From assembly GCF_037975245.1 (NCBI RefSeq), contig NC_092577.1, positions 4,113,501-4,177,500 of the forward strand: a stretch of 64,000 nucleotides of DNA, given 5' to 3'. Below, piece after piece: positions 1 through 64,000 of this stretch (its first letter is position 1; each line of letters begins with the position of its first letter). A model generated the notes under the pieces. The model was not told the origin of the DNA. It made no database searches and was given only the letters and a program-made list of their open reading frames with translations. A program made the position numbers and the translations under genes. The DNA comes from Apostichopus japonicus (lineage: Eukaryota; Echinodermata; Holothuroidea; Aspidochirotida; Stichopodidae).

Positions 1-215
1 CAGTTTTGAAGGCTCTGTACTTTGTCCCATGTAAACTACTATTGCCCCCTGTGTACAAAAACTGCTATGCATATTTGCACTGTAATTAAGTTTACATAGT
101 AATTTGTTAATTTTGCATAGCATTCTGCGATGCGACATCCACTCTCTTCATCCATTCCACCACAGAATTGGTATAAACACTGTAATATCGTCACACTTTT
201 TTCTGATTTTTACAG

Positions 216-331
216 GCCGTGCTGGTTGACATGGAAGAAGGAGTTGTTAATGAGCTGCTCTCTGGGTCGCTTCGAGATGTGTTTGATCATCAACAGATGC
301 TTACAGATGTCTCGGGATGTGGCAATAACTG
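216..331 (+). CDS. TUBE1: TUBE1 exon (first visible)
   Basis: The exon follows a T-rich tract and tacag, and ends AATAACTG before gtgcgt. It encodes [17 protein letters not shown]... to ...SGCGNNW. The final TG is completed to Trp by the first base of the next exon. Positions 1-215 are the preceding intron; no earlier exon is seen there. Confidence 0.92.
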
Positions 332-3300
332 GTGCGTCTTACCTTATGTTTTTTATATTTCTTTGGCAATAGTTGTCATATTCAGTGTTGAAGTTGCCGC
401 AACCTGCGAGAGTTTGTGGCAAGGGCTTCGTTAACACCATTTCAATATTTCAATTACTGGTGTGTCTTTCCTTAAATTTTGGTTCACTGTCGTATTCAGT
501 GTGGAAGTTGCTGGAATCTGCCATAGTTTTTGTCAAGGGCTACATTAACACCATTTCAATCTTCATACACATGTGAATGGTATAGATTGTTGGGGGTTTC
601 AACCACTGATGTAATAATTACTGTTTCAAACTCATGGTCATGACTATATAGTAGCATTTACATTGCTTGAAATAGGGCTGGAATTCTGTCTTATGAACAG
701 TAACAGCATTTTTACAGTATTCCAGTTAACAAGGCAGTGGGACTCAAAATGTTTGGCATTATGTCTTATGGACATCATATTTATAGTACCTTTTAAACAG
801 GGCTAAGGGTCTCAGAATGTATGGAATTCTGTACAATAAACAGTAACATTAATTTACTGTATTCCTGTAAATAGGGCTGTTGGCCACAAGATGTATCAAT
901 TTCAGCATCATACACATATGACATGGCTACAGTACACAAGGCCGTGGACCATCATCTGTGTTGATTTCTATATTGTGAACAGGCTTGCTGGTCACTTCGC
1001 CCAACAACCATTTCGCCCAACCAGCCTGGTCATTTCGCCCAACCAGCCTGGTTATTTCGCCCAACCAACATGGTCATTTCGCCCAACCTTGTTGGTCATT
1101 TCGCCCAACCTTTTTTTACGTTTCTTTACTAAAGTTATACAAACTAAAGGACTTCAAGTTTCCTTAATATTCGAACATTTACTATCAAACCTATCAAACC
1201 TAACCCCTAAAACACTGATCCATCCTCAAGTTTCCTTAATATTCGGTTCGTATCCCGTAACGTTAACAATTCCTGAACGTTTCCTTTTGAAGTATAATAT
1301 TTAATCAAGGTTGGGCGAAATGACCAGGGTGGTTGGGCGAAAAGACCTGGCTGGTTGGGCGAAATGACCAGGCTGGTTGGGCAAAATGACCAGGCTGGTT
1401 GGGCGAAATGACCAGCCTGGTTGGGTGAAATGGTAAGGTTGGGCGAATGGCAGTTGGGGAAATGGTTGTTGGGCGAAGTGACCTGCTTCCGTGAACAGTA
1501 ACGTCTGTTGTATGTCTGTAAGAGCAGTGGGACACATAGTGGGTAGATTTCAATATCCTGAATTTTAACAATTATTGTATTTCTTCAAACAGGGCGGTGG
1601 GCCACAAACTGTATGGCTTTCAATATCAAGAGCAACTGACGGAGACTATTCGATTAGCCGCAGAGCATTGTGATTGCCTGCAATGTTTCTTTCTGATTCA
1701 TTCAATGGGCGGAGGTGAGTAGAAAAATTGGAATTTTGGGAAAATCTATGCTACAAAATGCCCAATGGGTGGGTGAAACTGTTAAAGAGCCCGTAAGTTA
1801 TTTACACTTCAAAAAGTTCCATTCACACTGCTCAGAGAATGAGCTATGTATTTTGACCATAGCTGTTTGTAACCCAAAAGTCAAAGTAAAAACCACCCAC
1901 CCCTTAGAACAGAGGTAACCCTTGTCACAAGGATAGAACAGTAGTTTGTGCTTGGTTAATATGAATGCTGCATAATTGTGCATGTTTATAGTGTAAGAGA
2001 TGAAGTTTCAATATGAAGGATTGGGCCATTGTTTCATCAAAGCTCCCCTTATGCATTCAATCTTCTTCAGTACTATCGTGTGGTTAATAGTAATACAATC
2101 ACTATGTTGATGTACTTTCTTGCCCAACTTTTGGCCAAGTCACAGAGATTGAGCGTATAAAAAATTCAAACCAAAACAAAAGTGTCTTATTCGTTGTTAT
2201 TGTTTTGGTAGAGAAGGAAAGCATACCTCCGATTAATGCTTTCATCTGGACCAAAACACTATCAAAGAACGGGACATCATTCTTTCAAAGTTGGCTCCAT
2301 CTCTGTGAACGGGTCAAATTATTTGGGAGAAAGTACGTCACCATGATTGTGTGATTATTTACAACACAATAGTACCGTCAACAATTGTAGAGTGACTGAT
2401 CTGTTTAGTTTGTGTTTATAATGGAATGGATTATGGGGCTTTAAGTATGGTCATGTTATTGTGATGTTAACTACCCACCTGTATGTTACGTTAACTACCC
2501 ACCTGTATGTTACGTTAACTACCCACCTGTATGTTACGTTAACTACCCACCTGTATGTTACGTTAACTACCCACCTGTATGTTACGTTAACTACCCACCT
2601 GTATGTTACGTTAACTACCCACCTGTATGTTACGTTAACTACCCACCTGTAAGATATGTTAACTCCCCAACTGTATGTTACGTTAACTACCCACCTGTAT
2701 GTTACGTTAACTACCCACCTGTATGTTACGTTAACTACCCACCTGTATGTTATGTTAACTCCCCAACTGTATGTTACGTTAACTACCCACCTGTATGTTA
2801 TGTTAACTACCCACCTGTATGTTACATTAACTACCCACCTGTATGTTACATTAACTACCCACCTGTATGTTACGTTAACAACCCACCTGTATGTTACGTT
2901 AACTACCCACCTGTATGTTATGTTAACTACCCACCTGTATGTTAACTACCCACCTATTTGTTACGTTAATGATGTCTAATTGTGTGTTACATATCTTGTC
3001 ATCTGTCAGTGTGTGTTTTGTAATAGAGAGGTTCATACATCAAATTCCTGAATAAAACTACAGCATGTTTTTATCTTGTTGTCATCAGCCTAATCTGTAA
3101 CACTCCGAACCCAGACTGCTACTCTTCGATCCCTGCTGTGTCCCTGCCCTTGACCAAGGACTTGAAATAATTAACCTAATCTGTGACTCATCCGAACCTG
3201 CCTATTACTCTTCGAGCCAGGCCGTGTCCCTGTCCTTAACCAAGGACTTACAATATTTACCCTAATCTGTGACTCTCAGAACCCAGCATATTTCTATTCA

Positions 3301-6300
3301 AACCTGGTCGTGTTCCTGCCCTTAACCAATGACCTACATTAATGACCCTAATCTGTGACTCTCAGAACCCAGAATATTTCTATTCAAACCCGGCTGTGTT
3401 CCTGCTCTTAACCAATGACCTACATTAATGACCCTAATCTGTCACTTTCCGGTGCTGCGGCCGAGTGGATAAAGGCGGTGGCATTTGAAGCAATGAGGCT
3501 TAGCAATCGGGAAGTTCGGGGTTCGATTTCCGGCCTGGTCATAGTAAGGTGGGTTTTTCATCCAAGAGCAATCTACGGTTTTCCCATCTGAAATGACTTT
3601 CTAAATTGAAAAGATTCCAAATTTGAGTTAAAATGTTAAATTGGAAGCCACCCGACGTGTAAGTTGTAATCCATAAGCCCTTGCAGGCTTCTCCCACATT
3701 TGTGGTCGCTTAAGCATCATAAAAATAACTGTTGATTATTTTTATTATTATTATTATTATTACTTTCTGAACCCTGCCTATTACTCTACGAACCAGGCCG
3801 TGTCCCTGGCCATCTTCCAATAGCCACAGTTCATACATTTGGTCTGGAAGTCTTTGAAATACATAGCAACGGGTTGTATTCTAAAAAGAAATACAAGAGC
3901 AAAATAGCTTAGTTTTGACTATGGATTATGATGATGTTCAAAGCATGTAGGTATGTACATGTTACTGACATAAACTTTGGCAAACTTTTCATGGTATCTG
4001 AAAAAATAAATTCCTTACGTCAAAGATTGGGCTGATGACGCCATGATCCACATATACGCAGCTGGTCCAGTTTAAATCTATGCTGCATGAAGAAGAAGCT
4101 GAATGATATTGTACTTTTCGATCTTGCTTTAATGCATGTTGAAATCATTATAACCTATAAGAAGAGAAGTTGCTAATATCAACTTCAGAATGGTATCTTA
4201 AAGTTGCGTATGAACTCTTGTAAACAACTTAACCGTGGCGTATTCCATTCTGTCAGTTATAAGTGTAAGAGAGTGTGCCTCTTGTTTATTCAGTGTGTGA
4301 GGTCATGCCCGCAGTTTCTTTCGTTCCTGCATGTGGCATGGAGAGATCAGGTAGCTCACTGGCATTCTAGATCTGCGTAGGGTCAGTTGTGTGACCGGAT
4401 ACTAGATCGTGTAACTCACCGGCGTTCTAGATCTGCGTAGGGTCAGTTGTGTGACCGGATACTAGATCGTGTAGCTCACCGGCGTTCTAGATCTGCGTAG
4501 GGTCAGTTGTGTGACCGGATACTAGATCGTGTAGCTCACCGGCGTTCTAGATCTGCGTAGGGTCAGTTGTGTGACCGGATACTAGATCGGGTAGCTCACC
4601 GGCGTTCTAGATCTGCGTAGGGTCAGTTGTGTGACCGGATACTAGATCGGGTAGCTCACCGGCGTTCTAGATCTGCGGAGGGTCAGTTGTGTGACCGGAT
4701 ACTAGATCGTGTAGCTCACTGGCGTTCTAGATCTGCGTAGGGTCAGTTGTGTGACCGGATACTAGATCGGGTAGCTCACTGGCGTTCTAGATCTGCGTAG
4801 GGTCAGTTGTGTGACCGGATACTAGATCGGGTAGCTCACTGGCGTTCTAGATCTGCGTAGGGTCAGTTGTGTGACCGGATACTAGATCGGGTAGCTCACT
4901 GGCGTTCTAGATCTGCGTAGGGTCAGTTGTGTGACCGGATACTAGATCGGGTAGCTCACTGGCGTTCTAGATCTGCGTAGGGTCAGTTGTGTGACCGGAT
5001 ACTAGATCGGGTAGCTCACTGGCGTTCTAGATCTGCGTAGGGTCAGTTGTGTGACCGGATACTAGATCGGGTAGCTCACTGGCGTTCTAGATCTGCGTAG
5101 GGTCAGTTGTGTGACCGGATACTTTATACTATACATGTTACTTGTGCACTGGTGTGGCAGCCAGTACAACCCATGCCGATACTGCGTGACCTTTGATGTT
5201 ATAGGAGTAAAGGATAATAAAGAGGTACGTTTTAACTATTGCGCACATTTTTCAAATCCTGTCTGTTCCTTACATCTTCAGGTACGGGATCTGGTGTTGG
5301 CACAGCAATTTTAAGTCTGCTTGAAGACGAATACCCCGACGTGTATAGGTCAGTACGACAGATACCCCAACATTTATAGGTCAGTACGACAGATACCCCA
5401 ACATTTATAGGTCAGTACGACAGATACCCCAACATTTATAGGTCAGTACGACAGATACCCCAACATTTATAGGTCAGTACGACAGATACCCCAACATTTA
5501 TAGGTCAGTACGACAGATACCCCAACATTTATAGGTCAGTACGACAGATACCCCAACATTTATAGGTCAGTACGACAGATACCCCAACATTTATAGGTCA
5601 GTACGAGAGGTACCCTGACGTTTAAAGGTCAGTACGACAGATACCCTGACGTTTATAGGTCAGTACGACAGATACCCTGACGTTTATAGGTCAGTACGAC
5701 AGGTGCCCTGACGTATATACGTCAGTACGAAAGATGCCGTGACGTTTATAGGTCAGTACGACAGATACCCTGAATTTATAGGTCAGTACAACAGGTGCCC
5801 TGACGTTTATACGTCAGTACAACAGATGCCCTGACATTTATACGTCAGTACGACAGATAAACACTTTACAGGTCAGTACGACAGATACCCTGACTTTATA
5901 GGTCAGTACGACAGATGCCCTGACGCTTAGAGGTCAGTACGACAGATGCCCCTACGTTTATAGGTCAGTACGACAGATACCCTGACGATTATAGGTCAGT
6001 ATGACAGATACCCTGATGTTTATAGGTCAGGTCAGTACAACAGATAATGTAAATAACGGTTCAACAAAACAAACTTGTTCTGATCGTCAAAGAAACTTGA
6101 TTTTATTCTCCAAATGACTATTTATTAAACCATTTTTTTTTCATGTAATAGATTTTTAACAGCAGTCTACCCTAGTGCTGATGATGATGTCATAATGTCC
6201 CCATTCAAAAACATTTTTTTTCATTTAATAGATTTGTAACAGCAGTCTACCCTAGTGCTGATGATGATGTCATAACGTCCCCGTACAATAGTGTCCTCGC

Positions 6301-9300
6301 CATGAAGCAGTTAACGGATCATGCGGACTGTGTAATGCCTGTGGAAAACCAGGTAACTCCCTAAAACAGATGCTTATGGCACAATATCCATTTTACAATA
6401 GTGTTCCGACTTATTGATCCCCCATGTCCTGATTTCTAATGGTGATTTATATGACATAATGTCCAGGGCTGTATAACACTGTCCTGACCTGTAGAAAATC
6501 GCTTAAAGGATTGGTTCAGTTGTCATACATGTTTTATGTTATATGAAAGAGGACAATAAAAGAAACACAATGGTGAAAAAACTATTCAAACAACTTTTTC
6601 GGTTAAAGAGATATTCAAGTGTAAAGTTTTATTAGATTGTGTAGAAACTGCTGAAATCTGACTAGCTGTGATGTCACATCCTCACATTCCTGAAAAGTCT
6701 TTGTTTTTTTCTCTAAATATTTTGTGAGATTTCATGACTTTCAACCAAAAGATATGTCAGGAGATCTCATATTTTTGATTATTTTATTTTCAATGTGTTG
6801 AATAATGTAAATAATTTTTAAAGAAATATATTCACAAATGTTAAGGAAGTGAGGATGTGACGTCACACCCTCACAATTAGTCTTTCTACACCAGTCGTTT
6901 TCAAAGAAATTTTGATATCTTCAAAGTGTCATATCTCCTTAATAGAGCATGCTATCATGGTAGTTTCTTCACTGTTCTTTTGTCAAACACCTGAATCAAT
7001 CTTTTAACTCCTGAGAGAGCTGCATAAAACCAGGTACTATTCCCTTATAGAAATGAGTTTACTGACTGAAATAATATCATTCAAAACTAGTATCATTTAA
7101 CAGCTTCGAATTTATTGTTATCGTTACTTTACTGACAGGCTCTAATTGACATATGCCAAAAGATATCGCAGGCTCAAGCTACTGTGAGCGGGGGTAAGAG
7201 GACCTACCCTACCCATCCCGGAGGGGGGAGGAAGAGAACCCAAAAGAAGCCTGGCAGTGGCCCTGCTTCTGGAGATGAAAAACCATTTGATGCAATGAAT
7301 GACATTGTTGCCAATTTACTTCTGAACTTAACAAGGTTCGTGTTTGTTTTCTTGCGACTATATTCCATTCAAATAGGGGAAGCAGCCTATAGTATGAAGG
7401 CTTCATTTGGAAAAGCATTGAATGGTTGAGATCAGATGTTTGGCAAAAGTCACACATTAGACCGCAAGCTTTCCCCACTGACCCCTTGATATGTGACTGA
7501 TATTTTAATTTGTGTAAGACGCTGTCTGTGAGTATGGGAAGCTTATGACATGTATTAAATCTATGCAATGTCCATCACACTTATTTTAGGCCTAGTGTTC
7601 AGCAACACAAAGTGGAAGTCAATATTTATAGCATGCACACACAGCTGGTCTAACAACAGACCAAATGTGAAATTCTTTGTCTCAAAGGGCAAACATGTTG
7701 ACCCAAGTCTTGTTATATAGTAGTGAGGATAGGGTTATCTTTAATACCATGGTTTATCTGAACCAAACACAGTATCTTGCTATGGCCTGCCTGCTGGATG
7801 GTGGTAAGTGGGTTATTCAGTCCCCCTTGTGGGGAAAATAAAATAATTGAAGGGAGTTGCCCAAAATTCAACTAAAAGAAATGGCAATATGCCATGAAAG
7901 CTCTGAACTGTCACAGGACTGTTTACTATTGAGGATAATGTATTTGTATATTGAGGATAATTTATTTGTCTATTGAGGATAATGTATTTGTCTATTGAGG
8001 ATAATGTATTTGTCTATTGAGGATAATGTATTTGTCTATTGAGGATAATGTATTTGCCTTTTTTGCTGAGCATCCAGATTGAATTAACAAAGTTTTGAAA
8101 ATGTCCGTGTCAATGTGAGAAAGTTGCTTTGTAAACATTCTAATGGTCCTTTTATTATGCTGATCTTACTTTGAGGTTGAACTTTTTACCTTTAAATCTG
8201 TTTCCAGGTATCCTCTCTAATCAATTCCCTCACCCCTCAAACTTATCTGCCTTTTCCATACAATGGCAACTTGTCATAATTGGTCTGGAAAATTTGGTAG
8301 CCCTATTCCAACATATCTTGCAATGTCATGAGTTGTGTGGTAGTAATTTTATATTAGCCAATTAATTGCAGGGGTACTTTGCCATTTACCGAATAAGAAT
8401 AGTGTTGTTATTGCATGTTGAGCTCTGCAACCATAGATGTCACCACTAATCCCTAAGCTTTTATTAAACAATTAACAGTGGCATAGTTTCTTCTGTTTCT
8501 AACAGTTCCTCCAGATTTGACGGCTCTCTTAATGTCGATTTGAACGAAATCTGCACCAACCTGGTTCCATTTCCTCGTCTCCATTACCTTGTCACTAGTC
8601 AGACACCACTTTATGCTCTTAGTGACTTAAGAATTCCTTCCAGAAGGTAACACTTTTTAAAGTTTTTTTTTCATTTTTTTTCATTTTTTTAAAAGAATAG
8701 TCCAGGTCAAAATTTCGTTTTGATATGTTAAAGAGGAACATAATCTAAGCATTCTAGTGAAGTTGTCACCTTTCGTATAATGAGTGAACTTTGAGCAAGC
8801 AGGTGTGATGTCATAGTTACACACTGATAAATAATGTTTTTTTTTTTTTTCCAGTCTATTGATTTGACCTTGGATTGGGTTGGATTACTAGTTTGTCTAA
8901 AGGGGATGTGAAGTTTATCAAATACCAATACCTATTGTACATTAATAATATGGATGCATCCCATTGTGGAGGATAAAATTAGAGGTACATATTAAAGGAA
9001 AGCAAAACATTAATTATCAGTGTGCAACTATGACCTCACACCTGTTTGCTCCAAGTTCACTTTTGGTACGAAAGGTGGCAACTTCAACTGTCAATATCTC
9101 AAATAAGGTACATAGGAATTAAATGCAAAATTTCACCAGAATGCTTCAATTATGTTCCTCTTTAATATATTAAAACGCAATTTTGAGCTGGACTATTCTT
9201 TTAAAATGCCCCCCCCCTCCCCCGCTCCATCTTCCTAAACTATGCAAAGTCACAAATTTATCCAACAGGTATAGACTGTATAAACTGAAGTATTCAAAGG

Positions 9301-12300
9301 TGGGAGAAATCGAATACCATAGAAAATATCATTTATTTCTTTAGCCAGTGCTATTATAGTCACATGGATAAAAGTGGTGGTGTTGGAAGCAATGGTACCT
9401 AGCATCTCAGAGGTTGTGGGTTCGATTCCTAGCTGACCAAAGTAACCTGGCTTTGTCATATAGCATCTCAGAGGTTGTGGGTTCAATCCCTAGCTGAACA
9501 AAGTAACCTGGCTTTGTCATATAGCATCTCAGAGGTTGTGAGTTCAATCCCTAGCTAACCAAAGTAACCTGGCTTTGTTGGACAGCCTATCAGAGGTTGT
9601 GGGCTCAATCCCTAGCTAACTTAAGTAAGCTGGCTTTGTCATATAGCATCTCAGAGGTTGTGGGTTCAATCTCTAACTGGCCAAAGTAAGCTGGCTTTGT
9701 CATACAGCATCTTAGAGGTTGTGGGTTCAATCCCTAGCTGGCCAAAGTAAGCTGGCTTTGTTGGACAGCCTATCAGAGGTTGTGGGTTCAATCCCTAGCT
9801 AACTAAAGTAAGCTGGCTTTGTCATATAGCATCTCAGAGGTTGTGGGTTTAATCCCTAGCTGACCAAAGTAACCTGGCTTTGTTGGACAGCCTCTCAGAG
9901 GTTGTGGGTTCAATCCCTAGCTAACTAAAGTAAGCTGGCTTTGTCATATAGCATCTCAGACGTTGTGGGTTCAATATCTAGCTGGCCAAAGTAAGCTGGC
10001 TTTGTCATACAGCATCTTAGAGGTTGTGGGTTCAACCCCTAGCTGATCAAAGTAACCTGGCTTTATTAGACAGCCTATCAGAGGTTGTGGGCTCAATCCC
10101 TAGCTGGCCAAAGTAAGCTGGCTTTGTCATAATGGAGATATCCACGGTTTTCCCATCTGAAATGGTCATTCCAAATTGTGAAAAATACGAAATAAGTGTG
10201 CATTGGAAAGCCACCCAATGTGTAAGTAATAAGCCATTTAAGCGTCTCCCACATGAATGCATGGCTGTCTATCACCGTAAAAATAACTGACTATTTGCAT
10301 AAATTATACCATAATTTGCAGGAAAGAATCCATCTTGAACTTATAATTATCACAAAACATGTATTGCTGGTCAATGTTTGTTTTGGGGCAGGAAAGTAAT
10401 TCTCATAAGGCCTTTCTATCTGTGGTAAACAATAGACAATCCAGCACAATCATAACTTTTTGAATTAATTTGTACTACAAAAAGGATGTGTTTTAAAGGT
10501 CTATTTTATCCATTTTTACAAATTGGATTGGTAGCCCACAGATCCTTGTGTCAACATGGGTTTTGGCCCACTTCCTAAAATATTTCTTAGGAGAAACCTC
10601 TGATATTGATTGTCAAAGGGTGAAAACTTACAAATGTGTGTCTGTTTTTTCGGTTTTACCAAACTCACTCATTTTTCGGGCAAACATCATTTGATTTTTA
10701 CGGATCATCAGTGGTATCATCGCATGAATTCAGCACTATGCAGCAATGCAGAAATGTCAGGTTTGTAGAATGTGAAGTCATAATTTTACCCAAGAGCGCC
10801 ACATTTCAAGAATGTGAGCACCATTTCATTCTTCAGAATACGTACATAGGCAGAATTACAACGCAAAATACTTGTGAATAGGCCAAATGAAGTCAATTAG
10901 TTTTTGAAGTGTAAATATTAAAATATAACTTTTTGTCGTCCGTCTGTCTGTCCGTCATTAGATTAGACCAGATGTTCAGCGATGCCTTCAGTAGGGAGAA
11001 CCAACTCATCAAAGCGGATCCCAAGAACAGCCTTTATATCGCCTGCGGATTGATTTGTAGAGGCCAAGTGGAAATATCTGACATTAGAAGAAATATAGAT
11101 AGGTCAGATGAATACATGTATATATACTATGCCATGTTGTGTTGTGTTGTGTCATGTTGCACTGTGTTGCACAGTGTTGTGATGTTTTGTATTATGGTAT
11201 GTGATGAATTCTAGTGTTGTGCATTTCTCTGCTGTACCATGCTGTATTGGCCATATAGACAGGTCAGATGAATACATGTATATATACTATGCTATGCCAT
11301 GTTGTGTTGTGTCATGTTGCACTGTGTTGTACAGTGTTGTGATGTTTTGTATTATGGCATGTGATGAATTCTAGTGTTGTGTATCTCTCTGCTGTACCAT
11401 GTTGTATATAGACAGGTCAGATGCAAACATGTACGCCATGCTATGCCATGGTTTGTTGTGTTGTGTCATGTTGCACTGTGCTGTGTAGTGATGTGATGTT
11501 TTGTATTATGGTATGTGGTGAATTCTAGTGTTGTGTTGTGTATCTCTCTGCTGTAACATGCTGTATTGGCTATATAGACAGGTCAAATGCAGACATATAT
11601 GCTATGCTATGCCATGTTGTGTTGTGTTGTGTCATGTTGCAATGTATAGTGTTGTGATGTTTTGTATTATGGTATGTGGTGAATTCTAGTGTTGTGCATT
11701 TCTCTGCTGTACCATGCTGTATTGGCCATATAGACAGGTCAGATGAATACATGTATATATACTATGCTATGCCATGTTGTGTTGTGTCATGTTGCACTGT
11801 GTTGTACAGTGATGTGATGTTTTGTATTATGGTATGTGATGAATTCTAGTGTTGTGTATCTCTCTGCTGTACCATGTTGTATTGTCTATATAGACAGGTC
11901 AGATGCAAACATGTACGCCATGCTATGCCATGGTTTGTTGTGTTGTGTCATGTTGCACTGTACTGTGTAGTGATGTGATGTTTTGTATTATGGTATGTGG
12001 TGAATTGTAGTGTTGTGTTGTGCATCTCTCTGCTGTAACATGTTATATTGGCTTGACTAGGTTACAGCCAGCATTGGTCAATAGAGCATGTATGTGTTAG
12101 GTTGTGATGTGATATGTCATGTGTTGTACAGTGTTGTGTTATACTTTGCTGTACCATGCTGTATTGGCTTAACTAGGTTGCTACCAGCATTGGTCAAAGA
12201 ACATGTTTACATACTATGTTATTTTGTGCTGTGTCATGGTATGTTTTGCTGTTTACTGTAGTGTAGTAATATTGTGTGGGAGAAAAACTTAACAGCATAG

Positions 12301-15287
12301 ATAAAAACTTGCAATAATGTATCAGGCTATAACATACCATGTTTGGGGTTTATGGCTCTTTGAATGTGACCTCACCAAAAACTATAGATAGAGGTTAACA
12401 TATATTTCTGCAAGAGATACAACTGTTAGAATAACTGACCCTTAGTAGCCAAACATTAGGTCCTAATTAGTGCGTTAGGCTATTTTGTAAACCATAAATC
12501 ATGTTTTAGTCTTGAAAATGGCTGGGATTGCATTCACTTAAAGGGGTGTGAGAACCAATTTGGATGTTTCGTTCACTCAAACATGTCCATCAGACATTAA
12601 TTTGCTGGCAACTTAAAGCAACATTTTGCGTTTGGTCGCCGTTTTCTACTTTTTTGACATGTCCATCAAGATTTTTACATATATCAATCACAAAACAGCA
12701 AACTAAGATATTAGCCAAGTTTTTCCCTGCCAACAACATTAATTTGGCAAGTAATTAAGGATATTTGCAGATAATGAGAAAAGTGTCCACGACAAATTCC
12801 ACAGTTAAAAGTTATCGCATACAGTTCCCCCAAACCCACTAGTTTGAATTCAACCAATCAGAGATTTAGGGTTTAGTTATGAGCCGTTGCTAAAAGTAGA
12901 TTCAAGACTTTGCGTTGGTACAACCAGGGAGTTGTTATGGAACTCCCGTGGTACAACTGCCATATAGACTGTACACAAATCAAGCATGGTGTTTTATTAC
13001 GTATTGGTCGATGAAGTTCGTAGTGTTTAAATATTCATATTATGGGCGCGAGGTTTATTGGGATCCCAACGGAAAATATCTTGGAGAAAATTAAAGATGG
13101 AAGTTGCAAATTTTTCGACTTTTATGCCACCATTTGATGTAAGATTTAAATAGATAAGCTAGTTATGTATGTCGTTATGGCATAGAAGAGTCAGTGAGGT
13201 TGAGAAAAATCATAGAAAAGGACGCAAAATGCTGCTTGAAAAATTAGCATTCAGCCTCTGAAGAAGATCTTGCTAGGATCCAAATGCAGGCCCTCTTACT
13301 TTTAAACATAAAATTTTGGCCTCTGTTTGCTCTCTTAGGTTGCGTCCATCTTTGAAATTCATTCACTGGAATACGGACGGTTGGAAGACGGGTCTCTGCT
13401 CCGTTGCTCCCGTGGGACACCCCTATTCTTTATTGACACTGGCCAATAACACCTGCCTCTGTCATAACTTTGGCGAGCTGAAGGACAGATTTGTGAAACT
13501 GTTTAAGAGGAAGGTAAAGTTTGTATTAATTAAGACTTGCTTTGACCTAGGCTTTAGTCTAGGGCTTAACCCAAACTTCTTTTTTCCGGTGACCCAACGT
13601 GCTCTTCATGTTTACGGGTCTTGACCCAAGCTTGTGTACTAGTATTTAGTAGTATTATTATGATTATGTTATTGAGTACAACTGACAAGAAATCTTTGTC
13701 AGAGGTATTCTTTAAAGGTCTGTTAAACAGATTTATAATATTAACAAGGAAACAAAACCTTTGGATTTGGAGTGCTAAGCAATTTACTGCATCTCGTTGT
13801 ATGTGTAACTATCAAAGAGACTCAAAGTACTACCTGTAGTACCCCAGATTAATATTCTCTCAGTTTCACACTGGTTAAAGGGAGAAAGATATTCCAGCAA
13901 GGGCATAGGAAAATATGGGGGGGCGGAAGTATCATTCCGCCCCCCCACTTCGCAAGTCAGAAAACCCCTTTTTCATTTCTCAAGAAATCATAACAACATT
14001 CGTCATTTTACTCAGAACATTTTGGCAGAAAAAAATCTCATTTGGAGCACCAAATTGCATCTAAGGCAAGGTGAAAATGCAAAATTACTTACAAAATGGA
14101 GTGGGTGTTGAAGTGTGCTATATTGCACCAAATTGCATCTGAGGCCACCTGAAAATGCAAAAAATTTCCAAAGGGGAGGGGGACACCTCCCTTAGACCCC
14201 TCCCCCAGGCCGGCCATCAGTCTTTAACCCCCCCACTCAAAAGTACCTTCCTTTGCCACTGTATTCCAGAATGTTGTATCTGACCAACAGAAATTTGCCT
14301 CATGACTCACTCTTATGTTAGGGACACGAGCCACAGTTTGGGATGTAGTGCTTTCTCAAATTGAGGATGTGAAAAGGACTTGGTTTAATTTATACTTACA
14401 CCTGATTGCAAAGTCTAGATTTTGTCGTCTGACTCTCAGTACTAAATTGTGTGTGAAAGTAAGCCGGCCTGACGTTTCGATGCAGGATCTTCTTCAGAGG
14501 CTGAATGACAAGTAACAGTTACAAAAGGGACAAATACAAACCTATCTGTATTCTGTGTTTGTGTGTTTGTGCATTTGTCCCTTCTGTTACTGTTACTTGT
14601 CATTTAGCCTCTGAAGAAGATCCTACAAGTTCAAAAAATGAGGCCAACTTACTTTTACACACATTCTCTTACACAGGCTCTTTTTAGTGGATAAGCACTT
14701 TGCTAACAGTTCTATTTGATTTTGAATTTCGAAACAACTGTCTTGGAATTCTCTTCAGCAGATGAATGTTCACGTTATTACCTGCTTATTAGTTAATAAC
14801 CTTGTCGTCTAGCATTAGCTTCCAAACTTCTTTAACTGGCCACTCATATGCTTGTCATACTTCAGTTGTGATAGTACATTCAGATTATTGTGAGAATGAC
14901 AGGCAGTCGTAAGGCTACACGTAATCAATATTGGAACTGCTATAATGTAATCAACATCCACTCGGAATTTTCTCTGTACGAAAATGTGTCTCTGTACGAA
15001 AATGTACGAAATTTCAATTGGCCGGGAGATGTTTCTCCAGGTGTAAAGTTAAGTTTAATCAGTAATAAACTGGCTAATAGTCAAGATAGGTTATCAATTA
15101 ACAGATATATTTCTTACAAAACTTTGGTTCACTACAGGCACACATCCATCACTACACTAGTGTGGAGGGTATGGATACCGAACTATTTAACCAAAGTCTG
15201 GAATCGTTGCAAAGTTTGATAGAGGAATATCAACAATTAGATGTCAAACAAGCTGAGAGCACACCAAGGCTGCAGGTACCCTGCTGA
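216..15287 (+). CDS. TUBE1: epsilon-tubulin gene, 5' end off the left edge
   Basis: Nine exons join in frame: 216-331, 1593-1714, 5282-5348, 6232-6352, 7139-7335, 8506-8646, 10962-11102, 13339-13513 and 15138-15287. They total 1230 nt, or 409 residues plus stop. Epsilon-tubulin has about 475 residues, so roughly the first 65 lie upstream of the window. Landmarks in order: [35 protein letters not shown], the tubulin GTP-binding glycine loop GGGTGSG (split by an intron), [52 protein letters not shown] and LANNTC. These are epsilon- rather than alpha/beta/gamma-tubulin wording. The family works at centrioles and basal bodies, where epsilon- and delta-tubulin are needed for stable triplet microtubules. 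Every junction keeps phase and is GT-AG. The coding part looks intact. The introns are very repeat-rich, and six exon edges lie inside tandem repeats. Confidence 0.95.
323..560 (+). repeat. two-copy tandem duplication starting at a TUBE1 donor
   Basis: Copy 1 begins CAATAACTGgtgcgtctt across the exon end. Copy 2, near 449, begins tcaattactggtgtgtctt. Both end near gttaacaccatttcaat. Copy 2 therefore carries a decayed decoy donor. Confidence 0.7.
650..1630 (+). repeat. ~70-bp tandem repeat built from a TUBE1 acceptor, interrupted by a MITE
   Basis: About seven diverged copies share the pattern gaacagtaac, a T-rich tract, aaacagGGC, then TGGGCCACAAaaTGTATGG. The last copy is the real acceptor and exon start at 1593. 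Earlier copies begin near 655, 720, 790, 858 and 930, and another near 1520 follows the MITE. Several retain cag or tag at the acceptor position. Confidence 0.7.
983..1490. mobile_element. 508-bp MITE with minisatellite-like terminal inverted repeats
   Basis: It is flanked by the 8-bp direct repeat gtgaacag (975-982 and 1491-1498). The inverted ends share GGTCACTTCGCCCAACAACC. Inward, both arms carry 20-22-bp units of ggtcatttcgcccaaccagc type in opposite orientation, around a ~195-bp AT-rich core. Paralogous copies of the host repeat show the empty site (gaacagtaac near 696), which supports a true target duplication. The 8-bp duplication fits hAT or P-type transposition. No ORF of its own. 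Confidence 0.8.
1593..1714 (+). CDS. TUBE1: TUBE1 exon with AEHCDCLQ motif
   Basis: Acceptor cttcaaacag, donor gtgagt. It encodes [19 protein letters not shown], then [19 protein letters not shown], then GG plus one base of the next Gly. Its first ~35 nt are repeated, decayed, several times upstream. Confidence 0.93.
1715..2460. other. TUBE1 intron segment, no feature recognised
   Basis: Single-copy-looking intron DNA. No exon, RNA gene or clear repeat was seen. Confidence 0.5.
2463..2970. repeat. 24-bp minisatellite, about 21 units
   Basis: The unit is gttaactacccacctgtatg plus ttac. Minor variants such as ctccccaa recur at intervals, hinting at a higher-order unit. It contains no start or stop beyond a spurious open frame. 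Confidence 0.95.
3088..3835. repeat. 86-bp tandem repeat, five units, split by a SINE
   Basis: Units start ctaatctgtgactc at about 3090, 3176, 3262, 3348 and 3434. The fifth is broken at 3451 and resumes at 3762 with actttctgaaccctgcc. Confidence 0.85.
3452..3761 (+). mobile_element. tRNA-derived SINE, full length
   Basis: The head resembles a class II tRNA (Leu/Ser type) with a box A region CGGCCGAGTGGATAAAGG and box B GGTTCGATTTCC. The body contains tctacggttttcccatctga and ggaagccacccgacgtgtaa, and the tail is (att)n. The flanks actttccg and actttctg look like a slightly diverged target duplication inside the 86-bp array. Heads or bodies of the same family recur at 9355-10300 and, on the minus strand, near 63240-63305. 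Confidence 0.85.
3836..4335. other. TUBE1 intron segment, no feature recognised
   Basis: AT-rich intron sequence between two arrays. Nothing recognisable. Confidence 0.5.
4340..5122. repeat. 60-bp minisatellite, about 13 nearly identical units
   Basis: The unit contains gtagctcaccggcgttctag, atctgcgtagggtcagttgt and gtgaccggatactagatcg. Units differ only at a few fixed sites (cacc/cact, cgtg/cggg), and variants sit in blocks: cacc early, cact late. That indicates recent stepwise expansion. It ends 160 bp before the exon at 5282. Confidence 0.95.
5282..5348 (+). CDS. TUBE1: TUBE1 exon carrying the second half of the glycine loop
   Basis: Acceptor catcttcag, donor gtcagt. It completes [20 protein letters not shown] and PDVYR. 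The last ~19 nt plus the donor are the seed of the 31-bp minisatellite that follows immediately. Confidence 0.92.
5330..6045 (+). repeat. 31-bp minisatellite seeded on a TUBE1 splice donor, about 22 units
   Basis: The exon ends GAATACCCCGACGTGTATAG|gtcagtacga. The array repeats agataccccaacatttatag plus gtcagtacgac. Proximal units are nearly identical; distal units are diverged. Most carry an AG|gtcagt decoy donor. The unit length is not a multiple of three. Confidence 0.92.
6133..6290 (+). repeat. 80-bp tandem duplication of a TUBE1 acceptor and exon start
   Basis: T-run, catgtaatag|ATTTTTAACAG at 6152 is a copy of catttaatag|ATTTGTAACAG at 6232. Both continue through CTACCCTAGTGCTGATGATG and diverge after the CCCC. 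The upstream acceptor looks usable but the copy lacks a donor. Confidence 0.9.
6232..6352 (+). CDS. TUBE1: TUBE1 exon with [11 protein letters not shown]
   Basis: Acceptor catttaatag, donor gtaact. It encodes [41 protein letters not shown] partial copy of its start with its own acceptor lies 80 bp upstream. Confidence 0.93.
6507..7003. mobile_element. 497-bp TTAA-flanked MITE
   Basis: TTAA occurs at 6503-6506 and 7004-7007. The inverted ends are A(G/A)GATTG(G/A)TTCAG. Internal inverted blocks gtgatgtcacatcctcac and gtgaggatgtgacgtcacac are also seen. A TTAA target duplication is typical of piggyBac or Kolobok superfamilies. It has no ORF. Confidence 0.8.
7139..7335 (+). CDS. TUBE1: TUBE1 exon with [18 protein letters not shown]
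   Basis: Acceptor actgacag, donor gttcgt. It encodes [20 protein letters not shown], a Gly/Lys/Pro-rich loop, then [19 protein letters not shown]. The basic loop between these blocks is the most variable part of the visible protein. Confidence 0.92.
7336..7915. other. TUBE1 intron segment, no feature recognised
   Basis: Intron DNA with no exon or repeat I can name. Confidence 0.5.
7925..8058. repeat. 22-bp minisatellite, six units
   Basis: The unit is tattgaggataatgtatttg plus tc. The intron continues to 8505 with nothing else recognised. Confidence 0.9.
8506..8646 (+). CDS. TUBE1: TUBE1 exon with [14 protein letters not shown]
   Basis: Two in-frame acceptors are close together. I chose ctaacag, which gives [11 protein letters not shown] and fits the family's LTSSARFEGSL pattern. 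The second (cctccag) would drop three residues. Donor gtaaca. It encodes [38 protein letters not shown]. Confidence 0.9.
8693..9200. mobile_element. 508-bp TTAA-flanked foldback MITE
   Basis: TTAA occurs at 8689-8692 and 9201-9204. The inverted ends start AAGAATAGTCCAG and stay similar for about 80 bp, including tTAAAGAGGAACATAAT and AAGCATTCTggTGAA. Inner arms also pair (tcacctttcgta with tacgaaaggtgg). It lies 46 bp after the donor of the exon at 8506. Confidence 0.85.
9355..10300 (+). mobile_element. tRNA-derived SINE with its box B segment amplified ~12-fold
   Basis: The head (acatggataaaagtggtgg at about 9361) and the body/tail (tccacggttttcccatctga near 10140, ggaaagccacccaatgtgta near 10205) match the SINE at 3452. 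Between them, a ~61-bp unit holding gaggttgtgggttcaatccc repeats at about 9410, 9470, 9531, 9592, 9652, 9713, 9775, 9836, 9897, 9957, 10018 and 10080. Each unit keeps a box B-like GGTTCAATCCC. Confidence 0.85.
10301..10961. other. TUBE1 intron segment, no feature recognised
   Basis: Nothing recognised except the short pyrimidine tract and acceptor before the exon at 10962. Confidence 0.5.
10962..11102 (+). CDS. TUBE1: TUBE1 exon with [11 protein letters not shown]
   Basis: Acceptor gtcattag, donor gtcaga. It encodes [47 protein letters not shown]. The exon end and donor recur in the ~158-bp repeats downstream. Confidence 0.93.
11090..12060 (+). repeat. ~158-bp tandem repeat carrying a TUBE1 donor, six units
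   Basis: The exon ends ATATAGATAG|gtcagatgaatacatg. Downstream units carry atatagacag|gtcagatg near 11255, 11408, 11573, 11732 and 11890. The rest of each unit is tgttgtgttgtgtcatgttg-type sequence. Traces continue to ~12250. Confidence 0.85.
12617..13236. mobile_element. 620-bp TTAA-type MITE, copy 1
   Basis: The left flank is TTAA (12613-12616), the right flank a decayed tgaa (13237-13240). The inverted ends are AGCA(G/A)CATTTTGCGT. It is co-linear with the copy at 51504-52119 throughout, including tgaattcaaccaatcagaga and catatagactgtacacaaat. No ORF. It lies ~100 bp before the exon at 13339. Confidence 0.88.
13339..13513 (+). CDS. TUBE1: TUBE1 exon with [13 protein letters not shown]
   Basis: Acceptor tctcttag, donor gtaaag. 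It encodes [58 protein letters not shown]. No repeat touches its edges. Confidence 0.93.
13898..14261 (-). mobile_element. 364-bp hAT-type MITE
   Basis: Flanked by the 8-bp duplication tattccag (13890-13897 and 14262-14269). The ends resemble CAGTGGCRTAGGAA. It is the reverse-complement relative of the copy at 34204-34536, sharing caaattgcatctgaggccac and the polyC/G blocks. Confidence 0.85.
14484..14623. repeat. inverted repeat, ~50-bp arms
   Basis: Arms 14484-14534 and 14573-14623 pair (aggatcttcttcagaggctg with cctctgaagaagatcct), with a ~38-bp loop. It is probably a small foldback element; a fragment of the arm also occurs near 13256. Confidence 0.7.
15138..15287 (+). CDS. TUBE1: TUBE1 terminal exon
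   Basis: Acceptor ttcactacag. It encodes [49 protein letters not shown], then TGA at 15285-15287. The PRL near the end matches the family tail. The last residues and the stop lie in the first unit of a 50-60-bp minisatellite. CAG|gtaccc at 15276 could also be a donor to an unseen exon, but the in-frame stop is the simpler reading. Confidence 0.85.
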   Translation, partial: AHIHHYTSVEGMDTELFNQSLESLQSLIEEYQQLDVKQAESTPRLQVPC

Positions 15288-16000
15288 GTAAGGAAGGGAG
15301 CAGGCTGAGTGCAGACCAAGGCTCTAGGTACCCTGCTGAGTAAGGGAGGGGGGAAGGCTGAAAGCAGACCAAGGCTGCATGTACCCTGCTGAGTAAGGAA
15401 GGGGGCAGGCTGAGTGCAGACCAAGGCTGCAGGTACCCTGCTGAGTAAGGGAGGGGGGCAGGCTGAATGCAGACCAAGGCTGTAGGTACCCTGCTGAGTA
15501 AGGGAGGGGGGCAGGCTGAATGCAGACCAAGGCTGCAGGTACCCTGCGGAGTAAGGGAGGGGGCAGGCTGAATTCAAACCTGGAATGCAGGTACCCTGCT
15601 GAGTAAGGGAGGGGGCAGGCTGAATGCAGACCAAGGCTCTAGGTACCCTGCTGAGTAAGGGAGGGGGCAGGCTGAATGCAGACCAAGGCTGCAGGTACCC
15701 TGCTGAGTAAGGGAGGGGGCAGGCTGAATTCAAACCTGGAATGCAGGTAACCTGCTGAGTACGGGAGGGGGCAGGCTGAGTGCAGACCAAGGCTGCAGGT
15801 ACCCTGCTGAGTAAGGGAGGGGGCAGGTTGAAAGCAGACCAAGGCTGTAGGTACCCTGTTGAGTAAGGAAGGGGGAAGGCTGAATGCAAACCAAGGCTGC
15901 AGGTTCCCTGCTGAGTAAGGGAGGGGGGCAGGCTGAATGCAAACCTGGAATGCAGGTACCCTGCTGAGTACGGGAGGGGGCAGGCTGAGTGCAGACCAAG
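15252..16000 (+). repeat. 50-60-bp minisatellite that contains the TUBE1 stop codon, about 13 units
   Basis: The first unit is GCTGAGAGCACACCAAGGCT, GCAGGTACCCTGCTGAG, which is coding and stop. Later units read gctgaatgcagaccaaggct, gcaggtaccctgctgagtaa. Two unit types alternate (with gaccaaggctgc or aacctggaatgc). Open frames on the other strand here are repeat artefacts. Confidence 0.9.
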
Positions 16001-16192
16001 GTTTGTGTATGCACCCATCACACCACCCCTCCTCTACCTGTGGGTAGAGGCCTACTTGGGGAATGGGAGGGAGACAGATATATATATTTGCAAATATGTT
16101 AGAAAACTTTTACCAAATGATCTTAATGATAATGCTGCTCTGTGTTTGGGATTGTGCAAGATTGAGGAGAAGAAGAAAGTAGCATTGTGTTA

Positions 16193-16198
16193 AATAAA
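16193..16198 (+). terminator. possible TUBE1 poly(A) signal
   Basis: AATAAA lies ~910 bp after the stop codon and just after the minisatellite. It is the first good signal downstream of the last exon. No transcript evidence. Confidence 0.4.
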
Positions 16199-16609
16199 GA
16201 CAATCATGCAATAATTATGGCTCAGTGTATTGTTTTGAGGATCAGCATTGTGGAATGAAGCAACGTTAAAAATATGGTGCCTCCAGCCACCCCCCCCCTT
16301 TAAACCCCCTACCTTGCATCCCTCAAATGCCTTGGAATAAGCTTGCTTGAGAAAGTAGGTCAATACAAATATCTCTGTGACATAGGCCAATGATGAGCAT
16401 TGCATGGGTTGTTCCCATTTTCCTTCCACCACATCTTACTTCAGAATGTAGAGCATGGCTTGTGTGTGTGTGTGTGACACCATGTCTTTTAAGGAATATT
16501 TCAGCGTTTAAAGTTCACTTTTTAATAGAAGAAAAAGAACATTAGTTGGATATGCACCCTGTGTCCTCTAAATCTTATGGCATGGGTGTGTGTGAGTGCG
16601 TTTGTGACG

Positions 16610-17539
16610 CCCAGCTTGTAAACACTATATCTCAAGGAGGAACGGTCTGACCAATTTCATATTTAATGTGTAGAAGAACCACATTGAGTACAAGAAGCCT
16701 ATTGTTTTTAGTGGAGGTCAAAAGTCATTTAGGTCACCAGGGTCAAATTGTTAAAACCTTGTAAACATGCTATCTCAAGAAGGGAAGGTCCGACCAATTT
16801 TATATTTGTTGTGTAGAAGTACCACATATGTTACAAGCAGCCTATTGCTTTTGGTGAAGGTTATTTGGGGTCATCGGGGTCAAATTGTGATAACCTTGTA
16901 AACACGCTATCTCAAGAAGAGAAGGTCGGACCAATTCATACTTAATGTGTAGAAGTACCACAGTGGGTGCAAGAAGCCTTTTGTTTCTGGTGGAGTTCAA
17001 AGGTTATTTGGGGTCACCAGGGGTCAAAGTGTGAAGACCTTGTAAACATGATATCTCAAGATGGGAAGCATGGGCAGACTTCATATTTAGTGTGTAGAAG
17101 TACTACATTGAGTACAAATAGTCTATTGTTTTTGGTGTAGCTCAAAGGTCATTTGGGATCACGATGGGTCAAAATGTGAAAACCTTGTAACATACTATCT
17201 CAAGAAGGGAAGGTCGGACCAAGTTTGTACTAATGTGTAGAAGTACCACATTGAGTACATGAAGCCTATTGTGTCTGGTGGAGTTCAAAGGTTATTTGGG
17301 GTCACCAGAGGTCAAGTTGTAAAAACCTAGTAAACAATATCTCAAGAAGGGAAGCATGGGCAGGCTTCATATTTAGTGTGTAGAAGTACCACATTGAGTA
17401 CAAAAGTCTTTTGTTTTTGGTGGAGCTAAAAGGTCATTTGGGGTCACGAGGGGTCAAAATGTGTAAACCTTGTAAACATACTATCTCATGAAGGGAAGGT
17501 CGGACCAAGTTTGTACTAAATGTGTAGAAGTACCACATT
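16610..17539. repeat. ~143-bp satellite, left part
   Basis: Seven units are marked by ccttgtaaacatgctatctc, tgtgtagaagtaccacattg and aaaggtcatttggggtcacc. The array continues after the Gypsy insertion. Units contain AGGTCA/GGGTCA hexamers spaced by 4 bp. Confidence 0.9.
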
Positions 17540-17544
17540 GAGTA
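17540..17544. repeat. target-site duplication GAGTA, left
   Basis: Direct repeat of 22282-22286. Removing the element restores the satellite phrase acattgagtacaagaagcct. Confidence 0.92.
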
Positions 17545-17759
17545 TGTAGTGTTATGCGCTTAGACCTTCAGGTACTAAGAATAACAATAAATAAAGATGA
17601 ACACGATTCTTCTGGTTGTGTCTGTTATTTTATTTTACGGGTTCCGTGATCTTCGATAATCAGTCGTTCACAAACTGCTCGCATGCATCAGCTGTATCTC
17701 ATAGCTCACAATGCGAACATAACTATCGTATATAGATTCTTCAGAATCCTTACAGTACA
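17545..17759 (-). repeat. 3' LTR of the Gypsy element
   Basis: 215 bp, identical by eye to 22067-22281. On the element strand it contains aataaaataacag, a possible poly(A) signal. Confidence 0.95.
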
Positions 17760-17769
17760 TCCCCAACCC
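17760..17769 (-). other. probable polypurine tract
   Basis: It reads GGGTTGGGGA on the element strand, next to the 3' LTR. It is purine-rich but imperfect. Confidence 0.5.
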
Positions 17770-17784
17770 AAGCATACAACATGC

Positions 17785-20700
17785 CTAATCAAGATTCCAA
17801 GTTTTTGGTTTAACCAATCGACCTGATCTAGTTCTATATTGTTTAGGTCTAGGTGAGCTACTTTGAGAGTAGCTTGGTAACTCTTTAGAAGTTTCACTCT
17901 GTGTCTGTGTTGATGGTTGAGCAATAGGACCTGAGGTTAGTGACTCAGTTTGCTCATTAGTACTTTCATCATATTGACTGATGTTTGGTTCAAAATCAAC
18001 AAGATTTCCATCATGACTACAAGGATTGCAGTTGATGATGTGTTTCCTGTTTCTACGCAGATTACCCCTTGGTGAAGACACCAGATATGAACGGGGTTCC
18101 TCTAATAATCTATCTACAACCCCATGAGTCTTCATGTCTTTAATAAAAACCTGTGTACCTGGTGGTATCTCTTCAAGAGACTTGGTTCTATGGCTTTTGT
18201 CATAATTGTCTTTTAAATATTGACGCTTACTCATTTCAAAAGCCTCTAGTTTGTTCTTGTCAGGTATCTGGGGTACCAGCTGGGAAGGAGCAACTGGTAA
18301 GGTTGTCTTTATCCTTCGACCAAACAATAACTCAGATGGACTATACCCGTTTGCTAGGGGAGTAGCTCTGTATGCCATAAGTGCTAGATAAGGATCTTTT
18401 GACTTCTTAATTAATCCTTTCACTGTTTGGACAGCTCGTTCAGCTTCCCCGTTAGACTGACTATACAAAGGGCTACTAGTAATGTGTGTGAATCCATATT
18501 TCTTACTAAATGCCTTAAACTCACTGCTAATGAACTGTGGTCCATTATCAGAACGGAATACATCTGGGATACCATGACGACTGAACATGGACTGCAAATG
18601 CATGATAATATCAGATGATTTGGATGTGGAAGTAAGCTTGGCTACTTCTATGTACCTTGAATAATAATCCACTACCAATAGGTAAGTACTATCCTGCAGA
18701 TAATACAAATCTGCTGCTACCCTCTCCCATGGGCGTGATGGAAACTGAGAAGGCATCATGGGCTCCTTGACCTCCCGAGCCTGGTGGGCACACGTGTGAC
18801 ACTTGTACACTAGGTCACCTATTTGGGAGCTGATACCCGGCCACCACACTGATTGCTTTGCACGCTCTCTACACTTCACAATCCCCTGATGCCCTTCATG
18901 GATGAAGTCTAGGACTTCTAACCTTAACGAGCTAGGGATGATGATTCTAGGGCCCCTTAGAAGGAGATTGTTGTATGTAATTTCTCCCCTAAATGGGTAA
19001 TAACCTTTTAAAGCCCCAGACAATTGTGGTTTATCTGGCCAGCCATCTGTACAATATTCAATAAGCTTGACACATACAGGATCATTCACTTGTTCTTGTT
19101 GAATCTTAGTCAAATATGAATTATTAACTGGCAACTCAGATATGATATAATTGGCATACGACTGCACTTCCCCCTCTAGATTGTCACTCATAGATATTTC
19201 GCCACAGGGTGCTCTAGAGAGTGCATCAGGGACAACTAACTCTTTCCCTGGGATATGACTTATGTCATAGTTGTACCTCATCAACCTGATTCTAAACCTT
19301 TGTATCCTTGGTGGGAGCTGATTGAGATCTTTCAGACCCAATAGAGAGACTAGTGGTTTATGGTCAGTTTCAATCTTGAACTTCATACCAATAAGAAAGT
19401 TTGCAAATGTATCACAAGCCCAGGTAACACCAAGTGCTTCCCTTTCGATGGGAGCATAATTGCTTTCAGCACTGGTAACAGACCTTGATGCGCAAAATAC
19501 TAGTCTCCACTCCCCTCCTTGTTGCCTCTGGTACAAGCAGGCACCTAACCCTCGTTTTGAAGCATCACTTGCCACTTTTGTTTCCAGGTTAGGATCAAAC
19601 AATGCAAGACATGTGCCGCTTAGGCATTCTAACTTAATCTCATTAAATGACCTTTCTTGAGGTTCATTCCATACCCACTGCTTGTCCTTTTGTAGCAGTT
19701 CCCTAATGGGTTGACTGAGATCCGATAATTTTGGTGAAAACTTGCTAAATTGATTCACAATGCCCAAAAATCTACGTACATCATGAATATTTTCAGGCCT
19801 AGGCATATCTCTCAGTGCCTTGGTTTTCTCAGGATCAGGTAAGATACCATTTTCTGAAACAATGTGTCCTACAAACTGAATTGATTTCTTACTTATCTCA
19901 CACTTAGCCTTGTTCAGAGTCATGCCAGCTTTATCTAATCGATTTAGGACTTCACCTAATCGAACATCATGCAAGTCCTGATTTGGTGCATGAATCAAGA
20001 TATCGTCAATGAACACTTCAACACCCTCTAGATCATCTAGTAACTGAGCAAGTCTCTTTTGTGCATGCTCAGGAGCAGATGTTATGCCAAATGGCATTCG
20101 ACTATAGGCAAATCGCCCAAACGGTGTGATGAATGTGGTTAGAAGCTTGGATGACTCTGTCAAGGGAATTTGGTGGAACCATGAATTAGCATCAAGCTTG
20201 CTAAAGATCTTAGCCCCAGGTAGTCTACTAAGTACTTCGCTAGTACTTGGTATCATGAATTTCTCTGTTTTCACGTACTGGTTCAGTTTTGTGTAATCAA
20301 CACATATTCTGACGTCCACCACATTTCCCTTTTTATCCCTCTTAGGGACCGGGACCATTGGTGAGCAAAACTCAGTTGGTTCATTTACTTTGAAAATGAT
20401 TCCCTCATTCTCTAGTTTTTGTAGTTTACCCTTAATTATTTTGTACAAAGGAACTGATGCTATCTTTCTAGGTGCATTGACTGCGTGTGGCACATAACCC
20501 TCTGCAAGCTTGATATTGTACTCGCCCTTCATAACCCCCAGACCAGAAAATAACTTTGGATGGTGTTTCTCCACCTCTACGTTATTAACAATTCTCACTA
20601 CATCTAATGCTTCGATAGCTGGTTTGCCTAATAAGGCTGTGGTGCAATCTTTGACCACATACATAGATTGGTTGGAGGATCTGTTATTAGCTCGAAAATC

Positions 20701-21810
20701 AACGTCAACTTTACCCATGCACTCCAGCTTAGACTTATTAGCACCATGTAAAACTTTATCTGTTTTACTTAAACTAGTGTTTAAATTCAGCTTGTTGTAC
20801 ATACTTTCAGGAATGATTGATTCATCAGCCCCTGTATCAATAGCAAACTTTACCTTGACATCATTAACATAAACATCAATTGTCCATGATTTTGTCTTTG
20901 CTCTTCCATTGTCCAATTGACCAATAAACATGTAGTTGATCTCCCCAGGATCGTCTTCGTCTGAGACATCTACTTCTACATATTTTACCGCTCTTGGCTT
21001 AGGTTTAACTAGATTTGGGTTTCCTTGGTCCTGTGACTGTTTCCTAAAATTCCTATGCTGCTTGTATTTTGTTTTACAACACCTTGCCCAATGACCCATT
21101 TTCTTGCACTTATTACACTTGTCTTCCTTAGCAGGACACGCAGTGTGGTTAGCACTGTAACCACATTTTCCACACTTCCTTGTGCTGGGACTGCTTTCCC
21201 TTCTGCTGGTCTGGTTTATCAGCGCTTGATCCTTAGCTGTCAAAACTTCGTGTTCCTTACGAACAACTTCGTGTAGTCTTGCCGTCCTCTTTGCTGATTC
21301 TAATGTGAGGGCGCTGTCTAGCTGCAGTTTCTGCTGTAATCTGGAGTCTCGAAGGCCAACTACAAGTCTGTCTCTAATTAGCTCCTCTTTTAGCGTTCCG
21401 TAATTACAATGCTCTGACAGCTTATATAGCCCAGTGATGAATTCATCCACTGTCTCCCCCTCCATTTGACATCTCTTATTGAATTTGGCCCTTTCATAGA
21501 TCACATTTCTACGAGCAATAAAATGGCTTTGAAATTTGTCCTTCACGTCTGAATAGGATGGACTCTGAGGTGTACTCTGACTTCCCTCACTCTCTGTGAC
21601 AACCACAATGGGCGGAAAGGTGAAACTATTGAAAATTTCTTCCGCCTGTTCCCCCATACAGTATATCAACATGTCCACTTGTGTGACTGATGGTTTTTCT
21701 GAAAGCCCACTCGCTGATCGAAATCTTTCAAATCGTTTGATCCACTGCTCCCAATCCTCACTTTTGAAGGAAAATGTCCCTGGTGGGGTTATTTGGAATT
21801 GGGTGGCCAT
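17785..21810 (-). CDS. Gypsy gag-pol polyprotein, 1341 aa
   Basis: A single uninterrupted frame. Residues 1-200 are gag. Two zinc knuckles follow at about 213-225 (CGKCGYSANHTAC) and 232-245 (CNKCKKMGHWARC). The aspartic protease motif DTGAD is at 325-329. Reverse transcriptase has D540 and FIDD at 600-603. RNase H is about 740-865 with SDASKRGLG, TDHKPL and PDALSR. Integrase has an HHCC finger (HEGH...CHTC) and a DDE core (DLYYL, DNGPQF, SNGEAE). The frame ends 25 bp before the 3' LTR. All catalytic landmarks I could look for are present, so it may be competent. There is no env frame. Confidence 0.96.
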   Translation of the reverse strand: MATQFQITPPGTFSFKSEDWEQWIKRFERFRSASGLSEKPSVTQVDMLIYCMGEQAEEIFNSFTFPPIVVVTESEGSQSTPQSPSYSDVKDKFQSHFIARRNVIYERAKFNKRCQMEGETVDEFITGLYKLSEHCNYGTLKEELIRDRLVVGLRDSRLQQKLQLDSALTLESAKRTARLHEVVRKEHEVLTAKDQALINQTSRRESSPSTRKCGKCGYSANHTACPAKEDKCNKCKKMGHWARCCKTKYKQHRNFRKQSQDQGNPNLVKPKPRAVKYVEVDVSDEDDPGEINYMFIGQLDNGRAKTKSWTIDVYVNDVKVKFAIDTGADESIIPESMYNKLNLNTSLSKTDKVLHGANKSKLECMGKVDVDFRANNRSSNQSMYVVKDCTTALLGKPAIEALDVVRIVNNVEVEKHHPKLFSGLGVMKGEYNIKLAEGYVPHAVNAPRKIASVPLYKIIKGKLQKLENEGIIFKVNEPTEFCSPMVPVPKRDKKGNVVDVRICVDYTKLNQYVKTEKFMIPSTSEVLSRLPGAKIFSKLDANSWFHQIPLTESSKLLTTFITPFGRFAYSRMPFGITSAPEHAQKRLAQLLDDLEGVEVFIDDILIHAPNQDLHDVRLGEVLNRLDKAGMTLNKAKCEISKKSIQFVGHIVSENGILPDPEKTKALRDMPRPENIHDVRRFLGIVNQFSKFSPKLSDLSQPIRELLQKDKQWVWNEPQERSFNEIKLECLSGTCLALFDPNLETKVASDASKRGLGACLYQRQQGGEWRLVFCASRSVTSAESNYAPIEREALGVTWACDTFANFLIGMKFKIETDHKPLVSLLGLKDLNQLPPRIQRFRIRLMRYNYDISHIPGKELVVPDALSRAPCGEISMSDNLEGEVQSYANYIISELPVNNSYLTKIQQEQVNDPVCVKLIEYCTDGWPDKPQLSGALKGYYPFRGEITYNNLLLRGPRIIIPSSLRLEVLDFIHEGHQGIVKCRERAKQSVWWPGISSQIGDLVYKCHTCAHQAREVKEPMMPSQFPSRPWERVAADLYYLQDSTYLLVVDYYSRYIEVAKLTSTSKSSDIIMHLQSMFSRHGIPDVFRSDNGPQFISSEFKAFSKKYGFTHITSSPLYSQSNGEAERAVQTVKGLIKKSKDPYLALMAYRATPLANGYSPSELLFGRRIKTTLPVAPSQLVPQIPDKNKLEAFEMSKRQYLKDNYDKSHRTKSLEEIPPGTQVFIKDMKTHGVVDRLLEEPRSYLVSSPRGNLRRNRKHIINCNPCSHDGNLVDFEPNISQYDESTNEQTESLTSGPIAQPSTQTQSETSKELPSYSQSSSPRPKQYRTRSGRLVKPKTWNLD

Positions 21811-22052
21811 ATTTGTGACGAACGGCAGTTAATACTAGTGCCCAGATAATAGCGTTAATGTTATTGTATAGGCCCAACGGTATATATGTAACTCACGGCA
21901 GCTTTGTAGCCTACCAAGACAATATAACAATGCTGTATGTACCGTACAGTTACCCTGTTCACTTCGACACGCTCTCCAGACACGTTCTCCAGACAGTCGA
22001 TAAAAATTGACTTACCAGCAAGGATTTTCGCCAATTTCCGCTTAAAATCGCT

Positions 22053-22066
22053 CACTTCTGACACCA
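22053..22066 (-). other. primer-binding site, tRNA-Leu type
   Basis: Directly after the 5' LTR the element strand reads TGGTGTCAGAAGTG. It is complementary to the 3' end, with CCA, of a metazoan tRNA-Leu of the CAA type as I remember it. Confidence 0.7.
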
Positions 22067-22281
22067 TGTAGTGTTATGCGCTTAGACCTTCAGGTACTAA
22101 GAATAACAATAAATAAAGATGAACACGATTCTTCTGGTTGTGTCTGTTATTTTATTTTACGGGTTCCGTGATCTTCGATAATCAGTCGTTCACAAACTGC
22201 TCGCATGCATCAGCTGTATCTCATAGCTCACAATGCGAACATAACTATCGTATATAGATTCTTCAGAATCCTTACAGTACA
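22067..22281 (-). repeat. 5' LTR of the Gypsy element
   Basis: 215 bp, matching the 3' LTR throughout. The 256 bp from here to the gag-pol ATG are the leader. Confidence 0.95.
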
Positions 22282-22930
22282 GAGTACAAGAAGCCTATTG
22301 TTTCTGGTGGAGTTCAAAGGTTATTTGGGGTCACCAGGGTCAAATTGTGAAGACCTTGTAAACATGATATCTCAAGATGGGAAGCATGGGCAGACTTCAT
22401 ATTTAGTGTGTGGAAGTACCACATTGAGAACAAATAGTCTATTGTTTTTGGTGGAGCTAAAAGGTCATTTGGGATCACGATGGGTCAAAATGTGAAAACC
22501 TTGTAACATACTATCTCAAGAAGGGAAGGTCGGACCAAGTTTGTACTAAATGTGTAGAAGTACCACATTGAGTACAAGAAGCCTATTGTGTCTGGTGGAG
22601 TTCAAAGGTTATTTGGGTTCACCAGAGGTCAAAATGTGAAAACCTAGTAAACATACTATCTCAAGAAGGGAAGGTCGGACCAACTTTATACTAAATGTGT
22701 AAAAGTACCACATTGAGTACAAGAAGCCTATTATTTCTGGTGGAGTTCAAAGGTTATTTGGGGTCACCATGGGTGAAATTGTGAAAACCTAGTAAACATG
22801 ATATCTCAAGATGGGAAGCTTGAGCCAACCTTTAATTTAGTATATAGAAGTACCACATTGAATTAAAGAAGCCTATTGTTTTGGTAGAGGTCAAAGGTCA
22901 TTCAAATCGTGAAACCCTTGTAAACATGTA
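22282..22930. repeat. ~143-bp satellite, right part
   Basis: It begins with the GAGTA target duplication (22282-22286), then continues the interrupted unit and about five more, decaying near 22920. Confidence 0.9.
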
Positions 22931-24503
22931 CACCCTCACTAAACATTACGTCAGATTCATGAAGAAAACTTCTCATGTTATATCATCGAAACCACAATGC
23001 ATTTTTGCATTCTGGTTATAATTTGCATGAATTTGTTTTTTCTTCTAAAGTACCTGGCATATAGCATATAGTAAACAGTATCATTGTGGCAAATAAGTGG
23101 AAATTCTACTTTTAAAATTTACCAAAAATAAATCCAAAGAATACAATCATGTTCTTAGCAAACAACTTACAGCTATGTGGAAGTCTTTATGGCAGAGTTA
23201 TTCGTATTGACGTCACGTGATAAACAACAGCGTTGGAAAGAACGGAAGCTAGCTGCACTCTCAGCCACACATTCAGCGGCACAAATAGCGGTCAAAATAT
23301 TAAATCAACGTGTTATATTGGAGAGCATGATTTTACTTTCATTATTAATTATTTGCAAGAAAGCAGTTACATTATTAACATTTATGAAAGGAGGGCATTC
23401 TCAGTAAATTACATACATATTCGAGACATACCGCAGAAGCGTTGATCCGTTCCCAGCATTTTCGTGGGGTAAAGAGGGAGGGGGGGGGGGCATCAACAGT
23501 TTCTCGTCAGTTATGTTAAGTTTAACAAAGAAGAAAGAGGGAATTTATGAAAGAAGAATTGTAACTCGCAAAATACATTTACTTTTTTATTAGTCGCCAT
23601 ATTCTGCATAAACTGATAAGCTACTGAAAACAAGAATGTTGTATTAGAAATTGTAAAACGGGTTATCGAGTAATAAAACTTTTCTTAATTTTTGTGGGAA
23701 AATATATATAATCCAGCAAGGAAGAAAGAAACATGTATAAACATGTTAGCCATGTTTAGATTACAACATCGAACAAGCAAGAAACGCGACCGCAACGATA
23801 TATAACAACTGTAAAATGTTTCTGCCGAGGACGTAAAGGGCGATAGTGGTTGAATGTGCACAAGAATGCAAATAGTGCTCGAAAAGCCACGGAAGGCTCC
23901 ATATTTATGAATGTCTTGGTATAATACGAATGACAACTCAAATTTATCTCCAGAGATCAGAAATATCCTCGATGTTCCTGAAAACAACGGATGACCTGAA
24001 GTGTATTTATAAAGTTGTAAAAATGATGTTAATTGTCTCGCATGCCAGAACGTATTGTAATAACCTGTGTCAACCAAGACAAGCGCAATGTGTGCTCTAT
24101 ATAGTTATTGAGTATTGCTGGAACACCGCTATTACCATTCGCAACGAGTATAGCAGGCATGAGCCGTTTTCCCGCGAATTCGCGGACTATCCGCGATTTC
24201 ATAAATTTCTACCTCCGAGATTTACAACCTATTATCCTAACACACTGTAGCATACGCAAACTGAAGCCTATACCGCAATTTTTGCAAAGAACCGTATTTT
24301 TTTTTTACCACAGGCTCAACCCTGCTACAGTTATTACTTATTAATAGGTGGAGCGCACTTAATATCATGTTGAATGAAGAATATTAAAACGATATGTTAT
24401 TTTTTAAATTGATTTGAAATGTCAGATAAGTAGGCCTATAGACAAGGATTTCCTTCTATATTAATACCAGCGTAGAAAATATTGACCATATTTGTACCAA
24501 TAA
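22931..24503. other. intergenic, no gene seen
   Basis: AT-rich. Open frames up to 130 codons lack splice sites or recognisable motifs. A short poly-G run is at ~23480. Confidence 0.5.
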
Positions 24504-24767
24504 CCCAGCAAACACAAAACGTTAGGCCTATCATTACATTTTTAAAAGAGCCTCTAAAATATGTTTTTATAATGTTAAATGTGGTGTTATAAAAACGTCG
24601 GCATAACGTTTTTATGAGATATTAATGTTATATTAATTAATGTTTTAACGAAAAAAAATGTTATGAAATAATAGCCTGATAACGTTTTCGTGATATATTA
24701 TTACACCATCAAAACAAAAGACGAAACGTTTTAATAACGTTTTAAAAACGTTTTTGTGTTTGCTGGG
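24504..24767. mobile_element. 264-bp MITE with CCCAGCAAACACAAAA ends
   Basis: The inverted ends cccagcaaacacaaaacgtt and aacgtttttgtgtttgctgg face each other. The interior is rich in aacgttttta repeats in both directions. The target duplication is unclear. Confidence 0.75.
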
Positions 24768-25741
24768 AAACTTCCAAATATTATGAACGTTCATTAAACG
24801 GATATATTCTACTGGCGAACACATCGTCTATTAAAAAAAAGAGCTGCTATTTTGTAATTACAAAAAAGGGATGTATTCTTTATTTCGAATACTGTCGGAT
24901 TTTCCCAATATTTAAGACAGATGTTCAGTGAGTTTATGATTCGCTCCCTCGTTATACAACGAGCATTTTAGAAAATATGTTAGTATTACAAAAATAATTG
25001 GGGGGGGGGGGGTGGGATGCGTATGTCTTGAATAATAAATACCCAATTTTAAACATGTCAATAGAACAAAGTTATGTTTCTGCAAAAAATATCAAGCAAA
25101 TAAAATGACTAAGCTCGCACGATAAACCTTTACAAAATGTACTACAATAAACAGACAGCACTCCGTTATTTCAATATTTATATCACTAACGTAAACCATG
25201 CAAAAATTGAAATTGTTCCGAAATTAATCCTCATTAGGAACCGACTTGATAAAAGACGATATTTACGATACTATAAGATATGAGTATAACTATCTCTCGG
25301 ACATTTGAAGCCTATATTGTAGGCTATATTCTCTCAATTGAAATCTCATATTTTACGTATAGTGTACGATTAGAGACTACACGCGCATGAACACTTCACA
25401 TAATATGTAAAACACATGATGATATTATAAACATACACTGGGATTATATAAATTTAAACTACCCGGTGATAAACTGGAATTATCCTTTTCTTAAAGTTCA
25501 GTATAATTATATTCAAACTATATTGAAGCATTTGATTAGAATTTGAGACTGAAAAGTCAAAGGTCGGCTCAAGGTTAACATTGAGCCTGACTATTTCAAT
25601 TGAAATAGTCAGTAAACATATAGGCCTACTAATTAGAAACGATTTTGTTGTATTTTGAAAAGGGTGGGGAGAAAATAGCTCCATATAGACCCTCTCTCAG
25701 TCTCCTCATTTACGGCAGAGAAGACAAATGAGGTGTCGACA
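24768..25741. other. intergenic, no gene seen
   Basis: AT-rich, with a poly-G run at ~24998. No coding signal. Confidence 0.5.
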
Positions 25742-26015
25742 GGCGCGTAGGCAACTTGGGGGGGGGGGGCGAAGGGGCAGCCGCCCCCCCCCCCCCTTGA
25801 GCATATTTTTTTAAATGTTTTTATGATACCGCTAGTAATTTCAAAGAGAAAATGCTAAGATGCAACTTACAAGGCCTGGGGAGTGCCATGTCCAGCGATC
25901 TGGGAGGCATTTTCGGCCAAAATTTTCTTATACGCTTCGCGCCAACACCACTGTGGCGCTACGCTTAGATAGTTTGCAATGCCTTATCTACGGCTCTGAA
26001 AGTTTGCCTACAGTT
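25742..26015. mobile_element. hAT-type MITE relic
   Basis: caggcgcgtaggcaac and a G/C-run block are followed by aaggcctggggagtgccatg and tgtggcgctacgcttagata. The latter is shared with 59780-59870 and 60245-60350. Ends and target duplication are decayed. Confidence 0.5.
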
Positions 26016-26857
26016 TCGACCCTCCCTTGGTAGATTGAGTGTCGAATACCAACATTCTCTGATATTGTTTCCCCAGGCGTATAAGCAAGCTAACGTATAG
26101 GGTCAGTTTAGTTCAATAATAATTACATACTACGTGGATATCCGATACAAGATAAATATACTTGGTAAACTACATTTCTCATTATTCGTTGACAAGCCCA
26201 TCAAAGTTCAGACAATCTCTTTCGCCCTAATTCGGTTTAAGACGTCGTGGACTATATATGTTTACAGTTTTAACACAAAAGCTTATATACCATTTAGTCA
26301 TGTATGGGTGAGTGTGGGGGGGGGGGGTTGGGTTGGTCTGGTGTATCAAATATACGAAAAAAATGGTGAGTTGTGTGGCACCGTAATTAGACTACAACTG
26401 ATATCAATAGTAAGGTCTACACGCAATGCTATGCTAATAACTTTTTATGAATTTCGGTGTGTTGTGTGTGCGATTGGTGTCTCCGTTACCCTTTTTACAA
26501 TATTTTACAATTTAAATCAAACTCGATATAGTTTCCTTTTTTATTACTTTATTAATTGTAATTTAAGTATTGTTGATGTTTCGTAATTATTTGCAGTGAC
26601 GAACGACTGACTCATCAATAGAGCAATGAATGTTATATTTGTCTTTGCTCCGATTTTTTTCAAGTTGTCATTCACTTTCGAACAAGGAACTCTTTTAGTG
26701 TATGTTTCAATTTGAAGGTTTCATGTTTTCTTATGTTGTTATCCATAAAGTATATTCCAACATGCACGCTCCGTTTGGTCAGACTTATTTAACTTCTGAA
26801 TTATTACGTGAAATGTTTCGTGAAATGCGCAGCTTCACAGTCATCTTGTCCATCAAC
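26016..26857. other. downstream of the fibrinogen-related gene, no other gene seen
   Basis: It includes that gene's 3' side and a poly-G run near 26320. A 150-codon plus-strand open frame has no recognisable domain and is probably chance. Confidence 0.45.
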
Positions 26858-27174
26858 TCAAGAGGATGGTCGAATTTTCATCTCAACATATTGGACGTTG
26901 CAGTAACTACCAATAAAAGTAGAAGAGTATATCATTTCCCCGTTGCCTCCATTGTAGACACCGTTGAGATTTTCACCAGTACAAACTGAATGATAGCTGC
27001 TGCTGTATTGGAAATACCAGCAATAGCCTTCATTACCAACACAAAGAGAGCAGGCATAATCATTATGCCACCAGCCACTTCGGTGGAGCTCTGCACAGTT
27101 GAATCTAGCGCATGCGTCATTGTCTCGGTCATGCGTGCTGAATTGATTTCCTTTGTTATAAATGAGATTATAAC
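26858..27174 (-). CDS. fibrinogen-related gene, terminal exon
   Basis: Acceptor gcttcacag, stop TGA at 26858-26860. It encodes FSTHDRDNDACARFNCAELH, RSGWWHNDYACSL, then NLNGVYNGG and VEMKIRPSS. The DRDND calcium-site motif is kept. About 24 Cys/Tyr/Ser-rich residues (CVGNEGYCWYFQ...) sit between ACSL and NLNG, where the family usually has only a few. Confidence 0.92.
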
Positions 27175-30100
27175 CTGTGAAGCAAAACAATAAGAACCAT
27201 CAGTGATTAATCCTTGGTCATTAAACAAAAGCGTAATTATCCTGATATATTGCACACTTTTGTGGAACAAAATAAGTTTTCAATTATACTGGAATAAGGA
27301 GGGAGGTGGGGGGGGGGGGGTTGATTACATTGAGAAAGATTCAGAATTCATTGTTAATGGGATAATGCCGTAATCATTATTAATTTCATGGGGCTGATTT
27401 ATTCTTTATAGTATTTTATTTTAATTAGGTTTCCTTACTAATGGGGGTGATCTGGATTTAATTAAACTAATTTATATTAACATATAAATTAAGCTTGTCT
27501 ACAAGAAATTATTGTCTGATGATATTAAATATTATGATTAAATTAGTAAATATTGAACTTGGTTTGAAAGGTTTTAAACTTAATACTGGGCGTTCCATTA
27601 ACTATAGTTTTTAGTTATTATTTCCACAATCAATGTCTCGGGACGTCTATGTCGTCAAACACGGTGTGTGGCTCTTCTTGGTATAATTGTTTCGCAGATC
27701 TTGTAAGAAACATTATTCTGTTAGTAGTATGTGTTTACTGTAAACCTTCAATAGTTATTTTCTGTTAATGGTTCTGTGAAGATATATGGTCGTATATCTC
27801 TTCCCGGATAAATATTTCCTGTTCTTAGACTGGTGCTTGCTCATTCAGCATATAGTCAGACTAGTTCAATATGTTGGCAATGGTACCAGATACGGTGATA
27901 CGGTAAATATCTACACTGTACTGTTTCTTTAAAGTAACGGGTCCAGAGATCACTGGCTCAAATCCTGTACGGGACAAAACCTGTACGGGACAAAACCTGC
28001 AGTGCTTTCCGCTTCCAATATTATCTTCACATCAATTGCAACTAATTAAGATGGTTGAATATGCGTGGTATTATTTCTTCACTTTACTTCTGTTTCTATC
28101 TGTGTTTTGTTCTAATTAATGTGTGACACAAACATGATAACTATCTCGTCTATATACAACCATATAAACTGTTTTCGTGAAAGGAGGAGGAGGGGGAGGG
28201 GGGGGGGGTTGGTTGTAGGGGTTTCTGATCCAGCGTACTTAAAGCAGATTTTGTAGGTAATATTTAACATCGAGAAGTGTTGAAACCGCGACGAAGATTT
28301 GTTCATGAAGTATATTGTGAACATACTAGTAACTTTAACTTGACTTATTATCTCAGGCAAGGCGTAAATATCAAACATGCAACAAACCTGTATTTCCACT
28401 GCCATTGTGAGCGCCCAGTTTATTCATTGTGTAGTTGCTGCTTTTAGAATCGACTTGAAATTCTGTATACTCAGCATATTCAGCCCTTCCACCAGAAGTA
28501 GTGATGTCAAAGCGAAGCTTGTAGTTTCTCTGGTTCGTCAAGTAATGAAGCTTTTCATTTCCTAGCCATAAGTTCCTGCTGTCACCAAACCCGTCTTTGT
28601 ACGCAGTCCAGTTTTGATAGAAACTCGTAGAGCCATCGGTACGACGTTGAAACACCTGGACGGATAGCGAGTACATATAATGAAAGAAATATAATGATGG
28701 GATTCGTGAAGCATGCTAGCAGACAAACAGAATTTAAGAAATACCGAACGAATATATATTTATAGAATACTATTTCAGTAAGCCAAATGTTGGACTTTTC
28801 CTTGGTTTTTGTTTTCTTTAGGGGGGTAGGCAATATTTAGGATTGGTACACTTTTCTTCCACTAACGTATTTTTGATACACTCAATACCTGGTAAGGAAT
28901 TATAAAAGTGCAACCAGACCGAAAACAGAAACTTGGACTTGCATTACCGTCTACAATAGACTTAATCAAAACAATACACAGAAACATACTTGAAATATTC
29001 ATATTGTTTCAATCAAGACTTACGGTCCATCCTCCACCGTTTTCCATGTTACAAGATACGTTGAATGGTAAACCAGGCCATCCCGAGTAGGCATGATTGT
29101 ATAAACGCCATCTTGTCTATGTCCAGCGTCATAAACATCCTGACAGTCTCTATACGGCAAGGATACACAAGTTTCACCGTCACCTTCGTATCCCTCATTA
29201 CAATAACACTGTCGTACTTTATTCTTGACATCACACACAGCATTGGTACTACAGTTGTATTCATCCTCACAGATCAATTGGTTATTGCTACAGGAACACT
29301 TGTGGGTGCAGTCATCGTTAACATATGTTTGCCCACTCTATAAGTTAATTGATGAAAATATAAAAAGAGGATATTTATTAACCATCGGGGTTTGTTTTCT
29401 TAGACTTTGTGTTAAAAGGTCACAGTTATAGCTTAAATGTTACATTGTCATGTGATATTGAAATGAAAAGTCGTGCAGATAGATACTCACTGGTATAACC
29501 AAGTTGACATCTGTAACGAAACAGCCGCATTCAATTGCATTGATACAGTCGCTTCCATTCAGCATGAATCCAGCTTTGCAGATACAACCCTTACTAGTTA
29601 AACAGGTACTGTTACAAGCAGACTCTCCTTTGGGATCTTCACAAGTTGCTTCACAAGTGCAGTTTCCATAGATCATGTTCGGAGGACACGTATACATCAA
29701 AGGTCCTGCATGGAGATAAGAGCGGATTAGCATTGAAATATCATGGTTAGGCCTATAATTTTCCTCAACTTAATTCCATGTAGTAACATCCTAATATGAA
29801 CCAAACGGCGGAAAGCTAATGGCGACTTTTAAAGAAAGCATTTAAATTAAATCATTGTGCATATTAATGCATAATTAATGTGATTTCTTAGATAATCACA
29901 TGATATCAGTAGTGCAATTGATATGCATACGGGACTTACCTATTAGTTTGGTAGGGACTGCAGTAATTGGTTCCTCTGTTTCTTGCATTGTCTTACCTAG
30001 AAAACATTATAGGAAGGATGTTTATGAACAATTTTGTATTAATATTAATGCTGTATTGCGGGTTCAGTTAAATGGAAATAGAATATTCTTGAATGAAGTC

Positions 30101-32879
30101 CTCTTTCTGTTTATTTTGCACTACAGTTTGGACCATAGACATATCTTGTTTCGTAAGAAAGTGGTATAAGATGGTGTAAAATAAGAATATCATTAACAAC
30201 ACAAATAAATTAACAGCTAACTTGATAACGTATTCCCTTCTAACCAGATAATACATAATATGTCCGTGTATTATAATTAGCAAATCAAGTGGTCTTGATT
30301 GCGACTTTTAAAGAAAGCATTTAAATTAAATCATAGTGCATATTAATGCATAATTAATGTGATTTCTTAGATAATCACATGATATCAGTAGTGCAATTGA
30401 TATGCATACGGGACTTACCTATTAGTTCGGTAGGGACTGCAGTAATTGGTTCCTCTGTTTCTTGCATTGTCTTACCTAGAAAACATTATAGGAAGGATGT
30501 TCATGAACAATTTTGTATTAATATTAATGCTGTATTGCGGGTTCAGTTAAATGGAAATAGAATATTTTTGAATGAAGTCCTATTTCTGTTTATTTTGCAC
30601 TACATTTTGGACCATAGACATATGTTGTTTCGTAAGAAAGTGGTATAAGATGGTGTAAAATAAGAATATCATTAACAACACAAATAAATTAACAGCTAAA
30701 TTGATAACGTATTCCCTTCTAACCAGATAATAATATGTTCGTGTGTCATAATTAAAAAATAACAGACCATAATGAAGCTAAGCGGATGTTTAAAAAGGCT
30801 GTCCATATAGACAGAATGTTGCTAATAATGCGAAAATTGTAAAATCATACTAGCAAGTTTTAAGGGGGCGATATCTCATAGACCTATAATTATTTTTTTG
30901 CAAATCCCCCCCCCCAAAAAAAAAAATAATAATTGAAAGAATATTTTCAAATTGAAGTGAGAAGGATGAAATGTATTTGGTGACAGAATTGTTTGTATAA
31001 AGTTAACTAGTGAAATCAGGCACGCAAAGACATAATAGTGACAATTTCTATAACGAACCCAAACATACCGATATTAAATACTGTTTCTCAAACAATGCTA
31101 TTTTGTATTAGTATTTTTGGTTTAAAAAAATGAAAATTAAACGAGCTAGGAAGACGTCAAGTTTGAAAACCACCTACATCACAGGCACATGAAATACATC
31201 AATATTGTGTCATGTTAAACTTCTTATAAACATAGAAATAATAGTTTGACAACATTCTGTGTTCTGTTTACTTGTTACTTACTTGTACAAGGTGAAGGTA
31301 AACAGTGGCTTCCTTTACATGGAAATTTCGCAGCAAAATCACACAATTCTATGAATAAGAAAGAAAGAAGAAACAAACACCAGAAACAGCTACATGTACA
31401 AGCGTTCAAAAATACTTAGCAACAAAAAAAGCTGAACAGTACAGCACAGAACAGAACAAAACAAATGCCTAACATTTATTAAATGGTTGAGTGTGAAGTA
31501 ATGGTTATAAATATGGAGAGGGAGGGAGAGGGGAGGGGAGAGGGAGGAGGGGGAGAGGGGAGGGGAAGGGAGGAGGGAGAGGGAGGAGTGAGGAAGAGGG
31601 AGGTGTGAGGAGGGAGGTGTGAGGAGGGAGGAGTGAGGAAGAGGGAGGTGTGAGGAGGGAAGTGTGAGGAGGGAGGAGGGAGGAGGGAGGAGGGAGGAAG
31701 AGGGAGGTGTGAGGAGGGAGGAGGGAGAAGGGAGGAGGGAGAGGGGAGGGAGGAGGGAGGAGGGAAGAAAAAGGAGGTGTAAGGAGGGAGGAGGGAGGAG
31801 TGAGGAAGAGGGAGGTGTGAGGAGGGAGGTGTGAGGAGGAAGGAGGGAGGAGGGAGGTGACATTGTTTCCCTTGTAAAAATACCTACAACTAGACTTAAG
31901 TTCTGACAAGAAGTATTACGTAATCAGTCAGCCCATTAAAAATAATGTTACTGTGTCACGACTGTGCAAATTACACCAAGGCATGGGGTATGACGTTGGA
32001 GGATATTTGAAATCTGCCAACATTTGAAGACCAAACAAAAAGGTTGACTCCTTTGACGATATTTGTTTGACATTATCTTTGGATGACTGGTGTATACTTA
32101 GCCTTGGGCCTACGATTAAAATAAATTAACTTTAAACTTTAACACACCAATATCGTACGTGAACTAAAGTATACTCGGTATTATATATCTTATAGATGAA
32201 AGGATGAAACACGCATTAAGTAACATAGGATTGTCATATATCAAAAGCCCTAGTTTATGCAAACACAACATATATCTTTATACCATTTGGTGTGACTATA
32301 ATATCACAACAACTCCAAGTAGACATGCGGAAGTTAATCAAATATAAAGGTAAGCACGCCGATGGTGTATATTTTCCAATCAATTTTCTGTATAATCTAG
32401 ACGGAGATATATGGGGAGGGGTAATTATGTAAATATTCAAGCAGCTCGAGTATACCCCCCCCCCAAAAAAAATGTAATTAATCTTGTTGAATCCTTGTTC
32501 GAAATTTGAAAGAAAGTTGCCTTGCTCACGTTGCTGTTATTTCACAAGGTTGCCAAAGTAAGCCATTAGAAAAACTTCAAACCTGCTGCATTATGTCTAA
32601 GCATTATGTGATATAGAAAATTGGAAGAATTACATAACAGAACAGGATTTAATTTATGTGTGCCCAAACCACTCAACCGAGACAGCCTGACAACCCCACG
32701 GGAGACATTGAAAGACTCAACATATTATTATTATTATTATTATTGGTAAATAGAAAGAAAATGGAATCCATAACTCTTATTATTCTGGAAAAAAAAAATA
32801 GATACTTACTTCCGGCTTCCGTCATTTCGATGAGGATTAGTGCCAAATGGAAAAGCTGAAAAAATTGCTTTCTCTTCAT
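26858..32879 (-). CDS. secreted Cys-rich/TIL/EGF/fibrinogen C-terminal domain protein, with a frame break
   Basis: Seven minus-strand exons: 32810-32879, 31283-31348, 30419-30475, 29940-29996, 29491-29705, 29024-29337 and 28388-28655, ending in an eighth, terminal exon segment 26858-27174. The product order is signal peptide (MKRKQFFQLFHLALILIEMT), a short Cys-rich module, two copies of a 19-residue linker, a TIL-type domain, an EGF-like domain, and a fibrinogen C-terminal domain ending VEMKIRPSS. Fibrinogen-related proteins of invertebrates are secreted and often act as lectins in immunity or in matrix; which applies here is unknown. Exon 29024-29337 is 314 nt, and a 1-nt loss near 29080 breaks the frame between TIMPTRDG and PFNVSCNMENGGGW. 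So this copy is either a recent pseudogene or carries an assembly error. All splice sites are GT-AG and otherwise phase-compatible. Confidence 0.88.
27175..28387. other. intron of the fibrinogen-related gene
   Basis: Last intron; poly-G runs at ~27308 and ~28195. Nothing else recognised. Confidence 0.5.
28388..28655 (-). CDS. fibrinogen-related gene, middle fibrinogen exon
   Basis: Acceptor cgtccag, donor gtttgt. It encodes VFQRRTDGSTSFYQNWTAYK, DGFGDSRNLWLGNEKLHYLT and onward to NKLGAHNGSGNTG. This is the classic fibrinogen C-domain QRR.DGS...FG...WLGNE.LH pattern. Confidence 0.92.
29024..29337 (-). CDS. fibrinogen-related gene, EGF plus fibrinogen-start exon, frameshifted
   Basis: Acceptor cttatag, donor gtaagt. 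It encodes SGQTYVNDDCTHKCSCSNNQ, an EGF-like stretch (CSTNAVCDV...CYCNEGYEGDGETC), then RDCQDVYDAGHRQDGVYTIM. The frame must move after PTRDG to give PFNVSCNMENGGGWT. Without the shift, a stop arises ~30 codons into the next exon. Confidence 0.85.
29491..29705 (-). CDS. fibrinogen-related gene, TIL-domain exon
   Basis: Acceptor ccatgcag, donor gtgagt. It encodes GPLMYTCPPNMIYGNCTCEA and continues CNSTCLTSKGCICKAGFML, ECGCFVTDVNLVIP. The Cys spacing (CPPNM..C.C...C, C.C..GF) is that of trypsin-inhibitor-like modules, common in zonadhesin and IgGFc-binding-type proteins. Confidence 0.85.
29940..29996 (-). CDS. fibrinogen-related gene, linker exon copy B
   Basis: 57 nt with the same splice sites as copy A. 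It encodes (G)KTMQETEEPITAVPTKLI; the only internal residue change is E to K. Confidence 0.75.
30419..30475 (-). CDS. fibrinogen-related gene, linker exon copy A
   Basis: 57 nt, acceptor gttttctag, donor gtaagt. It encodes (S)KTMQETEEPITAVPTELI. Phase 1-1, so duplication keeps the frame. Confidence 0.75.
31283..31348 (-). CDS. fibrinogen-related gene, Cys-rich exon
   Basis: Acceptor attcatag, donor gtaagt. It encodes KLCDFAAKFPCKGSHCLPSP and CT, with four cysteines. Phase 1-1. Confidence 0.75.
31512..31860 (+). repeat. ~350-bp polypurine GA/GGA tract
   Basis: Almost pure G/A on the plus strand (gaggagggaggtgtgaggag type), with scattered T. It lies in the first intron of the fibrinogen-related gene. 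Mirror symmetry could allow triplex formation. Confidence 0.9.
32810..32879 (-). CDS. fibrinogen-related gene, signal-peptide exon
   Basis: Starts MKRKQFFQLFHLALILIEMT, then EAG, with donor gtaagt. It has a basic N-terminus and a hydrophobic core. A TATA-like atatatttgc lies ~100 bp upstream on this strand. I chose this ATG because it begins the only hydrophobic leader. Confidence 0.8.
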
Positions 32880-34195
32880 TGCGTCTTAAGTTGACCGCTC
32901 TACTTGTCACTGATGTTCTCCGTTAGGCTTTGATGTGATGTCTTTAATATATTCCACATAACCCAGTCTCAGCAAATATATACGTATATTAAGCTGATTG
33001 GACGGAATAAATACGTGTAAATATCAGAGAGAACGATATTGTGATTACGTCATTGACGGAAGTTCAACTTTTGTCACTCAGGTTTACATTTAGTTATCTT
33101 CATTAGAATTAGACTATAAATGAATCCTCCAGCAATATGTATAGCGTCTCTCGGTCTATTCAGTAGATATATTTTTTTCAACAACCGTTTCTTCTTTATT
33201 TTACGTTATAACCTTTTACTTTATTCCCAGCAAAAGCAGGCGAGCCATTATTACTAGAAAGGCTCTTTATTGATTCGAGTAATGAACCAAAGCTTGAATG
33301 TTTAAAAGAAATATCACTGAAAGTACATATGCTCGTTATTTGAAACAATGGATAGATTTGAAGTACACTATAAGATGTGAGCAATGTATTGAATCTGAAT
33401 AGAGAGAATAGAAAGGTTTATTACCTACCTTATACTGCAGATATATCAATGATAAAATAGATTGAAGAAAATCATTGAAAAAAAAAACTGACTTAGAAGT
33501 TTAATGACAATTTTTCAGTGAGCATTCATTTTTTTCCTTTGCATAATCACCTTCGTTCTTAAACGAATATCAGTATACCAATATATCGTAGATAAACATT
33601 AATCCAAAAAGTGGTTATAAGCTTTGAAAATGCATAGGCTATATGTAGTGCAATGAGTATTTCACCTAACACAGTAACTGTGGATATATATCTCTGTCTT
33701 AAGTTTTTTTTTCTAAAAGTTTGTGTTGTTTGCATATATTATGCCTACTTTTTTAGTCTGTGGGGTATATTGTGGGGTATCTTGATATGAGTAACTTTCA
33801 GCTAACTGGTTATAATAATCAAGATATGATTAGCCTTTCATTTAGGAATGATGGTAATCAAAACTACTTTCTTTGACGTCCAAGTTAGGTTTTCAGAATT
33901 TTCTTTATTAAAAATATCTTTATGTAAAATAAATTAACCGAATATTTAATATAATATTTTGAAGACCTCGGATACAGCGATACTGAAAATATACTTAACT
34001 TGGTGCTTTTCACTAATATCAACAATGTCATATTTTTGTCATAATTAATAACCTATATGTCACAAACAACGTGCTGTACCTAGTAACTATAGTCTCATTT
34101 AGCATATAAGGTACATATATCGACTAAATAACAGAAAGTTACGCCCTAGAAGACATTTTGCGAGTTCTGGTGCTAACACTGTCGATTTGGAATAT
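32880..34195. other. intergenic, includes the promoter side of the fibrinogen-related gene
   Basis: The first ~150 bp should hold that gene's minus-strand promoter (TATA-like near 32980). The remainder shows no gene. Confidence 0.4.
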
Positions 34196-34203
34196 AATTT
34201 TGT

Positions 34204-34536
34204 CAGTGGCGTAGGAAGGTACTTTTGAGTGAGGGGGGGGGGGGTGGGGCTGAAAACTGATGGCCTGCCTGGGGGAGGGGTCTAATTTGGAATTGGATTA
34301 TTTTTGCATTTCCAGGTGGCCTCAGATGCAATTTGGTGCAATATAGCACACTTCAACGCCCACTCCGTTTTGTAAATAATTTTGCATTTTTACCTGGCCT
34401 TAGATGCAATTTGTCTCATTTGGAAATGAAAAAGGGGGTTTCTGACTTGCGAAGCGGGGGGTGGGGGCGGAATGATACTTCCGTCCCTTCATATTTTTCA
34501 CTGGGGGGCTGGCGCCCCCCGGTTCCTACGCCCTAG
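34204..34536 (+). mobile_element. 333-bp hAT-type MITE
   Basis: Flanked by the 8-bp duplication aattttgt (34196-34203 and 34537-34544). The ends are CAGTGGCGTAGGAA and CTAGGGCGTAGGAA (reverse). Same family as 13898-14261, opposite orientation. Confidence 0.87.
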
Positions 34537-34923
34537 AATTTTGTGTCTGGAAAGAATCACATTGAAAAGGTTCAGCAGATAAAATGATTACCGACATAAT
34601 ACTAGCCCAAAGTACTAAAGACATTCAGAGTGGGTGGTACACTGATTTGATATTTACTGTGATAGCTATGTCTTTACGGAGACGAATATTACTCTGTGTC
34701 TGCCCAAGGCAAGGCGCTTCATTTATTTATCATTGACGACTTTCATGACACGATAAATCTGACATTGAACCTACCTTTCCAAAAAAATATATATATTTTC
34801 ATTTTTTTTCCCATCTCAATTATGCTAATAGATGGTACCGGCGGAAGCGTCCGTTTTACAGAAGTGTCAACAGATCTGAGCAAAGCCACTGTACTATTAT
34901 TTTCCTTAAAATATATTAATATA

Positions 34924-34926
34924 TTA

Positions 34927-34992
<66 letters not shown>
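34924..34992. repeat. (TTA)n microsatellite
   Basis: About 22 units of att/tta. Confidence 0.95.
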
Positions 34993-35274
34993 AATATTAA
35001 TAATGATAATATATTACTATATAATAAAAAATATTATATTCCTTAAACAATATGAGCTTACATTGTAGAAAAAGGAAGAACTCACTTTTTGATATAATGG
35101 CGCTTCGTTCATAGCACACACAGGTTTGTACTTCACTTGTAACAAACGTCGTTTAATTGTCTTCACCCAATAGAGTAGTTAAATTGATAAACATCTCATA
35201 GCCTATGTATGCATAAAATTTCTTAAATTAAAGGGGATATAGCATATTTACCACTCTTACAGGTATTTACATAT

Positions 35275-35577
<303 letters not shown>

Positions 35578-35783
35578 AACAAAAGTCTGTTCAAGATATC
35601 TATTTCTAGATCCGGCTTTAGGAATCACAAATGATTTTCAAGTTGGTTAGCATCATGTTTTATCTCTAGAGTAAGGCAAAATATGTCACCAAAAACAGAA
35701 CTAGTATTGTTCAATACAGGTGACAAACGCCTATAGTGGAATTACGACCTTCCTTGCCGGTTTCGAACCTCTGGATATACAAT

Positions 35784-35907
35784 CAGCGTCATAGCCTAGT
35801 AGTTAGGGTGTCCGCGTAGAGAGCGGAAGGCCCGGGTTCGAATCCCGGTGGAGGCTGGAAGTTTTTTCACTGTTCTTGATTTTCCAACTCATTACGATTT
35901 TCATTTT
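35784..35907 (+). mobile_element. tRNA-like SINE
   Basis: 35784-35857 can fold as a cloverleaf: acceptor CAGCGTC/GAGGCTG, anticodon stem TCCGC/GCGGA with loop GTAGAGA, T-arm CCGGGTTCGAATCCCGG. The apparent anticodon AGA (Ser) does not fit the short variable loop. It is followed by a non-tRNA segment and (TA)n, as in a SINE. Confidence 0.6.
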
Positions 35908-35933
35908 TATATATATATATATATATCTATATA

Positions 35934-35968
<35 letters not shown>

Positions 35969-37161
35969 TATGGACTATGAACTGTTACTTAATTGTACTA
36001 ACATATCACCAGTTCCTCTTTCGACCGGGTTAGTTGGTGCGGAAATCGTGGTACTACACTTACAAAATATAAGGTGCAGTTGATTTTGTACTTAAAATCT
36101 TGTATTCTGCTGTTTGCAGTACTATCGTAGCTCTTTATTGACATTACGTTTATTAGCTATTCATCGCATGGGCTATTTATTATTTGTATATATAAAGGGT
36201 ATACCTTATATATAACTGACTATGATATACCTGTGTACAGAATACCGCAGACCTATAAACGACAAGTATTTTTACATGCCATGGAAATATGCCTTATACG
36301 TTTTGCATGTTTACTCTAAATCAAAGTTGTGATATGAAAGCTGGATAATCTCTCATACTGGACTGTTGGCATGCGTTACGAAAGAGCAAATTTTATAGTC
36401 AAGTTTTAATGGAGTAAACTTCACCTAGTTTTGGAAGATTTTGAGGAATTACACTAACGGAACTGCTTTGCTAATCAAGAAAAGGTAATCGCGCACTTCC
36501 TCTTACGTTAAGGGTTGTAGGCCTATGTGGTTTTTGTAGTGCTAATATTATACTACAACCTTTTGAAATCACTAAGTCATACACAAATTAACATGCCGTC
36601 ACCGTGATGTAGCCTTAAACACTCAGTTGATACTGGTTGAGTTGATTATGCATTTTGAAGGGTATCAACAACAGTTGCTCGGTTAGCCTCAGTGTATAGT
36701 ACTTTGTCAAACATAACAGATTGTTACGCACTGCTGCACCGTTTCAAATATATCAAAAGAGTTTACTAGGTGCAGTCAAAATCTTCCTGTAAAGATAGCA
36801 ATTTGCAACAAAATGGCTAATTGTTCAGTTATAATGTTAACAATTTTTAAGGAAAAAAGAAAAGAAGAAAAACAGCTAGGGCAGAATTATGGCTTTGTCA
36901 GATGCGAATTGTGTGATTCTGTATTTATTTTGGTTAGGCTATACCCGAAAATACTAATTAACCATGGTAACGTGTATGAAAAGTGTATGATTTGTAGTTT
37001 ACATAATTTTCAAAGTTGAGTTGGAGAAGGGTTTAAAAAGCATGACTACTCACAATTTTCAGGTTAAGTCACACATTGCTTTTTAAAAAACTTCTTCCTT
37101 ATTTTTGTTTTTATTTCTATTATTATGCCGCAGATAACTCCCCATCCTTTGTGTTTTCAAA
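35908..37161. other. (TA)n then upstream region of the first TRIM gene
   Basis: 35907-35967 is (TA)n. The rest is gene-free to a strong acceptor (attatgccgcag) at ~37133, which suggests a 5' UTR intron for the TRIM gene. Confidence 0.45.
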
Positions 37162-39387
37162 ATGGCGTCGTCCACAGTGTTGCAGGATATTGAAGATAAG
37201 TTCTTACAATGTTCAATATGTTTGGATCAGTTGAAGGAGCCTAAGGTTCTGCCATGTATCCATCGATACTGTAAAGAGTGTCTAGATTCGCTACTACAGA
37301 GAAATAACGGTATCATTAGCTGTCCAGATTGCAGAGAAGAACATTTGGTACCAAATGAAGGGGTAGATGGCTTTAAAACTGACTTTAACATTAAAAACAT
37401 CACTGAATTTATCAAGCTGCAAGATTCTTTGAAGAATAAGCCACTGCAGATGTGTATCGGTTGCGCGAAAAAACAAGTAATCACAACGTACTGTTTCAAA
37501 TGTAACGATTTTCTGTGTCAAGGTTGCCATGACTATCACATGACCAGCACGATGTTCAAGGACCATCGACCTCACGTCATTGGTTTGGACGAAATTGAGT
37601 CGAGAAGTCTCACCATCGAAAAGTTAGCCTTATTTAAGGAAGTTCCCAAGTGCCACATGCATTCCGAGAAACTGTCTGAACTCTGCTGTAAGACGTGCCA
37701 TTACGTGCCGATATGTATGGCATGCGGCATCTTCGGTAGGCACAAAGGTCATGACCTTTACGAGGTGAACGCATTGGCTGAATCTGAAAGAGCTGGATTA
37801 GTTAACAAGTTATCTACGTTGACAAGGTACAAAGATAGCATATACGAGATGAAAGAAAAGTTAACAAAAGCCAAGCAAATTCTAGAATCAAGCGTTACTG
37901 AAAATGACGCACAACTTCGTCGTGAATACGAGAAGAAGAAAAGCGAAACATTTCGAAAGCTTATGAGCGTCGATGACGAGTTTGAAGCGCGGGGAAATCA
38001 GGTAAAGAAAGTTGTAATGATGAAGTTTGCCGAAAGAAAAAGCAACCATAGTCCTGCTACGTCTCAGTCGAGACAAAAGTATCAAGAAATATGTGACGAG
38101 GAACGAAAATATATCGAACAGGCTCTTAATGATCTAAAAGAAGATCAAGAAGTACAGAAAAGACAACTTTCTTGCAAACTCGAGAATTCGGAGAAGGAAT
38201 TTGAGAAATTATCAACATCAGTACAGACACAACGAAGAGAGAATCATGAAAATATGGATGCCTTGTCAGACCACTTGGAAAATATTATTAAAAGATATGA
38301 GAATGCAGCAGCCACTGCAGCGAGCATTCTTACAACAAAACATGACTGGACGGATGTTCAATGTATTCCAGACATATGTTCAGCACTCGATCTTTTGACA
38401 GTTGAAATGAGGAAAGATTTCCCGAAGCTGGACTCGTTGTCTGCGATAACGTTAAATCAGCTGGCGCCACTATCTGAGGGCAGCAGACTAGATACACCAT
38501 TTGAAAAGCTTGTGAGTGTCATCGATGTAACTGAAATGAAAGTTAATGGATGGAACATAAATAGCCTATCTGGCAGTCCTAAGCAAGACGTTATGGTCGT
38601 TACAGGGGAAGCTACCGCTTATAACTCACACTTATGTATCGTTGATATCACAAGTAACATTCGAGGAAAGAACACCTTCAGTTCCCGATCATTCTGTGCG
38701 TGGCGCTATTGTACCTTCTTGTCCGAGTTCACAGTGGCAACCGTTGCCGACCCAGGTGAAATCGGTATCTACGACATTCGTGATAGGTCCTACACAAAGA
38801 AGAATATCAGTGACGTCATCGCAAAATGTCCACCCAGTCAGCGTGTGACTTGTGTGACTACCGATGCCGCTCAGAATCGCATATTTGTTGGTACAAACAG
38901 CCGAGATGTGTATGTATTTGATGATCAGCTGAATATAAGACACACCATCACACTACCTGACGTCATTCGTGCTCCGATTAATATCACTTACAAGAAAGAT
39001 AACCTCCTTGTCTGTGACGTCAGCGGTAAGACGGCCTACGCGATCGCAATGCATGGACAACATTGTAAACAGATGTACAAATTTTCTCAGCCTGATTTTG
39101 ATGGAGGTGACTGGAGTCATCGAAGTCTCTGTGTTGATAGGCGTGGGTTTATCTATATGCTGTGGTCAGCTAGAATAAGTGGACTACGGAAGCGTTTGCT
39201 AGTGAAGTATAACAAAGATGGCGGCCACATTTTGAAAGCAGCCTTAGTAGACGGAGACCGGTCTTGCATAGCAACAGTCGATACAGACGATGGTGAGAAA
39301 CTTATTGTGGCATCGTATAGTGGTGGCAGTCTTCTCGTTTATGGTCTGGTAAGTTCGTTTTTGTACCAGTCACATGTCCCGCCATGA
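37162..39387 (+). CDS. TRIM-family RING/B-box/coiled-coil E3 ligase with a C-terminal propeller-like region, 741 aa
   Basis: RING C3HC4: C17, C20, C32, H34, C37, C40, C54, C57. B-box 1 at about 98-138, B-box 2 at about 164-196. A coiled coil runs ~215-400 (Lys/Glu-rich), then a beta-rich region ~450-741 with repeats such as VFVGTNSRDVYVFD that resembles the NHL/TRIM2/3/56 style. RING domains transfer ubiquitin; the substrate cannot be read from sequence. An acceptor at ~37133 suggests a 5' UTR intron. After VYGL (39348) a perfect donor gtaagt occurs, and a good acceptor at 39604 would add only Thr and stop. The mature end may therefore be VYGLT rather than the 13 extra residues of the unspliced frame. 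It is a paralogue of the gene at 53527. Confidence 0.92.
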   Translation: MASSTVLQDIEDKFLQCSICLDQLKEPKVLPCIHRYCKECLDSLLQRNNGIISCPDCREEHLVPNEGVDGFKTDFNIKNITEFIKLQDSLKNKPLQMCIGCAKKQVITTYCFKCNDFLCQGCHDYHMTSTMFKDHRPHVIGLDEIESRSLTIEKLALFKEVPKCHMHSEKLSELCCKTCHYVPICMACGIFGRHKGHDLYEVNALAESERAGLVNKLSTLTRYKDSIYEMKEKLTKAKQILESSVTENDAQLRREYEKKKSETFRKLMSVDDEFEARGNQVKKVVMMKFAERKSNHSPATSQSRQKYQEICDEERKYIEQALNDLKEDQEVQKRQLSCKLENSEKEFEKLSTSVQTQRRENHENMDALSDHLENIIKRYENAAATAASILTTKHDWTDVQCIPDICSALDLLTVEMRKDFPKLDSLSAITLNQLAPLSEGSRLDTPFEKLVSVIDVTEMKVNGWNINSLSGSPKQDVMVVTGEATAYNSHLCIVDITSNIRGKNTFSSRSFCAWRYCTFLSEFTVATVADPGEIGIYDIRDRSYTKKNISDVIAKCPPSQRVTCVTTDAAQNRIFVGTNSRDVYVFDDQLNIRHTITLPDVIRAPINITYKKDNLLVCDVSGKTAYAIAMHGQHCKQMYKFSQPDFDGGDWSHRSLCVDRRGFIYMLWSARISGLRKRLLVKYNKDGGHILKAALVDGDRSCIATVDTDDGEKLIVASYSGGSLLVYGLVSSFLYQSHVPP

Positions 39388-39604
39388 CTTTCTATGATTA
39401 ACAACAGTATGTGACTTGCCATCATCACATGAGGAATAATTGAAGCACAGATTCAGGCATGCTGCAAACACCCTGTAATTTGGTTTTTCATTGTAGTCAA
39501 TTGATTTACTTATATGAATAGTTTATTATTGCAGTATTAACGCATTATTCGCAGACATTGTCACATCTTAAGTAAACATGACTTATTCTTCTCTCGTTTA
39601 ACAG

Positions 39605-39610
39605 ACTTAA
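39605..39610 (+). CDS. possible 3'-terminal micro-coding exon of the first TRIM gene
   Basis: tcttctctcgtttaacag precedes ACTTAA, which gives Thr-stop in the phase left by the donor at 39349. This restores an end comparable to the second TRIM gene. Confidence 0.4.
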   Translation, partial: T

Positions 39611-40518
39611 AACAATAATGAAACGAAGATCAATGGATCACATCGTAATGATGGTCATTCGGGATGAACAGAGTAACCGTGCGTTCAGGAGGACAGGGCG
39701 CCCAGGCAGGCAGAAGTCACGCAGAGGAATCTCTATGGAACACCGATATGTTAAATGATCTGTGCGAGTTAATTACAGCGGTGCGATAAAATCTTAGTCG
39801 TCACTTTCGAGATTATCGGGACAGTAACGTTGGAGGGTCAGTCGGTCGGTGGGTGGGTGTGGCGGAAGGGGGGGGGGGTTAGGATGCAAACGTAGGTTTA
39901 CATCAAAACTTTAGTAATGAAAAACCTGAAAATTGCGCCTTTACTTAATAAGATTTCGTTTGTAATATCATCGTGAAATGGTTACATCATAATTAATTGT
40001 ACGAAAATACGTCATGGATTATTCGTTAATACGTTGTTACGACGTAAAATAGAAATTTTTACAGTCAACATTAGATACAAACATATACCGTTTATTGTGT
40101 TGAAATTGACAATTCAATTTACATTGCATAAAAAGCTGAGCTTTTGTAAAGTTAGATATTTTCTACAGATGAGAATTTGGTAAATTTGGCACTAGCTTTG
40201 TCTTTTATATTTCTTTCGAATATTGACAATATTGATTTATGTTATATATATATATATATATATAGGTATATATATATATATTCCTTATTATATTCAAGAA
40301 TTTAATCACTCCTGTCTCCATGGCAACACCAAACTGGAAAGCAGGCCAGCCGTACGCAGGACTCGGAAGGCGGGGAGAGGCGACATGTGCATTCTATAAT
40401 TATCACCTTTACCTGAATGGAGAATGGCTTTCACGCTACACTTCTCAGATGCTACACAAACTCCACGGGAACACAAGCCAGGTTACAATGTTTTGTACAT
40501 CTGACAAGGACAAATGTA
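39611..40518. other. intergenic, no gene seen
   Basis: Poly-G run at ~39868 and (TA)n at ~40246-40281. Confidence 0.5.
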
Positions 40519-40815
40519 TGGCGAGCCATATTGGACAATCACCGCATAATATATACTCGTATTAATTCGAACATATACGCGTATGAAATCAGACAATTGC
40601 ATGTCTGATAGCTAAATTTCACCTACATTGCAGCCTTTCCAGTACATTAAGTGAGCCTTTGCAAAGTTAGTATCTATTGACGTACACACATGCCAAACAT
40701 ACTTGATCTAGACAACAGCATAACTTAATACGTGTATATATTCGAATTAATTCGTGTCTATATTGAAATTAATACCCGGATATATTATGCGGTGTTTGTC
40801 TCACATGGCTTGCCA
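40519..40815. mobile_element. 297-bp MITE with TA flanks and long inverted ends
   Basis: TA is at 40517-40518 and 40816-40817. The ends TGGCRAGCCAT continue as inverted caccgcataatatat and attaattcgaa blocks for ~65 bp. TA flanks fit Tc1/mariner-type integration. Confidence 0.7.
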
Positions 40816-41434
40816 TACAATTGGTGTTGAAATGTCATCCAAAGTTTCTCTATTGCTTAAATGAATGTAAAAAGAACATGTTTCTTATTTAGTTTATTCA
40901 TTAGAATTTCTAACAACAATGGATTAACATCAAATTTAGGCCCAAAACTGAGTAGCTGACGTCATCATCAACGCATAGAGCCTTAAAGGAGCATTCCCGA
41001 TGTTAAACTTAATTTAAAGGTGCACTGATCTTGAACTTAAGTATAATAAGCTTTGGAGAGTTAGAAACATTTACTAATACTCATGAATTTTGTTTCTTTT
41101 TCATTTCAATATAATGAAGACAGTAACTTAGTACGAAGTCTTCTTTTAAAATTTCTTTTAAAACTTTGTAAAAATATTTGATATAAATTAGTGTAAAGAC
41201 ACGTGGCACTTGTGGCGTAATTTGCAAGATGTTTTCAAGGGGGGGGGGGCGGTGGAGGAACGCGATGAACCGGCTCGGACATCGACGGGAAGTGAGGGCT
41301 ATTAAATTTGATTTTGAGGCGATGATGGGTGCATGGATTACCACAGCATTCCTTCAAAGCTTCGTGATAAACTAACTCATAGGACACTTTTATGTAATCG
41401 AATATCATTGAACTCTACAGTCAATGGCCACTTA

Positions 41435-41575
41435 TCACCTGAGACCCACCTGCTTTTCAGAAGTAAAGTACAAGAGAATTATTTTAATTTCTATTTTTTT
41501 TTTGGTCATAGCGTATTTGTTAAATGGTACATTTTTTACTTTAGTATTGTTTTTTATGTAGGAAGAAACAATATA
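41435..41575. repeat. left copy of a ~141-bp direct repeat flanking the LINE
   Basis: It matches 44364-44505 with about six differences, from tcacctgagacccacctgct to gaagaaacaatata. It could be an unusually long target duplication. Confidence 0.85.
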
Positions 41576-41937
41576 TATATTTTTTCTCCTCCATATGTAT
41601 TCACGATCACTTAACATGGTACACATTAAAATTATACAATGCAAAAACAACAATGGTATGGTCTGTTACATATTCAAGCAACTGCAGTAAGTATCAGTTA
41701 ATGTAAGTAGACAGCAAAAGAAACCATTTGCACTACACACAGCTAAATAAGAAACTTCTACGTAAACAGGTTTAGACAATATGAAAAGGCATTTCTAAGC
41801 TCCGGGAAATTCACTTTATATTTCCGTGGCTGCTTTCGCTTAAAATAATTTAAACTTTCGACGCTCAAAGCAAATTTAAATTTATAAAAGAAATCATCGA
41901 TATTTGGCTCGGTGTTACTTGTCTTGCATACGAAAAT

Positions 41938-42471
41938 CTAATACTTCAGGTGGATAATTAAGAAGTTGTAAGGGTGACAGTAAACTTTGCCAAAACCAAA
42001 AAAGATGTCTTGTTTGGAGAAAAAGAATTGTTTATTTAAGAAACGCATTTCGGCATTAAGGATAAAATTTGCCGTCACGTAGCAATCCCAGAAAAGGTGC
42101 TCGATTGACCCCTCGTCAATTTTGCAAAAGGAGCACAGTGGAGATTCTGACTTCCCCATCAAAAACAAAAGTCTAATTGTACCTAAAATCCTGTGCAGAA
42201 ATCTAAACTGAAAGAATTGAAGCTTGGCCTCAGAAAGAGTGCTCCAAGGAATACTAAAAATGCGACGCCAGTCGTGCTCGGTAATGTCGACAAAAGTATT
42301 TTGCCACTTGTGAATGGCGGTAGGCGGCCTAGAGATTTTTTTGAGATAGAGTGGGTAACAGAATTGCGAGGCTGAATAAGAATGAATACACCTTTCAAAC
42401 AATGTAGAAGATGGATTAGAAAAATTAACTTTACAACAGCCAGACCTCATCCCATTCAATTGGAATGGCAT
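41938..42471 (-). pseudogene. LINE ORF2 C-terminal fragment
   Basis: It overlaps the RT fragment by 41 nt in a different frame. Contains a C-x2-C...H-x7-C-type finger (CSFCKIDEGSIEHLFWDC), as in L1/Tx1 ORF2 tails. Confidence 0.85.
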
Positions 42472-44002
42472 TTATTAAGCCCCAATAAGTTGTAAACGGG
42501 AAAGCACGCAGCTGGTATTTATTTTCAAAAGCTTTAAAAGACAGAGGAGCTCCGTTCTCGTCGAAGAGATCGCCCACAAATAAAATGCCTTTTCTATACA
42601 AAATATTGTTAAAAACAACATTACCATTAATGCGTAAGAGAGAGTTATTCCACAAATATTCATCTCCGAAAGAGTCAGTGGGTGGCATATAAGTGATGTC
42701 ACACCATGCCTCACAAATTTGCTTAATAAAACCGTTAGAAATGTTTTTGACATCAGATTTCTTACAATTGCACTTAAAAAATGGTGTTCTACCAAAAGAT
42801 AATAAGTAGAGATCAAAGACAATTGTCCACGGTCCATCCATATCATTTGTGTAACGGCGAATCCAGGTACACTTCAAACTTTTAACAAAACTCTCAATGT
42901 GAGGTACTTTTAAACCCCCCTCACCTAAACAATTTATCATCGATGAACGTTTAACCTTGTCTGGATTGCCATGCCAGACAAAATCAAAGATGATGTGTTC
43001 AACTTCTTTAATGAAGCTCTTTGGCGGATTTGGAAGTATTAAAAACAGATACACTAGCTGAGAAAGCGCGAGGCTTTTAACAATTGTATTCCTTCCCACT
43101 GGGGTTAAGTCTCTAGTAGACCAAATACGTAAACAAGGTTTTAATCTGGATAGTTTAGGAACGAAATTCAACCGAAATAGATCGTCACCATTATTAGTAA
43201 AGACAATGCCTAAGAAATTTACTGGGCCTTGAGTAAGTTTAATACCGAAATCATTAGTAAACACTGGACTATGGTGAATAAAAGGGCCCAACGGAAACAA
43301 ATAAGACTTGCTCAAATTCACGGCAAGACCAGACGAGAGCTTAAAGTTATTAAGAACACAAAGAATTTCCCTAAGAGACTGTCTGTTATGATCAATGAAA
43401 AAAACAGTGTCATCCGCGTATTGAAGCAACCTTGTTTCCTTACCGGCAATATTAATACCCCTTATAATATTATTACAATTAATTTTTAATGCTAGAATTT
43501 CTGCACACATAATAAAAATGTAAGGGCTTAAGGGGCAGCTTTGCCTAACACCTCTATTAATTGAAAAGAAGCCTGTAGTGTAACCATTGTTACACACAAA
43601 AACATTGCTGTTGTTATAAAGAACATGAATCCACTTTTTAAAGCTATTTCCGAAATTAAAGAAAGTGAGAGTAGAGTGGATAAAGTTCCACTCCAGTCTG
43701 TCAAAGGCTTTCTCAAAGTCAATCATAAAAAGAAAACCTGGTACATTTAGCTCAGAAGTATATTTAATTAGATCTAAAACAAATCTAATATTTTCGCCAA
43801 TGAATTTTCCTTTAATGAAACCGCTTTGCTGAGGACCGATTACTTTAAGAATAACGAGTTTTAATCGTGACGCAAGTGCCTTAGCAACAATTTTGTAATC
43901 GGTATTCAGTAAAGTGATAGGGCGGTAACTTGTAAGGCATGTAGGATCCTTTCCATCTTTTAAAATAAGAGTTACACTTCCTCTAGACTGCTCCTTCGAC
44001 AA
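42431..44002 (-). pseudogene. LINE reverse transcriptase
   Basis: A 523-codon open stretch. Motifs: SYRPITLLNTDYKIVAKALA, GFIKGKFIGENIRFVLD, FMIDFEKAFDRLEW, GVRQSCPLSPYIF and the catalytic YADDT. The next fragment continues in another frame. Confidence 0.93.
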
Positions 44003-44024
44003 AGTACCACTGAGGTAACTATGG

Positions 44025-44312
44025 TTAATTAAATGCGTCTAACAAAGTTTGGCCGATCGCTGGCCAAAATTTCTTATAAAAGTTAACAGACAGACATTCA
44101 CAGCCTGGGGCTTTGTCATTTACCATCGCAAAAAGGGCATGTTTACACTCATTTAGGGAAGGAGAATCTTCACATAAATCAGATTCTTCTACACTTAGAG
44201 ATTTATTTGGAAGATTATCAAGGAAGTTCTTTGCCAAGCTAGTGTTTGCACTTCTGTAAAGAGAGGTATAAACACTTTTTATTTCTTTTAATATATCATG
44301 TTTCTTAGTCAA
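44025..44312 (-). pseudogene. LINE ORF2 fragment upstream of the reverse transcriptase
   Basis: Contains SLNECKHALFAMVNDKAPGC and NFYKKFWPAIG, the usual run-up to an L1-type RT. The frame then shifts by one base. Confidence 0.85.
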
Positions 44313-44363
44313 AACACAGCCATCATTTTTTTGAAGTTTCCGAATTGAACTATTGGTTTTATT

Positions 44364-44505
44364 TCACCTGAGACCCACCTGCTTTTCAGAAGTAAAGTAC
44401 GAGAGAATTATTTTAATTTCTATTTTTTTTTTTGTCATAGCATATTTGTTAAATGGTACATTTTCTTACTTTAGTATTGGTTTTTATGTAAGAAGAAACA
44501 ATATA
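44364..44505. repeat. right copy of the ~141-bp direct repeat flanking the LINE
   Basis: See 41435-41575. Confidence 0.85.
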
Positions 44506-45633
44506 ACTGCTCTCAGATTTTTTTATGCACCCCTAATGCAAAATGCTGTAGCTATGATTGTTCGCGCTTTTCTGTCGTGTTAATCGATAGGCCTGTATTA
44601 CATCCTATAAGAATCCGGCATACTGCAGTGGTTTTGTACTGCATGCAGGCACATTAATTCCAGCGGTTTTGACGATAAAGACAAATGATCAGTAAACCTT
44701 GGACAGTTCATCCTAAATATTGCTATTTTTATCTGTATCACTTCTTGAAAAAGGTCAGCGAGCCTGACATATTGATCTTAACAGGATTTACTTCAGTGCA
44801 TAACCATGGATGGGTGTTTTAACTCACTGGGCTACCTGAAACAAACCCTCCTCCCCCCTCCCCCCCCCCAAAAAAAAATGTTTGTAGGTATACAGGATAG
44901 GCTCGGAACTATATGTTATTATTTTAGCAAATTCCTTGTAGGTTTGTTAAAAATCCTGTTTAATCGGTGATGAAATGCAGCCCGGCCTTTTTAAAAGGAT
45001 TCATAGAGAAGATAAGCGGGATGAGAGTAGTAAACTGCAACAAGGGAACTTAAGTTAAACTGAGTGATGACATTATCAGAAGCAAAGGACATTATTTTAT
45101 GGGGTTGGGTGGGGGTGGGGGTGGGGATATACCGAACATGCTTGATGCCCGACAACTGGGTACACTGCAGCTACGGCGAGTCCATGATACGAAGATGCAG
45201 CAATTCCAAATACTTGTTTTGTTTAAATTATCCCATTGCTTAATTAAAGGTAATCTCTCAGCTAGGAAATTTTTAGAGGGCGGGCCAATTTCATAGGTTT
45301 CACTGATACACCGTTACTCCACTTTCTAACATGGTCACGTGATACGGTATATATAATATACTGCCACTGTACAGTGTATATCCTGTATGTAAATGTACGT
45401 AATGTATAGCACAGTTTCATGCAGTGTTAGCATATGTGTATATTGCGGTAGCCGCCCTGTGTAGGTTGTTATTGTGAATTAGTATGGTCAATACAATACT
45501 TGCAAAGAGGATAGTACTGCTCGTTACATTGATATCATCGTAAATTTTTGGCATGGCTGTCTTTTATTCGCGATCAATCCTGTCGATCACATATGTTGGA
45601 TGGTCTTAATATCATTCAGCATATCATATAAGC
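44506..45633. other. intergenic, possible promoter for the next candidate exon
   Basis: Poly-C/A near 44850 and G-rich gggtgggggt near 45105. A cacgtgatacggtatatata stretch at ~45334 looks TATA-like. No gene is certain. Confidence 0.35.
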
Positions 45634-45831
45634 ATGTCTGAGGGTTCTCCAAAGAAACGGCCGTATCCGGGCACTAAACGCGGGTCGGCCGGTGGAAGGG
45701 CCAGATTGCTGTATTGTCAGTCCCGATGCCAAAAGCAGTGAGGGAAAAAGAGGAACAGAGATCGGGGATCGACAAAATGACCAATGCTACCTTCGCGGAG
45801 CATTTACTGGCATGGCAGATCATACGAGAAG
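45634..45831 (+). pseudogene. candidate first exon of an unrecognised gene, frame broken
   Basis: ATG at 45634 opens MSEGSPKKRPYPGTKRGSAG and stops at ~45740. The next frame continues as PKAVREKEEQRSGIDKMTNA, TFAEHLLAWQIIREG up to a good donor (gaag|gtaggc). The composition looks coding, and the two halves seem to belong together with a 1-nt shift. Family not recognised. Confidence 0.3.
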
Positions 45832-47034
45832 GTAGGCAGCAAATTATGCTAACGACTAACGTTTCGTTACTATTTAGGCTACCGAGTATACTGTTTACCG
45901 GCCGAAGTGTTTGGTCTACTGTAGGCTTCCTTGTTATATTGTTTTGAAAATTTACTGCATAACTGCCTGCATGGTCATTTTCATTTATTGACTACTAACT
46001 TGTGTAGCCATTTCATGGTAACTTTTTGTCTGAGCATGGGTTTTTAAATGGTGAAATAACCTCAAATCTGCTGAGCAACTCCAAGATGAATTAAGTTACT
46101 AAGGCATTGGGTTGTTTTTACTTTTTAAAGTATAATAGGCATAGGTTAGTGTTTTTACTTTGCTTCAATTTCTTGTCAATCCGCATAGCCACTTTAGCTG
46201 TGGATGATTCTTCACTTGCAAAGAAAAAAATGTACGCATTAAAACTCACAATAGAGTATTGCCTAATACCCCCAACTTGGTAGTAACTTTAAAATACTGG
46301 TAGCGGCTACCTAATTTCACGGTAACTGTAGTGTAAAGTGAGTAAGTAAGTTTTCTAAATGGAAGTCAAAACTCTTAAGCCTTCTCAGAAAGAAGCTACA
46401 CTAACTCTACAGGCTCCTTTGTTGAATAAGTGAAGGATACTGTTCACACATTGATGCATTCATAACATGATAGTTTGCTATCATCGTTGTTTAATCAGAA
46501 AATTGAAGACTCGCCCAAACCGCTAGCTAGCTTGCTAGAGTAGTTGTTTTCTTGTCCCTACAAAATGCAGACAGTAATGAAACGTGATACCTTGTTATCT
46601 TTAATCTAGACCTGAGATGTCCATCGCTGTTATGCACACTGTGTTGTGGGTATTGACCGTAGCTGTATGTACTGATTGTACACTAGTGTCTAATTATCGA
46701 CGGTAGCAAGCTGTGTGTGTATTTTCTGGGATCGATGGTGGTGTCTAACCCTTCTGTTACACCTCATTCGAAACTAGGTCAGATTACCGGCATGAGACGT
46801 TTCTTTGTGCGCCAGTCTTCACACCCTTTCATGGCAGTCTTATCGTTCCGGGTGTAAAATTGAAGACCATGCACTTTCTATTTTTCTTGACTTTGGTGCT
46901 CAGTTGTATTGGAGTACTAAAACGTCTTCTTGGTCCCTGGATTCCGTTCACTGTCTTTCCGTGACAAAAGTACATTGCCCCTTTAATCGCCGTGTCAAGT
47001 CAGGGGAATTTCATGACGTTACTGTCAATAGGTT
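45832..47034. other. no gene seen
   Basis: No downstream exon for the candidate at 45634 could be identified. Confidence 0.4.
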
Positions 47035-47539
47035 CCATCGCAATGCCCAACCTGCAAATTTTTTGCACAGGGGTGCGATAGCTCCCACTAGTCTATGGAA
47101 CGCGAATATGGAACGCGAAAAGGGCAACCATATTTCGCTGTCTAAACTAAAGTTGTTGCTGCTGTTTAATCATGTTGTTGCTCAAACTTACATTGTTGTC
47201 TAAACTTACGTTGTTGTCTAAACTTACGTTGTTGTCTAAACTTGTCTAAACTATAACGTTATTGCCCAATCACGTGATATAAAATATATGGGCATTTCGC
47301 GCGAAATTCGACTTGCGCTGTATATACATACGCTTCGTTAATTTACTGACCAATTACGAAATAGTCAGTAAGATTGACACATATCCCGACCCAATTACAA
47401 GCCGGTCAACGCTCTCCACCATGCTACATACATGAGCTGACCCCGCCCACTTTGCTCCTCTAGTAACTTCCCGTATATGCGAAGAACAAAGGCGGCCTTG
47501 TCCACAGGACTGTTTTCCTAAACCCAGGCAGCAAGAACC

Positions 47540-48371
47540 TACGAAGATCTAGAGAGGACATGGTTAAAAAAAAAATTATTACGTACCTACGTAATAATAC
47601 TACGTACGTACGTAATAATTATCACGTACGTACGTGATAATATTACGTATGTACGTAATAATATCACGTACGTACGTGATAATTACTACGTACGTACGTA
47701 ATAATTACTACGTACTTATGTAGGGATTATCACGTACGTATTTAATAATTATAACGAATACGTACGTGTTTAGTGATATAGCCTATGTTAACACTTGTCT
47801 AACGTAAGCGAGCCTACGTTATAAACTGCGGGTGATACATCTTCATATCAAAGATGGAGAGGGATGAACTTGTTCGTATGTACATTAATTTAGGGTTAGC
47901 CAGAAGGAAATCCTTTATTACTTTGACAGCAAAGCATCGGATAATAGTTAGGCGAAAGACATCTCAGACGCATTCTGAGGAGCCTTTTCTTGTATCGCAT
48001 GAAACATTCAGACATTTTATATTGTGGCAAGCCTAAGCACAGACATTCCTGTGGTGTTAGTCGAACGAACGTACCAATTGTCTGTCTCCGGCATTTTTTA
48101 GTTAACTATAAGTATAAGCTTGACTTCTGTGGTGTACGTATCTTGCATGTAGACAAATATGTTACAGTATGTACGTACCGCGTACCGCCACTTCTTACTA
48201 TCTTCAGTATAGAACGTAAAATTATCACGTACCGTACATACGTAATAAATATTACGTACGTACGTAATATTTATTACGTACGTACGTTATAAATATTACG
48301 TACGTACGTAATAAATATTACGTACGTACGTAATATTTTTTTTTTTACCATGTCCTCTCTAGATCTTCGTA
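47540..48371. mobile_element. 832-bp foldback element with ACGT-palindrome arms
   Basis: The flanks agaacc (47534-47539, 48372-48377) form a direct repeat. The inverted ends read TACGAAGATCTAGAGAGGAC, then ATGGT and poly-A. Next come arrays of tacgtacgtacgtaataat (47569-47760 and ~48220-48340), which are palindromes within palindromes. The core has no recognised gene. Confidence 0.75.
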
Positions 48372-48439
48372 AGAACCAACCCCCTGCGTATAGTAATCAT
48401 ATGAAGCCCACGTGGTAAAGCAATTGTTGAACAGCGCCG

Positions 48440-48547
48440 ATGGCAACAACGTAAGTTTAGACAACGAAATCAGTTTGCCCTTTTCGCGCGTCCACGCGCG
48501 AAAAGGGCAATCTGATTTCGTTGTCTAATCTAAGTTTGTTGTTGCCT
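48440..48547. repeat. near-perfect hairpin, ~50-bp arms, 2-bp loop
   Basis: tttgcccttttcgcgcgt faces acgcgcgaaaagggcaa, with extended pairing to ggcaacaac/gttgttgcc. It probably marks the junction of two inverted element ends. Confidence 0.8.
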
Positions 48548-48928
48548 AAACTAAAGTTGTTGCTGCTGTTTTACCATGCTGTTGCTCAAACTCACGTTGA
48601 TGTCTAAAATTCCGTTAAAGTGGTCCTGCCATGGGGTATTCCAGGTTATTGGATAGCTAATTTGGAGGATTTGTTTTCCAAAAATATAACTTTTATTTCA
48701 TTAAACCTAGTCGTTCGCGAGAAAATTGTAAAAGAATTTGGCTACTTTACGTAACCTTGTAAAAAAAAGTGAAATCAGCTGAAGTACGCGCTGACGTCAT
48801 ATCGTGAACGCTGGATGTAAACAACACTTGCACTGTTCGTTGAGTTCGTGTGGTTTATGGTGTAAGCGTGATTGTACATCCTTCATTTTGTAGCTATTCT
48901 GTCTTCAAATTTACACTGATTGATTAAA

Positions 48929-49386
48929 ATGCCAAAGGCGTTGTGTTGTTGGAGGTTGTAGCAATGTAAGTTCTGATAGAATAAGCCTTCATCAGTGGCC
49001 AAAGGATGTAAAAACTCAACGTCTTTGGACCCGTTTCGTGCAGCTCACTATAGGGCTGACTTCAAAGGGCCATCGAACTACAGTGTTATTTGTAACGAAC
49101 ATTTTGATGATCAATGCTTTTCCCAATTCGATCGTTATAAACGAGATTTAATTGGTGGGGGACTAAGACTGCCACTTATACCCGGATTAGTACCCACCAT
49201 AAAGTTGCAAGAGAGTGTCGTGAGTGGAACTGCAAGTAGCCCTGTACCAGAAGTGGAAGTAAGCCCTAACTTGGTTAGGCCCAACGTTACTGAAACTTGC
49301 ATAGGAACAAGTACAACTCCAACTTCAAGTAGGCATGCTATTCCCACAAGGAAGCCAAGACTTCAGAGCGCCGTGCTAGAAAGGAG
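48929..49386 (+). pseudogene. THAP zinc-finger exon, two frameshifts
   Basis: ATG at 48929 gives MPKA. One extra base (48941) is followed by CVVGGCSN (C-x4-C), ISLHQWPKD and LWTRFV. A second shift near 49040 leads to YRADFKGPSNYSVICNEHF (C-x2-H) and the LVPTIK box. All THAP zinc ligands are present across three frames. The exon ends AGGAG|gtacgt. The longest open stretch is 48995-49444. Likely transposon-derived, not a host THAP gene. Confidence 0.75.
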
Positions 49387-49762
49387 GTACGTGTGTTGTG
49401 GTCACACGACTCATACTCTTAATCTTTCTTTTACACTCTGTTGAAATATGAAAAAACGATCTAGGCATAGGGGCCTACAATTTAAAACTACATTTAATCA
49501 AAAACTGTAGACCACATTTTAGCCTAACAACCACACTAAGTCCATGGGGAATGTAGCCTAACCATCGGTTTGCCAAAAAAAAAAAAAAAAATAAAAATGC
49601 GTAGCTTTGTTTAGAACTTTCAATTTGCTGGAAATCGACAGTTGTTTGGAAGGTATGTGCTATGTCTTAAAGAGGGAATGTTGTATTTTACGTACACCGT
49701 TGCTGTGGCGATGGATTGAAGGTTTTAAATTCGATTACTCAGCGGTATAATGGTTTCGTATT

Positions 49763-49994
49763 TGGTGGTGAGTGATTTTATCCACACACGAAAAAATACA
49801 TCGGCTTGCTCAGGCTGCTCATAATTATGCCTTTCGTTCTCATCTGCAAGGGGCTCAAATTGGTAAGGTTCTGCACCCCCTTCATTTTCAGAATGTTCGC
49901 TTTCGTTTTCTATGTTATTTTCATCGTAACTCGAACTCGAATAAGAAAAATTCAACACGAAAGAAGTTGATGAATTGTCACTAACGGACGCCAT
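49763..49994 (-). CDS. minus-strand acidic exon candidate inside the THAP element
   Basis: Starts MASVSDNSSTSFVLNFSYSS, then a Glu/Asn/Ser-rich run with PYQFEPLADENE. The acidic leader plus PYxFEP phrase recalls the leader of P2X7-ballast-like proteins in invertebrates. The Cys-rich ballast domain itself is not seen. Donor position is unclear. Weak call. Confidence 0.35.
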
Positions 49995-50375
49995 TGTGTA
50001 TACAAATTGTGTGTAACACGACTTCTGCATTTGGTTCATGACCATCGTAGCTTCACGATATGACGTAGCAGAACACATGTGACGTCATCAAGTGCGTGAC
50101 AGTTTTTTCTTAGAACGTGGTAAAAAGTACGAACTTTAAAGCTCATTTTTGTGGCGAGGCCAATTATTTTCCAGAGATTTTAAAGTGAAATATTGAAAAA
50201 GTGCATACAATATACCCATTTTTTCATCTAACTCAAATATTTTGGATGGCATGGCAGGACGACTTTAAATTTAGCAACGAAATAAGTTTGCCCTATTCGC
50301 GTTCCATAGACTAGTGGGAGCTATCGCTCCCCTGTGCAAAACTTAATCTGCAATGTTTGCGTGAAGGTTCACCGG

Positions 50376-51499
50376 CACCAGCTAGAAGTCTACGCGGACT
50401 AGAAGCGGTTTAAGAATGCATTTCATTTATTAAATCAATGCAGGGCTCTTGTAACCTTTGGAATAAAGGTAGAATAAGTCTTAAGGTATGTGAATATCCA
50501 GATTTGCCTAGCATTTGTTAAGCCTAGGGTAGCCGGAGCCTACATCATACATGTAAGCTACTGTACTAAGAGTAAGACTACAGTGGCTAGGCCTAGCCAA
50601 ACGTTTTGTCGGGTAGGATAAGAGTAAGACTAGCAATCAACAATAACCAGTGCTTTTTTTGTAGACCATAGATACCTATAGGTTACAGATTATTGAACAC
50701 AAAGTTATCTGTTAATTGTATTTCTTACTTGGACGGATGCATTGAATCGTATCAGAAATGACAAGAATATCGTAGGCTATATACACTGGTATAATTGTAT
50801 GCATTTTGGAATACTGTAATGTATTGGAGGTCACCAGAGGTCTGAACCTTTGAAAACTTGATAACTTCAAAATCAAAACTTTTGACAAGAACCTTCTTGT
50901 AGCACATCAAATGCCAACACGGTCTGTGCAGTAGGTCAAAATCTTTAATACCTAATACATAAAACACCTTCGATTAAAGCAAATCCTGGATTAACCATTA
51001 TGAGTTTGTGGCTATTGTCAATGTGTGCAGTGTTTCATTTAACATTCTCATATAAAACTGTAAGGAATCACTAAGCCTATTGGCGTTTCTGGTTTGGTGC
51101 ATGTATCGAGTGTGGTGTACTGCAACAGAGTGAGGCTACTATCTCCCACTCCCAGACTGACTAAAATTAAGTTCACATGGGTTTACCTGGTAATGTCCTA
51201 TAAAGAGCAAGGCAATTATGTTTGTGCGAATTTACGTATGCAAGTTACACCAGAATAGTCAACCTGTCATGTTGTCTATACAATTTAATATAGTACAGAG
51301 CAGCCATCAAAATGCATTCAGGCCCCACAACCCATGTTTGTTTTTTGTTTACTTTGGACTAGATGTTACCAAAACAGCTTGAGCAACAATCAAAAAAGTA
51401 ATAATTTTAATAAATATACTGATATCTGGTTATAGCCTGCAACTTACTAAAATAGATCCCCTCCTTGGGATGTGCCCTGTAATTTGCAGATCGTCAGTA
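50376..51499. other. intergenic, no gene seen
   Basis: A patch near 50825-50945 (ggaggtcaccagaggtctga) resembles the AGGTCA satellite of 16.6-22.9 kb, single and diverged. Confidence 0.45.
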
Positions 51500-51503
51500 T
51501 TAA

Positions 51504-52119
51504 AGCAGCATTTTGCGTTGGGTCGCTTTTTTCCACTTTTTTAACATGTGCATCGATTTTTTTACATGTATCAATCATAAAACAGCAATCTAAGATACCA
51601 TCCAAGTTTCACCCTGCCAAGAGCGTTAATTAGCGAGTAATTAACGATTTATGTCGATAAATGAGAAGAGTGTCCTCGACAAATTTCACAGTTAAAATTA
51701 ATCGCATACAATTCCGCCAAACCCACTAGTTTGAATTCAACCAATCAGAGATGCAGGTTTAGTTATGAGCCGTTGCTAAAAATAGATTCAAGACTTCGCG
51801 TTGGTTGTACGAGGGAGTTGTTATGCAACTCCCTGGTACAACTGCCATATAGACTGTACACAAATCAAGCGTGGTGTTATATTACGTATCTGTCAATGAC
51901 GTTCGTAGTGTTTAAATATTCATATTATGGGCGAGGTTTATTGGGTTCCCAACGGAAAATATCTTGGAGAACAACAAAGTTGAAAGTTGCAATTTTTTCG
52001 ACTTTTATGCCACCATTTGAAGTAAAATATAAATAGATTAGCTACTTATGTATGTCGTTATGGCAAAGTGGAATCAGTGAGGTTGAGAAAAATCATAGAA
52101 AAGGACGCAAAATGCTGCT
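51504..52119. mobile_element. 616-bp TTAA-type MITE, copy 2
   Basis: Perfect TTAA flanks (51500-51503, 52120-52123) and inverted ends AGCAGCATTTTGCGT. It is the better-preserved partner of 12617-13236. Confidence 0.92.
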
Positions 52120-52123
52120 TTAA

Positions 52124-53526
52124 AAGAGGAACATCACATTCATCAACATTTCACATTAGTGTACATGTACAATCAAGTTCTGAAGGACACATTCATCAAT
52201 GTCATTTGAAAATTCAGAACTAGACTTCAACATTTAATTCTCCTACATCAGCTCTCTGATTATAGTTTAATGAAGACATTTTAATTAATTGAAGGTTAAT
52301 GTTGACAAATTGACCTGTACTATACCACACCATATGAAACAGATATTGTAAGAGACTACTGTAGTTACATGTAACTATGTCATATCATAATTAGGGGCTA
52401 TTTTCTGCTATATATGATGAAAAGTTCACACAGGCTATAAACTTGGCCAAAAATGTCATTGAGTTTAAGCGAACAATGTTAACTTTTGTTCTTATATTTT
52501 CATATCTGCATGTTGTCATTCCCATGTTCCCTGTAGTGACAGCTTATAATGTGTACGTACTAGAACCACCAGAAATACATCAAATTTTGGTCTTTTTACC
52601 TTAGACTTTATACCTTGATTTTGAACAAATATTTGATCAATTTGTTGATGGTTTTATCTTCTCAACTACACATCTCAACAGTGTATACAGTAGTTATACT
52701 CAATTTAACCTAGTTGAAATAATGCCTTACAATTAGTGTATGTACATCATTTTAATACAGCTAATAGCTGCAGTCTGTGTTAAATTTGCAACAAAATGGT
52801 GGTAGCCTGTACCTGGTCAGTTAATTAAATTGGGTCAATCCATGCCAAATCAACAGCTCTAGGCCTCCACGTCGACCCTCTCAAAATAGCCTGAAATTGA
52901 TATAGTGTCTTGCCATGTGTCTCAAAGGATGAAATTGGGCAAAAAAAAATGTTGAAAACGGATACGGCCCCGTCTAGCAACCAAATCCAGCTTGCATTTT
53001 AACAGCCCTAAATTTGTGTCAAGTTTGGAGGCATCTTTTGCATAAATGTAAAGTATTTTATGTCTGATATTGCAGATGTTGTGGAAGACATGTGACCAGT
53101 CTTCAAATTTAGCTAATTTTGAAGAAATTTACGGTCTCAATTTTTCGTAACAAGTACTTAAAATGGCAGAAAATGAGATAGGGGCCTTTTCTGGCCCTAC
53201 TTTGAGTGTGCTCTATATTCACAAGCAAAGGCATGTTTGAGTTTTAATTTGCATTGGATCCTTGTCCAGTGGTAGTTGTATGGGAAAACTGCCAAAAAAA
53301 AAGTCAAGCGGGTCGTACGTTTTACGAACAGCTCCCACAAACTTAAGAAATCTCAACAACTCTGTAACTGGACGACATACATTAATCTTGGAGTGACTCG
53401 AACTGGGGACATTATGATTGGAAGTCACTGGCATTAACTACTGAGCTTACACTCCAATATGAGCTGATATTAAGTAAAAATTCAAAATACCCTTTCTTTG
53501 GTATTTTCTTTTCAGCTTGCATCAAA
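52124..53526. other. upstream of the second TRIM gene
   Basis: No exon recognised. At ~53515 a long pyrimidine tract and ttttcag occur 12 bp before the ATG, suggesting a 5' UTR intron as in the first TRIM gene. Confidence 0.4.
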
Positions 53527-55725
53527 ATGGCATCCAACACAACCGTTTTAAATGATATTGATGAAAATTTCCTCCTCTGCTCGATTTGTCTGGAGCAGTT
53601 TAAAGACCCGAAATTACTACCCTGCCTACATCGATTTTGCAGCGTCTGCTTGGAGACACTTATAGGTAAAGCTGGCGAAAAGTTGAAATGTCCACTATGT
53701 CAGCAAACCATAGTTGTTCCGGAAGATGGATTTAAGACAGATTTTTATGTGAACAGCATTATTGAATACGTCCACTTCAAGAAATCTTTGAAGTCGGAAA
53801 TTATCAAGAAATGCTATGGTTGTACCCTTGATCTTGCAGTTACTGCATACTGCTTTAAGTGCAACGACTTCCTCTGTCAAAATTGTCGTGATTTTCATAT
53901 GAAGAACAACATTGTGAAAGAGCATTGTCCTCACGTCTTAGAGCTGTGCAATGTCGCAGATAGCAACCTGAGTATGGCAAAGCTGGACTCACTAAAGGAT
54001 GCCCCTAAGTGCCATACACATCCTGAGAAGGTGGCAGAGTTATGTTGCAAATCTTGTCACAGTTTACCGATCTGCATGGTTTGCGGAGCCTTTGGAGAGC
54101 ACAAAGCACACGACCTGCAGGAAGTAACGTCATTAGCGAATTCGGAGAGGAAACTACTGGCTGACAGCCTCGGGACATTGATGGAGCTGAAAGAGAAAGT
54201 CTACGATATGCCAAGAGTAATGTCTGAAAAGAGGACACAGCTGGAAGGTAACACACGTGGACAAGAGCAGGTGATCAAGTCGCAGTTTGAGAAAGAACAA
54301 ATGCAGATAAACAGAGAAATAGACAAACTGAAAAATGATTTCAAAATGCAGAAGGATACGCAAACTGCGATTCTGCAGAAAGAAATTAGCGATAATAAGA
54401 AGGAGTTGGAAGAAAAAATACAGATGCTTGTTGTGCAACACGAGAAGGTCTGTGCTGAGAAAACAAGAAGTACCGACAAACAGATTAAGAAGTTTCAGAA
54501 AGCAAACGAAGCCGAAATTGCAAAACGATGTCAACAGCTGGAGAGCTTACAGAGTCTTCTTGATGAAAAAACGAAACTGGTGAAGGTACATCAAAAGCAA
54601 AGTCACGACAATATTAGAGAACTTTCGGATTACTATGACAACATAATCAAGAGATTTCAAAATTTGACTTTTACAGCTTCTAGCATTCTGACCACAAAGC
54701 ATGATTGGACAAGTGTACAGAGCATTCCTGATGTTATAGCAGCTATCGATCCCTTGATTGCAGATACGGAAAGGCAATTCCCAAGTTTTGAGACGCTAGG
54801 TGAAGTGATCGAAGTAGATCTAGACGCAAAGGAAGCTACTAGAGAAGGAATTGCAGAGAAGGCAATGTCTGTTATCAAAATTGAAGGATTTAATAGCAAA
54901 TGTCATTCTATTCAGTGCATAAGATATTGCAAAGATACTGCCGTAGTAGCAGGTAATATTAAGGGAGAAGGACAAACGCATATAACCACTTTGAGCGCTG
55001 AGGGTAAAATATTGTTTCAAATATTTTTCGAAATATTCGTTTTCCTCAGACCCACCAGCACTTGCTGCGATGTATTATCAGAAGATAGCATTGTAGCGGC
55101 TTGTGGACCCAATAAAATTGCCATTTATGATTTATTCGAGGATGTACCAAGATGTACCAAACTCATGGAAGATGTGATTGCCTATTACCCAGTAGAGAGG
55201 GTGGTCTTGTGCGTGGCAGTACATCCAATAAAGAAATTGGTAGTGGTCGGTACGAACAGCAGAGCTTTGTATGTGTTTAATTGTTCACTGCAATACATGC
55301 GTACCGTCAAATTACCACATACAGTCACTTGCTCAGAGGAAATTGCTTTCAAAGATGACAATTTTCTTATCTGCGATACGATGAAAGGGAGAGCACATGC
55401 AGTGTCCGTGAAGGGATGTAACAGTAGGATAGTGTATGAGTTTACGAAACCGAGGGAGATCGTTGATTCCAATTGTTCGCCTTGTAGCATTTGTGTAGAC
55501 CAAAATGGGTACATCTATATATTATGGTCATCATACAAGTCACATGAATGCACTTGTATCTTAGTAGGATATCAGCCTACCGGCGGAGAGCAACTCTTGA
55601 GTCGATCAGTAGACTCTGACGCATCTTGTATTACAACTATTGTTACTGGAGGTGAAGAAAAGTTAATACTGGCGACTTCAGAACCAGGGAAACTCTACAA
55701 GTTTCATTTACCCTTGATTATCTAA
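53527..55725 (+). CDS. TRIM-family RING/B-box/coiled-coil E3 ligase, 732 aa
   Basis: RING C3HC4: C18, C21, C33, H35, C38, C41, C55, C58. B-box 1 about 96-136, B-box 2 about 162-195. A long coiled coil (~205-385) is Lys/Glu/Gln-rich. A C-terminal beta-rich region (~440-732) has VVVGTNSRALYVFN, parallel to the first gene's VGTNSRDVYVFD. It aligns end to end with the gene at 37162, including KHDWT.VQ.IPD in the linker, so the two are local paralogues in the same orientation, ~14 kb apart. Single coding exon, stop TAA. Echinoderm genomes often have expanded TRIM sets; whether this acts in immunity is unknown. Confidence 0.93.
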   Translation: MASNTTVLNDIDENFLLCSICLEQFKDPKLLPCLHRFCSVCLETLIGKAGEKLKCPLCQQTIVVPEDGFKTDFYVNSIIEYVHFKKSLKSEIIKKCYGCTLDLAVTAYCFKCNDFLCQNCRDFHMKNNIVKEHCPHVLELCNVADSNLSMAKLDSLKDAPKCHTHPEKVAELCCKSCHSLPICMVCGAFGEHKAHDLQEVTSLANSERKLLADSLGTLMELKEKVYDMPRVMSEKRTQLEGNTRGQEQVIKSQFEKEQMQINREIDKLKNDFKMQKDTQTAILQKEISDNKKELEEKIQMLVVQHEKVCAEKTRSTDKQIKKFQKANEAEIAKRCQQLESLQSLLDEKTKLVKVHQKQSHDNIRELSDYYDNIIKRFQNLTFTASSILTTKHDWTSVQSIPDVIAAIDPLIADTERQFPSFETLGEVIEVDLDAKEATREGIAEKAMSVIKIEGFNSKCHSIQCIRYCKDTAVVAGNIKGEGQTHITTLSAEGKILFQIFFEIFVFLRPTSTCCDVLSEDSIVAACGPNKIAIYDLFEDVPRCTKLMEDVIAYYPVERVVLCVAVHPIKKLVVVGTNSRALYVFNCSLQYMRTVKLPHTVTCSEEIAFKDDNFLICDTMKGRAHAVSVKGCNSRIVYEFTKPREIVDSNCSPCSICVDQNGYIYILWSSYKSHECTCILVGYQPTGGEQLLSRSVDSDASCITTIVTGGEEKLILATSEPGKLYKFHLPLII

Positions 55726-55782
55726 AATATTTTAGTCAATTCAATGCATTACATTATATATTAAATATGAAGTATACTAAAT

Positions 55783-55784
<2 letters not shown>

Positions 55785-55871
<87 letters not shown>

Positions 55872-55888
55872 TAGATAGATAGATACAT
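55785..55888. repeat. (GATA)n/(GACA)n microsatellite
   Basis: gata units, ~20 gaca units, gata units again; 60 bp after the TRIM stop codon. Confidence 0.95.
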
Positions 55889-55991
55889 ATTGGTGTTGCT
55901 GTATTTGAAATTTTGTTGTTGTACTTTTACTTTAATAATTTAACATTGCCTTTGACTACCTCAGCATTTATTATATCAGACTTGTGCCACG

Positions 55992-57113
55992 CAGGGACGT
56001 CGCTAGAGGGGGGTGGGGGGGTGTCTCACCCCCCCAATCTTGGTAAAAATGACGATAGTTGGAAAATTCGCCAGCTTCAATTCGGAATTTCCGACTGTCG
56101 CACTCTAATTTTTCTGACTGTCGCACTCTAATTTTCATATGTTCTTGTAATTTGTGAGTGACATAAAATTTTCGATCAAAATTGACCATTAATCAGTCAT
56201 ATTTACCACGTTTTCCTCGTCACATTGAGAAATTGTATCTCGCGATCCTTATACTCCACCATACAAAACTTCGTATGATTTTGAATACTCTAAAAAAAAA
56301 TACAACGTTCGTCAGCTTCAATTCGGATAATTTATGTATTAATTTTGCTATTGGGTGGGTCGACCCTGTTCGCTTGCTTCAAGTAAGTTCAGGATATACC
56401 AGGGACGTAGCCAGGGGGAGCAGGGGAGCGACTGCTCCCCCTTTCAGTGTCGAAAAATATGTTTAAAAACTTGTTATTACACTGCTAATACACGGCGATA
56501 ACGATATTTGTTTTTAGGCCACTGCACATCTGGCTGTCTTACAAAATATGAAAGTTTATATTGTCCATCAGTTAAGTTCGTCAAATGTATTAAAGTCCAG
56601 ACATTGGGCAATAAACAAGAATCATCCTTCTGGAAAAATTGTAAAAGAGCACTATGTTTGTCTTTCTGATATATTATGTAAAAGAACATGTAAAAGAATT
56701 CAAACAGGAAACAAAATCTGCTGATAATATGATATCATATGATAATGATGAAACTGGCAACAAATTGCACCAGATCGCATCTAAGGACCTTCAATTGTTC
56801 AAGAATATCTCAAAGGGGGAGGGGGACACAATTAAAACAGTCAATGCTAATCTATGGAAGCTTATAAGTGCCATAAACATAAGCAAAAACTGCCCCATAA
56901 GGTACAAATGTATCGAAAAAAGTTCGGAACATAAGTGCAGTCGCTAAAGATGGGATGTCTGACTGACACTGACCGTATCGTTGACGATTAGTGCGTGGGG
57001 GGGGGGGGGGGAAGGCAGCAGTCGGAATTTTCTGGCTCCAAAACCCATCCAGTTGGAATTTCAGCCACTACACCCCCCCCCCCCCCAATCATCAGGCCTT
57101 AGCTACGTCCCTG
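55992..57113. mobile_element. 1122-bp hAT-type non-autonomous transposon
   Basis: 8-bp duplication gtgccacg (55984-55991 and 57114-57121). Inverted ends CAGGGACGT(C/A)GCTA. A second end-like cagggacgtagccaggggga at ~56400 suggests an internal nested or duplicated end. C/G runs lie inside both ends. No transposase seen. Confidence 0.85.
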
Positions 57114-57121
57114 GTGCCACG

Positions 57122-58547
57122 TATAAATTTTGAATGAGTTCCTCCAAGACAAGAGGTATGTTAGTTATCGAATAAGAACTTTTCAACTAACGCAAAGAAT
57201 TAATATTTTCTAGTTTGTAGTTTAAATGCTGCAAATGTAGTTTTTACATATTAGAAGTAAGAATCAATAATATATTCGGAATCACACGCTGAGCTAAACT
57301 AGTATGACCGTGAACATTATCAAGTGATAAACATTCTACTTTAGATTCTTCATTTATGGATTATCATAATTTGTATACATTAATAGGCAATAAATTGAGA
57401 AATGAAGATATAAAAAAATCTCCAGCTAATTATTATAGAAATGGAAAAACTTCTTCAATAACTCAAAAAGTTCAGGATGTTTTGCACAATATAGAATCAA
57501 TCTAGATATTGACATATGTTAACGTATAGATATGTCAGATTTGGAAGCGAATCTGAAAAACTCAGACATTCCTATCAGAAATGGTAAGACAATGCTACCG
57601 GGTACGCAAACTGTAATAACCATTATAACAAGAGAGCAATCCAGGTTGTTCCGAAATGTGGATTTATTTGGACTAAGTTCATTTGGAGGCACATCGTAAT
57701 ATACCCACCAAGTTCAATATACTTAGATCCAACATTTTCAAAATCCGTTTTTTATGATGGAAAATAATTTTGATCAAAGAATATAGCTATAGCAATAATG
57801 TTAAATAACGTTACAGTTACTCAATAAAGAAATTTATACTGAGAACTGAAAACGCTTTTTAGTTGGTTTGTGCCCTCTTATCAATCAGACCTAAGCTGAT
57901 GACCCGTATTTGAGACCATGGTCAGTTGTTGCGAAGAGGTATTTCAAAGCCGGAAAATATGATTTTTGATGAGTGCATTTGGTAACTACAAGGGGCATAT
58001 GTTGCTTAAATACACACCAGAGTAAAATACAAATCACCAATGGATGCAATTGAGGATCAGATATGAACAATTGCTGACATATATTTACTTTTGAGATTTT
58101 AAGCGTATTGTATATATAGTTTTACATTGACAAGAAATCAATAACATTTCATTAGCCTATTTTGGTACATATTTCATATTCAATTGTTCAGTAATAGAGT
58201 TCATTAACTAACAAGTAATATAGGATCGATCCTCGAACTCGATTAATATTTTGTTTTGCAACTCGTCATATTGTCCAACGTGTGAAGCGTGAAACTTTCC
58301 ATCTCCGGCCAAGGATTATCTTTCAAATTGGTTATATCTAGAAATATTTTCCAAAATATATGTATCATACTTATACAATTTATATAATATATCCTCTTTT
58401 GCTCAAGCAGTGTGAAAATGATCATCATAACAAACGAATGATGCACAAATAAACTACTGATATTTTATGTATTTTGTATACTATCCTCGACATTTCATAG
58501 GATTCGCGCGACACGTTGCATAATTAAGAGCTTCTGATTCTTACCAG
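57122..58547. other. intergenic, no gene seen
   Basis: AT-rich; nothing recognised. Confidence 0.5.
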
Positions 58548-58657
58548 GTCTGTTTTCTGAGGAGATGACCTATGACCTGTATGCTAGAATAAGAATTCCA
58601 GCCACTGTGACTGATTTACGTCGTATGATTAAAGAGTCATCACTGATACAAGCATAA
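58548..58657 (+). CDS. candidate terminal exon of an unrecognised gene
   Basis: gattcttaccag precedes an open stretch LFSEEMTYDLYARIRIPATV, TDLRRMIKESSLIQA, stop. It looks coding and well spliced, but no upstream exon was found within the previous ~2.8 kb. Family not recognised. Confidence 0.3.
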
Positions 58658-58720
58658 AGAAGGTTTATAACCGGCGGGACGTTCTGCAGTGATGGTTGTC
58701 ATTACGCACACATATTCAGT

Positions 58721-60432
58721 CAGTGGCGTAGCTACGGGGGGGGGGGCGTGGGGGCGATAGCCCCCCCCCCATGAAAGCGTGTCGCCCCCCAGTCGCCTTC
58801 CCACTGGGATTTTGGGTGTCGAAAAAAAAATTACATGTGCGAAAAATATATCATTGGTCTGAATGGTCTCGAATCTCCATGATGACCACTCATGAACGAC
58901 CCTTCGACCGCGGACCGGCAGTAGGCTATAGTTGCTGAAAAACCTGACGTGACATAGCGCATAGGCCGAGAAGTCTACAGTAGTCGCATTGTACTGAAAA
59001 CGCATGTTAACGACCGTCACTCTTTTTTAAAATATCCATAATCCCTAACATACAAATAAATACTAATACAAACAGCCAATCAGTATCTTGTAACCAGTTC
59101 GCATTAACTGATCAAACAAGCTAGTAAGCAATACTATACCCTTATAGAAAGGTGGTTTCCAGGTACTTATATGCAAAACAAGATGTTAAAAGGTAAAAAA
59201 TGCTGACATCATACACATGTTTCTCAAATCATTGCTGGCGTCATTGCCTCGATACCCTGTTACATTTTCAATCGGGTTTTCACTTCTGGGACGTACCCTG
59301 ATGCTCTTAAAACCGCTAAAAAAACATATTTTCAAGAAAGGTGACATCACTATCGCTGAGAAATACCGGCCAACAGTGGCGGAGCGTCCAAACAGTCAGG
59401 GGCGGATGCCCCCCCCCCCCTGACGGACTCAAATGGACTGCTGGCGCCCTTTTTAGCTTTTTAGCACTTTTTACTTATTGACTTTTTATTGCACTCTCAT
59501 CTACCTATTGACATTTGTCAAATTTTGTTGGTGTAGTTTACTGACAAAATGCTCTAACCTACGGCGGTATTTAATTCATCGGCACTTAATTCTGTTGTAC
59601 GAAACTCTTTCCAAGAACTGTACGGGGTTTTCGATCTATTTTTTCGAAAACATGAGCACTCACTAAGATACCACAGGGATTGTGATGCTTCTTTCAACAC
59701 CCATATAAACTTCCGACTTGTCACAAATGGCGATGACACATATTTATTCTTCGTTTATCTGCAAATTAGCAAGGCCCGGAAAGGGTCATTTCCGGCGATC
59801 TAGGAAATATCTTGACTCAAAAAAATTCTGTACGCTCCGCGCTAACCTGTGGTGGCGCTCCGCCTAGATAGTGTAGAAAGCGTCCCTACAGGCCATTCTC
59901 GCCCCCTGACCAATACCCCTAGCTCCGCCACTGCCGGCCAATCAGTCTATCACCCTAATAATATTTCAGACACGATCTTTGATGTCAGTTTGACATATAG
60001 TTCGGTCGTTTCAGTTTGTTACTTGGCTGAAAGCCCATTCAATCTTTCTTGATTTTCCACTCGCAATTTGCAGATTTGTCGAAAAATGTCAATGCCGGTG
60101 TCAAACTCACAAAAGATATATCATGATATTTCAAAGTAACTTACCAGACTGTTTTTTTTTTCTATTTCACTAAACTATTTGATGACCATATCAAAACATG
60201 GGATCTCAAAATAAAGGATGTTGAGAAAACTTTAGAGCAGCTTAGAAGGCCTGGGAAGTGTCATTTCCAGCGATCTAGGAGGCCTTTTTAGCTAAAAATT
60301 TTCGGTACGCTGCGCGCCAACTCATGGTGGCGCTCCGCTTAGATAGTAATAATAAAATGGTCAGGCCCCCCAGAAAATGTTCAAGCCCCCCCCAGCGCCC
60401 CCCCCACTGAAAAAATCCTGGCTACGCTACTG
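58721..60432. mobile_element. hAT-type MITE cluster
   Basis: Ends CAGT(G/A)GCGTAGC(T/C)A at both borders and long C/G runs, but no matching 8-bp flanks. So it may be two decayed elements rather than one. It encloses the well-defined element at 59374. Confidence 0.5.
59374..59933. mobile_element. 560-bp hAT-type MITE, well preserved
   Basis: 8-bp duplication ccggccaa (59366-59373, 59934-59941) and perfect ends CAGTGGCGGAGC. It shares the ggtggcgctccgcctagata block with 60330 and 25960. Confidence 0.9.
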
Positions 60433-60983
60433 GCTGGATGAAGGCTTCTCTGCAGAAAAATATTATGACGAAAGATGACTGTTGCATCTATCAGGATGCA
60501 GATCCATCTTGTGACAGTGAAACCCTCGAGATGTGCCCTAACTCAGTCATTCCTAGCGGGTGCCGATCGTGTCGAAAATCCACTTGGCGGGCCGTTTGGT
60601 GACGAGTAAATACAGATCTTAGACAAGTATTTCTAAACACAGCATGTATTTAGCTAATTTACCTAATATATTTATTTGGAACTTGAAGTACATGTTACTA
60701 CATGTTACTACTAAATCATTCTGTGAAATTAAGAGTAGCTCTGGTGTGTGGGACATGGATAAGTTATTTCATTGAGACATTGACACATAGATGTAGCCAA
60801 AATAGCCAGCGTGTTTCACGATTTAAACGTCTTTATAGCGACATACGCTTAGAGGCCAAAGCATGATAACCAAAGTTCATATATTATGTATAACTGGACC
60901 CTTCCAACATTTGCCGAGGATACACATGAGAAGTTTAGCCTTCTTTGTTTCCGATTGTGTGTTCAGTGGGGAGGGTGAAAGTA

Positions 60984-61046
<63 letters not shown>

Positions 61047-63235
61047 TTATAACTTCCACTTCACGACCGGTTTCGTCCTTTTGGGACCCATCAGGAGAAG
61101 GTAGGAATCGAACCCCCGGATCTTATGTCACAGACCAAAGTCCGTACCATTCGACCACAGTGATTCTACTGGTTTGTGAATGCGTATAAATTGGCTATGT
61201 ATAACTGTCATTGAGGGCGTATTACCCAAGTGTTATGATTGTACAGAGTGCACCCTAGTGCTCTGAATCTGACAGTTTACACAGAATAAGCAAGCCAAGC
61301 CGTAAACAAGAAATGAATGTGGTATGACAGATGTATAGTAAATAAATAAAGAACAACACACCAGAAAATATATAGATCACACAGAAAATATATAGATATA
61401 GATATATATCACAAAAGAACTGTTATAGTTTCGAAAGTGAAAGTTCTTTTTGAGGAAAATGAACGGTCGTTTGAGCAACAAGAACTTGATTTTTACCAAT
61501 CATTTAGCCTACTTATCTAGAAAGAACACTTTGCAATGTTACAAACCTACAGAGAAAGAGAGAGAGAGGTGGAGAGAGCGCACCTCTCCATTAACAAAAC
61601 TAGTGGCACAATCCATGAAATGGAGCATATTTAATCTTTTGAGAGAGGAGGGAGATACTTACCCAATTTGTCGATTAAACATTCCATTGATAGTTACCAC
61701 GGCTCGAATGTTTTTATGTTCGGTAACTATTTCAGCTGCAGTTTCGTCCACCTACATGACGGTGAAGCCTGCATATAAAACCAGGACCTCCACAAATTCA
61801 TTCGATCACCAATAATTTTTTAATTGATAGCATGAACTAAACAAGTACTGCCATATGATTCATATTTGAGGGCACATAATTAATTGACCAGCCACCGTAT
61901 GATTGTTAACACAAGTGCTCTAATTGACAAGCACTACTTTCCTGTGTGAAGACAAATTTGGTTGACCACTGAAATAGTAGTAGACTGTGTGTTTAATCAT
62001 GAATTTGTGCAGAGGAGCGTTCAGTATGGCTAGCATTACCAACTCAGGTAGATATTCAATCTCCCATGTTTTAGGCCAAAAACAGTGGACTATGTGATAT
62101 TTGCTATATGCAGGGAAGATCGTAATGTACATTGAGTTCCAGTGTAAAGTAGGCCTAACTGAATATTTATTAAGATATTAGTGTAGGTTACATATACAGT
62201 CCAATCATTGACTTATTTAACGAGATTTCCATATCGCAATAGAGACAGTATTCTCAATTCCGGGGTCCTACAATTGTGGCAACTTATCGCGAAAGTTTAA
62301 ATAATTCTTTAATTTATTGCTAGATAATGATAATAAAAAATATATCGAATTTTTATTATCAACGACATAAATATTACAAAATGGTATTAATTCACTAAAT
62401 TTGTGTCTTTATCTTTTCCTACGAAACTCATTTTTGTTCCGCCCGCTGAACTGGGTCTCTAAGTCTCTAACAATGTGACTTGTTGCCACTCTAGATTGAA
62501 GGCTCTACATAGGAGGTCAGAATATGTGTTGTATTGAACTGGGCACGATCGGCCGTATGTTGACTGCAAGTTCTCGTACAGTTCTGGGGACAAGATAACA
62601 ATTCTTTTTCACGAGAAAATATTCTTGCAAAGACCTAAATATGTTGGACGCCTGACCTTAATTTTCTACAGTTATTGCACCAAGATGTGACACGGAAGTA
62701 CTAGCCTCGCATATTTGCCCATATCGAGACCGCTATTTACGTTTTCTGTTTATGAGTTTTATCGGTAAATTTCAAATAAAACCGTCTATAGTCGGGTCAA
62801 CTGCATGGCTATAGTCTCTTGTCTCGTTACTTGGCATATTCTAGGACCTTTGTTGTCCGAACCGATCTACAGAGAAAAATTGCTATATGTGACCTTTTTC
62901 TTGGCTATGGGCTAAGAATTGCTGACATTAGCCCCTAGACCTTTCTTTGAAATGTTTCATATTTTGGTCTTGTTTCCTTTCTTGTTTTTAATCAAGGCTA
63001 CTCAAACAAGATAAAGACGTTCACCTAACAGTCTTCAGACTGCCTACTATACCTTTGTTATTCGCATAATAAAGCTTTCCACACTTAATGACGAACGATC
63101 TCCAGGATTTCAAACTCTGTCTAAGGATTGACAGATATAAGTTGGTATGTGATCTAACTTATCTACAGCCAGAAGTAAATGTTTTGGTCTAAGGCCAATT
63201 TACCATTGAATTCAGTTATTGGGTATGGCCACTCG
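60433..63235. other. intergenic with microsatellite and a SINE head
   Basis: (TA)n at ~60992-61046. A minus-strand tRNA-like head at ~61065-61180 carries box B GGGGTTCGATTCC and a TGTGGTCGAATGG box A region, followed on that strand by the (TA)n. gaaaccggtcgtgaag lies between. No protein gene seen. Confidence 0.5.
61065..61180 (-). mobile_element. tRNA-like SINE head
   Basis: Box A-like TGTGGTCGAATGG and box B GGTTCGATTCC, 3' (TA)n. It differs from the 3452 family body. Confidence 0.55.
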
Positions 63236-63239
63236 TTAA

Positions 63240-63305
63240 TGATCGAACCCCGAACCTCCCGATTGTTGAGCCGCCACCACTTTTAACCACTCGACCACAG
63301 CACCG
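63240..63305 (-). mobile_element. tRNA-derived SINE head, 3452-type
   Basis: Minus strand: ggtgctgtggtcgagtggtt, aaaagtggtggcgg, then box B GGGGTTCGATCA. It matches the head of the SINE at 3452 but lacks a recognisable body. Confidence 0.6.
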
Positions 63306-64000
63306 GTATGAAGTCAATACTTCCGTTTTTACAGAATTTCGATAACACATTACTGAAGAAAGCAAATAGTAACATTGCAGTGAAAGATGACTCGATTTTA
63401 TTTTCCTGTCTCTCGTTGACCGAGTCCTTATGATACAAAGACTTGTTGGGCGTCAAAAAGGAAATAATTAGCAATCAAGACATGATACACTTTAGATACA
63501 TTTTAAAACCAGTGATATTCTCGGTTAAGCCTGAAACATTGTCTTTAAGGTAACCATGGCACCAGCAAAATACATTTTCTTGAGAAATTATAGGGGACAA
63601 CGTCTAAAACTATAGTATACCCGAATTGGAATAATGAAGCAACTCGTTCAACACACGTAGGTCTATCCAAGAAGTCAGTGGACCAGATCAGCTATACGTA
63701 TAATGGCTATACGTATAATAACGTGGTTTTCAACTTCTACCACTAAACTTACTTTTGTCACTTCGGCTGTAGGAATCCTCAAGCCTATATTCTCTGGATT
63801 TAACATTCACTTTGGTAAATCTCGACTTAGTAATAAATTGTTTTGAATAATGAATATTTGTTGTTCAACATTTATGATTTGTATAAATTCTCTGGAACGG
63901 AATCATAACATGTTTTTTTAGCTTCTACCACTAAACTTACTTTTCTCATATCGGCTATATATGGGAAACACCAAACCTATGACTTTCTGGATTTAACATA
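63306..64000. other. intergenic to the right edge, no gene seen
   Basis: ttctaccactaaacttactttt occurs twice (~63735 and ~63925), in copies ~190 bp apart, suggesting a tandem duplication running off the window. Confidence 0.5.

Follow-up and report, generated by a model that had tools for sequence, protein, structure and literature searches.

Mirages are minisatellite-like duplications of intron/exon boundaries that have been described in lancelet (Branchiostoma) genes, namely Adh3, TnC, the globins BflGb6 and BflGb9, and PGBD5; in the available sections of these reports, unit lengths are given as 10-72 bp for Adh3, 150-160 bp for the globins, and 60 and 108 bp for PGBD5, and RT-PCR together with the Adh3 data suggests regular splicing despite the duplicated AG/GT (PMC3087553, PMC3902484). 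Rogers-type intron gain is a tandem duplication of AGGT segments, of which a boundary-crossing variant is presented, in the accessible part of the source, from a potato RdRp gene (PMC4974935). Human segmental duplications contain internal tandem repeats at exon-intron boundaries that can alter splicing, and 27 intron modifications are given in the portion of that report at hand (PMC2812944). For earthworm metallothionein, the accessible text describes intronic repeats, with no boundary case among those described there (PMC12783039). Here we describe tandem repeats at the boundaries of the TUBE1 gene of the sea cucumber Apostichopus japonicus, analyzed in a window that comprises the whole 64-kb stretch of DNA examined.

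Results

The gene, which we take to be epsilon-tubulin from the name given in an earlier sequence-only reading of this DNA and from human TUBE1, encodes a protein with tubulin domains (Pfam) that is matched best, among solved structures, by beta-tubulins; the genome's other tubulin-like hits match it at 28-43%. Placing exons by reading frame and GT/AG yielded 13 in all on the forward strand, four upstream of the window (-4916..-4892, -3925..-3906, -2509..-2403, and -414..-348 in window coordinates) and nine inside it, and the joined coding sequence is open over 482 codons. Exons 5 (216..331), 6 (1593..1714), 7 (5282..5348), 8 (6232..6352), 11 (10962..11102), and 13 (15138..15287, stop codon 15285-15287) have a boundary in a repeat whose unit contains that boundary, these being the donors after 331, 5348, and 11102, the acceptors at 1593 and 6232, and the stop codon ending at 15287. 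Scanning of the boundaries of exons 9 (7139..7335), 10 (8506..8646), and 12 (13339..13513) revealed no boundary repeat. The six repeats had been noted in the sequence-only reading, and all six were confirmed by the combination of TRF, self-BLAST, a shift scan, and gapped alignment, with TRF by itself recovering four of them.

At the donor of exon 5 lies a two-copy tandem duplication of about 128 bp (321..583, forward strand) with the donor inside its unit, the copies being spaced by 128 bp at the edge and by 114 bp further on, and a second donor-like site follows position 459. This duplication is weak but real: when 900 intron positions not covered by arrays were sampled, none reached its score of 20. 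The donor of exon 7 lies in a 31-bp array (5331..6036, forward strand; TRF), in which the final 18 nt of the exon and 13 nt of intron form a unit present in 23 copies, the exon copy included and the last copy incomplete; the donor-like AGGTCAGT is found in 20 of the 23, and seven consecutive copies are identical. At the donor of exon 11, six copies of a unit of about 160 bp, consisting of the final 10 nt of the exon and about 150 nt of intron, span 11093..12053 (forward strand; TRF), all of which keep AG|GTCA.

The acceptor of exon 6 is inside the unit of a family of about 70 bp (660..1628, forward strand), in which a dispersed element intervenes at about 990-1490. Seven or so copies had been proposed here, of which the exon copy and five clear decayed ones (712, 781, 854, 936, and 1508; scores of 18-29, where the background reached at most 14.4) stand, and the candidate near 662, with a score of 11, falls within chance. 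An 80-bp tandem duplication of two copies (6134..6288, forward strand; TRF) has a unit that takes in the acceptor at 6232 together with some 50 nt of exon 8. The stop codon belongs to a 52-bp array of 14 copies (15252..16001, forward strand; TRF), the unit of which comprises the final 36 nt of the coding sequence including the stop and 16 nt of 3′ UTR. The copies beyond the stop are followed by an AATAAA near 16194, and because of this downstream signal they are most likely 3′ UTR; the alternative reading of the array as a row of hidden donors (CAG|GTACCC) was rejected on the same ground. The earlier copy numbers held for 331 (2), 11102 (6), and 6232 (2), that for the stop codon (about 13) became 14, and at 5348, given earlier as about 22, the count with the exon copy is 23.

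Alternative sites were then modeled at donor 459, at five of the 22 inner 31-bp donors, at five inner 160-bp donors, and at the upstream acceptors of both families, and a premature stop was found behind every one of them. Within the 31-bp array this stop falls in the second copy, so that all further donors share it. Given that every inner copy tested leads to a premature stop, the outermost one would be the splice site in use. The uniform outcome in stops also fits regulated unproductive splicing, and this, along with the full donor-like motif in most 31-bp copies, would favor arrays selected for a function, be it splice-site buffering, U1 snRNP sequestration, or regulation of TUBE1 by unproductive splicing. 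However, while the intron part of the 31-bp unit is more uniform than its exonic part, the observed shift is merely one of 5 among 31 circular shifts that do equally well in this respect, and the run of identical copies is explained by homogenization; we regard a selected function as quite improbable.

When the exon copy was compared with the intron consensus in the 31-bp and 160-bp arrays, all three differences were at third codon positions, and in the 52-bp array, which covers a poorly conserved C terminus, two of three differences were not. Stops, frameshifts, or replacements occur in several intron copies of the arrays; replacements are also present in the eight 31-bp copies adjoining exon 7. 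The exon copy looks to be under constraint, and the third-position changes in the 31-bp and 160-bp arrays, with the stops and frameshifts in intron copies, bear out the earlier claim that it stays in frame while the others decay.

Intronic arrays off the boundaries, used for comparison, have units of 24 bp (2466..2969), 86 bp (3089..3446), 60 bp (4344..5123), and 61 bp (9401..10131), all on the forward strand and called by TRF. On the reverse strand, TRF called a 479-bp tandem duplication (29822..30732) in a fibrinogen-type gene; it holds a whole 57-nt exon, the copies of which (30419-30475 and 29940-29996) have symmetric phase and are doubled in frame. Tandem exon duplication is a known general process, which this case resembles in its in-frame doubling; it involves a whole exon and not a boundary, and it is separate from the TUBE1 arrays; the duplication is one candidate case of a possible source of a new exon.

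As duplications, the six TUBE1 boundary repeats exceed chance under a null model and score controls, and their identity ranges from 93% (80-bp pair) to 75% (70-bp family). A comparison of the six units, one representative each, all against all, yielded longest common matches of 9-13 bp, and a single founder was rejected given these short, chance-like matches. Because the units differ in length, sequence, and divergence, the six repeats represent separate events, as the sequence-only reading had argued. Could the arrays be artefacts of assembly or sequencing? Those that TRF placed at 98% (the array at 4344-5123 and the 479-bp duplication) might in principle be misassembled. Yet artefacts are very improbable, because array copies hold private mutations that distinguish them and the A. 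japonicus assembly was made from HiFi reads with a mean of 14.7 kb, longer than any boundary array (at most about 1 kb); in addition, the two oldest families are just 75-88% identical in BLAST pieces, and similar structures occur at independent loci.

Among these loci, a CCT-type gene on C21 has donor arrays (121 and 46 bp) as well as a duplication of an exon end with a 137-bp period, a CCT-type gene on C17 has a 31-bp donor array (the CCT-type name is taken solely from the Pfam family Cpn60_TCP1), and myosin stretches contain a 124-bp array at an acceptor and a 220-bp duplication at a donor. Of a set of 57 hits, 53 were used and four (at C8:490794 and C3:29768027-29769685) were omitted as single-exon; six of 70 myosin hits were used, in three stretches picked for close neighboring exon hits and letters that fitted, and 126 kinesin hits were kept outside the counts.

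Tandem duplications take up roughly a third (35%) of the intron bases of TUBE1, and boundary overlap is therefore unsurprising base by base. The comparison of arrays on exon edges with expectation, which the sequence-only reading had proposed for the whole genome and which here covered single genes and a sample, showed no base-level excess in TUBE1, where 6 of 18 edges were in repeats versus 39.9% of intron bases (5 of 18 versus 34.4% in another tally), or in an independent sample from the same genome (6 of 113 edges versus 19.1%). Base-level enrichment was likewise absent from the fibrinogen-type gene, in which 2 of 14 edges, both of the doubled exon, compared with 27% of intron positions.

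Counts of founder units gave a different picture. Among 13 hand-listed TUBE1 loci, six contained a boundary against 1.29 expected (P = 0.0006), and the automatic pipeline returned 4 of 17 against 1.53 (P = 0.057; 0.053 in another run); the hand list omits the TRF rows 1419-1477 (counted with the 990-1490 element), 8664-8690, and 14971-15005. For the independent sample of 40 loci, the number containing a boundary was 5, 6, or 7 against 2.96 expected (P = 0.17, 0.066, or 0.022, respectively), a spread that reflects the treatment of borderline cases, with both script and corrected counts given. On inspection, the script-called edge at C17 position 14607 was wrong, the true donor being at about 14558, and the script had overlooked C17 20279 (indel) and C21 9326 (the aligned copy ends a few bases before the donor). 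The sequence-only reading had raised the possibility of ascertainment bias. The sample excess was gone if a conserved exon copy doubles detectability (odds raised 1.5-2 gave P values of 0.11 to 0.43), but TUBE1 kept P = 0.013 under a two-fold bias. The founder-level excess could come from post hoc choice of the gene and from longer detectability of exon-containing copies, the latter being an argument and not a measurement.

A boundary-directed mutational process, in which breaks or slippage tied to transcription, R-loops, or splicing signals seed duplications at junctions, donors foremost, would fit the founder-level excess in TUBE1, the weaker one in the sample, and the nine donor versus three acceptor cases in the two combined (two donors borderline). 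Nevertheless, such a process is unlikely, considering the lack of base-level enrichment, a sample excess that loses significance at the raised odds, a donor bias (p = 0.15) that lower tolerance of acceptor decoys would produce in any case, and the abundance of same-size off-boundary arrays in the same introns. The earlier suggestion of a process seeding repeats at AG|GT was thus not supported as stated, the founder excess being strong in TUBE1 alone. It is also improbable that seeding occurs preferentially at splice donors via transcription or splicing. If true, this would make exon borders hot spots where minisatellites originate in both lancelets and echinoderms, and thus in at least two deuterostome phyla, and it would steadily supply duplicated boundaries for exon and intron evolution.

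Discussion

We consider it probable that mirage-type arrays arise by chance duplication over boundaries and are tolerated when splicing keeps the outermost copy. Five of the six TUBE1 repeats are of the mirage type, and the remaining one has the same character but lies over a stop codon. Tandem duplications can be abundant in the introns of this genome; stretches tens to hundreds of bases long would be duplicated at many places, and some of them would include an exon boundary by chance. Such a duplication would be tolerated while splicing uses the outermost copy (first donor or last acceptor), because the remaining copies then fall in the intron; for a stop codon, the additional copies would land in the 3′ UTR. 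The array would grow and homogenize via unequal exchange or slippage, with intron copies drifting and selection holding the exon copy in frame. We infer that the decoy copies are passed over in splicing, that nonsense-mediated decay clears mis-spliced RNA, and that the placement arises without a boundary-seeking process.

Boundary duplications merit study as possible raw material from which new introns and exons form, although our small tests did not establish that copying is directed to exon borders. With a long-read chromosome assembly, the idea of intron birth can be put to the test, as many boundaries in the genome may span the range from two fresh copies to decayed arrays. The arrays also bear on how the spliceosome selects the outermost among some twenty near-identical donors, and they can produce false exons and false alternative splice sites in annotation. 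Mirages are reported from few lancelet genes in the accessible text of those studies, and the TUBE1, CCT-type, and myosin cases in a sea cucumber would widen them across deuterostomes.

As far as the available sections of those studies describe them, lancelet mirages resemble the TUBE1 repeats in spanning the exon-intron boundary (five of six here) with variable unit lengths, in occurring at both 5′ (331, 5348, and 11102) and 3′ (1593 and 6232) boundaries, and in that many but not all copies retain AG/GT (20 of 23 in the 31-bp array and 6 of 6 in the 160-bp array). In contrast to the lancelet cases, the host is a sea cucumber, five splice boundaries are affected in one gene along with a stop-codon array, and the structures are described here from the DNA of one haplotype, copy number that is unstable between haplotypes or somatically being a further criterion for mirages. 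The potato RdRp variant of Rogers-type gain, as presented in the part of the source at hand, shares with TUBE1 a tandem duplication across an intron-exon boundary, whereas no new intron is seen in TUBE1, where the additional copies occupy the 3′ UTR or introns flanked by conserved exons. The repeats in human segmental duplications, according to the accessible portion of that report, are likewise minisatellite-sized and at boundaries; they occur in recently duplicated primate-specific paralogues, whereas those of the sea cucumber are in conserved genes.

Tandem repeats at TUBE1 boundaries

The gene at the start of the window (C17:4113501-4177500; 38.3% GC), on the + strand, was assigned to the tubulins by Pfam, and we provisionally call it epsilon-tubulin, after its name in the sequence-only reading and the human protein TUBE1. 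Nine exons lie inside the window and four in the stretch upstream of it (L009), and the 13 joined exons yielded an open reading frame of 482 codons with GT/AG at all twelve introns; a 20-nt microexon at -3925..-3906 in the upstream stretch encodes the VGQCGNQ region. In the genome searched (671,581,487 bases in 35 contigs), the other tubulin-like matches were only 28-43% identical to TUBE1, and clusters of such matches were found on contigs C3 (~28.78-28.85 Mb) and C21 (~17.5-17.8 Mb); open frames in these clusters run to 357-476 codons. TRF arrays with a period of at least 10 occupied 34% of the tubulin gene region (216-16001) versus 7.5% of 16002-64000.

The sequence-only reading had placed six TUBE1 boundaries within tandem repeats, and this observation proved correct and careful, the arrays being recovered by TRF and self-alignment. 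TRF detected boundary-spanning arrays at 5331-6030 (donor 5348), 6134-6282 (acceptor 6232), 11093-12053 (donor 11102), and 15252-16001 (stop codon 15287), and self-alignment added to this set a duplicated pair at donor 331 and found a decayed 70-bp family upstream of acceptor 1593, which is split by a dispersed element. This element (990-1490) contains inverted 22-bp subrepeats, and segments of it recur at many sites across many chromosomes; when the genome was searched with the region of the 1593 family, 84 of the 85 matches listed were confined to the element part of the query (40 of 911 candidates scored). The 31-bp array at donor 5348 comprises 23 copies, 20 of which contain AGGTCAGT, the ~160-bp array at donor 11102 has 6 copies, and the 52-bp array at the stop codon has 14, with the full stop-codon context in 11. 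Representative units of different families had common matches of at most 9-13 bp, and the level of divergence varied among families, which supports the earlier claim of independent events.

The exon copy looks constrained, in line with the reading that it stays in frame as the others decay. Comparison with the intron consensus in the 31-bp and 160-bp arrays revealed three differences in the exon copy, all at third codon positions and without effect on the meaning of the Pro, Val, and Asp codons, and several intron copies carry stops, frameshifts, or replacements. In contrast, two of the three exon-copy differences in the 52-bp array alter the amino acid, and the eight 31-bp copies adjoining the exon contain two replacements.

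Placement of repeats relative to exon edges

Counted per base, no enrichment was detected at TUBE1 edges. In the window part of the gene, a nearby copy (score of at least 20) was present at 6 of 18 edges versus 39.9% of 900 random intron positions, an ungapped scan gave 5 of 18 versus 34.4%, and the automatic pipeline covered 5 of 25 edges of the full gene versus 35% of intron bases. Since array expansion cannot carry an array onto an edge, the fairer question is whether the original unit contains the edge once each array is collapsed. Among hand-listed loci, 6 of 13 founder units did so versus 1.29 expected (P=0.0006); the count was 5/12 with splice edges only (P=0.003), 4/10 with TRF rows only (P=0.006), and 3/9 with both restrictions (P=0.029), and the automatic pipeline returned 4/16 for the window part (P=0.053) and 4/17 versus 1.53 expected for the full gene (P=0.057). 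These P values are optimistic, because the gene was chosen for its striking look. An exon-containing copy may be recognizable up to ~2 times as long, because it diverges on one side only; with the odds raised 2-fold, the TUBE1 excess gave P=0.013, and at odds of 3 it gave 0.056.

An independent sample, picked by family and not by repeats, consisted of nine multi-exon CCT-type genes (53 of 57 matches used) and three myosin stretches (6 of 70 matches used). Per base, 6 of 113 edges (one false edge included) were covered versus 19.1% of noncoding positions. The script counted 5 of 40 loci at all placeable edges versus 2.80 expected (P=0.14), and 2 of 34 versus 0.92 (P=0.23) when only edges modelled from neighbouring matches in the nine CCT-type genes were considered. 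On inspection, one script edge proved false, and two cases had been missed: a 31-bp array that carries an indel, and a duplication of 137-bp period in which the aligned copy ends just before the donor. In addition, a 69-bp array abuts a donor without spanning it. Depending on strictness, the corrected count was 5, 6, or 7 versus 2.96 expected when the two ends of each of the 59 exons are included (P=0.17, 0.066, or 0.022), and raising the odds by 2 gave P=0.43 (6 cases) or 0.26 (7 cases).

The proposal that some process seeds repeats at boundaries is favored by the founder-unit excess in TUBE1, but the lack of per-base enrichment and the loss of the sample excess at doubled odds speak against it. 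A boundary-seeking process is a possible but less likely source of the TUBE1 and sample repeats, and ordinary duplication with tolerance explains most of the TUBE1 pattern.

Recurrence in other genes

In one CCT-type gene, on C21, the cases were a donor array with a 121-bp unit (seven AAAG|GTATCA donors, each with ~60 nt of exon), a donor array with a 46-bp unit in about eleven copies, and the exon-end duplication with a 137-bp period; in another, on C17, they were the 31-bp array missed by the script, whose unit holds the final exon bases and the donor, and a 69-bp array that merely abuts another donor. In one myosin stretch, a 124-bp unit that includes an acceptor and ~70 nt of exon is present three times, and another stretch has a 220-bp donor duplication with ~75 nt of exon. 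Most units of the 46-bp array (in the C21 stretch L044) hold both GAG|GTATGT and TTTCAG, so that signals resembling donors and acceptors alternate at intervals of a few dozen bases. In TUBE1 and the sample together, donor cases outnumbered acceptor cases 9 to 3 (two-sided p=0.15, with two of the donor cases borderline), a bias that would be expected if decoys upstream of an acceptor were less well tolerated.

Predicted splicing consequences

A stop codon would enter the message from each inner donor that was tried: 459, five of the 22 inside the 31-bp array, and five in the 160-bp array. The same held for the upstream acceptors that were tried, namely seven AG sites of the 1593 family and the site at 6151. 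For this reason the predicted working site of TUBE1 must be the outermost one, i.e., the first donor or the last acceptor, and we infer that aberrant TUBE1 RNA would be removed by nonsense-mediated decay. For lancelets, PMC3087553 presents Adh3 data and globin RT-PCR results that point to regular splicing despite duplicated signals, and PMC2809761 raises the possibility that imperfect splicing is sheltered by nonsense-mediated decay.

None of the 11 splice-boundary units has a period at the edge divisible by 3 (128, 70, 31, 80, and 160 bp in TUBE1; 137, 121, 46, 31, 124, and 220 bp in the sample), a pattern spotted post hoc whose chance is ~0.012 by our arithmetic; the abutting 69-bp array, outside this set, does have a divisible period, and the 331 pair has a spacing of 114 bp farther from the edge. 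Frame-shifting decoys are possibly tolerated better, since decay removes their transcripts.

Other genes and elements in the window

In a fibrinogen-type gene, a 57-nt exon is doubled by a tandem duplication of 479 bp (29822-30732, - strand; 98% by TRF). The exon has symmetric phase, both of its copies (30419-30475 and 29940-29996, - strand) keep AG and GT, and the two are predicted to preserve the reading frame and to differ by one amino acid. The exon at 29024-29337 and the fibrinogen exon at 28388-28655 (- strand) gave no in-frame join under the GT/AG sites chosen. The domains of a retroelement at 17544-22281 include reverse transcriptase, RNase H, and integrase. Its 216-bp terminal repeats are 100% identical and it is flanked by two blocks of one tandem array with a 143-bp unit (16615-17544 and 22282-22902), so it appears to have inserted into that array recently. 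Two single-frame TRIM-type genes (37138-39387 and 53386-55725) have Pfam RING matches, the second also a B-box match.

Comparison with known systems

Among the titles and abstracts listed from the open-licence literature, where echinoderms were seldom named as the search subject, we found no echinoderm mirage, which is weak evidence of novelty. The TUBE1 repeats match the mirages of lancelets, minisatellite-like tandem duplications of exon-intron boundaries, as described in PMC3087553 and PMC3902484. Related phenomena are the gain of introns through tandem duplication (PMC4974935) and the repeats at boundaries in human segmental duplications (PMC2812944), but no new intron was seen in TUBE1. 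The TUBE1 boundary repeats are of a known kind, in a probable new phylum; the contributions of this analysis are the taxon, the dense occurrence within a single gene, the example at a stop codon, and a rough placement test.
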